Origin: Patiria pectinifera
Lineage: Eukaryota > Echinodermata > Asteroidea > Valvatida > Asterinidae
Direction of reading: 5' to 3'
NCBI GenBank assembly: GCA_029964075.1
Contig: CM057142.1
Span: forward strand, 29,762,392 to 29,826,391
Length of the DNA stretch: 64,000 nt
The notes below the pieces were generated by a model. It was given only the letters and a program-made list of their open reading frames with translations, did not search any database and had not been told where the DNA came from. Shown one piece after another: positions 1-64,000 of this stretch (its first letter is position 1; each line of letters starts with the position of its first letter). The position numbers were made by a program, and so were the translations under genes.

Positions 1-582
1 TCTCTGGACGTGTACGTGCTGACTTCAACTCCTCATTTACCCCACTTTGAAGAATCCTACATTTGTCACTGACATTTCTAGATAAGAGTGTACCGGTTTC
101 TTTATATGAACCAAAAGAGACATGCATGAAGCACGCTGTGCTTAAAACAGAGTTCAGGTGAAACGCTGGTTGTGGTGTACAACACAAGATCAACCAAAAG
201 AAATGGAATGAATCACGAAACAAGCTTTCATGAAACACGACTTTGGCTTCAATTGAATGAAAAACACACGCACAAAATATGTCTGAAATTTTGAAAAACA
301 TCCGTGTATGGTTAAACAAAGAAATTGAACGAAGCACGATTTGAAGCTGCAATCTTCAGAAGAGAAAAACGATTCGAACCTGTCACACACAAAACTCTGT
401 TCTTGCACCACCATTTTCTGGTTCACATCCTGCTCCAGTGAAATTACTTTGTTCAACTTTACACTGATTTTTTTTTTTTCATTTTCATAGGAAAAAATTG
501 AATTTTATACTTTGTGTTTTTATTTTTGACAACCCATGTTCATATTTGTTCCATCTGATGAGAAATGGCGTGGCAAACTTAC
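1..582. other. Gene A intron, left edge
   Basis: No exon with Cys-Cys repeats is visible. The stretch holds a T run near 470-480 and loosely repeated words such as aatcacgaaac. It is interpreted as the beginning of the intron after exon 3. Confidence 0.5.
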
Positions 583-944
583 GTCTAGACAGCAGAGTTT
601 GTTCCTGGTGTCGATGGTCTCCGAGCCGCAACACTCCAGAAAACCGCTGACAACAGCTTCCCTGCCGACCGCGGCCACGTGGCCTGCGAACTCAGGCCCC
701 AGACAGCAGTGCTCCGTCATGTCATCGTAGACGTTGCTGTACCCGCAGCACTCTCCCACGCCCTTTATGACGCTCCCAGCGCAGCAGGTTTGCGCGGTGG
801 TATCTATCCACTGCTCGTCACAGCATTCTGCGTGCTCACTGATTGCATGCACTTCGCCTCCGCAACACACCTGGGTGTCATGGTTGATCCAAGTGTGGTC
901 CCCACAGCATTTGCCAGTGGTGGAGTCAAAGAGCTGTCCGTTAC
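583..944 (-). CDS. Gene A exon 3 (galaxin repeat block)
   Basis: The acceptor is tgtttttctag and the donor GTAAGT. The 362-nt exon encodes about 120 residues with eight complete Cys-Cys pairs (KCCGDHTWI, VCCGGEVHA, ECCDEQWID, TCCAGS, ECCGYS, HCCLG, ECCGSETID, LCCLD) and completes a further pair begun in exon 2. The frame ends in phase 0 after LCCLD. The next exon is not visible in 1-582, so the gene continues to the left. Confidence 0.85.
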
Positions 945-3900
945 CTAGAAAAACAGCAAACAAAACATCATTATTATTGTACATTTACAATGCACAAACC
1001 TTATTACACTAGTGTTCTTTAATCAGGCATGCAACTGGGAATTCAGACAAAAATGAGAAAACTATAAACCACACAAGACTTTGTACAATATTTTTCAATT
1101 TCTAATGGCATTCATGAGAAGTAAAAATACCGCAAGTAAAACCTGCCTGATCCCTTTACATCTTGGCAATTTGTGTATACATGTGAAGGCAGTTCAGTAA
1201 AAACAATTTTTAGTGACGGCCTCGGCAGGTACCAATTGTCAGTTGAATGGTTGAACGGGAAGTTGTTGTTTGGAAGAGACACAGGGTTCGGTGCGGCCTA
1301 GTCTTGGTGCGTTCCCCTTGCCACTGCAGCAGATGTTCAAGTCATTAGTAATACTGAGCTCAGCTCTCCAGAGACCTCGCAAATACCGGTACATGTATCC
1401 GTATTGGAAAGGATTTTTTTGACATACATGTAGGCCTTCTGTCCACAGACCACCTTTCAAGTTTGGTTGAAATTGATGACTGAACTTACGGTGAACCTAA
1501 CCAAAATGACACACACACACACACACCCACGTGTGTAAATGCCGGCAATCGTGGACGCCCCATTGTCCCTAATCCTCTTTCCTTTGTTTGTACTCTAACT
1601 TTTTAGCGACAGCTCTCATTGGTTTTGTACACGATTTGAGATCTAATCTGGCCTAATCAGTGATTCTGAGGAAAAGTTGCATGCCTGTTTAATAACCAAA
1701 TCCAACAGCCGTGCAATTTTTGCTTGATTCTCTTTCAGGATTGGGCCCAAAAAACAATAGTTCTGCTTCCGGTTTCCCTACCTACCCTATTCTGACAGCC
1801 CCTACCCAATTTTTTTTACTGGAAAAATGAGAAAAAACACCCCTAACCATCATTTTATACCTTTTACCCTTGACTACACGCAGACGCCTCCATATGATCG
1901 TACACAAAAAAAAATTGGCCAAAAAAAATAATAAAAATTCCCTACCTACATGTACCTACCCTATTTTTGAATGTCATGAAAGTTGGCCTTGGTTTTACTG
2001 GATTTCAAATAAAATTTACTCACAGCATGCCTCCTCCAGGTTTTCAGCTCTTCGCAAGATATTCCCCTGACAACATGCTTCGCCATCCCTGTAGAAGGAT
2101 TCCTTGCCATTGTATATGCAGGATGTATATCCGTCATAAGCTGGCAAGCCTGAGAAAACAATATTTAAAGTCACATTAATAATGCATCATCGTCATTACT
2201 GTTAAACAGTTCTAGGATTCAAGAAATTTGGGGTAGCATTGTATCGACATTTTATCAAACATGTCAAGGACGAAATAACATCATCACAGCTGAGCCGGAT
2301 ATACCAAAAAAATGTCATCAACGAACAGCCTGGTTAAAAACCCTGATTCTTAAAAAGAAAAACAAATATCAGATTTCTATTAAACTTAAATCAGATTTTT
2401 TTGTTATTATTTAAATCAATTTTTATGATATTTATAGTTTTGTCGTATGAGTTATCAAAAAAAGCTTAGTTTGTCATATTCAACACACTACATGTATATT
2501 ATTCAACACCATTGAATTGCATTGCGTTTTCACATTTGAAAACTACACACAATCTGTTTCTAAAAAGAGAGAAATTAACCATCTCACTATACATGTGTAG
2601 CTTCACTATATTCAAGGGAGTTATGAAATCATGGAGCACTGAACAAGAGTGAAGGACCCAATATGGAAGAGAAGTTTGTCACTTTATTTCTGATAAGATT
2701 TTTGCTGATCGTACATGTAACTCCTTTGTAATGTACATGTACTCTGTACTGACACTACATTGTACATGTACTTCTTTCAACTAGGAGTAACCATACATGC
2801 TTGAATCAACAAGTTTGCATACATGCACTCATGAGAAGTTTATAACAAACAGTGTAGCCAACCAGAGTGTGGAATGATCCACAACATAACATCAGCGTAT
2901 TAAAATTGGCTTAAAATTCTGTGCTAAAAGCTCTTTACGAGCGTATCATTCAATTGTTCAACTTCAATGTTGATACATAGGCCTACATGATCATTGTCAA
3001 TATAATATTCGATCAAATCCAGGTTTCAATAACCAACTACTAAATTATTCGAAAACAAATCACTTAAAATTTAATTGATATCCTATGACTTTTGACTTAA
3101 TTTTTATATTTTACACAATCTTTATTTGAGTGTAACTAGACTGCGAAAAGATTACTCAGTATTTTTTTGGTATGAAATCAACTAACTAGTCCCTTTTCCT
3201 GCTTGCGCAACACATACACGTATTATGCTGTAAATACCACTCCTTTGTAATATTTTTTCCCAAATTGTTGGACACAGATTGAGAAATCAAGCTTACTGCA
3301 TCTGTGACAGTAAACATTGGTTGGTTATTTGTAATTTGATTACAAATATTTTTAGTAAGTATTTGTGATTGCATGTTTTAACATTTTAATAAAAAAAATA
3401 TTTGAATATGTACAAAATACAACTGTTTGCTCTCTTTCCCATTTCATATTCCTGTGGGTGCCTATTCCTGTTGCTTTGAACCGTCTGTTTACTTAGGAAA
3501 GACATACATCTAAAACTAGAGAGCACCCATATGCATTTTAGTTCTAATTAAAATAGGAATGGGGATTGGGGTCCTGAATCACACAAGTTTTTTCTGTTAA
3601 ACTTCAAAGTTTGATTTCCCGTTTGTTTCGATGATATTTGATGAAAGCTAAAAACTTCCTGGAATGATGAGCCATTGCTTTACGCAATATCGTCCCTTTC
3701 GAGAAACCCCCTGACCCTTTTTACTAAATACTATGATTACAAAATCAAAATTCCCAAAGTTCGTCATCAGACGTCACTTCATGGATTTAATATGCATCAC
3801 TGCCATCAGCAAACACGGAAGTCGAGAAACATGTTAAGAGCGAATTGAACAATCAATCAACTTCAATTTCAATGTTCCGCGCCTACAAGCTCTAATGATA

Positions 3901-4780
3901 AATGATGGCCTCACCTACAACTTGAAAAGATGGAGATCGTCTGACCGAAAAAGATGAGTTTTCTTGCAAAGTTTACAACAAAAATGTATGATGTCGCGTA
4001 CACACAAAATCAAACAGCTTATGTAAAATGTGGTAGTTTAGGACGCCCTCTATTGTTGACAGCTTTTGTTTTCTATTTCTGAAAAATCGATGTGCCGTTT
4101 TAAGTCTCTTAATTAAACCATAGAGCTATATTAAATTACTATGGTTTAAACTGATTAGGCCTATATCCCAGATTTTTTCCGTCGTTTTCTGTCACCCCGT
4201 TTTGATTTCAATCGATTGATTAGTCAGAACTCGGTGAACACAAGAGAGTGAATATCAAAAAGCTCACGCTTTCCACGCTTGCAACTTGCTCATTGAATAT
4301 TTTGTAGGTGGAAGTTCGTGAAGTTTACGCAACAATCGGCCCATTGAAAGTAAATGGCCAATAGGGGCGAGAAAGAGAGCCCATGGAACTTTTCAGTAGT
4401 GACTGTATGATGAGTAATAGTATTTTTCCGTACTAGAGTTTCAGCCTAGTAAGAGACATCGCTCCAGACTGCAATAGCTGGCAAAAAAATATATGTGGGA
4501 TAATTTGGTTTTTGTTTTTACTGCACTTCCAGGCAATTTTCTAAGAGGTGTATAGCTAACATTCTTGTATTGTAGATATTGACAACAAATACAAGCTGAA
4601 TGAAAGAAAATACTTCCCTCCATGTTTTTAGTTATTGTTTATGATTATAGAAAATCCGAAGAGAAAAAAAAACTGAAGAAAAAAAATACCTGACGAGCAT
4701 TGTGCGAGGGAAGCTGCAAAGAGAACCAGGCAAACTGTGAACGGCAACCGGATTATTCTGCTCTGTATCCATATCGTCAT
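583..4780 (-). CDS. Gene A: galaxin-like secreted protein (5' part, runs off left edge)
   Basis: This is a spliced gene with coding exons at 4690-4780, 2024-2149 and 583-944; 193 residues lie inside the window and the reading frame is still open at the last donor. Residues 1-30 are a signal peptide with a hydrophobic core (VCLVLFAASLA). The rest is built of galaxin-type repeats: ten Cys-Cys pairs spaced about 10-20 residues, often as CCG followed by a short polar stretch. Galaxins are secreted dicysteine-repeat proteins first known from coral skeletal matrix; a squid galaxin has been linked to antimicrobial activity. The role here is inferred only as extracellular matrix or secreted defence. 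Junctions close in frame as phase 1, phase 1, then phase 0 at the last donor. Two alternative first exons lie upstream. The 3' end is beyond the window. Confidence 0.85.
945..2023. other. Gene A intron 2
   Basis: The intron is bounded by GTGAGT and TTTCTAG. It holds a CA microsatellite at about 1510-1527 and A- and T-rich stretches around 1800-1940. No further galaxin exon is seen. Confidence 0.6.
2024..2149 (-). CDS. Gene A exon 2 (galaxin-like repeat)
   Basis: The acceptor is tttctcag at 2150 and the donor is GTGAGT at 2023-2018. The 126-nt exon encodes residues 31-72, including EACCQGNIL. It ends GCATGCT, so the intron splits the second Cys codon of a Cys-Cys pair (T|GT). Gene B exon 2 ends the same way, which supports both models. 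Confidence 0.8.
2150..4689. other. Gene A intron 1
   Basis: This is AT-rich sequence with several TACATGTA words (for example 2733-2775) and TAGGCCTA-like words near 2985 and 4163. No Cys-Cys repeat exon or transposon end was recognised. Confidence 0.5.
4690..4780 (-). CDS. Gene A first exon, variant 1 (signal peptide)
   Basis: ATG at 4780-4778 opens 30 codons plus one base and stops at a GTATTT donor (phase 1). The peptide starts MTIWIQSRIIRLPFTV and has a long hydrophobic core ending in ASLAQCSS, a good signal peptide. The last G joins GC of exon 2 to give Gly. It is the first exon nearest to exon 2, and a TATATAAG box lies about 155 bp upstream. Confidence 0.75.
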
Positions 4781-4935
4781 TTCGAAGTTTAAAGAATTTC
4801 CTAGCAACTGATCTGAGTTTCATGCATGCAGTGTACATGTACGTGTGTAGTTTCGGTATTGGAGCAATTTAAAACCATCGATCTTACTATCCAAAAGATG
4901 AGGGTTCTGATTTCGCTAGGCTCCATGCAGCTCAG

Positions 4936-4943
4936 CTTATATA
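4936..4943 (-). promoter_or_regulatory. TATA box of gene A first exon 1
   Basis: TATATAAG is read on the minus strand, 155-165 bp upstream of the ATG at 4780. A start site about 30 bp downstream would leave a 5' leader of roughly 130 nt. This is inference from position and motif. Confidence 0.5.
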
Positions 4944-5753
4944 ATACCGATGCATTACACAGGCCTATGAGCGTTATTTTTAGAAGTGACGAAAATTCTG
5001 CACCTAAGATAGAACTCACCTGGCCGCGTTGTATTTCCTGCTACTGTGTTGCAATGCATTGTTATTATAATTTTAAAAATTTCCCAGGCCCACGATGAAA
5101 TGATGTTGTGACCTTAAATGAAATTATGACATAATTATTTTTAGGTTTAGGGTTCATTAATTTATCGCGCAAAGAGGCTATGTTCCTCAACCGTTTATTA
5201 ATAGGTTCCGGATAACAAACGCACAATCTGCCTGCCTGATTCACAGAATTCAGTGAAACTTCAGCAAACAGTAAACGGGTGCAGCATGTTTCTTCTGCGG
5301 TCAAGCATTATTATTTTTTAAGAAACCGCAAAATTAACTCAGTGAAATTCGCGGTTAGGCTGAACGTATATATCGGTGGTCACGGGCACACGATCATGTT
5401 GGTTGACAATAAAATTACCGGACCGTACGCGTGTCCTCCAAGATGTGTGACGTGTGTACAAAATTAATGTACGTACGGTAGGCAAAAATGGAGGTGACGT
5501 CGTTTGAGAAGCAAAATGATGCTCTAGTAACAAGGGCCTGCGGGCCCGCTCTGCTGCGCTCTTGTCACCCTTATACCGGTACTTTTTTAACAGCAAACTA
5601 GTTTCTTCACGCACGAAGATATAAACTCGTTTTGTATCGAGCTTTCCGTTTCCAAAATTACAAGGGAAAAATGAAAGAAATCACGGTGAACTTGACTCAT
5701 GGACGGTACATCTTTAATCCATCAGTCTTAGTTTTCACCGAACTATTTCTTAC

Positions 5754-5847
5754 CTTGCGAAGTTACTGAGGTCAATGCCAGCGCCGCCGAAACGGCCAAT
5801 GATATGTAACTGATCCACACGCAAAGTGCGTACGTCGCCATCCTCAT
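5754..5847 (-). CDS. Gene A alternative first exon 2 (signal peptide)
   Basis: ATG at 5847-5845 (a second in-frame ATG follows two codons later) opens 31 codons plus one G before a GTAAGAAA donor. The peptide has a hydrophobic core (YISLAVSAALALTS) typical of a signal peptide. Phase 1 matches the acceptor of gene A exon 2 at 2149, the first galaxin exon downstream. It is a diverged copy of 12120-12213: 8 of 31 residues differ, with no stop and the donor kept. It could be an alternative promoter-exon of gene A or a duplicated relic; the retained frame favours use. Confidence 0.6.
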
Positions 5848-6047
5848 AACAGGAGCTCCAGATTTCTTAAAGATCGTAATGACTTTTAATCCTTTAATCG
5901 TTTGAGACTTAGGCAGAGTAAATCAAATATCCAGAACTTAATATTTCACAGCCAATTTTTCAGAAGAATATATCGCACTAGGAGACACCAGTCGTGACTA
6001 TCCCATACAGACGTTCTTTAATGAATAATGTCTTTACTCGCTAGAAC

Positions 6048-6061
6048 CCATATTTATGGCA
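6048..6061 (-). promoter_or_regulatory. TATA-like box of alternative first exon 2
   Basis: The minus strand reads GCCATAAATATGGG about 205 bp upstream of the ATG at 5847. The same motif at the same relative place is kept in the second duplication copy (12411-12424), although the surrounding sequence has diverged. Confidence 0.45.
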
Positions 6062-6452
6062 ATCTGAAATGAGGTAAATGTATAAAAATATAAACTGCAT
6101 ATTAGCACAGTGTGTATAATTAGCGGGAGTCGTTGTGTAGCGTTATTGCGATTCTGAGCGAATTTTGTTTCTTTTTCGGCCGGACGTTGCATAATCACCT
6201 TTCGTGCACACAGCTACAGAGAAATACCTGTGCGGCACATGCAGACGGAACAGTGTCTGGGGAATACCCAGCACTCTCTACAATCGCGGACCGGGCGGGT
6301 TGGTTATCATAACAGTTTTGCAATAGCCTTGCTCTCAGACCGGGCTCCATTGCAATATACGAAATCAATAGGTCTTTTTAAAAACTATTTAGAGTAGCAT
6401 CGAGATGATATTATTGTTAAAAAAAACACTCGGTTTATATAAACGTGCGATA

Positions 6453-7080
6453 ACTGTACGTAGTGAACTAGGTTGGAGAACTGAAAGAAGAGAATACCAT
6501 GGTTTTTAAGTGTTTATCAGGCAACGTTCCTAGTTATCTTAGCGAAGTTTTTGTTCCAGTCATTGTGCTACACTGTCATCGAACTAGGAATAGCACTGTT
6601 GGAAATGTGGCTGTTCCACTCCCTAGAACAGAAAATGGAAGAAGAACTTTTAACTTAAGGGATGCCCAGGCTTGGAATAACTTACCGCAACATTTAAAAT
6701 CTCCGCATCCAGCAAGCCTTACTCACTTCGTCAATCAACTCAAACGTACAACTCAGTTAAAAGAAGAAAATAAGCGGGAGAAAAAGAAGAAAAAAAGAAA
6801 AGAACAAAAAAACAGGGGTGGGGGGGGGGAGGGGGGAATGTCATCTTGCAGTGATGTTTTGTGTTGTATTGTAAATGTCTGTATCATCTGTGTAATTCCT
6901 ATTTTATTTAAGTTTATTAAAATGGATTTTTTAAAAACATTTTTACATTGTACTCTAAATATTTTAATAGTATTTTAATAGTAGTTTTGTGTGAGCTGGG
7001 ATCCATGGGAGATCAGTGAGGTTTTTTTACTGAATGGATCACACCGGAAAAATAAGAAATAAATGAATAAATAAATGAAT
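6453..7080 (+). mobile_element. LINE 3' end (non-LTR retrotransposon tail)
   Basis: The open frame at 6499-6770 encodes the far C-terminus of a LINE reverse-transcriptase protein: TFNLRDAQAWNNLPQHLK is the familiar 'W-N-x-L-P' tail of CR1/L2-type ORF2, followed by a 3' UTR and an (AATAAATG)n-like tail at about 7050-7080. The duplication copy at 12.8 kb lacks it, so it inserted after the duplication. It is 5'-truncated and not functional. The exact clade is uncertain. Confidence 0.7.
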
Positions 7081-9570
7081 AGCTTTTGTTTGTTTTATTT
7101 TTATTGCTAACTCAAAAGCAAGATTTCCGCGTGTTTAGTTATTGATAAATATTATTTTATTGCAACAATTCCAGAAGAAAAATGGGGAATCGCGAGAACG
7201 GGGCCTAACCTCCGAACTAATAGACGCAGGTGAGAACGTATTCTAATTACGTAATGCACTGTTTATTGCAACATGATCCAATCTTTGTGTGGATGGTGGT
7301 TTTGGGTGAAAATTTACGGTAAAGGAGCAATGGGAAGTATTATTAGAATCTAAGAACATTGTAAGCGAGAGACTTCTTCACTGTACAGTTGGACGAGAAA
7401 ATTAATGATCTTTGAGGTAAAAGCTATTAAGGGGAAGCTGCAAAGAAGGTCCCCGAATGACCTACATGTGTGGTTGTGGCACAGAGCCACAAACCATGGA
7501 GAACCTTAATATTTGAGACGCCCCTAATATAGTTCTATATTAAGTCATATATTAATTTCTATTATTCATCACATTCAAAGTAATTTGGGTTGGGTTATTT
7601 TATATATTTATGAACTTGCTGGGAATGTTAAAGCCACGCCTCCCGATTGGGCCCTCCCAATCCTTCCGGGATCCCGAGGGAACTAAACACTCTATTAAAG
7701 AAAAAACGAAAAATTTGGGGAAAAAAGAGACCCTGAAACAAAAGCCGTCTTCTGTGTTGAATGTTGAATCTAAAACGGGGGAAAAGAGGCGTCTGCATTC
7801 AAGTTTACGAAAACTATAGCCTGCCGCATAACTATCCGAGTTTACCGGTTCACGGCATGATTCAAGATGGCAGCGCCCCCCCCCCCCAAACAGACGCTAA
7901 ATGGACGAGTTTTCTTCAAAACTCTTCCTCATCCTCCTGACGAAATTCGGCCTGAAGGTTCTGGACAGCCCCCAGTCTTCCTCATCTCTGCAAACAATTT
8001 TTGGTCCATATCCGACGATCAAAAATAACGCGAGGCTCGTCGGCGATGCAATCTCCGTAACTGAACAAGTAAACTTTGTTGTTGAACAAAAAAAAAAGCA
8101 GTTGTCGCAAATTGACGGCTGTCATTTCGTCGCCGTGTGTGCCTGATCATCGTGTGACCGATAGAACGAAATCGGGCGCGTGTGTCGGTAACGTTGCGGT
8201 CGAATGCGGTGTAACCGCGCAACGGTGATAAAAAAAAACATGTACCGGCGGACATCCGCATCATCTGGTGCACCGTATAAAATCAGAAAAGTGTGCAGCG
8301 GGCTATAGCTTCTGGTTTTTCCATCCTATTCATGAGTATCCAGGTTCAAACCGTGTGGCAAACCTCAAGTCCTCAAGTTGATGTTGTATGGCGGAATATA
8401 GTGTGCGAGAAAATGGTTTATATTAGAAAACTAATACGAAGTTCGAGCCTGAAGCAAAAACAAGACATGAAGCAGATATTTTTGTAAACCCAAAAGTTAG
8501 ACGGGTATAGGACCAGCTTTTGAACCAAATAAGGTGACATCAGAGCAGGGGGGCACAGCCCCCTGCTCATACGTCTTTTTTTTGGGGGGGGGAGTAAAAC
8601 CGACGGAACTTTTTTCATTATTAAACCCATTGAGTGCGTCATCTAGAAAATGCCCCCCCCCAAAAAAAAAATGAACCTCAGCAATGCTAAAAATTAATTG
8701 AAATCACCTATTGGGTTTCATCCAGCCTTATTTCACTCGAACGGGAGGCTAAGACAACATGAATACTTTCAGTTTTAAAAACATATCGTCATTCCAAAAA
8801 GGGGGCATCAATGAAAGGCCCGCGCAGCGTGGAAGGAAAATAAAGACTACCGTGTGGGCAGAGGCAAAAGTCAAGTTGACGTCATGATATTTGTTTGTTT
8901 CAGTTAAAACATATCGAATGTCGGATTCATTTCTGTGTGTTTAGAGTTGGACATTCTGTCATCCGCACAGTCCGAATCCACTAACTAGAAAGTTTGAACA
9001 GTAATGGTGTTTCACTTCACTGTTTCGAAAGTAATGTTGACAAATGCGATCGGCTTCGTAAGTGATACTGATATAGTCGATTGATATACGGAAATAAAGC
9101 GCAACGTTGTTTTCATGTTTAGGCCTGTTATGTTTTGCGGTCCGTCGTGCCAAAACGGGGAAGTAAGGAAAAACACGAAGAGCAAACATTGAAACTGTAT
9201 TGGGCAATGGAGTATACAGCTCTTTCAACTCAATTAGAATCCCCACAATCATGCCCTAAAAATAGTACATATTGACATACGGTTTAAAAAAAGCCTAAAA
9301 ACCAACACAAGAATACCTGGCATACAAAAATACAAGAAACTGACAAAACAGCACTAGCTGGAACAAAGGTGTCAAAGAAGTTCAAGACTTATTGTTCGAA
9401 CCAATTCTAAACCAGTTAATAGTTTAATGCACATGGGGATCGTAAGCAGGAAACTCGCGACCCGGAAATAATCACCTCAATAATGGCAGATGCCTGCATT
9501 TCATCAAGTTGAAAGGACCGGGTACTTCACATGATGATTATCACATGATGATTATATATAAATGTAGCAG

Positions 9571-9835
9571 GGGCGTAGCGAGGGGGAGGGGGTACGTGCG
9601 CCCCAATGGGAAAAGCCAGAACAACAACAAAAAGGAAGAAAAGGACAAAGAAAGGGGGAATGCACATTGAACAACATGGGCGTCCGCAGGGGTGTCAATT
9701 GGGGTGGGGTGGCAAATGTCCCCCGCCCACCCTCGAACAAAAAATGATCAATTGAGATTATGCCGGAGAAAGTACAAGGATTTTGGGAATAAGTGTGCTT
9801 CGCCCCCTCTAGAGAAACCCTGGCAGCGCCCATGA
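9571..9835. mobile_element. Possible hAT-like MITE remnant
   Basis: The left end reads CAGGGGCGTAGCGAGG, the kind of terminal repeat seen on small hAT elements, and a second CAGGGGTG-like end occurs inside at about 9689. The right end is unclear (near ggcagcgcccatg) and no clean target-site duplication was found. Confidence 0.3.
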
Positions 9836-11038
9836 ATGAGATGTAGGCCTATATGGTAAATTAATGATCTTTGCAAATGGGTATAATTTTATCTTGCACA
9901 CTCGTGTTTAAGTACCGTTCGCCTACTTATCCACTCGACTGTATCTAATTGGTTAATTTCTTCCTGTGCAAGACCAGTTATTAAGGAACCCTTGCATTCT
10001 GTGAAGCAAGATTTTCGGTTGACACTTAACATTTTCTCAACTTTTTTTTTAACGCTTTGACGGGGATTCAAGCCCCCTCCCCACCTCATCCGCTCTGCTT
10101 CGAGTAGCTGCACACCATCCCACGCATGATATTTGATTTTGTAGAGTTCTCAGTATAATTATCGGCAATTCATTCACGCATACATTAATGAATAGCTGAA
10201 ACATTATTTCAATGATGAACACACTTCTTGACTAAAGACGCGAGGCCAGACGGTGATACGCTGATAGGCGCAGGAGCGTTAGCCCTCCCCCCTCCAACCG
10301 GTAAACATTTTGGCGGTGGCAAAGTTTCTCGACTGTTTCTGTACTCAAGAACAATTTCCCCTTCGATATTTATAATAATTATGTCCTTGAACAACAACGT
10401 TCTATTTTCCCTAAATTCCGAAGAAACAAATAAATCTCTTTAAGTTTTCAAAACAATGCAATTTTGGGGGTTTTTTACTCCTCAAACCACTACCAAAAAT
10501 CTACAGTTGCACCTGAATATTGGTTTCCTAATCCCCCGACCCGCTTCTTAACTTGTAGTTGAAGACCTCATTAATGATAATCTCAAAACATGGAATAGTT
10601 TTTAATGAATTTTTTTATTGAAGGATGTTTCGGATATATACGAAATGATACTGAAATGCCCGTAGAGAGATTGTCAGATGATATTTTGGACTGCTACCCA
10701 CACACATTGATGAATACTTTCGATGTAAACTTTCACTATTAATGCTGAGTCATTTTTGGACCGTGAAACAAAACAATTAAGATTGAAACAATAGGACATG
10801 CAAACGATTCCACTTCCTTTATTGCTGTAATAACGATGACCACGTCACATTGATCGAAAACAGTTCATCCGGTTTCATGTTCCACTTCAATATTACCTGA
10901 TCTATTTGAATCTCAGTTTAAGTTACATGACATGTTATATTCTAATTAAGCACAGGCGCATCATGGGGGGGGGGGGGGTTTCGCAAATTGCAACTTTTCC
11001 CCAATGAAACCCTGCCCTTTTTTTAGTGTTCATCCCTC

Positions 11039-11320
11039 CAAGGGCGGGTCCAGAACACATTTTTTTCTGGGGGAAACTTTGGTCCCCAAAAGTGGGTACA
11101 AAAAATGACGGCGTGGGGTTTGGGGCCCGCTTGAGGGCTCCGATTTGTTTTAATTCTAGGTGCCCTGTGGTGCGATCTGGGGCAATTTCTGACCACTTTA
11201 TCCACTTTTTTTTGAGGAAGAGATGGTGGTGTACGCTACGCAGTGCCTGCCTTTATTGCGACGTCACTTAAAAAAATATTGGGTTCGTGGGTTTTGGGGG
11301 GGGGGGTGGTGGGGCAAATC
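11039..11320. mobile_element. Truncated hAT MITE (same family as 37011-37329)
   Basis: It starts CAAGGGCGGGTCCAGAACAC and runs co-linearly with the intact copy at 37011-37329, including the shared words gacggcgtggggtt and gatggtggtgtac. The right inverted repeat is missing. The sister duplication copy near 20838 lacks it, so it arrived after the duplication. Confidence 0.6.
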
Positions 11321-12009
11321 TCCACATGCCACCAATGCCATTTACTCTGTCTTCACAATTTCAGAATTATTTTATTGTTGGCCTGTTTTTATTAGTTTTA
11401 AAAACCACAACGTGAAATGGAATCTTTTTTTTTAGTTCTCGAACACAAACCTGATCCGATCCTGATCCACACCTAAAATGCAACATAATTATACAAGCAG
11501 TTGTTTTCAGGTTTCTATGTCGTTACAACATTTTAACATGGGCTTGCCGTTGTAAGAAACATTGTAGATTATGTACGAGTGTGTAAAGAGCCTAAAAGCA
11601 CGTCATTTGGTCCTTGAGCTTCCGGACCGCTCCGTAACCCTTCTGTTACAAGGGGTTGCCCTTTCTCTTGCCGTATAATTTTTTTGACAGAATGATTTCT
11701 GACCGTGATCACCTCAAGAAACATTCATGTTGGAATGTTTACCCGGTATCCTGGCATTTCACAAGAAAATAATGATGAGAAATCAGTTGGAGATGGGTAA
11801 AAACGAGTTTTACATATAGGACCTTTCACATCGGGATGTTCGTGCCTAATAGCGTTAGTTTTCACAATGCGTACTTGGCTACTTGCGTGAGAACGGAAAT
11901 GATAACGACGCGAACATTTACCTAATCTACTTCCCATGGATTCTAGATTTAGCTCCTAATCTGAATTATTTTCAGGTTTCAAATACATACACTAATACGA
12001 AATTATGCA
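11321..12009. other. Spacer between duplication copies
   Basis: No exon or element end was recognised. The sequence is ordinary AT-rich DNA. Confidence 0.4.
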
Positions 12010-12119
12010 TTGTATTACAAAAACATGGAGGATTTGTTCGTAGTAAACAACCGATTTAAAAAAGGGTAAAACTCATGGACAGTTGAACTAGTCGTAGTAT
12101 TCATGGAACAATTTCTTAC

Positions 12120-12213
12120 CTTGCGAAGGTACCGAGGTCAATGCCAGCACCGCCGAAGCGACCAGTGTTATGTAACCGATCCACACGCAACGTGCGTACA
12201 TCGCCATCCTCAT
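12120..12213 (-). CDS. Gene A alternative first exon 3 (signal peptide)
   Basis: ATG at 12213-12211 opens 31 codons plus G before a GTAAGAAA donor, as in the copy at 5754-5847. The hydrophobic core (YITLVASAVLALTS) is kept although eight residues differ. The phase fits gene A exon 2 at 2149, which would mean an intron of about 10 kb. No galaxin exon lies between. It may be an alternative first exon or a non-functional duplicate. Confidence 0.5.
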
Positions 12214-12410
12214 AACAGGAGCTCCAGACTTCTTAAAGATCGTAATGACTTTTATTCCTTAAATCGTTTAAGACTTAGAAAGAGTAAATCAAATATCCAG
12301 AATTTGATATTACACAGCCAATTCTCAGAAGAATATATCGCACTGGGAGACACCAGTCGTGACTATCTCATACAGACGTTGTTTAATGAATAATGCCTTC
12401 ACTCGCTGGA

Positions 12411-12424
12411 ACCCATATTTATGG
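12411..12424 (-). promoter_or_regulatory. TATA-like box of alternative first exon 3
   Basis: The minus strand reads GCCATAAATATGGG about 200 bp upstream of the ATG at 12213. The motif and spacing are the same as in duplication copy 1. Confidence 0.45.
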
Positions 12425-12707
12425 CAATTTGAAATGAGGTAAATATGTAAAAATAAAATAGTGTATAATTAGCTGAGTATATGTACAACAAACGGAAGTT
12501 GTTGAGAAGCTATTGCTTTCCCTGTGTTATTGCGACTCTGTACAAATTTTGTTTCTTTTTCGACCGGACGTTGCATAAGAGCACCGTTTATGCATGCTCC
12601 ACATACGAGGCAACGGGTACCGTTTATACACGTGTACACAGCGAAATACCTGCGCACAGTCGTGACAGTGCGCAGACTTTGGACGGAACATTGGCCTCGT
12701 GGGTTTC

Positions 12708-12718
12708 GGGGAATCCCC
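12708..12718. promoter_or_regulatory. kappaB-type motif upstream of first exon 3
   Basis: GGGGAATCCCC fits the Rel/NF-kappaB consensus GGGRNWYYCC and lies about 290 bp upstream of the TATA-like box. The corresponding site in copy 1 (6259-6269, GGGGAATACCC) has lost the consensus by one base. Function is inferred. Confidence 0.35.
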
Positions 12719-14100
12719 GGGACCAGGCATATAGACCGTGCGGGTTATAACTAACAGTTGTGCAATAACCTCACTATTAGGCCGGGCTCTATTGCAGTTT
12801 GCGAAATCAATCGGTTTTTAGTATTTTGACGAGTTAGTGGAGCATCGAGATGATGTTAAAAATAAACTCAGTGTATATAAACGTGTACAGCTGGTTTTTG
12901 TTATATTTCTATTGCTAACTTTAAAAAACGATTTCCTCGAGTTTAGTTATTGAATTTTTTTTTTATTGCAACAAATCCAGAAGAAAAATGAGGAATCGCG
13001 AGAACGGGGACAAACCCTTTGAACTACCGGACACAGGTGAGAACATCACTTCAATACGTAATACGACGTTTATTGCAACATGATCCAATCTTTACTAATG
13101 AAAAGTGTGGATGGTGGTTTTGGGTGAAAAAAATAACCCTATAAGAATAATGGGAAATAATATTACAATACATGTATCGGAAATATTTTAGTGCGAGATA
13201 CTCCCTTCATTATTTGACAATGTGAAAATTAATGGTCTTATGTAGGAAAAGGTATGCGAAGCTGCGTGGGATACTCACTGAAGATCGTTACCTTCCTTTT
13301 GGCCGTCCACCCGTTAGGTTTGGGGTACAGCTATGGCAGTAGCGGATCGGGGGTGGGGGGTGTTTTTGCAACTTACGACTAATGTTATGGTGCTAGTTAA
13401 AAGGGGCCAATAAATTGGATGCTAAAGTTCTTAAATTTATTATCAAACGGTCTCAATGCAGGAGAACTGAATACGGTGACAGGAGCAGTGGCGGGGTAGG
13501 GGGAGGGGGACACAGTCCCCGCTCGAGGGCGGTGACTACTCTTGTGCCCACCCCCCCCCCAGCCCCCGCCCAGAATTTATTTTTTGAAGGGGGAGCGAAA
13601 ACGAGCTGTATTGTTCAACCCGATTGGGTGTCCATCCAGAAAATTTCCCCCGTGCAAATTGCATCTTACGTATATATTTCAGCATCAATGACGTTGAGGG
13701 GGTAACAATCTTATTTTTAAAAAAATGATGTCAAAAATAGTCAACATTGATGCAACTTCAATCGACACCATTTGTATTTGCACCTTAGTGTTTTTATGTT
13801 ATTTCACTTTTGAATTGAGTGCGTTAGTAAAAACAAAACATCAAAAAATGAATATATTTTGTTGACGCAATGCGAAAATACACTAGAGATACACGTTTTT
13901 CGAGTTACAAACGCAGGGTGATCAGGCAAACAATTATTTCATTGGACATTGCCCAGTTAAGTTGTGAATATTTTTATTTCAGAACAGAAAAAAATGAACC
14001 ACGAAATGCAGCCTTTTGCAGTGAAACTGGTTGTTTTAATTTGAAAAAAAAATTGCCTCCATTGATTCGATAAATTTCAGTATACATTGTATTTACACGT

Positions 14101-15110
14101 ACACCTTACTTCCGGTTTGATGACGTCATCATTTAAAAATGTGCAAACTGAAATTGATGTAGTTCAGAGAGGATACATATTCAACATGAATTTAAAAGAA
14201 GAACGTCTGAAAATATAAAATGTACAATGAATGTATAGTGTGTGTACTGATTACACAAAACTTCCGGTTTGATAACGAATGGTTATCACCCTTTCGGTGA
14301 TAACGTCATGCATTCCTTTTTTGTGTTTGGCATCCCTCACTAAACATTTCCATAAACTTTTTTTATCGTAGTGAAATTCATCCGTTTTCAAGTTATATTC
14401 GATTCTCATTGCACTTCTGGTAACACCGGACGCAAAGGTCAAAGGGCTTTAAGCTCAGGGATCCAACACATTGACCAATGTCTAACTGATCACCAAAAAT
14501 GAGAGCAGTTCTAAATTTATGTGAAAATTTATAGTTCAAAGTAATCTTTCAGATTTTGATCTTAAAATTTGATACCTGGTGACGTCATGATGACGACACA
14601 CAATTGTTCACATCTTCGGACCAGGGTTCAGGTTCATACCAGGTTTTATCATAATCCCGTAAAAACGTCAGGAAGAAATTTTGGTTTGCTTTGATATAAG
14701 GCTCATGTCTATATTTTGAATTCACCTAACTTTGATCTTCCGGTAGCCCCGGAAAAAAAGGGCAAGCGACTTCACGTTGAGGACAAAAATGTTATCAATA
14801 ATGATCTATGTGATTACAAAGTACAAACATCAGTGATTATTTTGTTCAAGAGTTATAAGTAAAGAAGCTGATCAATTTTTCTAAAATCGCTCGTAATTTG
14901 ATATATGATGGCGTTATCATGACGTCCGAGTAATATGCACACCTTTGGATCAGTGATGATGATGTTAGTTCAAAGTTCCAAGTTTATATAACCGTTGAGA
15001 AAAAAAAACCGCGAAGAATAATTATTTTCCGGAGAAAAAAAATAGAAAGAAAAAAAGAGGGAAAGAAGGGGAGAATATTAATTCTTCCCATTTTAAAATG
15101 GTCATTGGGT
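14101..15110. other. Copy 2-specific stretch with CRE-like palindromes
   Basis: This block has no counterpart in copy 1. It contains TGATGACGTCATCA at 14118-14131, TGACGTCA at 14580-14587, an imperfect gttatcacc...ggtgataac hairpin near 14281-14305, and repeated cttccggtttga words (14108, 14261). No gene was found. Confidence 0.4.
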
Positions 15111-15438
15111 CATCCCTGACCACCCAATAAAGAGTTATATCCCATCTGCTTTTATCCGAACGGTAAGCTAAGACAAACATGTACACTTTCACTCTGTAAT
15201 ATAATTCGTCATTCTAAAAAGGGGATGTCAAAGCAAGGCCCCTGTGGCAGGAAAGTGTAGACAGTATAACTTCCGGACAGAAGTAGAATATTTTTTTATG
15301 CTGTTCACGTCATGTGAACAGTTTGTTTCAATTTAAGCATATCGGTTGTCAGTTTCATTTCTGTATTAGAGTGGAAACTCCGTCCGCTGCTGACTAGAAA
15401 GTTTAAACCTGCGCAAGTGTTTCGCTCCACTGTTTTAA

Positions 15439-15954
15439 AGGGAAAATACAACATTTGCAAACATAAAAAAATAAAACTACCTAATCATTTTGAAATACCT
15501 TACTGGACTGTTAGTGAATGACAGTGTAAAGCATCCTGTAAAATCATGGCACCTGGTATACTGTCATTTTCAAGAAAAGTGGTATTTTTGTATCAATTTC
15601 CAACGCTGGTCGGCCGACCAGCGTTGGAAAAAACTTTTTTTCTTCTTCAAATACTGGCCCCAATTGACCATCGCACTTGTTTGCAATCGATTACACACCT
15701 ATGAACGGGTACAAGCCAGCTAGACTGGTTCCCTGACCCTACAATTCCCCAATATATATAAACTGTTCTGTTTCTTTTTAAATGGAGTCAGGGAACCAGA
15801 CTACAGGAAAACGATTGTATTTCTTGGTTTTTATAGCATTTTCGAACCCAAAACCTCAAAAAAGTCAGTGTAACTATATTTGCTATATATTTCCAACCCC
15901 CCAATTCCATCCATTTCTGAAAATTACAGCAAAAGCAAATGATGTATATTCCCT
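15439..15954. mobile_element. TTAA-flanked MITE (piggyBac-like), copy 1
   Basis: The element starts AGGGAAAATAC and ends TATTCCCT, and is flanked by TTAA at 15435-15438 and 15955-15958. Duplication copy 1 (about 9022-9040) shows the empty site. Inside are a 34-bp perfect palindrome (15597-15630, core GGTCGGCCGACC) and an inverted pair agactggttccc/gggaaccagact. Assignment to the piggyBac group rests on the TTAA target only. Confidence 0.65.
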
Positions 15955-16132
15955 TTAAAAGTAATGTGATGCAACTGGTTTCGTACAAGTGACACCCTAG
16001 TTGACCGATCAGCAGAGGATGTACGTATTCCATTAATAAAACATAGCGACATTAATGTTAGGACTTGCAGCGTGTCAAGGACTAGACTTGACTAGCAAGT
16101 GTGCTATTCTCTAGCCCTTTTATCCCGTTGTA

Positions 16133-16597
16133 CAGGGTGGTGCAAAAAGAAGGAAATCCACTGTTGACAGAAATTTTAACCTACTTACTTAACTTATCTG
16201 AACTGGTTGTTTTTTTTACATAATGTAGTGAAGTATAGCGCTTCAACCATACGTGGTGAAAAAAATGCAAGAATATTGTTATTATGCTAATTTGAATACA
16301 AGTCACCAAAGTCATTGTTGTCCACGTGTAAGTATAGTGTTTTTTTGTCTTCAAGTCAAGCTCCGGAGCTCAGTCAAGAGGATTGAATAAAGCCGTCCGT
16401 GGACAAACAGATTTGGCACATGACATTTTAAACTGCCATATCTCAGAGACAAAATAGTATGCATTTGCAATCATTTTTTTCGCCATTATGTTTAAAGATC
16501 AGTATTTGAATACCATAAATTGAATTTTTGAAATGTGCTCAACACAGAGGTGAAAATTGCTGTCAAAAGTGGGCTTCCTTCTTTTTGCACTACCCTG
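16133..16597. mobile_element. Tc1/mariner-type MITE, family M1
   Basis: The terminal inverted repeats are CAGGGTGGTGCAAAAAGAAG at the left and its near complement at the right, with TA duplicated at 16131-16132 and 16598-16599. It is 465 bp long and has no coding capacity. Related copies lie at 34745-35612 and 59801-60252. Confidence 0.75.
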
Positions 16598-16726
16598 TAG
16601 ATCTGTTGTTAATTTTCGATGAGTTTTAACGTGGATGCTATTTCTTTACATCTGTCAAATGGTTAATTAACCAAACCAAACCAAACCAAACTTGATTAAG
16701 TTTATTTAACAGCCCGTCGTGACAAA

Positions 16727-17013
16727 CAGGGGGAAATAAAAAACAATTTTTGAATGAACAATTCACATGCATCCCCATGAGAATTGTTTCCTTTTACTGA
16801 AAGAACACTTACTTTTTTGTGATCCGTGGACAGAACTTTAAAACGGTGTTTGTGTTCAAAATTCCGTAACTTGAAAAGTGATTTGAATGATTCATATACT
16901 AAATGAAAGCTTAATGACTGGGCTTTGATATCCTAAATTTTGAAAGTGCTACAGGAAAAACTTCATTCAAAGTCGGTCCTGCCATTTTGGTTTGGTATTT
17001 TTTTACTCACCCT
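16727..17013. mobile_element. MITE fragment, family M2
   Basis: The right end tttactcaccctgta and the internal words gatccgtggacagaac and aaattccgtaacttgaaaag match the M2 copies at 34844-35345 and 57438-57936. The left end is degraded, so the start is approximate. Confidence 0.5.
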
Positions 17014-17189
17014 GTATTGAGCAAGGGGGGTACCACTCTTTAATCGAAATGCATTAATCCCAAAATGTATTAAATATATATAGTACATATCGACATACGG
17101 TTAAAAAAAAACATTAAAAAGCAATAAAACAAAAATGTCGCCGAACACGTAGTGAATACAAGGCATAAAAAAGATAACATGAAAGACAC

Positions 17190-18740
17190 TGTCGTAAAGC
17201 AAAGGTGATCAAGGAAGTTCAAGAAAAATTGTGGAACCAATTCTCAGGCAGTGTAACAGCCTCGTGAATACATCGTAAACAGGAAACTTAATTGCGACAA
17301 TGCCTTTTCTGTTTTCTTTATGGACACTGCCTTTTGTCAAACAGTTTTAAAAGGGACCTCACCTGGGGATTAGATATTTGTTAAATGGTCTTACACCTTC
17401 CTACTCATCTGCTGGACAATAGGGTCAGTAAAAAAAGGGAATAAAACATTAAAAAACACTAGCACCGAAACAAAGGTTTCAAGGAAGTTCAAGAAATATT
17501 ATGGAACCAATTCTAAACCAGTGTAACAGTCTCGTGTATATTGCTAGATTAATGGAAAATGCCTTTTGTCAAGAAGTTTGAAAGGGACCTAGCTCACATG
17601 GTGATTAGATATTTGTTTTGGCAAGTGATCTTTTATTGGCGAATGGGTATTTTATCTTAAACCTTCTACTTATCCACTGGACTACAGGGTAATAAAAAGA
17701 GGAGAATGAAACATAAAAGACACTAGCATCGAACAAAGGTTTCAAGGAAGTTCAAGAAATATTAGGGAACCAATTCTAAACCAGTGTAACAGTCTCGTGT
17801 GTATTGCTATATTAAAGGGAATGTATATACATCATTGGCTTTTGCTGTAATTTTCAGAAATTAACTATTTGTGGGGTTAGTTTTATAGATCAAATATTGT
17901 TACACTGACATGTTTGAAGTTTTGTGTTCGAAAATGCTGGAAAAACCATGAAAAACAAAAATGTTCAGGTAGTCTGGTTCCCCGACTCCACTAAAGATGA
18001 AATGGATTTTTAAAAAATGCGGGAAAATTGTAAGGTAAGGGAACCAGTCTAGCTGGCCTGCACCCGTTCATGACCCGTGGAACCAATAGCAAACACAATT
18101 TGGACTGGGAAAAAATGGTAAACTTGGAGCAGTAGTTGAAAAATAGTTAGGTTTTTCCAATGGTGGTCGGCCGACCACCATTAGAAATGTATTCAAAAGT
18201 ACAATTTTTCTTGAAAATGACTTCACACCAGGTGCCCTAATTTTACATGATGCTTTAGACTGTCATTTACCAACATCCTAGTAAGGCATTTCGTAACAAC
18301 TTGGTAGTTTTATTTTTCGATGTTTGCAAATGTTGCATTTTCCCTTTAATTGAAAATGCCTTTTGTCAAGAAGTTTCAAAGGGACCTAGCTCACATGGCG
18401 ATTAGATATTTGTTTTGGTAAATGATCTTTGGCAAATGGGTATTTTATCTTAAACCTCCTACTTATCCACAGAACTACAGGGTAATAAAAAGAGGAGAAT
18501 GAAACACAAAAGACACTATAAGCACCGAAACAAAGGTATCAAGGAAGAAATATTATGGAATCAATAATTCTAAACCGGTGTAACAGTCTCGTGTGCATTG
18601 CTACATTAATGAAAAATGCCTTTTGTCAAGAAGTTTCAAAGGGGCCTAGCTCACATGGTGGTTAGATATTTGTTTTGGCAGGTGATCTTTGGCGAATGGG
18701 TATTTTATCTTACACTTCTTACTCAGTATAAAAAAACAGT
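17190..18740. repeat. Tandem array, ~265-bp unit, four units
   Basis: The unit start marked by caaaggt..caaggaa recurs at about 17200, 17471, 17733 and 18531; the third unit is interrupted by a 530-bp TTAA MITE. Shared words include gtgtaacagtctcgtgt, aaatgccttttgtcaa, agctcacatgg and ctacttatccac. Duplication copy 1 has only a single unit (about 9340-9900), so the array expanded after the duplication. Confidence 0.7.
17816..18345. mobile_element. TTAA-flanked MITE (piggyBac-like), copy 2, inverted
   Basis: This has the same ends as 15439-15954 in opposite orientation, flanked by TTAA at 17812-17815 and 18346-18349. Neighbouring array units give the uninterrupted sequence (gctagattaatggaaaatgcc at about 17541), which defines the insertion precisely. 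The internal palindrome is at 18156-18184. Confidence 0.75.
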
Positions 18741-21700
18741 GACCTAATGAAAAAAAAGCAAAATATGTGGCTCGCCCAATTTAATCAAAATAACATAGGG
18801 ATTAAGTACAAATCATTGACTAGTAGGCCCTAACTGAGAATTTTTTTCACGTAATGTGCGTACTGCGTTCACAAGTTGTGTTCATTTTTTTTTATACAAA
18901 CATCGCAAAATTAGCTGTCCACCAATGATCCGCACTTACCGTTCAAATACGATGAAACAAGGGCAGTTTCCTGACTTCATGAATGAACGGAGATTTGCAC
19001 ACACACACACACACAATTGACACAAATCACCATCATTGTTTCAGAAAAAAATCCTCGAATTCAGACACGAAATCTGACGGTTAAGCTCGCTCACAAACAT
19101 CTCGGAAGCTGTGGGCCAACGAATTCCTGTTCATGCATGAGTCACGTGATGTGCCATGTAATTTCTGGAAGGAGTAGTGTTTCGAGTACAACAAGATCAG
19201 ATTTTTGACCCCAGTGACCCCATGATGACCTTTGACCCTAGTTTGGCTATGTGCCATGTTGGGGCTGTTCTACTGATACTTTTGACAAAGTTTTGTTTAG
19301 TGAAACGGTCAAAATATGTTGGAGCAATAGACAATGTCAACGTTTGTTACTAACAAACGGATTAAACGGAGAGACATGATGATTTGTTGAGCTACTATAT
19401 CCCGCAGCTGAAAATACTCTGTCAGTCTTGACAAAAATTATAACAATCTCATTGTATCGGAATGCCTGATGTGTGTATAGATCCCTTGTTCTCACACAGC
19501 TCAATGGCTTCAAATTGCATTCCGTGGACAGCTGTTTACTGGAGCATTTCAGTAAAATATATCTTCTCGTAGTATGGATCAATTTCAGTAATACCTTTTT
19601 TTTTTAAGAGCAAAAGAACATGCTCGTTTAATACAATTGTATGCTTCGTTGGTGTGTCAAATTCAGTTGATTTTTAAGGTGGAAAAATCTTTAATCCAAG
19701 ACACTTTCTTTTTGACTCATTCTGTATACTTTTATATCTAATTGAATAATTTCTTCCTGTATGGGCAGGACCAGCAGCTCTTGCATTCTGTGGGGCAAGA
19801 ATTACTGTTTACACTTGAAATGCTCTGATTCTTTTAGGTTTTGACGAGGATCAAGTACTTGTCAAGGCCCACTCGCTCCCTCCCCACCCCATCCGCGTCT
19901 TCTTTGAGTGCGCACACCGTCCCATCCATGAAATTTAAAGGGTTCATGAGCTGAGATGAATTTTCTGAGAAACAAATTTTTGTGCAACTTTCTACTCATC
20001 TTAAATGTATGAAAACTATTTGACATCCCTTTTCGGTTAATTTATTGAGAAGTGCACTTCTTTAAACTTTAAAAAAAAATGTATCTGTTTTTCCGGACAA
20101 CTGAGGTCGCTGTTGCTGTGATGTCATTCCAGGAAGATACTGTTCAGTTTAGGGCTTTTCTGTTCAAAATGTGAACCCAAAATTTGCTCATTGACAACAT
20201 TGGCACACTGCCTTGTACTTACACAACAACGTACGAATCGCCAAAGAAAAGAAACTTCTTGACAGCAAAATATCCAAAATTCGAGCAACTGTTTGTTTCG
20301 GAGATACATCACTGGCAGCTTTCAGAAATAAATGGATTTAGATGAAACGGACGCAATTTATAGACTTTGGGGAATGGTAAGTTCAGAGAATCAGTTTCTT
20401 GAAAATGTCAGCACAGCATTGCAAATGTTGTATCTTCCCTTTAAACGCCCGTAGAAAGGTTGTCAGTAGATATTTTCAACTGCATCCCATGTACACTGTT
20501 TTATACTTTCGATTTAAACTTTCGCTATTAATGCTGAGTCATTTTTGGGTGGTAAAACAAAACAATGTACGATTTAATTGAGATACAAACATTTCCTTTT
20601 CCTTTATTGCTGTAATAACGATGACCATATCACATAAATCGAAAACGGTTGATCCGGTTGCACATTTTCCATTTCAATATCACATGTTGGGCGTTGTTAT
20701 GATCTATTTCTATCTCAGTTTTACGATATGTTACTATAATTAAGCATTAGCGTGTCTCTTTTTTGTGGGGGAGGGGGTGGGAAGGGGGGGGGGACAGGGA
20801 CAACTTTTCCCAGCTGAAACTTCGCCCTTTTTAGAGTTCACTCCTTCAAGAACTCAACCGGTAGGCCTACAAGTATACCAGCTCCACGCTCTGACCCCTC
20901 CTCCTTGAACATCGCTTTATAATGACCAAAACCTTCTACAAGTGTCAGAAAAAATTGTCTGCCCTACCCCTATAACTAGGCCTGTACACCACTTATAGGA
21001 TCATTTGCTTTTCATGCAATTTGCTCGTTTCCAATAAAAACACCACTCAACCTTGATCCAAACTTTGGAAGAATGATCAAAACCGAACCTGTTGAAATTT
21101 CAGTAGATAACACTTTTCGAGAAAACAGTGACAGCCTTTTCGTCAACAGAACTCTTCATTAAAAAAAAACCCCGTCATTGATCGTTGGAAATAACCTACA
21201 TTTCTTGATTTCTTCGTATTAGCAAGCCAGACGGAATAATTTCTTGGGGACTCGGAGTTAAATAGTATAGTACGATATTTAATCCAACAGGCCTTTTGAT
21301 AATGATTCGGTAGTGCATGGGTATGGTGTGCATTGACTGCACGAAGGTCATGTCAATTCGACAGTTCGCTCGCGCAATGTGCAAACTCTTATGAACAATG
21401 GATAAACCAAACACGTCACGCGGTCCTTGACAAGTATATTGATAACAAGCTATTAGCATTCACCTGTACCTCAGCTGGGTTTTTTCCATACATATTGACA
21501 TCACACAGGTATGACATGACGTAGTGCGGTAACACACGTTGCGACATCAAATGGGAATAGCAGGGATTTCCCCACTTCGATGATGAAAGCTAGCTGCAGT
21601 TGTTATGAATGGATGACTCACACCGTGTGGAATGCCATTCATGGTGTCCTGAATAGTAGCGGGGTCAGGTAATACATGTACGTCATTATCGATTAAAGGG

Positions 21701-22109
21701 AATCGCTAAATTGTGATCAGTTCAATTCAGTTTTATCTTGAAAAAAAATGCACGGACTTATAATGTTCAATAAGAATTATTCAAGCCTCATGTGATATTT
21801 AAATATAATAACGGAGGTCTCTATTAAGCAGTCTTATCAAGTCGCTGAACTTCCTGGTGACTTTTTTTGTAAGGACGAATTTGGAGGACGATTAGGGGGT
21901 GATGGAAAAATCCTGGAACTTTTCCGGAGGCTGTGGAACTTTGAAAAAAAAAAGTGAATTTCTTTCCATTACTTGTTTGTGTATACTTCTTTGTGTGTTC
22001 AATTAAGGTGACCGAATTCGTCGTACATGTATATGGTCGGTGGTATGTTTTTGTTCACAGAGGTGATCTTACCATCCAATCACTTGTCAGCGTGTGTGTT
22101 TGTGTGTGG

Positions 22110-22440
22110 GGTGTTCTCGTGTAGTAAAGTTTTTGAGTTTGAAAGTGTAGTTTCAAAATGCTCTTATTTTAAATAGAATTAATTTCCCTGGCTAAAATTC
22201 GGACTCAATATCCCTTTTATAAAACTCTTCCATTTGCGACGGATCAAAATACCTTCCTAGTTTTTGAGTAAAGTCCATATATCTATTTCGTGATAACCTT
22301 GTGGAGACAAGACTTCGTATTATATTGCCCTGTGGAGACCTATACAATTTTTTTTCTCTATTGTGTGCATGTCTCCAGAGGGCACGGTGTATCAAATCAA
22401 AGAAATGTCTCCACAAGGATACACATTCCAGTACGTGTGA
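22110..22440. repeat. Dispersed repeat R, plus-orientation copy
   Basis: From ctcgtgta to ccttgtggagac it matches the reverse complement of 56950-57170, including gaattaatttcc, aaattcgga and tttgcga. Both copies carry several gtctccacaagg words near their ends, suggesting terminal repeats of a small non-coding element of unknown class. Confidence 0.5.
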
Positions 22441-23126
22441 TCGTGCATGTTTATGGCGTAAATCGAGGACACACGTGACGAATCATCGAGAGTCAAACAG
22501 GATCCGGGTCAAATCGAGGATGACCTCGATTAGAAAACGTGTACAAAACCAACTGGAGCTGTTGCAAAAAGTTGAGTACATAAACAAAAGATCGATGATG
22601 AGGAACAATAAAAAAATCCTCGATTAACACCAATCATTAAATAAATAAAAGGAATAATCGTAACATGCACAAAACATTTTCCTTAAGGAAATTCACTGTA
22701 TTTTTAATATCAAAATTGGTGCCCTTCATTACATGGTACAAATTATAAGAGCTACAAGTAGCAGAAATAGTGCAGTATATACAGCGAAATTAGATTGTAT
22801 ACAAATATGCAACAACAATTTGAAAATCGCAAACTGGTTACTCTTAAGAAAATTGTCAGTCCTCAGAAAACGCGCTTATATGGTTGGCCTATTGTAATAC
22901 AGAAACAATAATTTAAACCTAAAAACTTTTAAGTTATATATTATCAATTGTGCTTTCTGAAATATTATGCTAATAAAAATTATCTGGCCTTGAAGTTTCT
23001 CGTAATAAAAACAGGCTATAGGGCCTAATAAAAGTATTAAATACTATAAATAAAATATTGAAAATACAGTTGAACTGTTCTCAGCCATGCACAGACTGTG
23101 TTTTGTGTGCCATGTTCAAAATCAAT

Positions 23127-23132
23127 TTTATT
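23127..23132 (-). terminator. Possible poly(A) signal of gene B
   Basis: AATAAA on the minus strand lies about 350 bp beyond the gene B stop codon. Placement is plausible but unproven. Confidence 0.3.
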
Positions 23133-23481
23133 TGGGTCGAGGATGCACCAATGCATATGCATTACACACATTTCTCAACATGAGATACCGAATTTAGATT
23201 TGCAGATAATCCATACGAAAATTAAACTCTGTCTTGGACTTATGTTTGTCCTGGATAAACAAAAAACAAAGGACATGGATGTTTGCTCGACGTATTTGAC
23301 ATTTAGGGACGTAGCTCTGCGGATGTGCAAAGTACATTTAATTTTGATTGAATTAATGGAAAGCAACAGCAGTTTGGCAGCATAGTATAGGACGTGGGCA
23401 ACTATATTATTTTCTTCAAGACTATCCCAATTTACGGTAAGCATTCTACCAACTCTGGTAGAGTACCTCAGAATTTCGCAC

Positions 23482-23914
23482 CTAACATTGTGTCACTGCT
23501 GAATCAACAACAGCACTACCACAGCATATAGAGTTTGCTCCGTAGAGTTTTGGCACGATATTGCCGTCGCAACACATCCGAGTCTGGGCGTCCGATATGT
23601 ACGCGTCTCGGCAACACTCCCCATTTTCCGTAGCGGCGTGCATCGTTCCACTACAATTAACGTGCATTGTGCCGCGGGCGTCACGCAAACTGTGGCAGTT
23701 CCGGTTCCCATTGGCGCTCAGTATGTATGACGCACTGTGTGATGCCGTATGGAAACAACACAACTGGTTGCTAGGGTGAAAGAGTTGGTTGCCACAGCAA
23801 CGGGAGCCGCTGGTATCCCTGTGCAGGCTACCATCGCAGCATCTTTGCTGGGAATCTGTTGGGTCGTAGGTCAGCGCGCCGCAGCACAGAGTGTGTGGCG
23901 TCTCTTTGGGATAT
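23482..23914 (-). CDS. Gene B exon 12 (terminal)
   Basis: The acceptor is atctcatttcag. It encodes residues 706-849 with seven pairs (LCCGALTYD, RCCDGS, RCCGNQLFHP, LCCFH, ECCRDAYI, MCCDGN, ICCGSAVVD) and an NCSG sequon, ending DSAVTQC before TAG at 23484-23482. Confidence 0.9.
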
Positions 23915-26900
23915 CTGAAATGAGATAGCATAAAGTCAAATCTCCTAAGATTTAAGTAATAGATTGGAACTCTATCGTTCCAGTACAGGACGGCCGACTC
24001 ATAGCTGTGTTTGGAAGCTAGCACGAGAAGGAGCAGTGCAAAGTCTGTTTCTACATTCAAAGAAAACGAAAGTGTAAAAGACCGTGTGAAGGCTTGAAAA
24101 GTTTTTTGAATTTTTTGCTTGCTCAAATCAGGAAGTTATTACAAAAAAAAACAGTGATTCATTTTTCCTACCTGACAATAATTCTTTATTTGACGTCACA
24201 ATATCAACGGTTCCGAACGAAAGATTATTTCAAAGGGCTCCCATAAAGCCTCTTACCCTTTTGATATACGTCACAAAAGATGTTCCCCAAACAAAGGATG
24301 ATAATAGTTTCGTTTTCCAGCCCCGAACTGAGTAATCAATATATTTCGTAATCAATACTTTTCCAATGAAGTTAGTAACAGAAGTCGAATAACGAGCAAC
24401 CGACCTAAAAATAAATCATTGACGATGACATCATCGCGACTGCTGGACTTACACATTTTCTCGACAGCAAATCTCCCTGATGTCGTCGTACACGAACTTC
24501 CCGCAGCAGATACCATTCGGTTGAGGGTGGACAACCCCATCGCACACCGTCTCCGTCATGATGTCGTATGCTGTCTCTCCACTGCAGCTCCTCCTGACGC
24601 CCCCGGATGTTGATTGGAGCCTTCCGTCACAGCAAATGTGGTCGGAGTCTTGAGGATGCCAAGTTTCAGAGCCACAGCAAAGTGTGCCTTTAAACAAGAA
24701 CATCAAGTTGGAAAATTAGACATGAGTAGCTCCCCGCTATCATGATACTCAAAGAGTACACGTGCCCCCCCCCCCCAATGTTCCGTGCCCCCCCCCCCCA
24801 CCAAAATACTGATAATGCCCCTTTTCCTTACCCAACCAAAAAGGGTTTTTGTAAGTTGTATTTTTTTCAGTTAGGCAAAGGCTTACTGTTAACAATTTCT
24901 TATGGATATAGCAAGGCATTATTGGCCCAACTGGGAAAAACTGCAATAGGACGCCTTGCGATATGTTCATTTTCTGCACAGGGGATAAAGTTATAATTGT
25001 GAGCTCACAAAACTCTACCTTGGTTAACATTTTCGTGTATGACGTCCCCACAGCAGAGGTCACGACCTGGGTTGTAACCTTTAACCCCACCACAGCACCG
25101 TCCTTCACCCAGGAGGCTGTCACTTGTCTCATAAACAGTCCCTCGGCAGCAAGTCTGGCCAGGCCCGATTAGGACTCCCCCGCAACACTCGTGTTCCGAG
25201 GGATGGTAGGGCTTACTGCCACACAGCAATGGGAAAAGGGTCATCTCCGAAGTTTGCCGGACTATTCCATTGCGATCACAGGTCTGCGTTGCGGTGTTGT
25301 AGGCTTTGTTTCTGCAGCATCTTAACATTAAGAGAATATTATTTTAATGTAATCAACTGTGAAGTAATATGCTTCTATTGTGAAAAGATTGGCCTATTTC
25401 TAAACTTGTGTGTTTTTAAGACGTATATAGAATATCTTAGAAGTGTATCTGAAAACAACAATCTGTTACGTCGATTGTGAAAGATGTGGAACTTTATTCT
25501 TTTGAAATGAACATAGTTTAAATATTATTTGTAGGTTTTGTGTAAAAAGGGAAAGTACAACTATATCAACAAACATGTATTTCTACCATTTGGTAATAAT
25601 GATTGTTTCTAAATTGCTTTCGGCATCTTGACAGTATGGTGTTCTAAAATAAGACGCCTGGTATCTGTTTTAAGACGTCGTGATTTCCTTTTCGAAACGA
25701 TGAGGTTCTCTTTTCAAACGGTCGTGATTCACATTTCAAATAGACGTGGTTCACTTTTTAAAAAAATATAAATAGTGCACTACGGCGTACAGAAAGTGAA
25801 CTACGACATGAAAATGAACCACGGCGAATTAAACCTGTCCTGTTTTTCAACGCATGTTAGGCCTAATTGTATTTAAAGAAATGATGGAATAGTTTGCATT
25901 TATGTAACAACTAACTTACCGAATTATTATCAGAAAGATTATAAAGATCGTACTGGCACTAAACACCCCGAAATTTAGTCCGTCTTGCTTGCTGTCGTTT
26001 CGAAGAAATTAAGAAATGTCGGTGATTTCCAACGATCAGTCGATTGACTGATAATTGGAACAAACAGAGTGCTATTGACGAAATGGCGTTCTGTGATCAA
26101 AAGGTTCTGTATGATTTTTTACTGTTTTCTCAAAAAGTCTAATATCAACTTGGGCTGGAACTTCAGGAAACGGAAAAAAATGCGTCAAAAGCAAATGATC
26201 CTATACTCCTTTGACTATTTAATTCTCGAATGTGGTTCTTGCTTAATAATTATATTTTGGTGTGGTGCTTTGAAGTCGGTCTGTGGGTACCAAAAGGTTT
26301 TTCACTTTGAAGAATTGAATTATTGAATGTGAATCACGACCATTTGAGTTGAAGTAGGATGAACACTATTTATTGGTTACTCCACGTACTTTGCAGTCTG
26401 TGCTGGGATGTTATCCACACGGCCACTGCAGCAGGTCTGGTGCTGCGGCACATAGGAACGTATGCTGTGACGACAGCAGAATCGCGGGTTGCCGTGTCTG
26501 TCCTTGTTGGGATGGATCCTGCCCATGCAGCAGATCTGCGTGTCAGGGTCTCGGGTGAACGGACCGCAGCCACTCAGGTTCACCACACGATTCTTGGACC
26601 TGATTCTCCCTCGGTTGCAAACCTACAAATGGAGAGCATCAGTAACTTTTATGTTTACCATTTTTTTCGTTGTCAATTACTCACAGATTTTACCATTTGT
26701 CCAAATGAGCGTGATTATGATGACAGACGTCGTTAGTTCGAAATCATGCAGAAATTACCAAAAAGCTGACAAAGTAATGTTGAAGTGTTTAAACGACAAC
26801 TGATTGGCAAACACTCCCTAAACGTAAAATACTATTGGGATGCCTATATAGTGTAAGACGGTTCATTGTCTTTGATCCACCCTGTTGAAAAATGAATACA

Positions 26901-29106
26901 CATAATTCAATTGGAGTGACAAGTGTGCTATTTCGAAGTCCTGAATCTTTGCAGTTTCAAACTGAGACTTTCTAGTGGCCCCGTTTGAGATATCATTATC
27001 TCCCGAGCAAGTTTCATACCTGAGTGATGGAATTGTAGGTCCTGGATCGACGCCAGTTTGTGTTGCTGCAGACATGGTTGTCAGCTGGGGTGGCTTTTCT
27101 GATGGGGTGCCCAGCGTTGGGGTCGCATAGGTGCGTGCTCTCGTCCAGGAGATACTGGCCACAACACACGCTGGCGTTCGCTGCTACCTCCGTGTACAGG
27201 ATTCCTGTTTGGTGTGATAATGGGGATGAGAAGATAGTGAAGTAGAGATGGACAAAATGATGAAGGATAAAAAAATGACAGGAATACTCTCTGTACCTTC
27301 CTCAATGGGGAAAAAATATCGCAGCTTTCCTTGTCCTCACGCTTCAAAACTACAATAAGTAACACCAATGTCACTGTATCGGACAACTGACTCAAAATCG
27401 ATAGACAATGTCAATAAACAAGTTTTAATCCTGATCAGTGAGGACAGACATTTTCCTCTTCTTGTACCATCGAGAAAAAAAATCATCCCCAAAATTGCAT
27501 CCTCACCATTTCTGTTGCCTGCTGTGCAACAGGTCGCCTTGCTGGGGTCGTAGGCCATCACGTTGCCGTGCTCGGTGTGGCAGCACCGTCCGCCCGCCAG
27601 GGGAAATGTCCGCCCATCGCTCTCGTGATCTCCGCTGGTGCAGCATGTCTCCGTGCTCAGGTCGTAGGAGGCTCGACCGCAGCACGCGTCATTTTGAGAG
27701 GATTTGGGCAGGATGTTGCCGGCACAACATAGCTGAGTGTTGCTGTTGAATGCGTCTAAGGAAAACAAGAATGACATGAATTAATTTGGTATTGGATTCG
27801 ACGGTGGCTTTTGAAGTGTTAAAAACAAAACTCACGAGGAGTTGACTGGAAGTTTAACCTACTTTCATATAACTCGTCAGAGGCATTTTTGACAATGCTA
27901 GTATTTTATTTTCGACGGGAGTACTAGACAGTGTTGTAGGACTCGGACTCGGGACTCGGACTCGAGTCCGGACTCGAGTCCTTTTTTCAAGGACTCGATC
28001 TGGACGAGAGTCCTGCTCAAGCTCGACTCTCGACTGACTCTCGGAGACCGGACCCTGGGGACTCAGGACTCGGCTTGAGAGGCTCGAGTCCGGCAAAATC
28101 GGGTCTTTTTAGGTGTTTTATTTCAATTATTTTATGTCTTTCACCTTGATTTGGTTTTGCCCGATTGATCAATTGATTCATTCCAACCTAACCTAGCCAT
28201 TTGCCCACCAAAATAATCGGATTCATCAGTTATTCAGTTGCTTGCCGAAATTCATACCCATTTAGCGCACTTGGGTGCATGATCAATATCGCCCAACGTG
28301 CCGCGTATTGCATGTACGATACAACTTCCGGGTTTGGGGTGTTTGGGCGAAAAAAACAAAAAAAAATGATCTGCGTCGCGCGCGCCACTTTTTACACAAT
28401 CAAAAATATATTAATCACGTTCGCGTGTGTTGTTTACCGTGTTGAAGGACTCGGACTCGACTCGAGTCCTTTTTCAAGGACGGACTCGGGACTCGGACTC
28501 GGACATCACAAAAAAAATTGACAGACTCGGGACACTGGTACTAGAGATATGTTAATACCTCAAAAAGTAGATTCAAGAAGTGAAAACGTTTACTCATGAT
28601 GTTTTCAGTGAGAGGTCCAAGCAATTACAAATTCAAAAGTGCCTTTTGAGTTATGGGATTGATAGTGTTTCGCAAGGGGCATCCCTGTAATTTGAAATTA
28701 AGTTTATAAAATCATATGCGAGAGGTTGTTGTGATAAATTCCAAAGCTTTAAAGTCATTTTAACCATTAAGTTTTTGTTTGCAAGCTCAACATGAAGTCC
28801 CATTGCTCCCTTTTCATTCCTATCATCATACGTCGGTCAGCAGCTCTCAGATTTTTTTTCGAATTTCTATATCATCGCCTTACCCTTGCCGCAGCATTCT
28901 ATACCGGGTGCCTTCCCATGAATCTCCCCGGCACAACAGATGGACTCGCTCTCCAGATACGACAGCGGACCGCAGCATGCCTGGACTCCGGTAACCTCAG
29001 GTATCCCATCATGCAACACTCCTTGGCAACAGGAGGCTCCACTGGGATGGTAGGCTCGGTCGCCACAACATTTGCCGTGTCCTATATCCGAACAAAAAAT
29101 GGTTTT

Positions 29107-29139
<33 letters not shown>

Positions 29140-32100
29140 GGGGGAGCATTTCATTCGGGGAAATCATACCAGCCCTCGCTTACAGGTTACATCCGAGGTG
29201 GCATCACAATCACGACATGTCGCACGAGTTCTTAGAATGATTTGCGGTTGTAATTTGAAAGAAAAATCTTCTATTGGTCGATGGAGCACGCGAGTGCGGG
29301 AGTACTACCTGTGAGCGAGCGTTTTGCCACTGTAGATATTTGATCGGTGATGAATCTATCATCAAACCCGTCAACACTTTATAATACTGTTCAAAATGTA
29401 TGCATTATTTTTAACTACTATTTATATGCATTCTGGGTTTTTTTCTTAAATGTAAATCACTAGGAGAACTTGGATACTATGGATTTCATGATGGTTTCTG
29501 ACAGTCACTCTAGAGATACATTGACGATATCTCGACACATATCTCGACGACATATCTCGTTTGGTACGAGGAACCAGTATGGTCTTCCGACAGTCGCAGG
29601 TTTCAATCAACCTTGAGTCAATATTTTTACCTCAAAATTCTGGGCAGATGAACCAAATTGTACAGTATTCACAATCAGAATCAGGAATACACAACCTACA
29701 GCTAAATTCCCAAATAATAGTAAAACAGACACAAATTCATTTCAGTACCAATAGGAAACACTGTTTCAGCACAACAGTGTTCGTTGTCAGGATTGTACGC
29801 TGTGTTTCCACAACACTCGGTTCGGCCCGATGTTTCGTTTAGCACGATACCCCGGCAGCAGAGTTGGTGCGATGTGGTGTAAGCCTTACCACCGCAGCAC
29901 GCAATTTCGTCGTTCTTGGGCACAACCTGATAGAGGAAGCAGTATTACCGAATCAAAGACAACTTTCAAGAGAAAGACTCAACATAGAAGTGACAGAACT
30001 CGTGTAAGAGTCTTCTTTAACAAACACCCTCCTTTTGGGTAATTAGGCTCAGACACCTGATGATTTGACCAGGATGTCGTTAATTCCGTTCATCATCTTC
30101 TTATGATCGATTTTGTTTTTATCATCAAGGCTTTTTTTCTTAATCAGAATAGTTTTCGGATGACTTGTGAGTTCTTAAATACTGAAGTGGGAAGAGTGGT
30201 CGCCTTATTTTTTTTTAATTTGCTCTTTGTACATTATAGAGCAGTTTTGGCAGGACTTTTTCCGTTCTAACACAAAAGAAGAAAGTGGAAGTTTGTTATA
30301 TCGCAATTAACATTGAGGGCAGTGTTCAACTTCTCACACAGAAGTACGTCACAGAGCAGGTTTTATTCCTATGTACAGAGGGCGACATTGATCATCAGCA
30401 TGTGGCTTAATTGAAAGGCATTTGATGACGGGAAATGGATTGTTCTATTCATGCACTTACAAATGTTTTTCATTTATTTTAAGGGAAAAAAACCACTTCA
30501 CCTGACTTTTGGTGTATTTGGAAAGTATAATCTTGACGACACTGTGGATTACCCAACAACAAGTTTGATCAAGTAAGTTGATACAGTTCAGTTAATAATC
30601 TTCTTTTTTGGACCTGCGCAATTTACAGGACCAAAACTTTGTGTCCCAATTGGCGCGCGCTCCGCGCAGGCGCAAGACAGTTCATGAATCATTAACCACT
30701 CAGTAATACTATTCAGTTAAAATTTACCTCACTGACTATTGAATCTTCAGTCTGACCCTGGCAGCACATCTGAGTCTCGGGGTCATAGGTCAGGTCCAGG
30801 CCACAACACTGACCTCTGCCCTTGCTTGGTAGTGACGTCAACCCCGATGAGCCAATCACATGGCAGCACGTGTCCTGGAGGGTGTTCATTGGGTAGTTGC
30901 CACAGCACATGTTGTAATCTGTTTTGGTGATATGAGATGATATTTTTGAGTTTTCACCGCATTACTCTCGTGTCTAACTTCGAATTAATTTATGCATTTG
31001 GTCTACATGCAAAGCATAGGTCGCATGAATTCAGCCGATTCATTGGTGTCACAGAATAATCATAATACGATCGCACTGCCAGACTCACAAGTGACATCAG
31101 TCAATGAGTGCAGTGTCACCCTTTCAGATAGGAGATTGGAACAGATGACTGTAGCTATAAATGCTAGGCTGGCCCTCTGTATGGGCCTACTAAAAATGAA
31201 CGATATAGCTATTTGGTCTGATTTTAATGCAATTTTCCTGAAACAATAAAATGGTTGTGAATTGAGAGGGAGTCCTCAAAGTCAAGAACCTCAAATCTCT
31301 TTAGGCCGAAGCCGGAAACAATCTGGTTAAAAACATCTTGTTAACGATTTTACCAGATTTGCAGTGGACATTTATCCAGGGCATACGAATTTATTGCCAA
31401 GAATAATAAAACAGGCCGGACAATACCTGCAAATTTGGAACAGAATTTTAGGTTTTGTTTCAGCACTTACCATCCGATTTGGCGTACACATTGTTGCCGC
31501 AGCACATTTGCGTTTCGGAGTCGTACACGATCGTCCCGCCGCAGCACCGCTTCTTATCGTAGATAGGAATGGCCTCTTGACCACAACACATGTGAGACAA
31601 ATTGTCCATAATCTGCTTTCCGCCTTTGGAGAAAACGAAAACTAAATATTAAAAATATATTTCAAAGACGGCATATTAAGAAAGCCCGTTAGTGCCCACT
31701 TTTTTGGGGGAAAAATTAAAAAAAAAAATATTTTTAATTTTTTTTGAATTTTTTTTTTAAAACTTTACTAAACAAAGGTTTGGTTCGCGGGCATTGCCGT
31801 ACTTCATGTCCATAATGTACAAGAACAATTTCAGGCCATAGCGGAAGTGCCGTTTCTTGGTCCATGGTTTCATAAAGGCCGCGCAGTCTATTTTTAGTAA
31901 CTTTTTGCATTTTGTTTTTTGAATGTTTGTTATTTTTTTGGAAAATCTTTTTTTTTTTGAATTTTTTTTTTTTTTTAATTTTTTTTTTTTTTTTAATTTT
32001 GGGGGGGGTGAAATTTTTTTTTGGAAAAAGTTTTTTTTGTTTTAATTTTTTTTTTTTTTTGGATTTTTTTTTTTTTTTGGGGGGGGATTTTTTACCTCCC

Positions 32101-35100
32101 TGCCGTCAGCGGCACCCTTCCACGGAGTAGTCTGGTTCACAGACCAAAAGATTCTGACTATTCCTGATGAATCTAAGATTCTGACAGTCTGGTTCCCAGA
32201 CCAAAAGATTCTGACTATTCCTGATGAATCTTAGGTCCGGTAGCCTCCGGTAATACGTTGTATTACAATTTACGTCACGTGACTAAAACGGGAGGAATTC
32301 CTCCTTTTTCTGAACATTTCCGAAGTTTGCCGAAGTCGTTTCGTCGACAAACGGATAGTGCCCGAGTATTTCTGAGTATATAATATAGGGGACCTAGGTT
32401 TAATTAACTGCTAATTGCTTATTAATTTTACTTTAAATGAGTTGATAATCAATATTCTTTGCTTTCATTTACACTACTTGAAATTGAACGACGATTTTGT
32501 GCATCAAATATACTCGGATCGTATGGGCGAACTTTTTGCTGCGTCATGTGCAATTTTGAACGGACGACCGTTACCGAGATTTTCCAAAGCTTGGTCTTCA
32601 TTCGGCTCCGCCTGCTAACAGTGCTATGTGGGTGCCTAATTTTGAAGATTCCAGATCAACATTAGTCAATGTTATCTTACAGCATCATCAAACTGTATTA
32701 TCATAACTGCATGATATTATGAAACAAGTGATTTATTTAAAAATTTGATCGGAAAATTAAAAGCTATAAGCGATAAAGCGAAATCGGAAACGAAGCAGAG
32801 CTTTGAAAAAGGGCCATCAATGTCGTCATGTTTATTTTTAGCCACGGAGGCTGCCTGACCTAAGATCATCAGGAATAGTCAGAATCTTTTGATCTGGGAA
32901 CCAGACTTATTCTGACTATTCCTGATGAATCTGAAACTAGACTTTTCAAAAAAAAAAATTCCAACCAAAAAAAAAAAATAAAAAATAAAAAAAAATCCCC
33001 CCCCCAATTTTTTTTAAAAAAATTCCAAAAATTACTTAAAAAAAACAGACTGCGCGGCCTTTACGAAACCATGGACAAAGAAACGGCAATTCCGCTATGG
33101 CCTGATATCGTTCATGTACAATATGGTCAAAAATGGTCAAAAGTGTCAACAAAAAAATAAAAAAATAAAAACAATTCCAAACTCTTTTAATGGATTACAT
33201 GTAGTCACTTATTCATTTTGATATGCTTCAGTCTCGCAAATTTACAACTATTTTAATGCTGGATATGTTAAAATAAACACACACACAACATGCTAATAAT
33301 AAATAAAATAAAATAAATTAAAATAAAACGCAAAAAGTTATGTGCTAGTCAAGCTTTCAGGGATCGGTCTGAGCCATAACAATGCCCCAGCCAATCCCTT
33401 AGTTCTCTTCCGGGGTCTCGGCGTCCCCGACCAATACACACTTCCTTCCCTATCCATCCATATAACCCCGGAGGGCCAGGCACCATGTAAAAGCAAAGAG
33501 CTAAGGGAGGAACAGGGCGGCCCCTAAGCCCTGATCCTCCGAGTGGACCACATGCCCTGAACCTGTACGAAGGCGCCAACCTGGAACTCGCGGACAGTCC
33601 CAGCAGCAGTGCTTACCGGTTAAGCTAAGGTACTGTTGGTGATTTACGATGGGAAATTAAATCTCTTATAGTCAATGACTGAACGCGTACGTTAAAAACC
33701 AAAAAGACACCAGCGGGATTAGAACCCGGGGCGCCGCGACTGTGGATGACACATCAAACCGTTAGGCCATTCGGTTACCTTGGAGTTATCTTCAAACCAA
33801 TGTGTCTTAATTGGCGTAGAGGTTTGTTGAGAAATAAGAGCTCTTTTGTTTGGAACGATACAATAGAAACAGCAGTCTATAGTTCGCGGTTACTAAACTA
33901 ATCGTTACGCAACAATTCACTACAATACGTACGTCTTGGGTTGATTTAGGCGAAAGCAGCCATGCACAATTCTAAAAATTTGACGTTACGTGTGCAGCAG
34001 AGTAGTATAAGATTTCATCATCCCATGCGCGTTTGAAATGAAAATGTCTTTGAGCGCAATTTTTTTTAACATCCAAACTAAGACCACTAATCTCTAGATA
34101 CCAAGTTTAGAGACTAAATAAGACGTTTCTTCAAAAATATAGTCGACCGACATTGAGGGCGCAAGTTCATATTTGTATACACCCTAATCACTGAGAGTTC
34201 TATTGAGGGGGCGCTGTTTTTCATCAGCCTGAGTGATGGCTGTGCACTTCCTTCTGTAACAAATAAAAATGACTTTGCATTTTTCAGCCCGAGTGCTTAC
34301 AACTTTCCTCGTTTGCTTTTGTACAAAATGGAAAGTAAACAACTCAAGGGTCTCTTAATGGTTTTCATTTTACTTTTCAACTTTCTTAATTTCTGAATCG
34401 CAATTTCAATCTTTCTCTTTTCTTTCTGTTCTTTCCTTTTTCTTTTCTTTTTCAGAGGTTGCGTGGGTCATTCATTGGAAAATTCGATCACTGCAAAATT
34501 GTTAATATGTTTGTAAACCAACCGACAAAAAAAAAGGGAACAAGAACAAGACCTAAACAAATTATTCACCAATAGAATTGTCAAAAGAGAAGGGGCCTAA
34601 AACGAGCTAATTCCATATTTTGCAAGCACAAATTCGAATCATGAACAAACCATGTGCGTCCCCCACTCCCATCTTCCAAGTGTATATGCCCAGGCGGAAA
34701 CTGTAAAATCCTGGCAACCCCCTGCGTAACACACTACTATTCTTCAGGGTGGTGCAAAAAGAAGGAATCCCACTTTTGACAGGAATTTTAACCTACTGAC
34801 TTGACTTATTTGAGCTGTTTTTTTAATATAATGTAGTGAAGTACAGGGTGAGTAAAAAAAACACGAAACCCAAATGTCGGGGCCATTGTTTTAGGGAAGT
34901 TCTGCGTGTAGCACTTTCAAAATCTAGGATATGAAAGTCCAATTCATAAGCTTTCTTTTAATACAAGAATCATTCAAATCACTTATGTACTTTTCAAGTT
35001 ACGGAATTTTAAACACAACCACCGTTTTAAAGTTTTGTTCGCGGATCACAAATAAATTCGTGTTCTTTCAGCAAAACGAAAACAAATCACACATAGATGT

Positions 35101-38100
35101 GTGTGAATTGTTTTCCGTTTTGATAACGAAAAGAACGCACACCTTTTTTGTGATCCGTGGACAGAACTTTAAAACGGTGGTTGTGTTTAAAATTCCGTAA
35201 CTTGAAAAGTACATGAGCGATTTGAATGATTCTTGTACTTAAAAAAAGCTTATGAATTGGGCTTTCATATCCTTGATTTTGAAAGTGCTACACGTAGAAC
35301 TTTACTAAAACAATAGTCCCAACATTTGGGTTTCGTTGTTTTTTAAGTGTTTTTTGGTCTTCAAATCAAGCTCCGGAGCTCAGTCAAGCGGATATAAATA
35401 AAGCCGTTCGTGACATGGACAAACAGGTTTGGCACATGAACATTTAACTACCATATCTCAGAGACAAAATAGGCATTTGCATTCATTTTTTCGTCACTTA
35501 TGTTTAAAGATCAGTATTTTAATACCATTACATTGAATGTATGAAAACATGCTCAGCAAGTATAGGTGACAATTGCTGTCAAAAGTGAGTTTCCTTCTTT
35601 TGCATCACCCTGTATGTGATCGAAATAATGATGCACATAGTGACGTCAACACTCTAAATGTCATTCACCGTGGGTGGTGGGGACAAGCGAACCCCTCAAG
35701 GGGTTCAAGGTCAAAGCAGACGTCATAGTTAATACACTTTTGATCTCCTTAGAAAGTGTTTGTTATCTGTCCACATTCCTGGGGTTTGTGGGATCAATAG
35801 CGGACGTTATGCTGAATACCTTACTCGGCATATTTCACAAATGGGGTGGGGGAAGCAAAGTCCTAGTTCCGGTATTTATTTCTTCACTCCCACCATCAGA
35901 CCATCCCACACGCTCCCACTTCCAACTCATTCTTTCCCTTTTCCGTCTATTGTGTTTAGAAGTCGGTTCATATTATCTCCCCTCTATAGTTGCCTGTTTG
36001 TCTCCCGTTATGTCTACTATTTACACCATTACAGAATCTATATCTATTGATTTTTAGTCCTATACCCTAAAGGTTAACCCTACCTTTACGTATCCGGTGG
36101 AATGTCTTTTACTGTTGATGTATATTGTGCAAGTTTTGACACGTAATCAAATTCGGACGTAACGCATGTGTGTTCTCGCCGATATAAAGAGTCCGTTTTT
36201 CATTAACCGTGTAAAAGGATGAGATGGAATCGTACTGTGAATTATTAATGGCGATTTTAGTAAACAATGTATTTGTTTATATACATGTGCAGCCCAAGTT
36301 TCTGTCGATCCAGATCATCAGATCATTGCACGTCACCTCCAGGCCTAGAGAGAATACTTATGATCTTTTAGTGTTACGGCTAATTATTCGGTGATGGATA
36401 TCAAAGAAACTTGACGGGTTCGGAACAGGCTTACTAAAATTGAGATATTCAAGTTATGACTGCATACTTACAGCAGTTTTGACCGGTGGTTGTACGTACA
36501 TCGTGGAGCGTGCCATCGCAGCACATCTCCCGTGTCGGGTCGTAGGCTACCATGTCAGACGTGACTGGGTTTACGCAAAGTGGTGCAATTAGAGGTTCCC
36601 CTGCAATGGTGAAAAAAACCCCAAAATCTCTCAGATTTGAACATTTCGGAATGGCTTCATAGACTAAAATGTTTGTTTTGCTTTTAACTTGAACAGAAAA
36701 ATCAACAACAGGACATTTGGCATTATCACAAATTAATCTAAGATGACTGTTCAACTTTATTGGTGTGGCTATTTTAAAAGGACATGGTTTATCCTCCTCA
36801 GTAGCTCACTTTTGCTTAGTTCAGTTTATGGTAGGTGCATGGGTTTTTTTATTCTGGAAGAATAGCCAAAGGTTTACATTTGAATTCCATGTCTGCTGCG
36901 CTTGTCAACACTCAACAGCACACCAAACACTTCCCCATCCCTCTTTCAAAAATGTTGGAGAATTTTAATGTCTTTGGCAAAGGTTTTTGACTCAGTTTGT
37001 TGGTTGGAAACAAGGGCGGATCCAGAACACAATTTTGGGGGGGGGGGCCAAAAAAAAATTTGGTCCCCCAAAAAGTGGGTCAAAAAAATTACGGCGTGGG
37101 GTTCGGGGCCCGCTTAAGGGCCCCGAAAATTTTTTTGGATTCTAGATGCTCTGTGGTGCGATCTGAGGCAATTTCTGATCACTTTAACCAATGTTTTTTG
37201 AGGAAAAGATGGTGGTGTACTCATTGCCTGCCTTTATTGCGATGTCACATAAAAAAAAAAAAAAAAATTGGTTTCGTTTTGGGGGGGGGGGCCATGGCCC
37301 CCTTTGGCCCCCCCCTGGATCCGCCCTTGGTTGGAAAAAGGCCATGTCGTTGAAAATAATAACCACATCGGTATGGAAGTGGGTCCAGATTTTTCACTGG
37401 GGGTGGTTGGGGTGATGAAGTCCAATATTGAGGGCGCGCTTGTGGATGCATTAACTGCCAAATGCCTGAAGCAATATTGAGTGACGTCGTTCAGGAAACT
37501 AAAGTAATATTGTGAGATAATTATTATTATTTTAATCAATATGTAAACAGTTAATCCTCGTCTGTCGGAGTGCCGCCCAACCGCCCCCGTAGATCCGCCC
37601 TTGATCCAGTATAAGACTGAAATTCAATCAAGTATTTCTGACGTAGGCTCACTTCAGTTCGTCGAATCGGATTACTTTATACTGAGTTTTGAACTAATGC
37701 AATACATTCACCCAAGTATAAGTGGCATTTGTCACGACAGAATAACACACTGAACGAACCCGGGGTGTGACGTCATGCTGAAGTACTTCAGCGCTAAATA
37801 TATTTAACTTGAGTAACATGGAATCGATAATTCCGAATAGCGGTTTCGAGGTATTATGTTTACATACAGGCGCGGATCCAGAGGGGGTTGGGGGTCACAC
37901 CCCCCCCCCCCCCCCCCCGTTTTTGATTACAAGTGCCCGGAGAAAAAAAATCTGTGTACATTTTCAGAAAATTCCTGGATCCGCCCCTGACATACAATGT
38001 AATGTATGACGTAGCAGGAATTAGATTCACCCGGATGCCATTTCGTGTTCCTCTATAATTTGAACACACACCCATTTTAAGAGGAAGTCAATGGGTTTGG

Positions 38101-40935
38101 CATAAATGGGTGGTGCAGCAGCGATATCGCCACTGTTCACTGTTAGAGAAACACGGATCCTAATAACATGGTTTAATATATTGGCCACGAACAACATTCA
38201 GTTGTGTTCAGCAGATGCAATGCATAATACACTGATGTATATATATCTGTTTTCTAAAGCATCGTTTGCAGTAGCGCAAATCCGTGTCGGCGAGTGGGGC
38301 GGGGGGGGGTGCAGATGGGGGATGATCCCCGGCCGTGGAAATTCGGAAAGCGGGGGCTTGCTTGACACCAGATGATACAAATGTACTAATGCAAACTTGT
38401 TCGGCTACCTAAACCTATCACATCAGAACCGTGCATACGCTTTTGTGCTGCTTGTTATATCCGTCTTTAACACATTTTGACTGTTACTGTTGGAAGAAAG
38501 TTACCGTATACAAGATCACCCAAAAATCGCCATTTTATTTTTGGCTTCTCGCCACAAAATCTGGTGGGATGATCCCATGGCCCCATCCCCCGGTCAAAAA
38601 GTGTTTGTGTGTGTGTGTGTGCGGGGGTGGGGGTATATCCTCGGATTTACGCCCATGATTACTGGAGATAACGCGATGCTATATATTTTGAAATGCCCAC
38701 CGCTGTATTAATGACCTATTTCGGGCGTCTTCGACGGCTACCTCTTCACCGCCAAGCTCGCCCTATGGCAAATGTTTGCTGTCACGTCTTCGGACATTTA
38801 TATAAAATACAGCACAAACAAATTGTCCACAACAGTTTGGGACAAACTCCTGCAAAATCTCCGATCACGAGCGATGTGTCTGACGGTCCGAAGTAAAATC
38901 TTAACTGATACGGCATATGCATGAATTAGAAATTCTGATTAATATGGTGGAAATAATTAATTTCTTCATTTTATTTTACCAAGAATTAAAGTCATCATTA
39001 TCAATTATTGTCAACCCACATATTCCTTAATTGTTATTCAAGTCCTCGGTGTACCACTCGACTGTGAATTACAACCGTTCTCAGAAAGGCCATCATGTCA
39101 GTGGTAATAATATTCATGAGCTTTTCAACCCCAAAATTGAGGGGGTGCGGATGACCTGAAATGCATGCCTCGCTTTTATGTCAATCTGGCTGTATTTCCG
39201 GTGGAAGTTTGTGAGGGATTTTCAAAGAGAAAGTAAAAGCTAACTTCACATTCCATTCATTCCTACTGAACAGCCATTGTATGACCTTAAAATAATAACT
39301 TAAATAATGGCTAGACCTACCACAACTAAAGCATATCAAGAGCAAGCTTAAGTTCAGGGGCAAATGTTTGCCAAAAATAATTACGCAACAATGGGAAATC
39401 AAATTCTTCATGCACGTGAGCGAGCTTTATATAGCCCGTCCAGACGGCAGCACAATAATTATTTCCGGTGTTTAAATTTACCGTTTTAAGCACCTCCATG
39501 AAACTCATTAACCAGGAGAAAAAAATGTGTTGGAATAGATGATAAAAAAATTAAACCACACTCTTTGTGATGGGAACAGAAAGTAAACTGCAAAGTACTT
39601 GACACTGGTAGGACACGTGTAGATAAAGCCCCGTTTTGTTAGTTATTTGATCTTTAATTTACTCGTGACAAACACGTGGCGAATAGGACCATTTCGTAAT
39701 TTTATTATGTATATATTTTTGGGGGTTAAAAATGGAATCCTGAACTTTTCATGTGCGACGAGTTATTTCATCATTTCCGCTTTTCCCCAGAAATGACTAA
39801 GAAAACGTATTGTGGAAGTAATGGTATGATGAATTCACATGTTCCACAATCATACTTCCCATATGCAAATTTACATAATAATTTGTACGAGGTCTTGCCA
39901 GGCACAGAATTGTCGTTTGTATACCCGGCCCTTTACTTCAGCACTATTGATGAAATCGATTTTCCTAGTCGATAAGAGAGGGTAAATTAATTAATTAATA
40001 TGCAAGGAAGGGATTCACAAAACTCTTTAAAATTGTTATTAGATTTGATTGAGAAAAGTCAGATTTGATTGAGAAAAGTCAGATTTGATAGGCATTTTGG
40101 TCAGTTCGCGCGCATTTGAAAACAAATCAATTTATTGCATTTTTAATACGGGATTTATTGGGTAAAAAATGGGAGTAGGACCTACTAGTCGAAAGCTGGA
40201 ACGATCGCCACGTGTTGTACGCAGCGAATAGATTGTATCAGTTCTCAAGAACTAAACAGATCATCATGACTGTGTTGTTTCGAGGGAGTAAAGTACAGAG
40301 TAGGCCTACATTATTGCGCAAGCGCGGTCCATTACCACATTGCGAAACTTATTTGTGCAGGTAACATTCTTTAATCGATCACTAAGTCATAAACAAACCG
40401 CGCCAAAGAAATGGAAAAAAACTCTCCAGTTAAATTTGAGGCGGAGGGCGAATGGTTGAATTCAAACAACATAGACATGAGACGTTGTTTGAATACGCAC
40501 GAACGGAGCATCTGACAAAAATTCATCCGAAAAAAATATATAGTAGGCCTATTCGTATGTATAGCTTCAAAAGCCATTGTTATCCCCCCACAATCAATGA
40601 TGTCAAATCGCATCCTAGTATCGAAAAATGTACTTGACATTTATAGTGGGTTTTTTTGGGCATGATTCGAAATGTGATGTGAAATCCCAATGCTAAAAAT
40701 GGCTGAAAATCTTTTTAGGCCTATCCTTTTTTAAGGTCGATTCATATTTACAAACATCATCTTTATAAACAATTCGTTTCTCGAAGTACATCAAAAAGTG
40801 AGTGCTGTGCATGGCGACACAACTCCCACAGACCAGCCGCTGCGTAGTGATTAATGTATAAAGTTACTCACCTTGCGTTTTGTCCAACGTCATCATGACA
40901 AGAACAAACGTGAAACGGGTCAAAAATAAGATCAT
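23482..40935 (-). CDS. Gene B: galaxin-like dicysteine-repeat secreted protein, 12 exons
   Basis: Twelve coding exons (40872-40935, 36472-36600, 31471-31623, 30728-30918, 29749-29926, 28884-29081, 27507-27755, 27020-27204, 26390-26622, 25019-25320, 24453-24687, 23482-23914) sum to 2550 nt, 849 residues plus TAG. Every boundary has GT/AG and closes in phase. Residues 1-21 form a short signal peptide (MILFLTRFTFVLVMMTL). The remainder holds about 43 Cys-Cys pairs in galaxin-type units such as CCGNTAYNPDNEHCC and CCGGVKGYNPGRDLCC. Four N-glycosylation sequons (NETS, NASV, NLSG, NCSG) are visible. Residues about 405-470 are a basic linker poor in Cys pairs. Galaxins are secreted matrix proteins; a structural or defence role here is inference. 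The gene is a paralogue of gene A to its left. Confidence 0.9.
24453..24687 (-). CDS. Gene B exon 11
   Basis: The acceptor is cttgtttaaag and the donor GTAAGT. It encodes four pairs (LCCGSETWHP, ICCDGR, ICCGKFVYD, ICCREN). Two positions where a pair is expected have a single Cys (SCSGETAYD, TVCDGV), a local degeneration. It ends in phase 2. Confidence 0.85.
25019..25320 (-). CDS. Gene B exon 10
   Basis: The acceptor is ttaatgttaag and the donor GTAGAG. It encodes five pairs (KCCRNKAY with the split codon, ECCGGV, TCCRGTVYE, RCCGGVKGYN, LCCGDVIHE) and ends in phase 1. Confidence 0.85.
26390..26622 (-). CDS. Gene B exon 9
   Basis: The acceptor is tccatttgtag and the donor GTACGT. It begins with a basic stretch (NRGRIRSKNR) and an NLSG sequon, then resumes galaxin units (ICCMGRIHP, FCCRHS, TCCSGR). 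Reading through the donor would give a stop four codons later; splicing joins AA to A of exon 10 and makes KCCRNKAYN, which restores the repeat pattern. Confidence 0.8.
27020..27204 (-). CDS. Gene B exon 8 (linker start)
   Basis: The acceptor is cacaccaaacag and the donor GTATGA. It has only one Cys-Cys pair (VCCGQYL), followed by single cysteines and a basic cluster, RRSR at residues 439-442, a minimal furin-type R-x-x-R site. It carries an NASV sequon and ends in phase 0. Confidence 0.8.
27507..27755 (-). CDS. Gene B exon 7
   Basis: The acceptor is tgttttccttag and the donor GTGAGG. It encodes residues 305-387 with five pairs (LCCAGN, ACCGRASYD, TCCTSG, RCCHTE, TCCTAG) and ends in phase 1. 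Confidence 0.85.
27929..28537. mobile_element. hAT-type non-autonomous element with GGACTCG arrays
   Basis: It begins CAGTGTTGTAGGACTCGG and ends cagactcgggacactg, flanked by the 8-bp duplication GTACTAGA at 27921-27928 and 28538-28545. The 8-bp duplication and CAGTG ends fit hAT. Both subterminal regions consist of short gactcgg/ccgagtc repeats (27935-28090, 28443-28530). It lies in intron 6 of gene B, between exons 6 and 7, and has no coding capacity. Confidence 0.75.
28884..29081 (-). CDS. Gene B exon 6
   Basis: The acceptor is ttcggatatag and the donor GTAAGG. It encodes five pairs (KCCGDRAYHP, SCCQGVLHD, ACCGPLSY, ICCAGEIHG, ECCGK) and ends in phase 1. A (GTT)n microsatellite lies just upstream at about 29105-29140 in the intron. 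Confidence 0.85.
29105..29140. repeat. (GTT)n microsatellite
   Basis: About eleven GTT units lie in a gene B intron just upstream of exon 6. Confidence 0.8.
29749..29926 (-). CDS. Gene B exon 5
   Basis: The acceptor is cctctatcag; the donor GTACTG is weak but is the one that joins exon 6 in frame. It encodes four pairs (IACCGGKAY, LCCRG, ECCGNTAYN, HCCAE) and an NETS glycosylation sequon. Confidence 0.8.
30728..30918 (-). CDS. Gene B exon 4
   Basis: The acceptor is ccaaaacag and the donor GTAAAT. It encodes residues 116-179 with four pairs (NMCCGNYP, DTCCHV, GQCCGLDLTYD, TQMCCQGQ) and ends in phase 0 after IVSE. Confidence 0.85.
31471..31623 (-). CDS. Gene B exon 3
   Basis: The acceptor is ttctccaaag and the donor GTAAGT. 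It completes the split Cys and adds three pairs (HMCCGQE, KRCCGGTIVYD, TQMCCGNNVY), covering residues 65-115. It ends in phase 1. Confidence 0.85.
31685..33165. mobile_element. Foldback element with homopolymer arms
   Basis: Outer arms 31808-31889 and 33047-33128 are inverted copies of each other (shared word agactgcgcggcctt). Inside them are T-rich and A-rich tracts that face each other (about 31910-32095 and 32945-33040). An inner inverted pair, 32190-32250 and 32845-32907, carries ggttcccagac and gactattcctgatga; the left inner arm is itself duplicated in tandem (32128-32233). It lies in the gene B intron between exons 2 and 3. Confidence 0.6.
33705..33780 (-). repeat. tRNA-related SINE head or tRNA relic
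   Basis: The minus strand has an A-box-like TGGCCTAACGG (33769-33759) and a B-box-like GGTTCTAATCC (33726-33716) at tRNA-like spacing, with a mostly paired T stem. The acceptor strands do not pair and no proper anticodon stem was found, so it is not a working tRNA. Confidence 0.4.
34745..35612. mobile_element. Tc1/mariner-type MITE, family M1, with nested M2
   Basis: The ends CAGGGTGGTGCAAAAAGAAG and ttccttcttttgcatcaccctg match the M1 copy at 16133-16597; TA follows the right end, but the left TA is lost. An M2 element sits inside, so this copy is longer. Confidence 0.65.
34844..35345. mobile_element. MITE, family M2, nested in M1
   Basis: It starts CAGGGTGAGTAAAAAAAACA after TA at 34842-34843. 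Long inverted arms contain acatttgggtttcg and gtgctacacgtagaac-type words. The right terminal bases and part of the host M1 element beyond them are missing when compared with 16133-16597. Confidence 0.6.
35613..36471. other. Gene B intron 2, 3' part
   Basis: Two overlapping open stretches (35674-36057) have no domain, Cys pattern or splice context and are treated as chance. Nothing else was recognised. Confidence 0.4.
36472..36600 (-). CDS. Gene B exon 2
   Basis: The acceptor is ttcaccattgcag and the donor GTAAGT. It encodes residues 22-64 with YDPTREMCCDGTLHD and ends AACTGCT, so the next intron splits the second Cys codon of a Cys-Cys pair, as in gene A exon 2. Confidence 0.8.
37011..37329. 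mobile_element. hAT MITE with 8-bp target duplication
   Basis: The 15-bp terminal repeats CAAGGGCGGATCCAG and CTGGATCCGCCCTTG are perfect and are flanked by GTTGGAAA at 37003-37010 and 37330-37337. It is 319 bp, non-coding, and lies in gene B intron 1. A truncated relative is at 11039-11320. Confidence 0.8.
37867..37989. mobile_element. Short hAT-like MITE
   Basis: It starts CAGGCGCGGATCCAG and ends CCTGGATCCGCCCCTG; acatac is repeated at both flanks, though a clean 8-bp duplication is not seen. A C run fills the middle. It is in gene B intron 1. Confidence 0.55.
38000..40871. other. Gene B intron 1, 5' part
   Basis: It holds a GT microsatellite at about 38603-38623 and a short tandem repeat (attgagaaaagtcagatttg, about 2.5 units) at about 40047-40097. 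No exon was recognised. Confidence 0.4.
40872..40935 (-). CDS. Gene B exon 1 (signal peptide)
   Basis: ATG at 40935-40933 opens 21 codons plus G before GTGAGT. The peptide is mostly hydrophobic after the start, fitting a signal peptide, and joins exon 2 in phase 1. No sequence similarity to the gene A signal exons is evident. Confidence 0.7.
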
Positions 40936-41060
40936 GTCCACCACGTGATCAAACAAAATTATTTCGTTGACGTTGAAAAACTTTATGACAGAACTTTATG
41001 GACGACCTGGACGTTTGATAGTTGCGTTTGATGTAATTACCCCCAGAAAAGCTGTAACGC

Positions 41061-41088
41061 CTTTTAAAGGGAGAATTCCGTGACGTCA
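41061..41088 (-). promoter_or_regulatory. TATA-like box and CRE of gene B
   Basis: The minus strand reads TTTAAAAG (41068-41061) with the palindromic CRE TGACGTCA at 41081-41088 just upstream, 125-155 bp before the gene B ATG. Positions suit a core promoter; function is inferred. Confidence 0.35.
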
Positions 41089-41406
41089 TTTTTAAAATTA
41101 GACATTGCTTGCCTGTCAAATACACGAAATTAAGTCACGTGATGACCACGCACCGCGAGTGTGAAGCCTTCAAAAGTTCAAGCAAAACTTTTCAGAACAC
41201 GGACTACGGAGATTAAGTGGTCCGTTGTTTTAAGAGTCCCATTTGCTTCTCGAAATTATACAGAATTAACAAAAAAGCGGATCCAGTCACTCCCTTTTAC
41301 TCCCCTGAGCCAAACCCTATTTTCTATAGTGTCAGTATCCGTGTGGGAAAAAATAAATACTGTAAAATAATTATTTCCCACTAAGCTACTATTGACATGC
41401 ACTTAC

Positions 41407-41600
41407 CTGTTCTTCAACTGCACAGCCGTATCTCACATGATGTTCATCCGAGCTCCACTCAGGAAGGAAGGAAAACAAACCCTCCAGATGCTCCAACTCA
41501 ACGCTGAATTAATGCGATGTCAGAGCTTGACTCCTAGATCCTGGGAACGACGGAGAGCTGTTCCCCGGACGGAGAGTTGACTCAAATTATTCCTGCCATA
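41407..41600 (-). other. Possible non-coding exon (strong donor)
   Basis: The minus strand has a near-perfect donor, AACAG|GTAAGTGC, at 41407/41406, preceded by sequence with short upstream frames only. It could be a 5' untranslated exon of gene B. The left limit is certain; the right limit is a guess. Confidence 0.25.
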
Positions 41601-42823
41601 TCTCTGCCCCGCTAGCCGCTGCCCATGTATACAGCTGGAGGGCTGCATGCAATCAACCCGAAATGAGAAAAAATTCCCGTTCAAAAATAAAATGTGAGTG
41701 TATTTTCTACACGGGACTGACTTTGATACTTTCGGTGAATGCTGCATGTTCTACCTGAACCCCATCCAAACGTGAATTTTCTTGCGAGCTAAATATCTCT
41801 CGGAAATATCCATCGAGAGGAAAAAACAAATCTGCGCAATTTGTGGTATTCCTCTTCGCATCACATCAAAAGTTAACTGCTCATCGTGGTTTAAAACGAA
41901 AAGAGAGGAAGTTTTCCAAATGCATTTTCGGTACCTGGACTGTCCAGGGTTTAAATCCGTCTATTAATAAAAGGTGTTTCGTTATTGATATGCACTTTTG
42001 CTATTATTGTTCTATAATAATAGGCTCTATTTTATACAGTCGGGGAAATCCAAGATATCGAAATCCCGGAAAACCCCGAGTATGCAATTTATATGAAGCC
42101 GGTGGTCCGCTCAGTGACCTGACCTTCGGAAAAAACTACAACACAGCATTGCATCCGTACGAAAAACGACTGGGTTCTGAATTTCTTTTAACGATGATGA
42201 ACTATTAGCATGGGGGGGGGGGGGGAGCAAGACCAGGCATAGTTCAGTATTATCTTTCTTTTATGGTTAATTAGGCACAAATGAACATCAATATTCTTTG
42301 TTCAAAATCTCATTTGTGAAAGACTAGTCCTCTGATAAACACATTAAATTTATCTAATCATTTATGACATCACGTCAGTGGCAAATACGATAATTATTAC
42401 TTTACTCGCGATGAGAAAGTCATAATAAAATTAAAGAAACGTCTAATTTATGTGGATTTTGAAAGTAGACTTTAGATTATCTGAAAGAATAAAGCGTTAT
42501 TATCTTGGCAGACCACGGAATATTATTGTTTATAATTCACAAAAGTAAAAAATCATTATTTACTGTATTCGTATTCGATTGCAAGCCTAATTTGTTTTCA
42601 TTTTAAGATGCGGAAGTTGAAAGAACTGGAGTCGAGATGATGAAAATTTAAGTGTCACTACATCGTCTTGTCACATCTAGGTATACCATGGAGGTAGAAT
42701 TATAGTAAATAGTGTGCGATGTACTCGAACCCCCCGCCAACCAAAAGGGGTAAGAGAAACTGAGCTTTTTGTAATAATACTTTTTGTTAATTTGTAAAGA
42801 TTAACTTATTGTGAAGATGAGTG

Positions 42824-42892
42824 GGGGAATTCCGTGGGGTATTCCCGCTCGGAAGTACTATTCATAATTAGGGGTTTCCCCGGGGATTCCCC
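42824..42892 (+). promoter_or_regulatory. Cluster of four kappaB-type motifs upstream of MED6
   Basis: Four matches to GGGRNWYYCC occur in 69 bp: GGGGAATTCC (42824-42833), GGGGTATTCCC (42836-42846), GGGGTTTCCCC (42871-42881) and GGGGATTCCCC (42882-42892). An ETS-like CGGAAGT lies between them (42851). The cluster ends 86 bp before the MED6 ATG. Binding is inferred from consensus only. Confidence 0.5.
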
Positions 42893-42977
42893 AAGAGAGA
42901 GTGCGCCCTCTTTTTTTATTAATTGTGCACGTTTCAGAAAAGTGACAACGAATATATGGGATATCCGGATTTCTAAT

Positions 42978-42996
42978 ATGGCTACTCTCGAGAAAG
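42978..42996 (+). CDS. MED6: MED6 exon 1
   Basis: ATG begins the short peptide MATLEK; the donor GTAAAT leaves one base, which joins AA of exon 2 to give Glu. No other upstream ATG in frame has a fitting donor. Confidence 0.85.
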
Positions 42997-45900
42997 GTAA
43001 ATGAAGTATTTCTTTGTTAAATATGGAAAATGCGCACTCCTTAAATCCACCGTATTGATACCTTGGTATTGGTTAAGTACCTGGGCAACCTGCTCACCTT
43101 TGTGTTACTGTTATCTTAAGTGTTACAGGGGGCCATGGGGGCTAAATTTGACCGGATTGTCTTCTGTGTTTCGTTGATACTGCATTCATTTCGTGAAAAA
43201 AAGCAGGCCATAACATGACAAGCGTTTCTTCTTTTTATTTTATTTAATCATGATTATTGTGTTGGACCCTGGATGGTCCAAGAGATCGTTTAAATTATTA
43301 CATATATGCAACTGGCAATGACTGGTCAGATACCCTGCTTAAATTTGTGGCGATAGTGTAGTGTAGGGCCCCTGTTTTGTTTCAATCAAATTAGAATCAA
43401 GAAATTTTTGTATTACTAAAAAATGACATTGTAATCCTAAGGCAGACTTCTCTCAATGTAATTACACCTCTCTTGTAGTTTTTGAACAGTTTCTTGAGGT
43501 AGGAATTACGATTTTTCCTGTGAGTGTGAGGTTTATCATGTTTATGGGCCGGTTTGAGCCGTGCAGCGGGACTTGCGCGCGCACAGTGCATTATGCGGTG
43601 ATTGCCATCTAAATTTTCTGTGTTGCGTTTTCATCGTCAATTTACCCCCAAATTTCAAAAATTCAAGACCCTGCCCTTAATTTTTGTATGTTCTTAATGT
43701 CGCCAACTACAATGTACTTCGGTAAGTCAAAGTAGATTTTGTTCCCTTAGGCCTATAGGAACCGGGCCCATAGATACAATGTAGGCCTACACGATCGCCA
43801 TATTTGTTACAAAAACAAACCATGCAAAGAACCCAAGCCTAACAAGTTTTAGTCCCATAAATGTGACTGAAATACTGGACTACATGTACCTCTGTATTAT
43901 CAGTCACACTTTGTACATATGGTCTGTGCATGGATAGTCTTGTTGCTAGGGGAGCCGAAAATCAATTTAAGATTGAAATCATTTTGTCACTTGAGAATCA
44001 CCCCAGCTACATGACTGCTAAATAGCAAAAAAAAGGGTTGAATTCTGTACCTTGGAGGTTACCCCTAGAACTAACAAATTTGAAATGTTTTATCACTCCC
44101 AGATACATATGTACATGTACATGTATGTACATGTACATGTTTAATTAATCATCATTTTGCAATAACTGACCTTCATTGAGATGATGGGCCTATAGGCCCC
44201 TATGATGAAAAAAGTGGCATCAGGATGCGACATTCTTTCCAAAAAGAAGATGGAAACTTTTGTGCAATGGAAACGTTAGTTCGCACAAAAGTTGGAGCAT
44301 ACAGAACATCTTAAACCATGGTGCTGCTAAAAACAATCCAAATTTTGCATATAGGCCTATCTACTTCAAAACAAGAACTTTTCTTTGATTTCATTGATAC
44401 CCCGCTATGATTTTGCACGCATGTGTGGAACTGTTAATGTACATGTGTACATGTACATAGAAAGGGTTATGGCTCCTTTGGACACAAGTTTGCATCAGCA
44501 AAAGAGTCAAGAAAAAAGGAAGCCATAATTGAAAATCTGCCATCGTGAGGAGAAAACGTGCCCGCCTCCTTCATTTTTCCAAAACGCCTGGACAAGGAAC
44601 AATTACATTTTTTACTCGGTCTTACTCGTGTAAGTGTATAGGAACGAGGACCTTACAAAACTACACAATCACAAATTTACATGTTGTTTGAAAAAAATAA
44701 TAATTTGGGAATTTGATGAAACATTTTATTTCCAATTTTGCTATTTAATTGAACAAATTTCATGACTCCCCCATAAACTTTGTACACAAAATGGATCAAA
44801 ACAGATACCTAAGTTCCAAAAGCAAGTTTTCAAAACTTGAAAAAAAACCTCAAGTTTTACTGTGGCAAAAGTGTCTTAAATTACTCCCTAATAGTCACAT
44901 CATCATGTTGTACATGCTCATGAAATCAAAAGATGTATTATTTACTATCCTGTAGTATGTAAAACATTATGTTGCAAATGTAACAAAACTTAAACCTGTG
45001 TAAATTTACATATTTATTTGCAGTTGTTGTTTATTTTTTCCTACAGAAAACCCTCTGTTTATGTCATGGCACAACAGTGCCTGGATTCCACACCTGAGTC
45101 GGGCCAACATCATGGACTACTTTGCAGACAGGAGTAATCCCTTCTATGATCGCACCTGCAACAATGAGATCATCAAGATGCAGAGGGTCAACCCTGAGCA
45201 ACTCAAGTAAGTCATTATTTAGGGAGTCTCCCCCCCCCCCAGCCTCATTGTACAATCGCCACAAAGAGTGTAGCATCCTGACATACATGTAACTGTAAAC
45301 TGTTCACAAATTGAATTCAGTGTTATACAGGGTGAGTCAAAAAAAGCGGAACCCAAACCCCAAATAGTATATTTCATATTTTAAAAAAAGTGTAGCACCA
45401 AAAACAATAATGACTGGAAAGCCAATTTCATAGGCTACTTTTAGGTAAAAAAATTACTGAAATTGGTCAATCCGTTCACAGAATATCACCATTTAAACCC
45501 AATGACCCTAAAACCTGTCTCGTCCAAAAATGCGATTTCAACAATCGTCGTCAAAATTGTCTTCAAACATCACCAGCGATGAAATCTTAGTTTAAATGTT
45601 AACAAAGTCCTTTTGAAGGCCCGTCTTTTAAAAAAGTAGATTTTATAAATCATATTGTTTGCCTAACCAGGGTTGTTAATCAAAATAAAACAAGTATTCT
45701 GTGTCATTTTCTTTGTTGTTCCAAACAGTCAAAACACACAATAAATTGCTTTTTTGGACGAGACAGGTTTTAGGGTCATTGCGTTTAAATGGTGATATTC
45801 TTTGAACGGATTGAGCAATTTCAGTAATTTTTTCATCTAAAAGTAGCTTTTGAAATTGGCTTTCCAGTCATTATTATTTTTGGTGCTACATATTTCGTTA

Positions 45901-48900
45901 AATATGAAATATATTGTTTGGGGTTTGGGTTCCGCTTTTTTTTGACTCACCCTGTACCTCTGTCTTGAATACTGTATTTTCATTGGCCTAGAATGCTTAC
46001 ATGTTAATTTTTTAAAAAGTCATGGCACAGTCCCCGTGGGATATCACGTACGTGAGGCAGGAGTGTGCTATGACTTTGTACGTACGGTATGTACGGTATG
46101 CATGAAACGCTTGTATCGTTGGTACCCACGCTATTTTCACCATGTTTTCACACATGAGTGGGAGCAGCGAACTAGCAGACGATCAGCTGTTTCGAGCACG
46201 TGACATGCATGTGAGTTGCTGAATGATTGTTGTGTTTTTACAGCTATTTGTTTTCGTTATTTTTACATCAAAATCCAAAGAATCCAAGAGGTACAACAAA
46301 ACAATTGTTGAGTGCTGTGATGTGGGATATGACGTGCTATGCGGACCTCGGGGGGTTCAAAATGTCATATCCCACATCACAGCAGTCAACAATTGTTAAT
46401 TATTGCATGACGGAACATACCTTCAATGAAATGCTCCCTAAATACATGGTAGTATCCTTGAAACGGTCTACATGTCTGCTGGTTGTGTGCACAGACCCTA
46501 ATCGAAAATGTAAATTTACTTAGGCTTTTCCAGCAAATTTCAAAATTTTCTCAGCGGCAAATTCACATACATGTATTTAAAATAGTGGGGCGAGGATACA
46601 GAATTCTGATTTCTACCCTAATTACCATCAAGCAAACTAGTTCTTTGGGAACCGCAACTTGGGCGTATATCAAGGAAACTAACCGATGTTTATACCCTCA
46701 GATGAGACACTTCCTTCCTTCCTTCCTTCAAAGTGCAGCCTCACATGAGGATAAAAGCACTGCCAGTAACACCGGTGCGAACCCTTAGCAATAAGTGTTA
46801 CTGGGTTCTTAAGACACTGGCCTTCTGAACACAACTGAACTAGGAACAGTGCAAAAAGGGCAGTGGATGCAGTATATTATCCGACAACACTCGTGGAGTC
46901 GCTTCCTCGACCACTGCTAATGAATTCCCCTTGCGGTCATGCTGTGAAGAGATTTAGCTTTGTTGTTGAAGATAAGACATGAATAAATCTTGCACTGGAC
47001 ATTTCCATGATCAAATTGACTTCCATACATTTTATCTTTGCCTCTAAATCTTATCAAACAATGGAGAATCATTTTGTTATTGGACCATCCTTAAAGTGTC
47101 CTTTTTTGAGGGGGGGGTCTCTTTTTTTTGTCTTGTTTGCCCCACCCCCCTCCCCCTGCTGTCACTTTTTGTACAGTTTACCCATTCTGTACAAATTATG
47201 AGCCTGAAAAACAATTTCCAATTAGTGGATTCATAAAGCAAAGTAGACCAAATTTGAATATTGGCCTCAAACACAGAGTGCAAATTATCTTAATGACTCT
47301 AAAGTTCTTGACTGAAGATGCTGTATACATTTATGATACATGTGGTTTACATGTAACATCAAACCATATAGATTTCTTCCTGATGTGCTTAAAATGGCAA
47401 AGTGGCATCACGACCCAACAAGGTTATTGTTCATCGGGCCTTTGATTTAAAACTAAACTGCAGGAGTCATAGAAGTACAAATGTACATGTAAAACTTGTG
47501 GGGAAAAAACTGCAAGAAATTGGGAACATACATGTAAATGATTGCTTATAATTGCTTTGAACAGGAAAAATCTCGCAGAGGCACATGATTATTACTATAT
47601 TACTAAACTTCAGGAAAAAATGAGTGTCATCAATTTATTCCCCTGGTGTAAGTGTCCGGTAAAGTCCCCACGACTATTTCATAGAATAGAACCTTTTGTT
47701 ATTTTGTGGAGGAAACTAGACTGTTTTGAAAAGAACCGGGAAATGGATACATTCAGGATTTCCAAGCCCCAAAAGAGGAAGACAGCACCCCCTAAATTTC
47801 CCCCTCTATAAACAGCAACAAGAACAACAACAACAATCTCTATGTTTAGCTTGGCCTTCAGCCATTGCCCTCTAGTTATGGGATGATTATAGAATCAGAT
47901 AAATGAAAAGGGAGGCACTTTGATATATGGGAAGGGGGGTGGGATAGGGACTTTCCCTCTTGAGATAGATACATTGTAAATCAGGTCGTGAATAGAATCC
48001 ATTCAATAAAGGGAAAAGTGCGAACATGTACATGTACATTGTATACATGTACATGTAGTGCATTGAAATTGCACTGCTTGTTGGCTACATTGCATTGCAC
48101 AGCATGTAAAAAACTGTAAAAGACATGTAAAAAGACTAAAGTTGCTAGTTACTGATTTCCCCCCAGCAAACTTTGTTCGTTTCATTCTCAATGTGTATCT
48201 AATTACAACACTTCAACTTTGGTTTAGTAAGCTGAAATCTAGTAAGGCTAAAAAAAAAAGTCTCCAGTTTCTGGTATGGAGCTTGCCCAAAAATTGGTGC
48301 GGCGACGGGGCTTTTTTTATTTTTATTTCCTGATTGTTTTTGCCTCAAATGTCGGCTGATGACTGCAAATGGTGCCCGACTAAACTTATATGCAATTATA
48401 TGGGAGTCTAGAGAGGCCACATAAAGCTTATTCTCGATCATAACCCCATCCACAAACACGTTAAAATTGTGCAGCAGCAGGATTCCAGTCAAACCAGTGA
48501 GTTTGGCGGTTTTGAGACATCATCTTTCATTGAAAAAAAACTTTGGCTACGGCGACGCGCGCGCATACCAGAAACCGGAGACTTTTTTTTTTGGCCTAAG
48601 CTGCAAATCATGCTGAACTTTTATGGCTGCAATTTGGAGGTGACACATGCATTGGAACATTAAACTGTTAAAGGAAATGTTTTGAGTTCAAATGTGAATA
48701 TTTACACTGTCATACATGTAGCTTACAGTTTTTGAGCATTTTAGTAGGTAGAGAATTTTAATAGGAAGGTTTCTAACAAAAAATGCTTTGGGATTTAATA
48801 AACATGTACATGTACTTATTATTTTAGAACTTGATACTGTTTTCATACTGCGAGTAAAAGACAAGAGAACAAATTCCCTCACCCGATTGGATGGCATTAA

Positions 48901-51900
48901 AGTTAAAGTGGTCACACAACAGTTCATATGATATTGTACAAAATGAAAGTGCCCAAACAGTATGCATTGATCCATGAACATGAACGTAGTTACATGTAAC
49001 TATCCTTTATTATGGACATGGTGAAATTTCTGAAAAGCTAGATAAGCCACAACTCTTCCCTTGAAAATCTGCAGTGAGTTCAATCTTGTAATTTCAACAA
49101 AATGTTTGTATTCAGCCATGTTCGGCAAGTTTAACTATAAGCAACCCATTTAAGTAAAGAAAAAAGGAGTTTCCAAAAAAACAGGGCTATTCAATTGTAT
49201 GCCATGTACGCTTTGCAATATGATCATAGTTCATTATGTTTTTTTTATTTAAATTTGTTTTTATTAATTTACACAACTGTTTAGAAAGGGCTAACAAAGA
49301 TTCCATATACACATGTACCCTTCTTAGGACCTAACAGCATGCATGTGCATCAAAAAATGTAAGAACCCTCCGCCAAAAAAAATCATAACAATAATAACAT
49401 AGAAATATGTATCTACATACAAATGTACAAATGCATGTGAACTTTTTACCATCATAATAATAGTAATAATGGCATTTATATTGCGCAAAATGCATAAATA
49501 TACATTGTATGTTCTAATGCGCATTACAATACAAATTACATGAAGGACAAAACCGTACTATTTAAATCAAAACTCATTATTGAGTAAAACCATTATACAA
49601 TCCAAATTAACAGGCTAAACATCTAAATTTCAAAAGAACCATTAAAAATCACTGCGTGCACAATTACACATAAAAAGCCTTCTGGAATAAAAAGGTTTTC
49701 ACCTTGCGTTTAAAACTCCCCAGTGTTTCTTGACTTCTAATGTGACCAGGTAACTGGTTCCAAAGCTGAGGACCAGCCACCATAAATGCATGATGTACTG
49801 ATGAGGCAAAGCAAAATGTTAGCTTCTCTGCAACTTGGTAACCATTATCATTATGTTTTCATTTGGCTATGTACATGTATTTTGTTTCCGATGCAGGACA
49901 ATGACGGGGCTGGAGTATGAGCTGCTTCATGTCCAGGAACCGATCCTCTACGTGATCAGGAAACAACACCGGCATTCAGTGGAGCACACCACACCCCTTG
50001 CCAACTACTACATCATTGCAGGCGTGGTCTACCAGGCTCCTGACCTCTGCTCCGTGCTCAACTCCAGAATGGTGAGGGGCAGGGCTGGAGTGACAGAGGG
50101 AGGGGAACTTTGTTTTGTTTTAAAAGCAGCCCATTGCTAAAAAAAAAAGGGGGGGGGGAATGTAATTAAAAACCAAAAAATGTTTGGCTCCAATCAAGCT
50201 AGTATTGTAATGTGTATTTGATCTATACAATTTACCTACATGAACATTTCATATACATGTATATGTTAAAGTTTCAATCAAGCCTGAGCCTTTCGCGTCA
50301 ATTGACCTCTAGCCCCAAATGCCACTGGTGAGGGGTTGGAGATAGGACTAGTGGTGGGGATTTTCGGTAGTGGTCCTCTTAAGGACATGGATGGAAGTAG
50401 TATATATCAGAATAAGAGAACAGAAGTACAATGCTGTGGGAAAAATTCAGAAACCGTATAATTTGTGGCTAAATTGCAAAATATTTACACAATTTCCACT
50501 TGGTCAAAATATCCAAAAAAGAAGGAGTTCATAGCTATAGAGAGGTGGTACATGTACAGTCGAGTCTCGTTAATATAAACTCGTTGGGACCTAGCCAAAT
50601 TGTTTGTTATATCAGAATTTTGTATTAAGAGGAACATCAGTCCAATCGGGACCAAGGCTTTATGTTTGTTATAACCAGAATTTGTATTAACAGAGTTTGT
50701 ACTAACGAGAGTCAACTGTAGTAGGATAGTGTACAGGTGTAGTGGATTCAGGGGGAGGGGGGGGGGGTGGATAAATGCTGTATCCTGCATCCTTCCATAA
50801 CCACCTGTGCTGCCATAAATGTCACTGAACCAAATGTTTTGCAAGAGACTTGATTCAATACGTGTGCTGTAGGCTGGTGTGGTACCATCTGAACATGTGA
50901 GTGACATTCGTTCCAGTGGCAACTGCTAACAGCTGTCAAACCAATGATCTTTTGTCTTCCTTTCACACTAACGTTTCTTCTGTTTAGCTGACTGGCTTGC
51001 ATCACATCGAGTCGGCATTTGAAGAGGCACAGTCCTTCTCCCGGTACAGCCCCAGCAAGGGTTACTGGTGGGAGTTTAAAGATAAAGAACAAGAACAAGC
51101 AGGTACTTACAAGGACCAGTCCGCCCTGTTAAGATTAATTCCAATTAACATCTAAGCCAAGGTCCTAAGTGCAAAACCATTGTTGGACACTGAGGATCAT
51201 CTGTTTAAAGACAGCACTACACAGGCCTATTGGAAACACCATTTGTTGCCCAATAGATGTGCCTACTAGAAAATGAAATAAAAATGAGAACTGTTTTCTA
51301 AATCATTACAATGAGGACCACACTGAAAGAGGTTTTTTTCTTAAAAAGATTTTATTATGTTTATAGTAACTTTTCTACTCCAATAACTTTTCTACTCCAA
51401 TGCTCCAAGCCTATAATTTTGGCCCAAAACCAGTTTGTTTTTTTACAACAAAATACATTTAACCATATTCTATCTCACTGGCATACCACTCAAATAAAAG
51501 GCCTTGTTGTCCCCTTTCGTTTGATGCCACATTTGAGGTCAGGATGCTTGTAGTTCTGGAGATTTCACAAATTTTCCACTTTTCAGCCACGTCCACTTTT
51601 GCGTAGAATTTACCCAAAATAGAATAAAAAGGGAAGTGACAATTTTTATCTCCAATTTTTTGTTATCTTGTTTGTGCAGAGGAGAAGCTGAAGAATAAGA
51701 AGAAGAAAGAAGAGGCAGCCAGCTCAATGTTCCAGAGGCAACGAGTGGATGTTCTCCTCCTGGAACTGGCCAGAAAATTCCCTCCAAAAGTTATCCAGGT
51801 TGGTAGCTAACTTGCTTCAAACTACATAAGAGTGACCAAGGAAATATACAGGGGTGGGATCTGAACCTTCTACCTGTGAAACACCGATCACGGAGATTAC

Positions 51901-52857
51901 TGACTCTTGAGTTTGGTATCATTTCTGAATCATTTATTAGATCATGGTTAAGTGGCCGCGTCACCGACATTACATTTTCTTCCATAGCGCTGGAATTTGC
52001 CAAGTATAGATCATGTATATGCATTCAACAGTAATAATGCTAAACATTACTGTCATTGACGGACACAAAGCGCTGTTTGCTTCATACATGTACACCCATG
52101 CCCATGTGAGTTCCTCTCACTTTGGGTTTGTGCACACTCAGTAGGAGGTGCATCTTTTGGGTCAATCAAATCACGGATCCTATACACAAGGATAAACGAC
52201 TTCCCAAAATGCTGGTTAGAGACAATTTGCACGTCGTGCGTGTGCGTGACTCTGCGCGACTGCAGTCTTTCAGTGGTCAAATTTCTGTCAGGACGCCCTC
52301 TTTCGGCGATTATGGCGCGCGCGCATTGTTCTACATGTTCCATGCGTTGCTCTATGCGCGGACGCGGCATATCACGCATGTAGACAAACCGTTTCATACA
52401 GTTTGTACACAAGCTCAGATGAGTTGTTTATCCTTGTGTAGAGGATTCGTGTTCAAATGCAGCACTCATGCACAGCACATGCGATGTGTCCCTCCGTAAG
52501 TAGGCCAGCTATTGTCATCATTGGGTGCATTGCAAGATAACAGTTCAGTTACATCCTGCAGCAGGATTGCAACTGTTACGGGCCATGTGTTAAACGGCAA
52601 ATTCTCTTCTCGTCTTCTGAATACCACAGGCCAAACCTGGCGAGAAACCCATCCCGGTAGTCTCAGAGCATCAGAACGGCACCGTTTCCATCAAAGAGGA
52701 GGTAAAAGAAGAACCAGGACAACAGCAGCAGCAGCAGCAGCAAGCCAACAGCAACTCAGTGACAGGAGCAGGGACCGTCGGCGCCCCAAATGCAGGCGCC
52801 TTCTTCTCAGGGGGTATGAAACCCCCCATGGTGAAAAAGAGGAAACTGGTGAAATGA
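42978..52857 (+). CDS. MED6: MED6, Mediator complex subunit 6 (six exons)
   Basis: Exons 42978-42996, 45047-45206, 49897-50071, 50988-51102, 51680-51798 and 52630-52857 total 816 nt, 271 residues plus TGA. All junctions are GT/AG and in phase. MED6 is a head-module subunit of Mediator, which links transcription factors to RNA polymerase II in the nucleus. Hallmarks of the family are present in order: [98 protein letters not shown] and KPGEKPIPV. The C-terminus is family-typical variable sequence with eight glutamines and a basic KKRKLVK end resembling a nuclear localisation signal. Human MED6 is 246 residues; the excess lies in the tail. Confidence 0.97.
42997..45046. other. MED6 intron 1
   Basis: It contains dense TACATG repeats at about 44105-44140 and TAGGCCTA words (43750-43790, 44350). 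No exon or element end was seen. Confidence 0.5.
45047..45206 (+). CDS. MED6: MED6 exon 2
   Basis: The acceptor is tttttcctacag and the donor GTAAGT. It encodes residues 7-59 with the highly conserved block [12 protein letters not shown] and KMQR. Confidence 0.95.
45328..45954. mobile_element. Tc1/mariner-type MITE, family M3
   Basis: It starts CAGGGTGAGTCAAAAAAAGC and ends with the inverted copy ...tttgactcaccctg, with TA at 45326-45327 and 45955-45956. Long arms pair over more than 100 bp. It is 627 bp, non-coding, in MED6 intron 2. A second copy is at 57937-58584. Confidence 0.8.
46300..46397. repeat. Near-perfect 34-bp hairpin in MED6 intron 2
   Basis: Arms 46300-46333 and 46364-46397 pair with one mismatch around a 30-nt loop. 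Arm words are aacaattgttga and tgatgtgggatatgac. It could be a minimal foldback element or a small-RNA precursor. Confidence 0.6.
48231..48603. mobile_element. Small foldback MITE in MED6 intron 2
   Basis: Inverted ends of about 40 bp share gtctcc-gtttctggtatg with an A/T run (48240-48278 against 48563-48603). It is non-coding. Confidence 0.55.
49440..49820 (-). mobile_element. LINE 3' end in MED6 intron 2
   Basis: The minus strand at about 49810-49660 encodes a typical LINE ORF2 C-terminus, including [15 protein letters not shown] and [16 protein letters not shown], followed by a short 3' UTR ending in ATT/AAT repeats (about 49455). It is 5'-truncated; the clade looks CR1/L2-like. Confidence 0.65.
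49897..50071 (+). CDS. MED6: MED6 exon 3
   Basis: The acceptor is tccgatgcag and the donor GTGAGG. It encodes residues 60-118 including [13 protein letters not shown] and [13 protein letters not shown], and ends in phase 0 at NSRM. Confidence 0.95.
50557..50718. mobile_element. Pogo/Tigger-like MITE in MED6 intron 3
   Basis: The ends CAGTCGAGTCTCGTTAAT and gtactaacgagagtcaactg are inverted repeats flanked by TA at 50555-50556 and 50719-50720. It is 162 bp long. The CAGTYGA-type terminus is usual for Tigger-like elements. Confidence 0.65.
50988..51102 (+). CDS. MED6: MED6 exon 4
   Basis: The acceptor is cttctgtttag and the donor GTACTT. It encodes [14 protein letters not shown] and [12 protein letters not shown] and ends in phase 1. 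Confidence 0.95.
51680..51798 (+). CDS. MED6: MED6 exon 5
   Basis: The acceptor is gtttgtgcag and the donor GTTGGT. It encodes a lysine-rich stretch followed by [20 protein letters not shown] and ends in phase 0. Confidence 0.95.
51799..52629. other. MED6 intron 5
   Basis: It includes an inverted pair (atacacaaggataaac near 52180 and gtttatccttgtgta near 52426) bracketing about 230 bp, possibly a small foldback element. No exon was seen. Confidence 0.4.
52630..52857 (+). CDS. MED6: MED6 exon 6 (terminal)
   Basis: The acceptor is tgaataccacag. It encodes [10 protein letters not shown], an acidic stretch with lysines, a run of eight Gln (a CAG microsatellite at about 52720-52743) and the basic C-terminus before TGA at 52855-52857. 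Confidence 0.95.
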   Translation, partial: AKPGEKPIPVVSEHQNGTVSIKEEVKEEPGQQQQQQQQANSNSVTGAGTVGAPNAGAFFSGGMKPPMVKKRKLVK

Positions 52858-55505
52858 TGCCGATTGGGGACTGAAATGTTGTTTAGATTTTCGCGTGGAC
52901 CATGTGTGGAAAGTTTGCGCAGCATGCTGATGAAGAATAGCAGGTGTGCAATCAGGTTCCATGAACGATGTTACGTCCATGTATTGGCTGCGCTCTTTTT
53001 TAGTGTATCCGGTTCATTGGTGACTTGGTCACACGCACGCGCGTAGCACTGATTACTAGCGCCCATTGGATAGACACTCAAGTTGCATTAACTTCCGGTT
53101 CCAGTGGTTTCACTCAGGATGCAGTGGGCGTGGTTTAAACTGAAGTAACTTCACACTAGCAAACAGGATTGTGTTTCTATCAACACAATAGTGAGAGTGG
53201 ACACCAGTGAGGGTAAACGGTAGCCTGCAGTCGAGTACTCAAGCGATCCCATTTGGCAGTGTGCTAGTGCTGGCTTGCTTGCCACCTGTTTCATCAAGGT
53301 GAAAGTATCATTTGTCGATGGGCAAGGTGATACTTGTACATGCAGAGGACCAGTGTAGATAGTTTTGTGTTAGTGAACCTGCATTTGAAGCGGAATTGGA
53401 GAAGCTTCCTAAAAGTCCTGTGCTCATCGATTTACAATTACAATTTCTCTCTTGACTGTTCCTGATGAGGGTTGTCTCAAATCAGTACAATTTCTTATTT
53501 ACCGATATGTTTTAAAACGTTCTCTTAGAAAAAGTAAAGGGCCATGCAATGTAATTTGTTTAATGCAGTCCTTGAAAGTGCACCTTTGTGTCCCATTTAA
53601 CCTTATTTTCAATTTTCGTTTTGCCATTGTCAAGGGTATGTTGGTTTTTATGCTAATGCAAATTTACATATTCATGAACAAAATTGTGATGTCATTTCAG
53701 GCAGAAACCTTCAGTGTTACAGCTTTTTCAGAACTAGAAGCTGCCAGAAATGGATATTTGGCTGTCGTAAATGTTCTTTTCTTTGTGGTGATTCATTGTT
53801 GTGTCAGTACATGGCAGTAATCCAGTGAGCAAAACTTCCGCAAACACGTTTTCAATGAGCCAATTTGTGTGTTCACAATATGAACAGAAAACCCCTAAAC
53901 CGAACAGTGTCTTCCTGAAATGACATCACAGCAACAGCACCCACAGTTATCCGGAAAAGCATGAAATTTTTACAAAAATGTTTAAAGAAGTGCACTTTTC
54001 ACTAAAATTAACCAAAAGGAAAAAGGGATGTCAAATAGTTGTCATACAATTAAGAGGAATAGAAAGTTGCACAAAATGTGTTCCTAAGAAAATAATCATC
54101 TTATGAACCCTTTAAAGAAATGGGCCAAAACACTCTCAATCTAGAAACAACTAGATGCACTCAGAGAGCGCAACCTCCGCCAAGTCTAAACAATTCCCCG
54201 CCATATTGTCAGTACACCCAAAAGAACTACTCGCATAAATGGTGAAGAATCCTTTAAAATAATCCTGGATTCAGACCCAGATACGGATCACTTCCAAAAT
54301 CTAATCGATTTGTACTTGTACCAAGGACCACCCCTAAAAAAAATTTCATGAAAATCTGTCCATAACTTTTTGAGTTATCTTGTTGACAGACAATCCAACC
54401 AACTAAACTAACCAACAAACAAACTAGTAACCAAATCCGATGAAAACATTGGCAGAGGTAATACAAATGCTTGTTTGTAAACAGCTCAGTACCCTGTGGA
54501 GGAAATACAAAGGGTTTAGATGGATGTAAACAATTTTACCCACAAAACCACAAAACAACCACCATACTCAAAAACAAATAACAGGAATGAGACCAAGAAC
54601 AAACCCACTCCGAAATCATAGGAGTTATATTAATTGAAAGCTTTGTATTTGTGAAACCTTTTTCTTAATACCAATTAAGGATTACGTCCCAATTTCTGTG
54701 TATGGCACATATCCAGAAAATGCTGTCTTCTTTGTACTGGTTAATTTATGTCATGGTTTTTCAAACTTGGAATGTCCCTATTCAATTCATCAGGCCACTT
54801 CTTGGCAGAAACAAGCAGTGTTCACAATGTGTTCCTTGCTGAATGAGGATGTATCTGATTAAACATTGCTTGCACATAGGCAAAATTTCCCGTGTGGAAA
54901 TTCCCAGTGGTCCAAACAGCAATATGTCTAAAATTAAAACGGGAGATTCCAAGTAGAACTTTCCAACAGTGCTGAATCACGCTGGTTATTTTAAATCTCA
55001 TGAATTTTTATAAATAAATAAAATGGAAATCTGCACAAACAATCCTGAATATACAAAACTGTAAAGTTGAGTTTTAGAAGAACCTTTATTCTACAAACTA
55101 CTTACTCTTGCACAAAAAAATGGTTCTTTATTCACTGCCCTTGTGAGGAAAATTATAAATATACATGTAAAGGAGGACTACGTTCGACATGTCGCAGAAA
55201 CTGTAAAATACTTTCACATAAATGGAATAAGTTTTATGAGGAGAACATAAACATATATATTGTACCAGTTTGAGAACATTTCTCACAATATGTGGAACTG
55301 CTCATTCCTAAAATGATTGTGGGCAACCTTGATTTTGAACAACCTTGGTTATCATAATAAGGGACCCAAAAGCCATATATACACATTATATGTTTACATT
55401 GTAACAGGTTTCCATTTATTTATTACATTGTAACAGGTTTCCATTTATTTATTTATACATTGTAACAGGTTTCCATTACTATTTATTCCATTATAAACAA
55501 AAAAC
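52858..55505. other. MED6 3' UTR and flank
   Basis: There is no coding signal. The first plus-strand AATAAA noticed is at 55013-55022, which would give a long 3' UTR; an earlier non-canonical signal is possible. A three-unit repeat of tacattgtaacaggtttcc lies at about 55395-55478. Confidence 0.4.
54145..54465 (+). mobile_element. Possible RTE-like LINE/SINE 3' tail
   Basis: Words such as gcgcaacctccgcc, aaaatctgtccataactttt, gagttatcttg and the end ggcagaggtaata resemble the widespread 3' region of RTE-type elements in marine invertebrates. There is no coding part. Confidence 0.4.
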
Positions 55506-56108
55506 AGCGCGTCCTGAAATACTCCAAATTTTTTTTTGCGAGGCTCTAGCGTCGCTGTGGAAACAAGTACCGCCATTATTTTTATATTATTTTAAAGCTT
55601 GGAATCTTAACTTTATCCCTGTATCAAGTATTAGTTTAAGTTTCAAAAGGGTTTTGAAATGGTTCGTGTTGAAATGTCGAAAACAAACTCAACTGATTCC
55701 AAGGAAAATCATACGCATTGTTTCTAATGTGGAAATGCGATCTCATTGCCTTTTACTTTGTGTTTTTTTTCCTTTTCGATCCATGTAGATCACACCTTAA
55801 AAAAATCACAATATTGTCTTCGTTTCAAGTTCAATGTGTTTTTAATATAATTTCAACAGCTTGTTGACTCGAGTTTGCATCTGATGTACCGCATCATCGA
55901 TTTCCCTTGAAATCGGTTGAGTTTGTTTTCGACATGCCTATATTTGAACACGAACAATTTGAACACTATTTAAATATCAAACCAATACTCGCCAGGGATA
56001 AAGTTAAGATTCCGAGCTTTAGAATGGTATGGAAATAATGGCAGTACGTGTTTCCGCGCCGAGGCTAGAGCCTCGCAAAAAAAAGTTGCGGGTATTTTGG
56101 GACGTGCT
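55506..56108. mobile_element. Foldback MITE with ~150-bp arms
   Basis: The left arm begins AGCGCGTCCTGAAATACT and the right arm ends attttgggacgtgct; they pair over about 130-150 bp with shared words gcgaggctctagc, aagtaccgccattatt-type and aatcttaactttatccct. Inside, a second weaker inverted pair (gaaaacaaactcaactgatt / aatcggttgagtttgttttc) is visible. Confidence 0.7.
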
Positions 56109-56949
56109 ATATAACAAATAAATATGTACGATTAAAAGATAAAACAATAGTATAATATTGTCAGCTTATTTCTACAAATATCAAGTTCTAAAAGTGACGT
56201 TTCCACAGACTTTGGTTACTTTATTTCCAGACTTGGGTCACTTTATTCCCAGACTTTGGTAGTTACATCATTTGGCATTTAAATTTCTAATTTTTTTTTC
56301 AACTCAGCTGGAAAGTTCCTTCCCGTGTTTGAAAATCTGGTCCAAGTTGTGGGCATTTCATAGTCGACAAGAGGGGATCATTGTATGCACATTCACACTT
56401 CAATAAAATGGCCACAGTCTGGGATTTTCCCTATACTTTTGGGAAGTATACTATAGAAACTTCACAGTCAACTTGACTCTGCTTTGCAACTGGAACAAAA
56501 CCTCATCAGGAAATGTTTGGTAGTAATTTTTGCCCCAGATGCATTTGAAAGCTCGCTTTGACTAATTTGTGCCCGCAGCAATATCAAGTTCCTCATCACA
56601 TGATAAAATTAGCGATCAGGTGCTTTTTTTACGTGGTCACATCAGTCATAACGACAAAACTTTGGCTGTGGTTAAAATAAAAAGAACCACTCAAAACTTT
56701 TTGAGACTGAACGCAACCATAATGTGTTTACTTCCTTGCTTCGGTTTAGAATGGGTAATTCCCATGTCTGGTTTTACCCATTAAAACTTGATGCATCATC
56801 TATCTTTCTATCTTCCAGTGAGTACATCCCTCCAGGGTGGAGTATAATAGTTGTCTGCTCACAAAATGTTTTTACTCTGACACTTCTCATACACATCGCG
56901 TATGGTCGTATACAATAACTCACCGCAAACTTACGGAAACTGTGTACAA

Positions 56950-57225
56950 TATGGAACAAAATATTGTAAAGGTCTCCACAAGGTGAATAGTCTCCACAAG
57001 GTTTTCACGAAATATGGATTTTCCAAGGTGTGTTTAACGGTCGCAAATTGAAGTATTTTATGTAAGGGATAGTTGGTCCGAATTTCAGCCCAGGAAATTA
57101 ATTCTGCTTAAAATAGGAGCGTTTTCAAACTGTATTTTCACACTCTAAAATCTTAGTACACGAGAAGAAAGAGATGTCTCCACTATGATACAAATTCCAG
57201 TATGAGTGCATTTTGCAATTCGAGT
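56950..57225. repeat. Dispersed repeat R, inverted copy
   Basis: It matches the reverse complement of 22110-22320 and carries three gtctcca(c) words (56973, 56989, 57175). Confidence 0.5.
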
Positions 57226-57437
57226 CCCACAGATGCTGACTTGCTTATACAAAGCAAAAGGGATGGAATGTATGAACTATGGTTGCAAACAGACTGTAAC
57301 CGTTGTGGTTATTCAAATACAGGGGACTTACACTCAACAAGCCATGTCTTCTTGCGGTCCCCTCCATCCCCGCTTTATACTTCTTATCTCCACGAAAACT
57401 ATTTTTTTTTGTAATTTTGTCGTGGTTTTGTATTATA

Positions 57438-57936
57438 CAGGGTGAGTCAAATTTAAAAAAAAACCCAAATGGCAGGACCAATTTTTGAATGAAGCTTTGC
57501 CTGTAGCACTTTCAAAAGCTAGGATATGAAAGCCCAACCTATGAGGTTTCATTTAGAACAAGAACCATTCAAATCACACGTACTTTTCAAGTTACGAAAT
57601 TTTAAACACAATGTTTTAAAGTTCTGTCCACGGATCACAAAAGAAGTTAATGTTCTTTCAGCAAAACGAAAACAATTCTCAAAGGGCCAGGGATGCAATG
57701 CATGTGAAGTGTTTTCGTTTTGCTGAAAGAACACTTACCTTTTTTGTGATCCGTGGACAGAACTTTAAAAACGGTGTTTGTGTTCAAAATTCCGTAACTT
57801 GAAAAGTGCAAGAGTGATTTAAATTATTCTTGTACTAAAAAAAGCTTAATGGCAGGGCTTTCATATCCTAGATTTTGATAGTGCTACAGGCAAAACTTCA
57901 TTCAAAAATTGGTCCGCCATTTGGGTTTCGTTTTTA
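57438..57936. mobile_element. MITE, family M2
   Basis: It starts CAGGGTGAGTCAAATTTAAA after TA at 57436-57437. The inverted arms are acccaaatggcaggaccaat and attggtccgccatttgggt. Its last ten or so bases are replaced by the abutting M3 element. Confidence 0.65.
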
Positions 57937-58584
57937 CAGGGTGAGTAAAAAAAAGCGGAACCCAAACCCAAAGAAATATATTTCATATTGAAAAAAAAAT
58001 ATGTAGCGCTAGCACCAAAAAATAATTATGACTTGTAAGCCAATTTAAACACTAGAGGACAAAAATTATCTGAATTGCTCAATTCGTTCAAATTATATCA
58101 CCATTTAAACGAAATGACCCTAAAATCTGTTTCTTCCCAAAATGCGATTTCAAGAATTGTCGTCACAATTGTCTTCAAACACCACCAGTGATAAAACCTC
58201 AGTTTAAGAGTTAAACGTATTCAACAAAGTTCTTTTGAAGGCCCGTCTATCAAAAACATTGTTAGCCAAAGCAGGGTTGTTAATAAAAGATATTGTGTAC
58301 TACAGTTGTTGAAACGAGTATTCTGTGTCATTTTCTTTGTTGTTTCCAAACAGCAAAGAACACACAATACATTTTTTTTTGACTAAACTGAATTTAGGGT
58401 TACGTCGTTTATACAGTAATACAATGTTAACACGTAGAGCAATTGTAATATTTTTTTCACTTCAAAGTAGTTTTATAAATGGGCTTCCAACTAAATCTTA
58501 ATAATCTTAGTGCTACATAGTTTTTTTATATGAAATAGATTTTTTTCTTTGTTTTGGGGTTCCGCTTTTTTGTGACTCGCCTTG
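57937..58584. mobile_element. Tc1/mariner-type MITE, family M3, abutting M2
   Basis: It starts CAGGGTGAGTAAAAAAAAGC and ends ttgtgactcgccttg, with TA at 57935-57936 and 58585-58586. It is the same family as 45328-45954 but more diverged. Confidence 0.7.
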
Positions 58585-58774
58585 TACTAAAGTGGCTAAT
58601 TTATATGTACCTTTGCCCTGGAATGGAAATAAAGTCAAGCCAAGTAACAGTAAGTAGTGGTAGCGTGAATCCCAGTAGATTTAGAAATGCACCACACATA
58701 AAGTAACACATTTCACCCTTCTTAAATTTTTTTTTGCAAAATAACAAAATCAATATAATATTACATTTAGTGGG

Positions 58775-59016
58775 GCAGATAGGGGAATTGTACCTTTGAT
58801 GATGGCTCTAGGGCCATCGCAGATTTGTCCTTTGAAAAAATATTGGTAAAATAACAAGCGATTTTCACAATTTTCAAAATGGCTGCTTTCAATGGACAAT
58901 TTTGTTCAAAGGACAAATCTGCGATGGCCCTATACAAATATCTTTCTCATGACATACTCTGTGTGCCAAATTCCATGCTTGTATCATCAAAGGCACGATC
59001 CTATTTCTATATCTGC
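58775..59016. mobile_element. Small foldback element
   Basis: A perfect 27-bp inverted pair (58810-58836 and 58905-58931, word gggccatcgcagatttgtcc) sits inside a weaker outer pair (gcagatagggga...catcaaaggca...tatctgc). Confidence 0.6.
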
Positions 59017-59800
59017 GGTACTAACTGTACTGAATGAAGATAAGTACATGGGTAGATTGAAAAAAATATTTCAGCATTGGGGACTGATATGAAATTAGCA
59101 TCAGGCAAAGCTGATGTACTGACATGCATGGTTTCACTTTCACCTTTACATACAAAAGAATTTTTGACAAACATCCTTGTTTTGGGGCTTTTTGTTTTGT
59201 GTTTTTAACTTTCCCAGCTTTTCAGATGATTGAAGTTCCTTCTACATTAAGGTGAACGCCATTTGTTCTGAGAATTTGTGTAACTTTTGGCAACGATTTT
59301 TTTTTTAATGCAATAGCTCCCTATTCATAAAAGAAAAAGTGAAACTTAAACTTTGGCAACTTTAAAAAGAAGGGAAGGCAAGCGGTTACACCGTCACAGC
59401 AACTGCCTAATATGCAAAAACAAACTTGTTTACGATTTTTTGAAATAAAAAGTGAAACTTTATTCGCTTGAAAACTCATGCATAGGTCCTGTTGCATTCA
59501 CAGGTCCCGTTGTCCAAGTATTTCGAACCACATGACCAACATTCCAATCAGTTATTAGATCTTTTTTTTTTATTTGTGTGTACAATAGCCTTACATTGCA
59601 ATATTAAAGCCAAGAGCGGTATATCATTTTCATGATTTTAGAAGTCTGCTACAAGTGTTTTATAAATATATCATACACCACAAGATAAATGACACATTAA
59701 AAAGTAAAATCAATAATAGTTTGTACATTATTAGGTTTTGAGTGAAGGTACATTTTGGCCGAATCCAGAAAAAAAAAGGATTGGGGATGTAGGCCTACAA

Positions 59801-60252
59801 TGCAAGAAGGAAACTCACTTTTGACAGGAATAATGACAACCTTCTTACTTAACTTACTTTAACTGTTGTTTATAATGTAGTGAATTAAGCCTATAGCTAG
59901 CTCTTCAACAATACATGTACATGGTGAAAACTCAAAAACAAATCGCAAGAATAGTGTTATTAGTGCTGATTGGAATACAAGTCACCAAACACACTGTTGC
60001 CCACGTGTAAGTCTAGCAGTGTATTGTTTTTTCTTCAAATCAAGCTCCGAGCTCAGTGATCAAGCGGATTGAATAAAGCCGTCCGTGGACAAACAGGTTT
60101 GGCACACGAAATTTTTAAACTTAAAAAAAAAAGAGAAAGAGACAAAATTGCAAAAATATTTGAATACCATAAATTGATTTTTTTTTTAAATTTCTAGCAA
60201 GTAGGTGAAAATTGCTGTCAAAAGTGGGTTTCCTTCTTTTTGCAGCATCCTG
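59801..60252. mobile_element. MITE, family M1, degraded copy
   Basis: It matches 16133-16597 from tgcaagaaggaaa to tttccttctttttgcagcatcctg. The terminal cagggtgg on the left is lost. Confidence 0.6.
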
Positions 60253-60455
60253 TCAGTGTGTAGTGGTAAGCTCGGATCGGACATGGAGCTATTGAGAGAA
60301 AGGGAAAAAACTATAAGCCGACCAAGTGACCAAGTATTCTGCCTATAAGACGGAAGTTCTGCGTGCGCCCATGCTGGAATACAAATTTATTTGCTTTTTG
60401 TAAGACTTCTGATTTTGGTCTGACGCGAAACTAAACATGCCTACCAGCTTGCTGG

Positions 60456-60695
60456 TCAATCCGATTTACGGTTGAATTCAAATTTACTGTCGATGTCCGA
60501 CACGAGCACACCGTCGCGTCGACGTCCTAGATAGGCTATGTTAACCACGGTGAGTTCATAGGCTTCGTCTCCATTTATAAACTTTGAGACATTGTTTTTG
60601 TTACAAGCTTTGAATTGAGGGACTGCGATATGACCCCTTTCTGCTTCAGCGATTTTTAATTCTGTGGAATTTGGCAAAAGTTTTAAGAGTATTTC
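60456..60695 (-). other. Unrecognised open frame, possible terminal exon
   Basis: An open frame of about 70 codons ends with TGA at 60456-60458 (…SKFEFNRKSD). A plausible acceptor, ccaaattccacag, sits at its start (about 60665). The composition is protein-like and not low-complexity, but no family was recognised and no partner exon was found to the right. Confidence 0.2.
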
Positions 60696-61284
60696 CTCAT
60701 TGAGTTTTGATATGACATGCTGCCGGATCCATAGACAAAGCCGAACCGGGGACGAAGCCGAGGTTTGAAAAAGACCACTTCTACTCTCAGCTGCTGACCT
60801 TGAAGCCCGCCCTCAATCGCCAAACATTTTGCAGTCTAGTTAAGTTCCGTAGCATCATTCATTATGCATTATGCGATGATCCTGATGATGTATTATGCCG
60901 TCCGTGTCGATTTTTGTCTCTTTTTTTTTTCAAGAACAGCTCTGTAAATAAGTGAATGTAAGCTTCAGCATTCTTTGGACAGAGGTAGGAATTTGAAGTT
61001 GTAGTACAATTTTGTTGCACACTGAAAAAGTGACTGTCACCGGTGCTAATTCCTTGACAAGGACTTGTGCAAACTCCTCACGTCACACTAAAAAAAGCAA
61101 TCCATATCAACAGAGGGCGCTCCCCAAATAAATAAGAATATTCAGACCGAAATGGCTATCGTTACGGCAGTCGATCGACCGTCTTGTTCAGTGGCATATT
61201 AAGTGGGGATGGGGGGTTAATGGTTAGGGTTTAGACACAGGACCCCGCAAAATTGTTTTGCAGTAGGTTGAGTAACTCCAGCTG

Positions 61285-61327
61285 ACATGCTCCATATTCA
61301 TTACATGTGAATGAATATGGAGCATGT
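61285..61327. repeat. Perfect 18-bp hairpin
   Basis: Arms 61285-61302 and 61310-61327 (acatgctccatattcatt and its complement) enclose the loop acatgtg. Confidence 0.6.
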
Positions 61328-61713
61328 TCAAATACATGTGACTTAAACAAATTTGGCATCAAATGAAAGCTAAAAGTCTATATTTTCAAGATTTGAAGTC
61401 GGAATTTTATTTTTTATACATTTCGGTACCAAAAAATAGGATTATGTAATAATCCTGTTTTAATCCTATAAAATGTGATTAATAGTGATATGAAAGACTC
61501 ACCAAAACACACACTAAATATGACTAATGCCATCAGTTTCTGTCATGAGAAAGTATTGGTCTTGGCACATTTTAACATTTTGCAATGACTTCTCTTCAGT
61601 GACTTCTAATATTTCAGCAGGTTTAATTATTGTGCAAAGCAAGTTTAGGTAGGCCTTCAATATGACATTATAACTGACACTGCTGTACTTCTCTTTTTTA
61701 ATTAAGCCAAATT

Positions 61714-63115
61714 GGTAACGGAAGGACGCAATGACGGAAGGACAAATCGTTTTTTAATCGAATTGTACTTACATTTGCGCCATGTGAAAATGAAAATCAC
61801 TGCAAATACATGCATGTTTAATGAGCATTGAAAGGACATTCATGTGACCCACCTTCACAAAAGCGGGATAAGCAGGGCAAGGTGTTTATTACCATTTGAA
61901 GGCACAGGCATGTACAACATGTACAATGTACATGTACATATATGCCGATGTACCGGTACTTGCACATGTATGGAGTTGTTGCAGAAAATCAAATCATAAA
62001 GTTGCTGCCATCAGCATTCGTGGACAATAGAGAAAGATACGAATTCTGTGAAGCCATTCCAGAAGCAACTTAAGTCAAAAATGAGATGGCAGAAAGTACC
62101 GGTACTTTGGGGCACTTTCATTCAATTTACATGTGTAAGACATGTGAGGTGCAATCTTTGACAAATTATGCCCAAGTTAACAATTTCAGTTTGGATGTTA
62201 TAAATTAATTGTTACTACTCTAAATCATTGTAATTTGATTTCAAACATTGATTTTAGAGTTCAATTAAAAGCAACACCTAACTGAAGCCATCAGTTCTAC
62301 CGGTAGATGTTTTTACCTTAAATGTACATGTACATGTAGGCTGGTCGCCCCCACCCTTTAGGTAAACCACTGAACCTACCGGTATTATTATTAAAAGTTG
62401 TTGGTGAACATGTAACCAATATACTCAAGTGCTCAAAAACTGTGTATTTAAACTTTTAAGGATTGAGGTGATGGGTTTGAAGTCCATTTCTGTAGTTGTC
62501 TTGTGTTCCTGAATTATGTTTTGGGTGGTTTTCGTTTTTCTTTTGTTATCATGAATTAGCAGGCTTCTATCTTTATCTCAATAGTTTCTTGGGTATAATT
62601 ATTTATGCCAGGTCTGCATATTGTTGATTTCACATTCAGTTACACATTTCAGCAATTTGTTTCACTTGTATAATTAGTTATATTTTTTGTTCATGTTATA
62701 ATTGAGTAAACCTTTGTCCTTCCGCTACTGTCCTTCCGATAGAAAATCATAATCTGCTTAAAACGTTGTAATTCTATTAGCGAAACACTTAAAGTCAAAT
62801 GAGAAGTGAGGTATAGTATAGATAAAGCTTCAGGGATTCCATTTCTTACCTTGTCAAATATAATTGCCCCATAAAATTAGAGTTTACGCTAACGCAGTAA
62901 GTTGGAAAACCCTTGTCCGTTTTACCGTCCTTCCGTGACCTCATTAATATTCATAATTCATAAATGGGAGGCATTCATGCCCCCCAAAAGTGTGGAAAAT
63001 GAAAGTAGCATTATAGCAATACAATTGTGACATTTGTTTGCTGTAACTATTAACAGTGTCTGTGATACACACATTTGAAATTTTGTTTAATGAGTGAAAA
63101 CGTCCTTCCGTTACC
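61714..63115. mobile_element. Candidate 1.4-kb DNA element with ACGGAAGGAC sites
   Basis: Perfect 15-bp inverted ends GGTAACGGAAGGACG and CGTCCTTCCGTTACC bound the stretch. The core CGGAAGGAC/GTCCTTCCG recurs inside at about 61734, 62717, 62730 and 62929, subterminal to the ends. No coding frame and no clear target duplication were seen. Confidence 0.45.
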
Positions 63116-63370
63116 GTGGAATTGCCCTGGAGTTACTCAAGCTAGTTTTGCAGTCCTGACGAAACACCAATTAAGTACAAAAACGTCCATCAAAACAGGG
63201 ACATTTCCCTCAGAACCGCTGAACAGTTCGCCCCTAAACTTCATACAATACCTCATGACATACATTATGCATAGTGTGCGTCTAACAAACATCTCTGGAT
63301 TCTGTCGGTTTTTAGGCCAAAATGATGAAAAAATATGCCCTTTCTGCACTGAGCCAATCTGACACTTAAA

Positions 63371-63578
63371 ACGTGTACGCAGAGATTATGAATATGATCG
63401 ATATCGATGGTTTTTCGGTTTGCTCGGAGCGCGCCACGGAGTGGGGGGGGGGGGGTGGTAGGGTACAAACAAAATGATAGTATGCGCATGCGTACAAGCG
63501 CAAGTACCGTACCCCGCAGCGCACTCCAATTGAGCGAACCGAAAATCATCGATCGATCATTAATCTCTGCGTGCACGT
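63371..63578. mobile_element. Small foldback element
   Basis: About 60-bp inverted arms (63371-63430 and 63520-63578) share cgcagagatta, gatcgat and ttttcggttcgctc-like words, around a G-run loop. Confidence 0.55.
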
Positions 63579-64000
63579 ACATGTACACAAAAATGTATGC
63601 AGTGCATTATGGCGGTGAGATCCAATCGCCCACTGCTATGCAAATGCGGACTCATTCATTCATGTGTCATTCGGTTACATGGGGGTTTCCTCTCATTATG
63701 TCTGGGACATGTTTGCAGATCTGGTGACGTTTTAACAACGACCAATATACATGATGTACATGTATACACTCAGCTTGGTGGATTGTGTATACAAATCAAA
63801 TGTATCATTGTGATTTACTTGATTTATTTGAGTCGTGTATGTCCTATGATTTTTGTAATGTTACACAAGACAATGTACAAACGTAATAAGAATGATCTTC
63901 TGTGGCGGCCTAGAATACACTCTGGAATCTGAACCAATATCAGAGTGCGCGCATAAAATTTGCTAGCGATTCAAAATACTCCTGGTGTTGTGTACAAAAT
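63579..64000. other. Right edge, no gene recognised
   Basis: Overlapping open stretches carry no domain or splice pattern. TACATGTA words continue. Confidence 0.4.

What the first reader, a model, noticed from the sequence alone, without database searches (positions are those of the whole stretch)
4690..12424. Array of three TATA-driven signal-peptide first exons for one galaxin gene
Seen: three exons (4690-4780, 5754-5847, 12120-12213) each open with ATG, encode a hydrophobic signal peptide, end in a phase-1 donor with a final G, and have a TATA-like box 155-210 bp upstream; no galaxin exon intervenes before exon 2 at 2149. The two outer ones are duplicates that differ at 8 of 31 residues yet keep frame and donor. 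Inference: gene A has alternative promoters that swap the secretion signal and 5' leader while keeping the mature protein.
Basis: partly seen in the sequence, partly recalled or inferred. Interest (0 to 1): 0.72.

Follow-up and report, generated by a model that had tools for sequence, protein, structure and literature searches.

The report
Duplicated promoter and signal-peptide first exon
An animal gene for a cysteine-rich secreted protein (a galaxin) seems to have had its start, meaning the control region and the exon for the secretion signal, copied in tandem, so it may have two interchangeable starting points; this is a known way for genes to gain alternative promoters and is not yet shown here with RNA.

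Summary
The three exons exist as described: ATG, hydrophobic leader, phase-1 donor; the outer two differ at 8 of 31 residues. The TATA claim holds only for 4690; the outer two have CATAAATA, and loose TATA-like matches occur in half of random 240-bp windows. Of three upstream segments searched in the 613-Mb genome, two were found twice, at collinear places. Exon plus leader are 91% identical with one gap; other alignable parts are about 83% with many gaps, and most no longer aligns. This fits two alternative first exons, as in Arabis PEP1 and mammalian IgLON genes, but gene conversion is not excluded and no RNA was seen. The middle exon (4690) is unrelated, with a weak donor and five upstream ATGs, and is doubtful. 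Verdict: interpretation partly supported; new member of a known kind; moderate-to-low interest.

The parts
12120..12213 (-). signal-peptide first exon, distal copy; phase-1 donor CAAG|GTAAGA
12214..12447 (-). leader/proximal promoter block of the distal copy, 215/234 identical to the other copy with 1 gap; CATAAATA at about -210; one 2-codon upstream ORF within 202 bp
5754..5847 (-). signal-peptide first exon, proximal copy; phase-1 donor CAAG|GTAAGA
5848..6082 (-). leader/proximal promoter block of the proximal copy; one 2-codon upstream ORF within 203 bp
4690..4780 (-). unrelated candidate signal-peptide first exon; weak donor CAG|GTATTT, five upstream ATGs between TATA box and start codon
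4937..4943 (-). TATATAA box 163 bp upstream of the 4780 ATG
5724..11042 (.). duplication unit 1 (minimum extent), left breakpoint about 30 bp inside intron 1
12090..20850 (.). duplication unit 2 (minimum extent), contains other repeats
10654..10899 (.). distal segment of unit 1 retained in unit 2, no open frame kept through both copies; candidate enhancer (inferred)
20443..20686 (.). distal segment of unit 2, partner of 10654-10899
2024..2149 (-). gene A exon 2, first di-cysteine exon; acceptor scored, donor (GCT|GTGAGT) read by eye
583..944 (-). gene A exon 3 (predicted), Galaxin_repeat; further di-cysteine open frames continue left of the window to a stop codon
6448..7047 (.). about 600-bp insertion in unit 1 only, between proximal block and upstream remainder

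Best explanation
Gene A is a galaxin-repeat gene on the minus strand whose exon 2 (2149) has no start codon, so it needs a signal-peptide exon upstream. Its original first exon, leader, promoter and several kilobases of upstream DNA were duplicated head to tail, with a breakpoint about 30 bp inside intron 1. Two promoter + leader + signal-peptide exon modules now stand in series at 12.2 kb and 5.8 kb. Each would start its own transcript and splice from its strong phase-1 donor to the same acceptor at 2149; in transcripts from the distal promoter the proximal exon would be removed as part of intron 1. Shown: the duplication, the intact frames and donors, the matching phase, and the better retention of the promoter-exon blocks. 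Inferred: that both promoters are active, that both splice to 2149, and that they differ in where or when they are used. The 4690 exon is at best a minor third start.
For: Collinear chain between the units. Of three upstream segments searched in the whole genome, two (10640-10960 and 9930-10140) were found twice, here and at the collinear place. The search with 12000-12500 found the two copies only. Exon + leader identity 299/328 with 1 gap, against 882/1061 with 45 gaps in the other alignable segments (Fisher p 2.6e-4 for substitutions; 6.6e-4 for gaps, using 2 gaps in 316 from a second alignment). Only 22% of unit 1 beyond 7349 still chains. Under background rates both copies keep start, frame and donor in 1.2% of simulations. 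Strong identical donors. One 2-codon upstream ORF in each leader. No other galaxin exon was seen in the units, and none of the 10 open frames scanned hits Pfam, so a shared partner should lie downstream of 5754. Gene A has open di-cysteine frames from 2149 to a stop codon, two in the window and eight in L007; their splicing was not modelled in full.
Against: No transcript or 5'-end data. Coding changes look neutral: 8 nonsynonymous to 2 synonymous, and 8 or more residue changes arise in 23% of random draws of 10 substitutions. The leader is more alike than the coding part, which gene conversion would also give. With the block's own rates, keeping frame and donor is unremarkable (25%; 42% without indels), and with background substitutions but no indels it is 17%. 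Block limits were chosen after seeing the alignment. A strong signal-peptide exon of the same quality turned up in other DNA once (1 of 6). Segment 8730-9030 found only itself in the genome search, though blastn aligns it at 68%.
Confidence: 0.5

Rival explanations
1. Only one of the two duplicated first exons is active. The other is a relic whose promoter-exon block stayed similar through gene conversion or by chance.
For: Coding substitutions look neutral; the leader is at least as conserved as the coding part, as conversion would give; keeping frame and donor is not surprising at the block's own rates; unit 1 carries a 600-bp insertion.
Against: Identical strong donors, no gap in the exon, one gap in 328 bp against 45 in 1061 elsewhere; a second, distal segment is retained too.
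Confidence: 0.3
2. The 4690 exon is the main or only coding first exon of gene A; the outer exons are relics or rare starts.
For: Closest to exon 2, a strict TATA box at -163, good hydrophobic core of 2.8.
Against: Weak donor (1.6) and five upstream ATGs between TATA box and start codon, two of them in one frame that stays open past the main ATG; not distinguishable from the chance rate of 0.54 such exons per 10.3 kb.
Confidence: 0.12
3. The outer exons serve another transcript: a small secreted protein, or an unrelated plus-strand or noncoding product of the conserved block.
For: A 107-aa plus-strand open frame overlaps the block (12070-12393), and 14 of 19 leader differences fall in one register, its third codon position (post hoc P 4e-4).
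Against: The copy-1 version of that frame has stops and a frameshift. None of the 10 open frames scanned (of 77 listed) hits Pfam. No second exon of a recognised kind was copied with exon 1.
Confidence: 0.08

Closest known systems
PEP1 (FLC orthologue) of Arabis alpina, partial tandem duplication (PMC7927791, a review; two passages seen)
   Same: A tandem duplication covers first exon, part of the promoter and part of intron 1, leaving two first exons in series ahead of one gene body.
   Different: There, two overlapping transcripts with different starts are reported. It is about 2 kb and a plant flowering regulator; here the units are at least 5.3 and 8.8 kb, diverged, and the exon codes for a signal peptide. 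Transcripts untested.
IgLON genes (Lsamp, Ntm, Opcml) twin promoters 1a/1b (PMC5288359, passages seen)
   Same: Alternative first exons each encoding a signal peptide are joined to a common body, so secretion signal and leader change and the mature protein hardly does.
   Different: IgLON use is supported there by ESTs and expression assays. Here the two main first exons are duplicates that still align, and use is unproven.
Galaxins of stony corals (PMC4890752, galaxin passages seen; Pfam PF24748)
   Same: Secreted proteins with tandem di-cysteine repeats; the gene A and gene B sequences scanned score above the Pfam cut-off.
   Different: Gene A has ten di-cysteine open frames, the last of 391 residues; role and organism unknown here.

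Membership tests
Partial tandem duplication giving alternative first exons (PEP1 type) | duplication includes first exon, promoter region and part of intron 1 | tested here: met
   similarity ends about 30 bp past the donor
Partial tandem duplication giving alternative first exons (PEP1 type) | two transcripts with separate starts joined to the common body | not testable with these tools
   no RNA data held
Twin-promoter signal-peptide exons (IgLON type) | each first exon ends in a phase compatible with the common exon | tested here: met
Twin-promoter signal-peptide exons (IgLON type) | each first exon encodes a signal peptide | tested here: inconclusive
   hydrophobic cores of 2.4-2.8 by a home-made score; no signal-peptide predictor was available
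Twin-promoter signal-peptide exons (IgLON type) | processed proteins have identical N-termini | tested here: inconclusive
   by eye, 4-8 exon-1 residues probably remain after cleavage (recalled -3/-1 rule)
Twin-promoter signal-peptide exons (IgLON type) | promoters used differently between tissues | not testable with these tools
   no expression data
Galaxin | di-cysteine galaxin repeats over the Pfam PF24748 cut-off | tested here: met
TATA-driven promoter array | TATA box at each of the three first exons above chance | tested here: not met
   strict TATA only at 4690; loose match in 51.8% of random windows

The most novel reading that the evidence does not exclude
Gene A carries a small promoter array: two duplicated modules, each with its own retained distal element, promoter, leader and signal peptide, plus an unrelated TATA promoter at 4.9 kb. 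Together these give the same cysteine-rich protein three secretion signals and slightly different mature N-termini (one with an extra cysteine), used in different tissues or stages.
Probability: 0.12. Interest if true: 0.5.

Novelty: new member of a known kind. Interest (0 to 1): 0.3.

Why it matters
It is a readable case of how a gene may gain an alternative promoter: duplication of the 5' end only, followed by decay of much of the copied DNA while the promoter-leader-exon block and a few distal segments stay recognisable. The well-preserved parts point to candidate regulatory elements that can be tested. The outcome, alternative signal-peptide first exons, is already known from other genes.

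Tried and rejected
Three independent TATA-driven promoters: rejected, because two of the three TATA claims are at chance level and the outer two are one duplicated element.

Duplicated exon from a dispersed repeat: rejected; the searches with the exon block and with two of three upstream segments each found two places only, and the third one. That tool scores only its best candidates and skips very common words, so diverged copies could be missed.

4690 as a diverged third copy: rejected; no DNA match to the outer block at E 1e-6 in the window self-comparison, and the genome search with 4600-5050 found only itself. A 36-bp match of that region elsewhere in the window (80.6%, E 0.002) was not followed.

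Homology of the outer block to the 5' ends of gene B or of the paralogue at C14:25.63 Mb: none for gene B, only 19-bp matches at E 0.06 for the paralogue. Their first exons could not be fixed; 40872-40935 (donor 8.0) is a candidate for gene B, and none is convincing for the 25.63-Mb gene.

Alternative second exons inside the units: 10 open frames (of 77 stop-to-stop frames of 50 aa or more listed, both strands) scanned against Pfam, none hit.

Naming the organism: COX1 and GFP families found no match in the genome; the GFP search has no working positive control. A search for '613.5 Mb' found one unrelated plant paper. Not resolved.

Literature: 'galaxin' with 'alternative first exon' gave 0 papers; 'galaxin', 'signal peptide', 'exon' gave 5, of which I saw galaxin passages of one. 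Searches listed 15 and 10 papers, none with the galaxin term. Searches for alternative first exons with signal peptides or tandem duplication gave 25 papers, 15 listed, and 5; from these I saw passages of two. I claim no absence from print beyond these searches.

Failed scripts: searches (file name; variable clash), redone.
Full report
What was checked. The three minus-strand exons are real open stretches with the stated coordinates, starts and phase-1 donors. Exon 2 at 2149 begins in the matching phase, and its open frame holds no ATG before the acceptor. Di-cysteine open frames of gene A continue left of the window (eight in L007) to a stop codon; I did not model all their splice sites, and a simple scoring failed to find some. 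Exons 2 and 3 joined, and one gene B open frame, score above the Galaxin_repeat cut-off of Pfam. A genome-wide search gives 27 exon-level matches: 9 in gene A, 8 in gene B, 8 in a paralogue at C14:25.63 Mb, 1 at C14:32.82 Mb and 1 on C6; the last sits in a simple tandem repeat and is probably false.

How much is chance. A simple scan asked for an ATG, 15-60 codons, a hydrophobic core and a phase-1 GT. It found 19 hits in 360,000 strand-bases from 18 random 10-kb loci, or 0.54 per 10.3 kb of one strand, and 6 in 120,000 strand-bases of six other loci. Two independent finds in the region therefore have P about 0.10. The scan is crude, and some background hits may be real exons. At the donor strength and core of the outer pair (donor >=6.5, core >=2.4, set after seeing them) the 18 loci give 0 of 19 and the six loci 1 of 6 (L011:2986-3079, which also has a strict TATA). 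The TATA claim is weak: loose matches occur in 51.8% and strict ones in 10.6% of 6984 random 240-bp windows; of the three exons only 4690 has a strict box.

What the outer pair is. Self-comparison shows that 5724-6194 and 12090-12578 are only the start of a collinear chain. It continues at 7048-7349/12858-13169, 8738-9025/15157-15435, 9942-10134/19735-19936, 10654-10952/20443-20746 and 10991-11042/20801-20850. Of three upstream segments searched in the whole genome, two (9930-10140 and 10640-10960) were found twice, here and at the collinear place; the third (8730-9030) found only itself at that tool's sensitivity. So the outer exons are the 3' ends of two tandem copies of gene A's 5' region, with similarity ending about 30 bp past the donor. 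Unit 1 holds an insertion of about 600 bp (6448-7047), and unit 2 holds other repeats (17.1-18.7 kb).

Retention. In the exon the copies agree at 84 of 94 positions with no gap, and in the 234-bp leader at 215 of 234 with one gap. On the intron side the last 30 bp agree at 25 of 30. Farther upstream (12448-12900) there are 281 identities in 324 aligned bases and 24 gap events. Over the other alignable segments identity is 882 of 1061 with 45 gaps, and only 22% of unit 1 beyond 7349 still chains, so the background is biased upward. The contrast is significant (p 2.6e-4; 6.6e-4 for gaps), but the block limits were set after seeing the alignment. Against selection on the peptide: 8 of 10 exon differences change the residue, which is what random substitutions give (mean 6.5 changes, 8 or more in 23%). 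Keeping start, frame and donor in both copies has probability 1.2% at background rates, 17% with background substitutions and no indels, and 25% at the block's own rates. Either both blocks are constrained as promoter, leader and a fast-evolving signal peptide, or gene conversion has kept them alike. I cannot separate the two here.

Why gene A is the likely target. No open frame with two or more CC that resembles a galaxin lies between the outer exons and 2149, none of ten scanned open frames of the region hits Pfam, and the only recognised exon shared by the two units is exon 1 itself. A partner common to both should therefore lie downstream of 5754. The first coding exon of a known family there is 2149, and it fits in phase. 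This is inference; no junction was seen.

The middle exon. 4690 is not part of the duplication, and the genome search with its region found only itself. It has a strict TATA box but a weak donor (1.6 against 6.7), and five upstream ATGs lie between the TATA box and its start codon; two of them, in one frame, stay open past the start codon. The outer leaders have one two-codon upstream ORF each within about 200 bp. It may be a minor start or a chance exon.

Mechanism. Two promoters in series, each with its own leader and secretion signal, would be spliced to one gene body; the distal transcript would remove the proximal exon with intron 1. Mature proteins would be nearly but not exactly the same, because a few residues of exon 1 probably remain after cleavage (inferred).

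Comparison. Structure: partial tandem duplication of promoter, first exon and part of intron 1 is known from Arabis alpina PEP1, where both first exons are used (PMC7927791, passages). Outcome: alternative signal-peptide first exons with separate promoters are known from IgLON genes (PMC5288359, passages). If both exons are used, the case is a new member of a known kind, in a galaxin gene.

Unexplained. Of 19 leader differences, 14 fall in one register mod 3 (P 4e-4, found post hoc). This is the third codon position of a 107-aa plus-strand frame in unit 2, but unit 1 has stops and a frameshift there.

Noticed in passing
12214-12447 and 12070-12393 (+): 14 of 19 differences between the two leaders fall in one register mod 3 (post hoc P 4e-4), matching the third codon position of a plus-strand 107-aa frame that is open in unit 2 but broken in unit 1.
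   Followed up: partly
12874-13036 (+) and 6436-7230 (+): Divergent side of the duplicated block: TATATAAA on the plus strand, then a short ATG frame (12988-13036) ending at a donor-like CACAG|GTGAGA (read by eye). The unit-1 version has an early stop and a 600-bp insertion behind the TATA.
   Followed up: partly
10654-10899 and 20443-20686: Retained distal segment found at two places in the genome search. Both copies contain TGCTGAGTCA (AP-1/MARE-like, motif recalled) and a 29-base identical run TTCCTTTATTGCTGTAATAACGATGACCA.
   Followed up: partly
23485-36600 (-): Gene B, a tandem galaxin paralogue of gene A with similar exons. Candidate signal-peptide exon 40872-40935 (donor 8.0) and another at 39321-39411 with TATATAAA 22 bp before its ATG.
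   Followed up: partly
L005, L010-L012 (C14:25.630-25.643 Mb, +): A third galaxin gene 4.1 Mb away with similar exons; its first exon was not found.
   Followed up: partly
17176-18723: Group of diverged repeats inside duplication unit 2.
   Followed up: no
6472-6978 (+): 168-aa open frame inside the unit-1 insertion. It looks like the C-terminal part of a LINE reverse transcriptase (recalled resemblance); no Pfam hit at E 0.01.
   Followed up: partly
L009:197-1933 (+): ABC transporter frame (ABC_membrane, E 8e-8) just right of the window.
   Followed up: no
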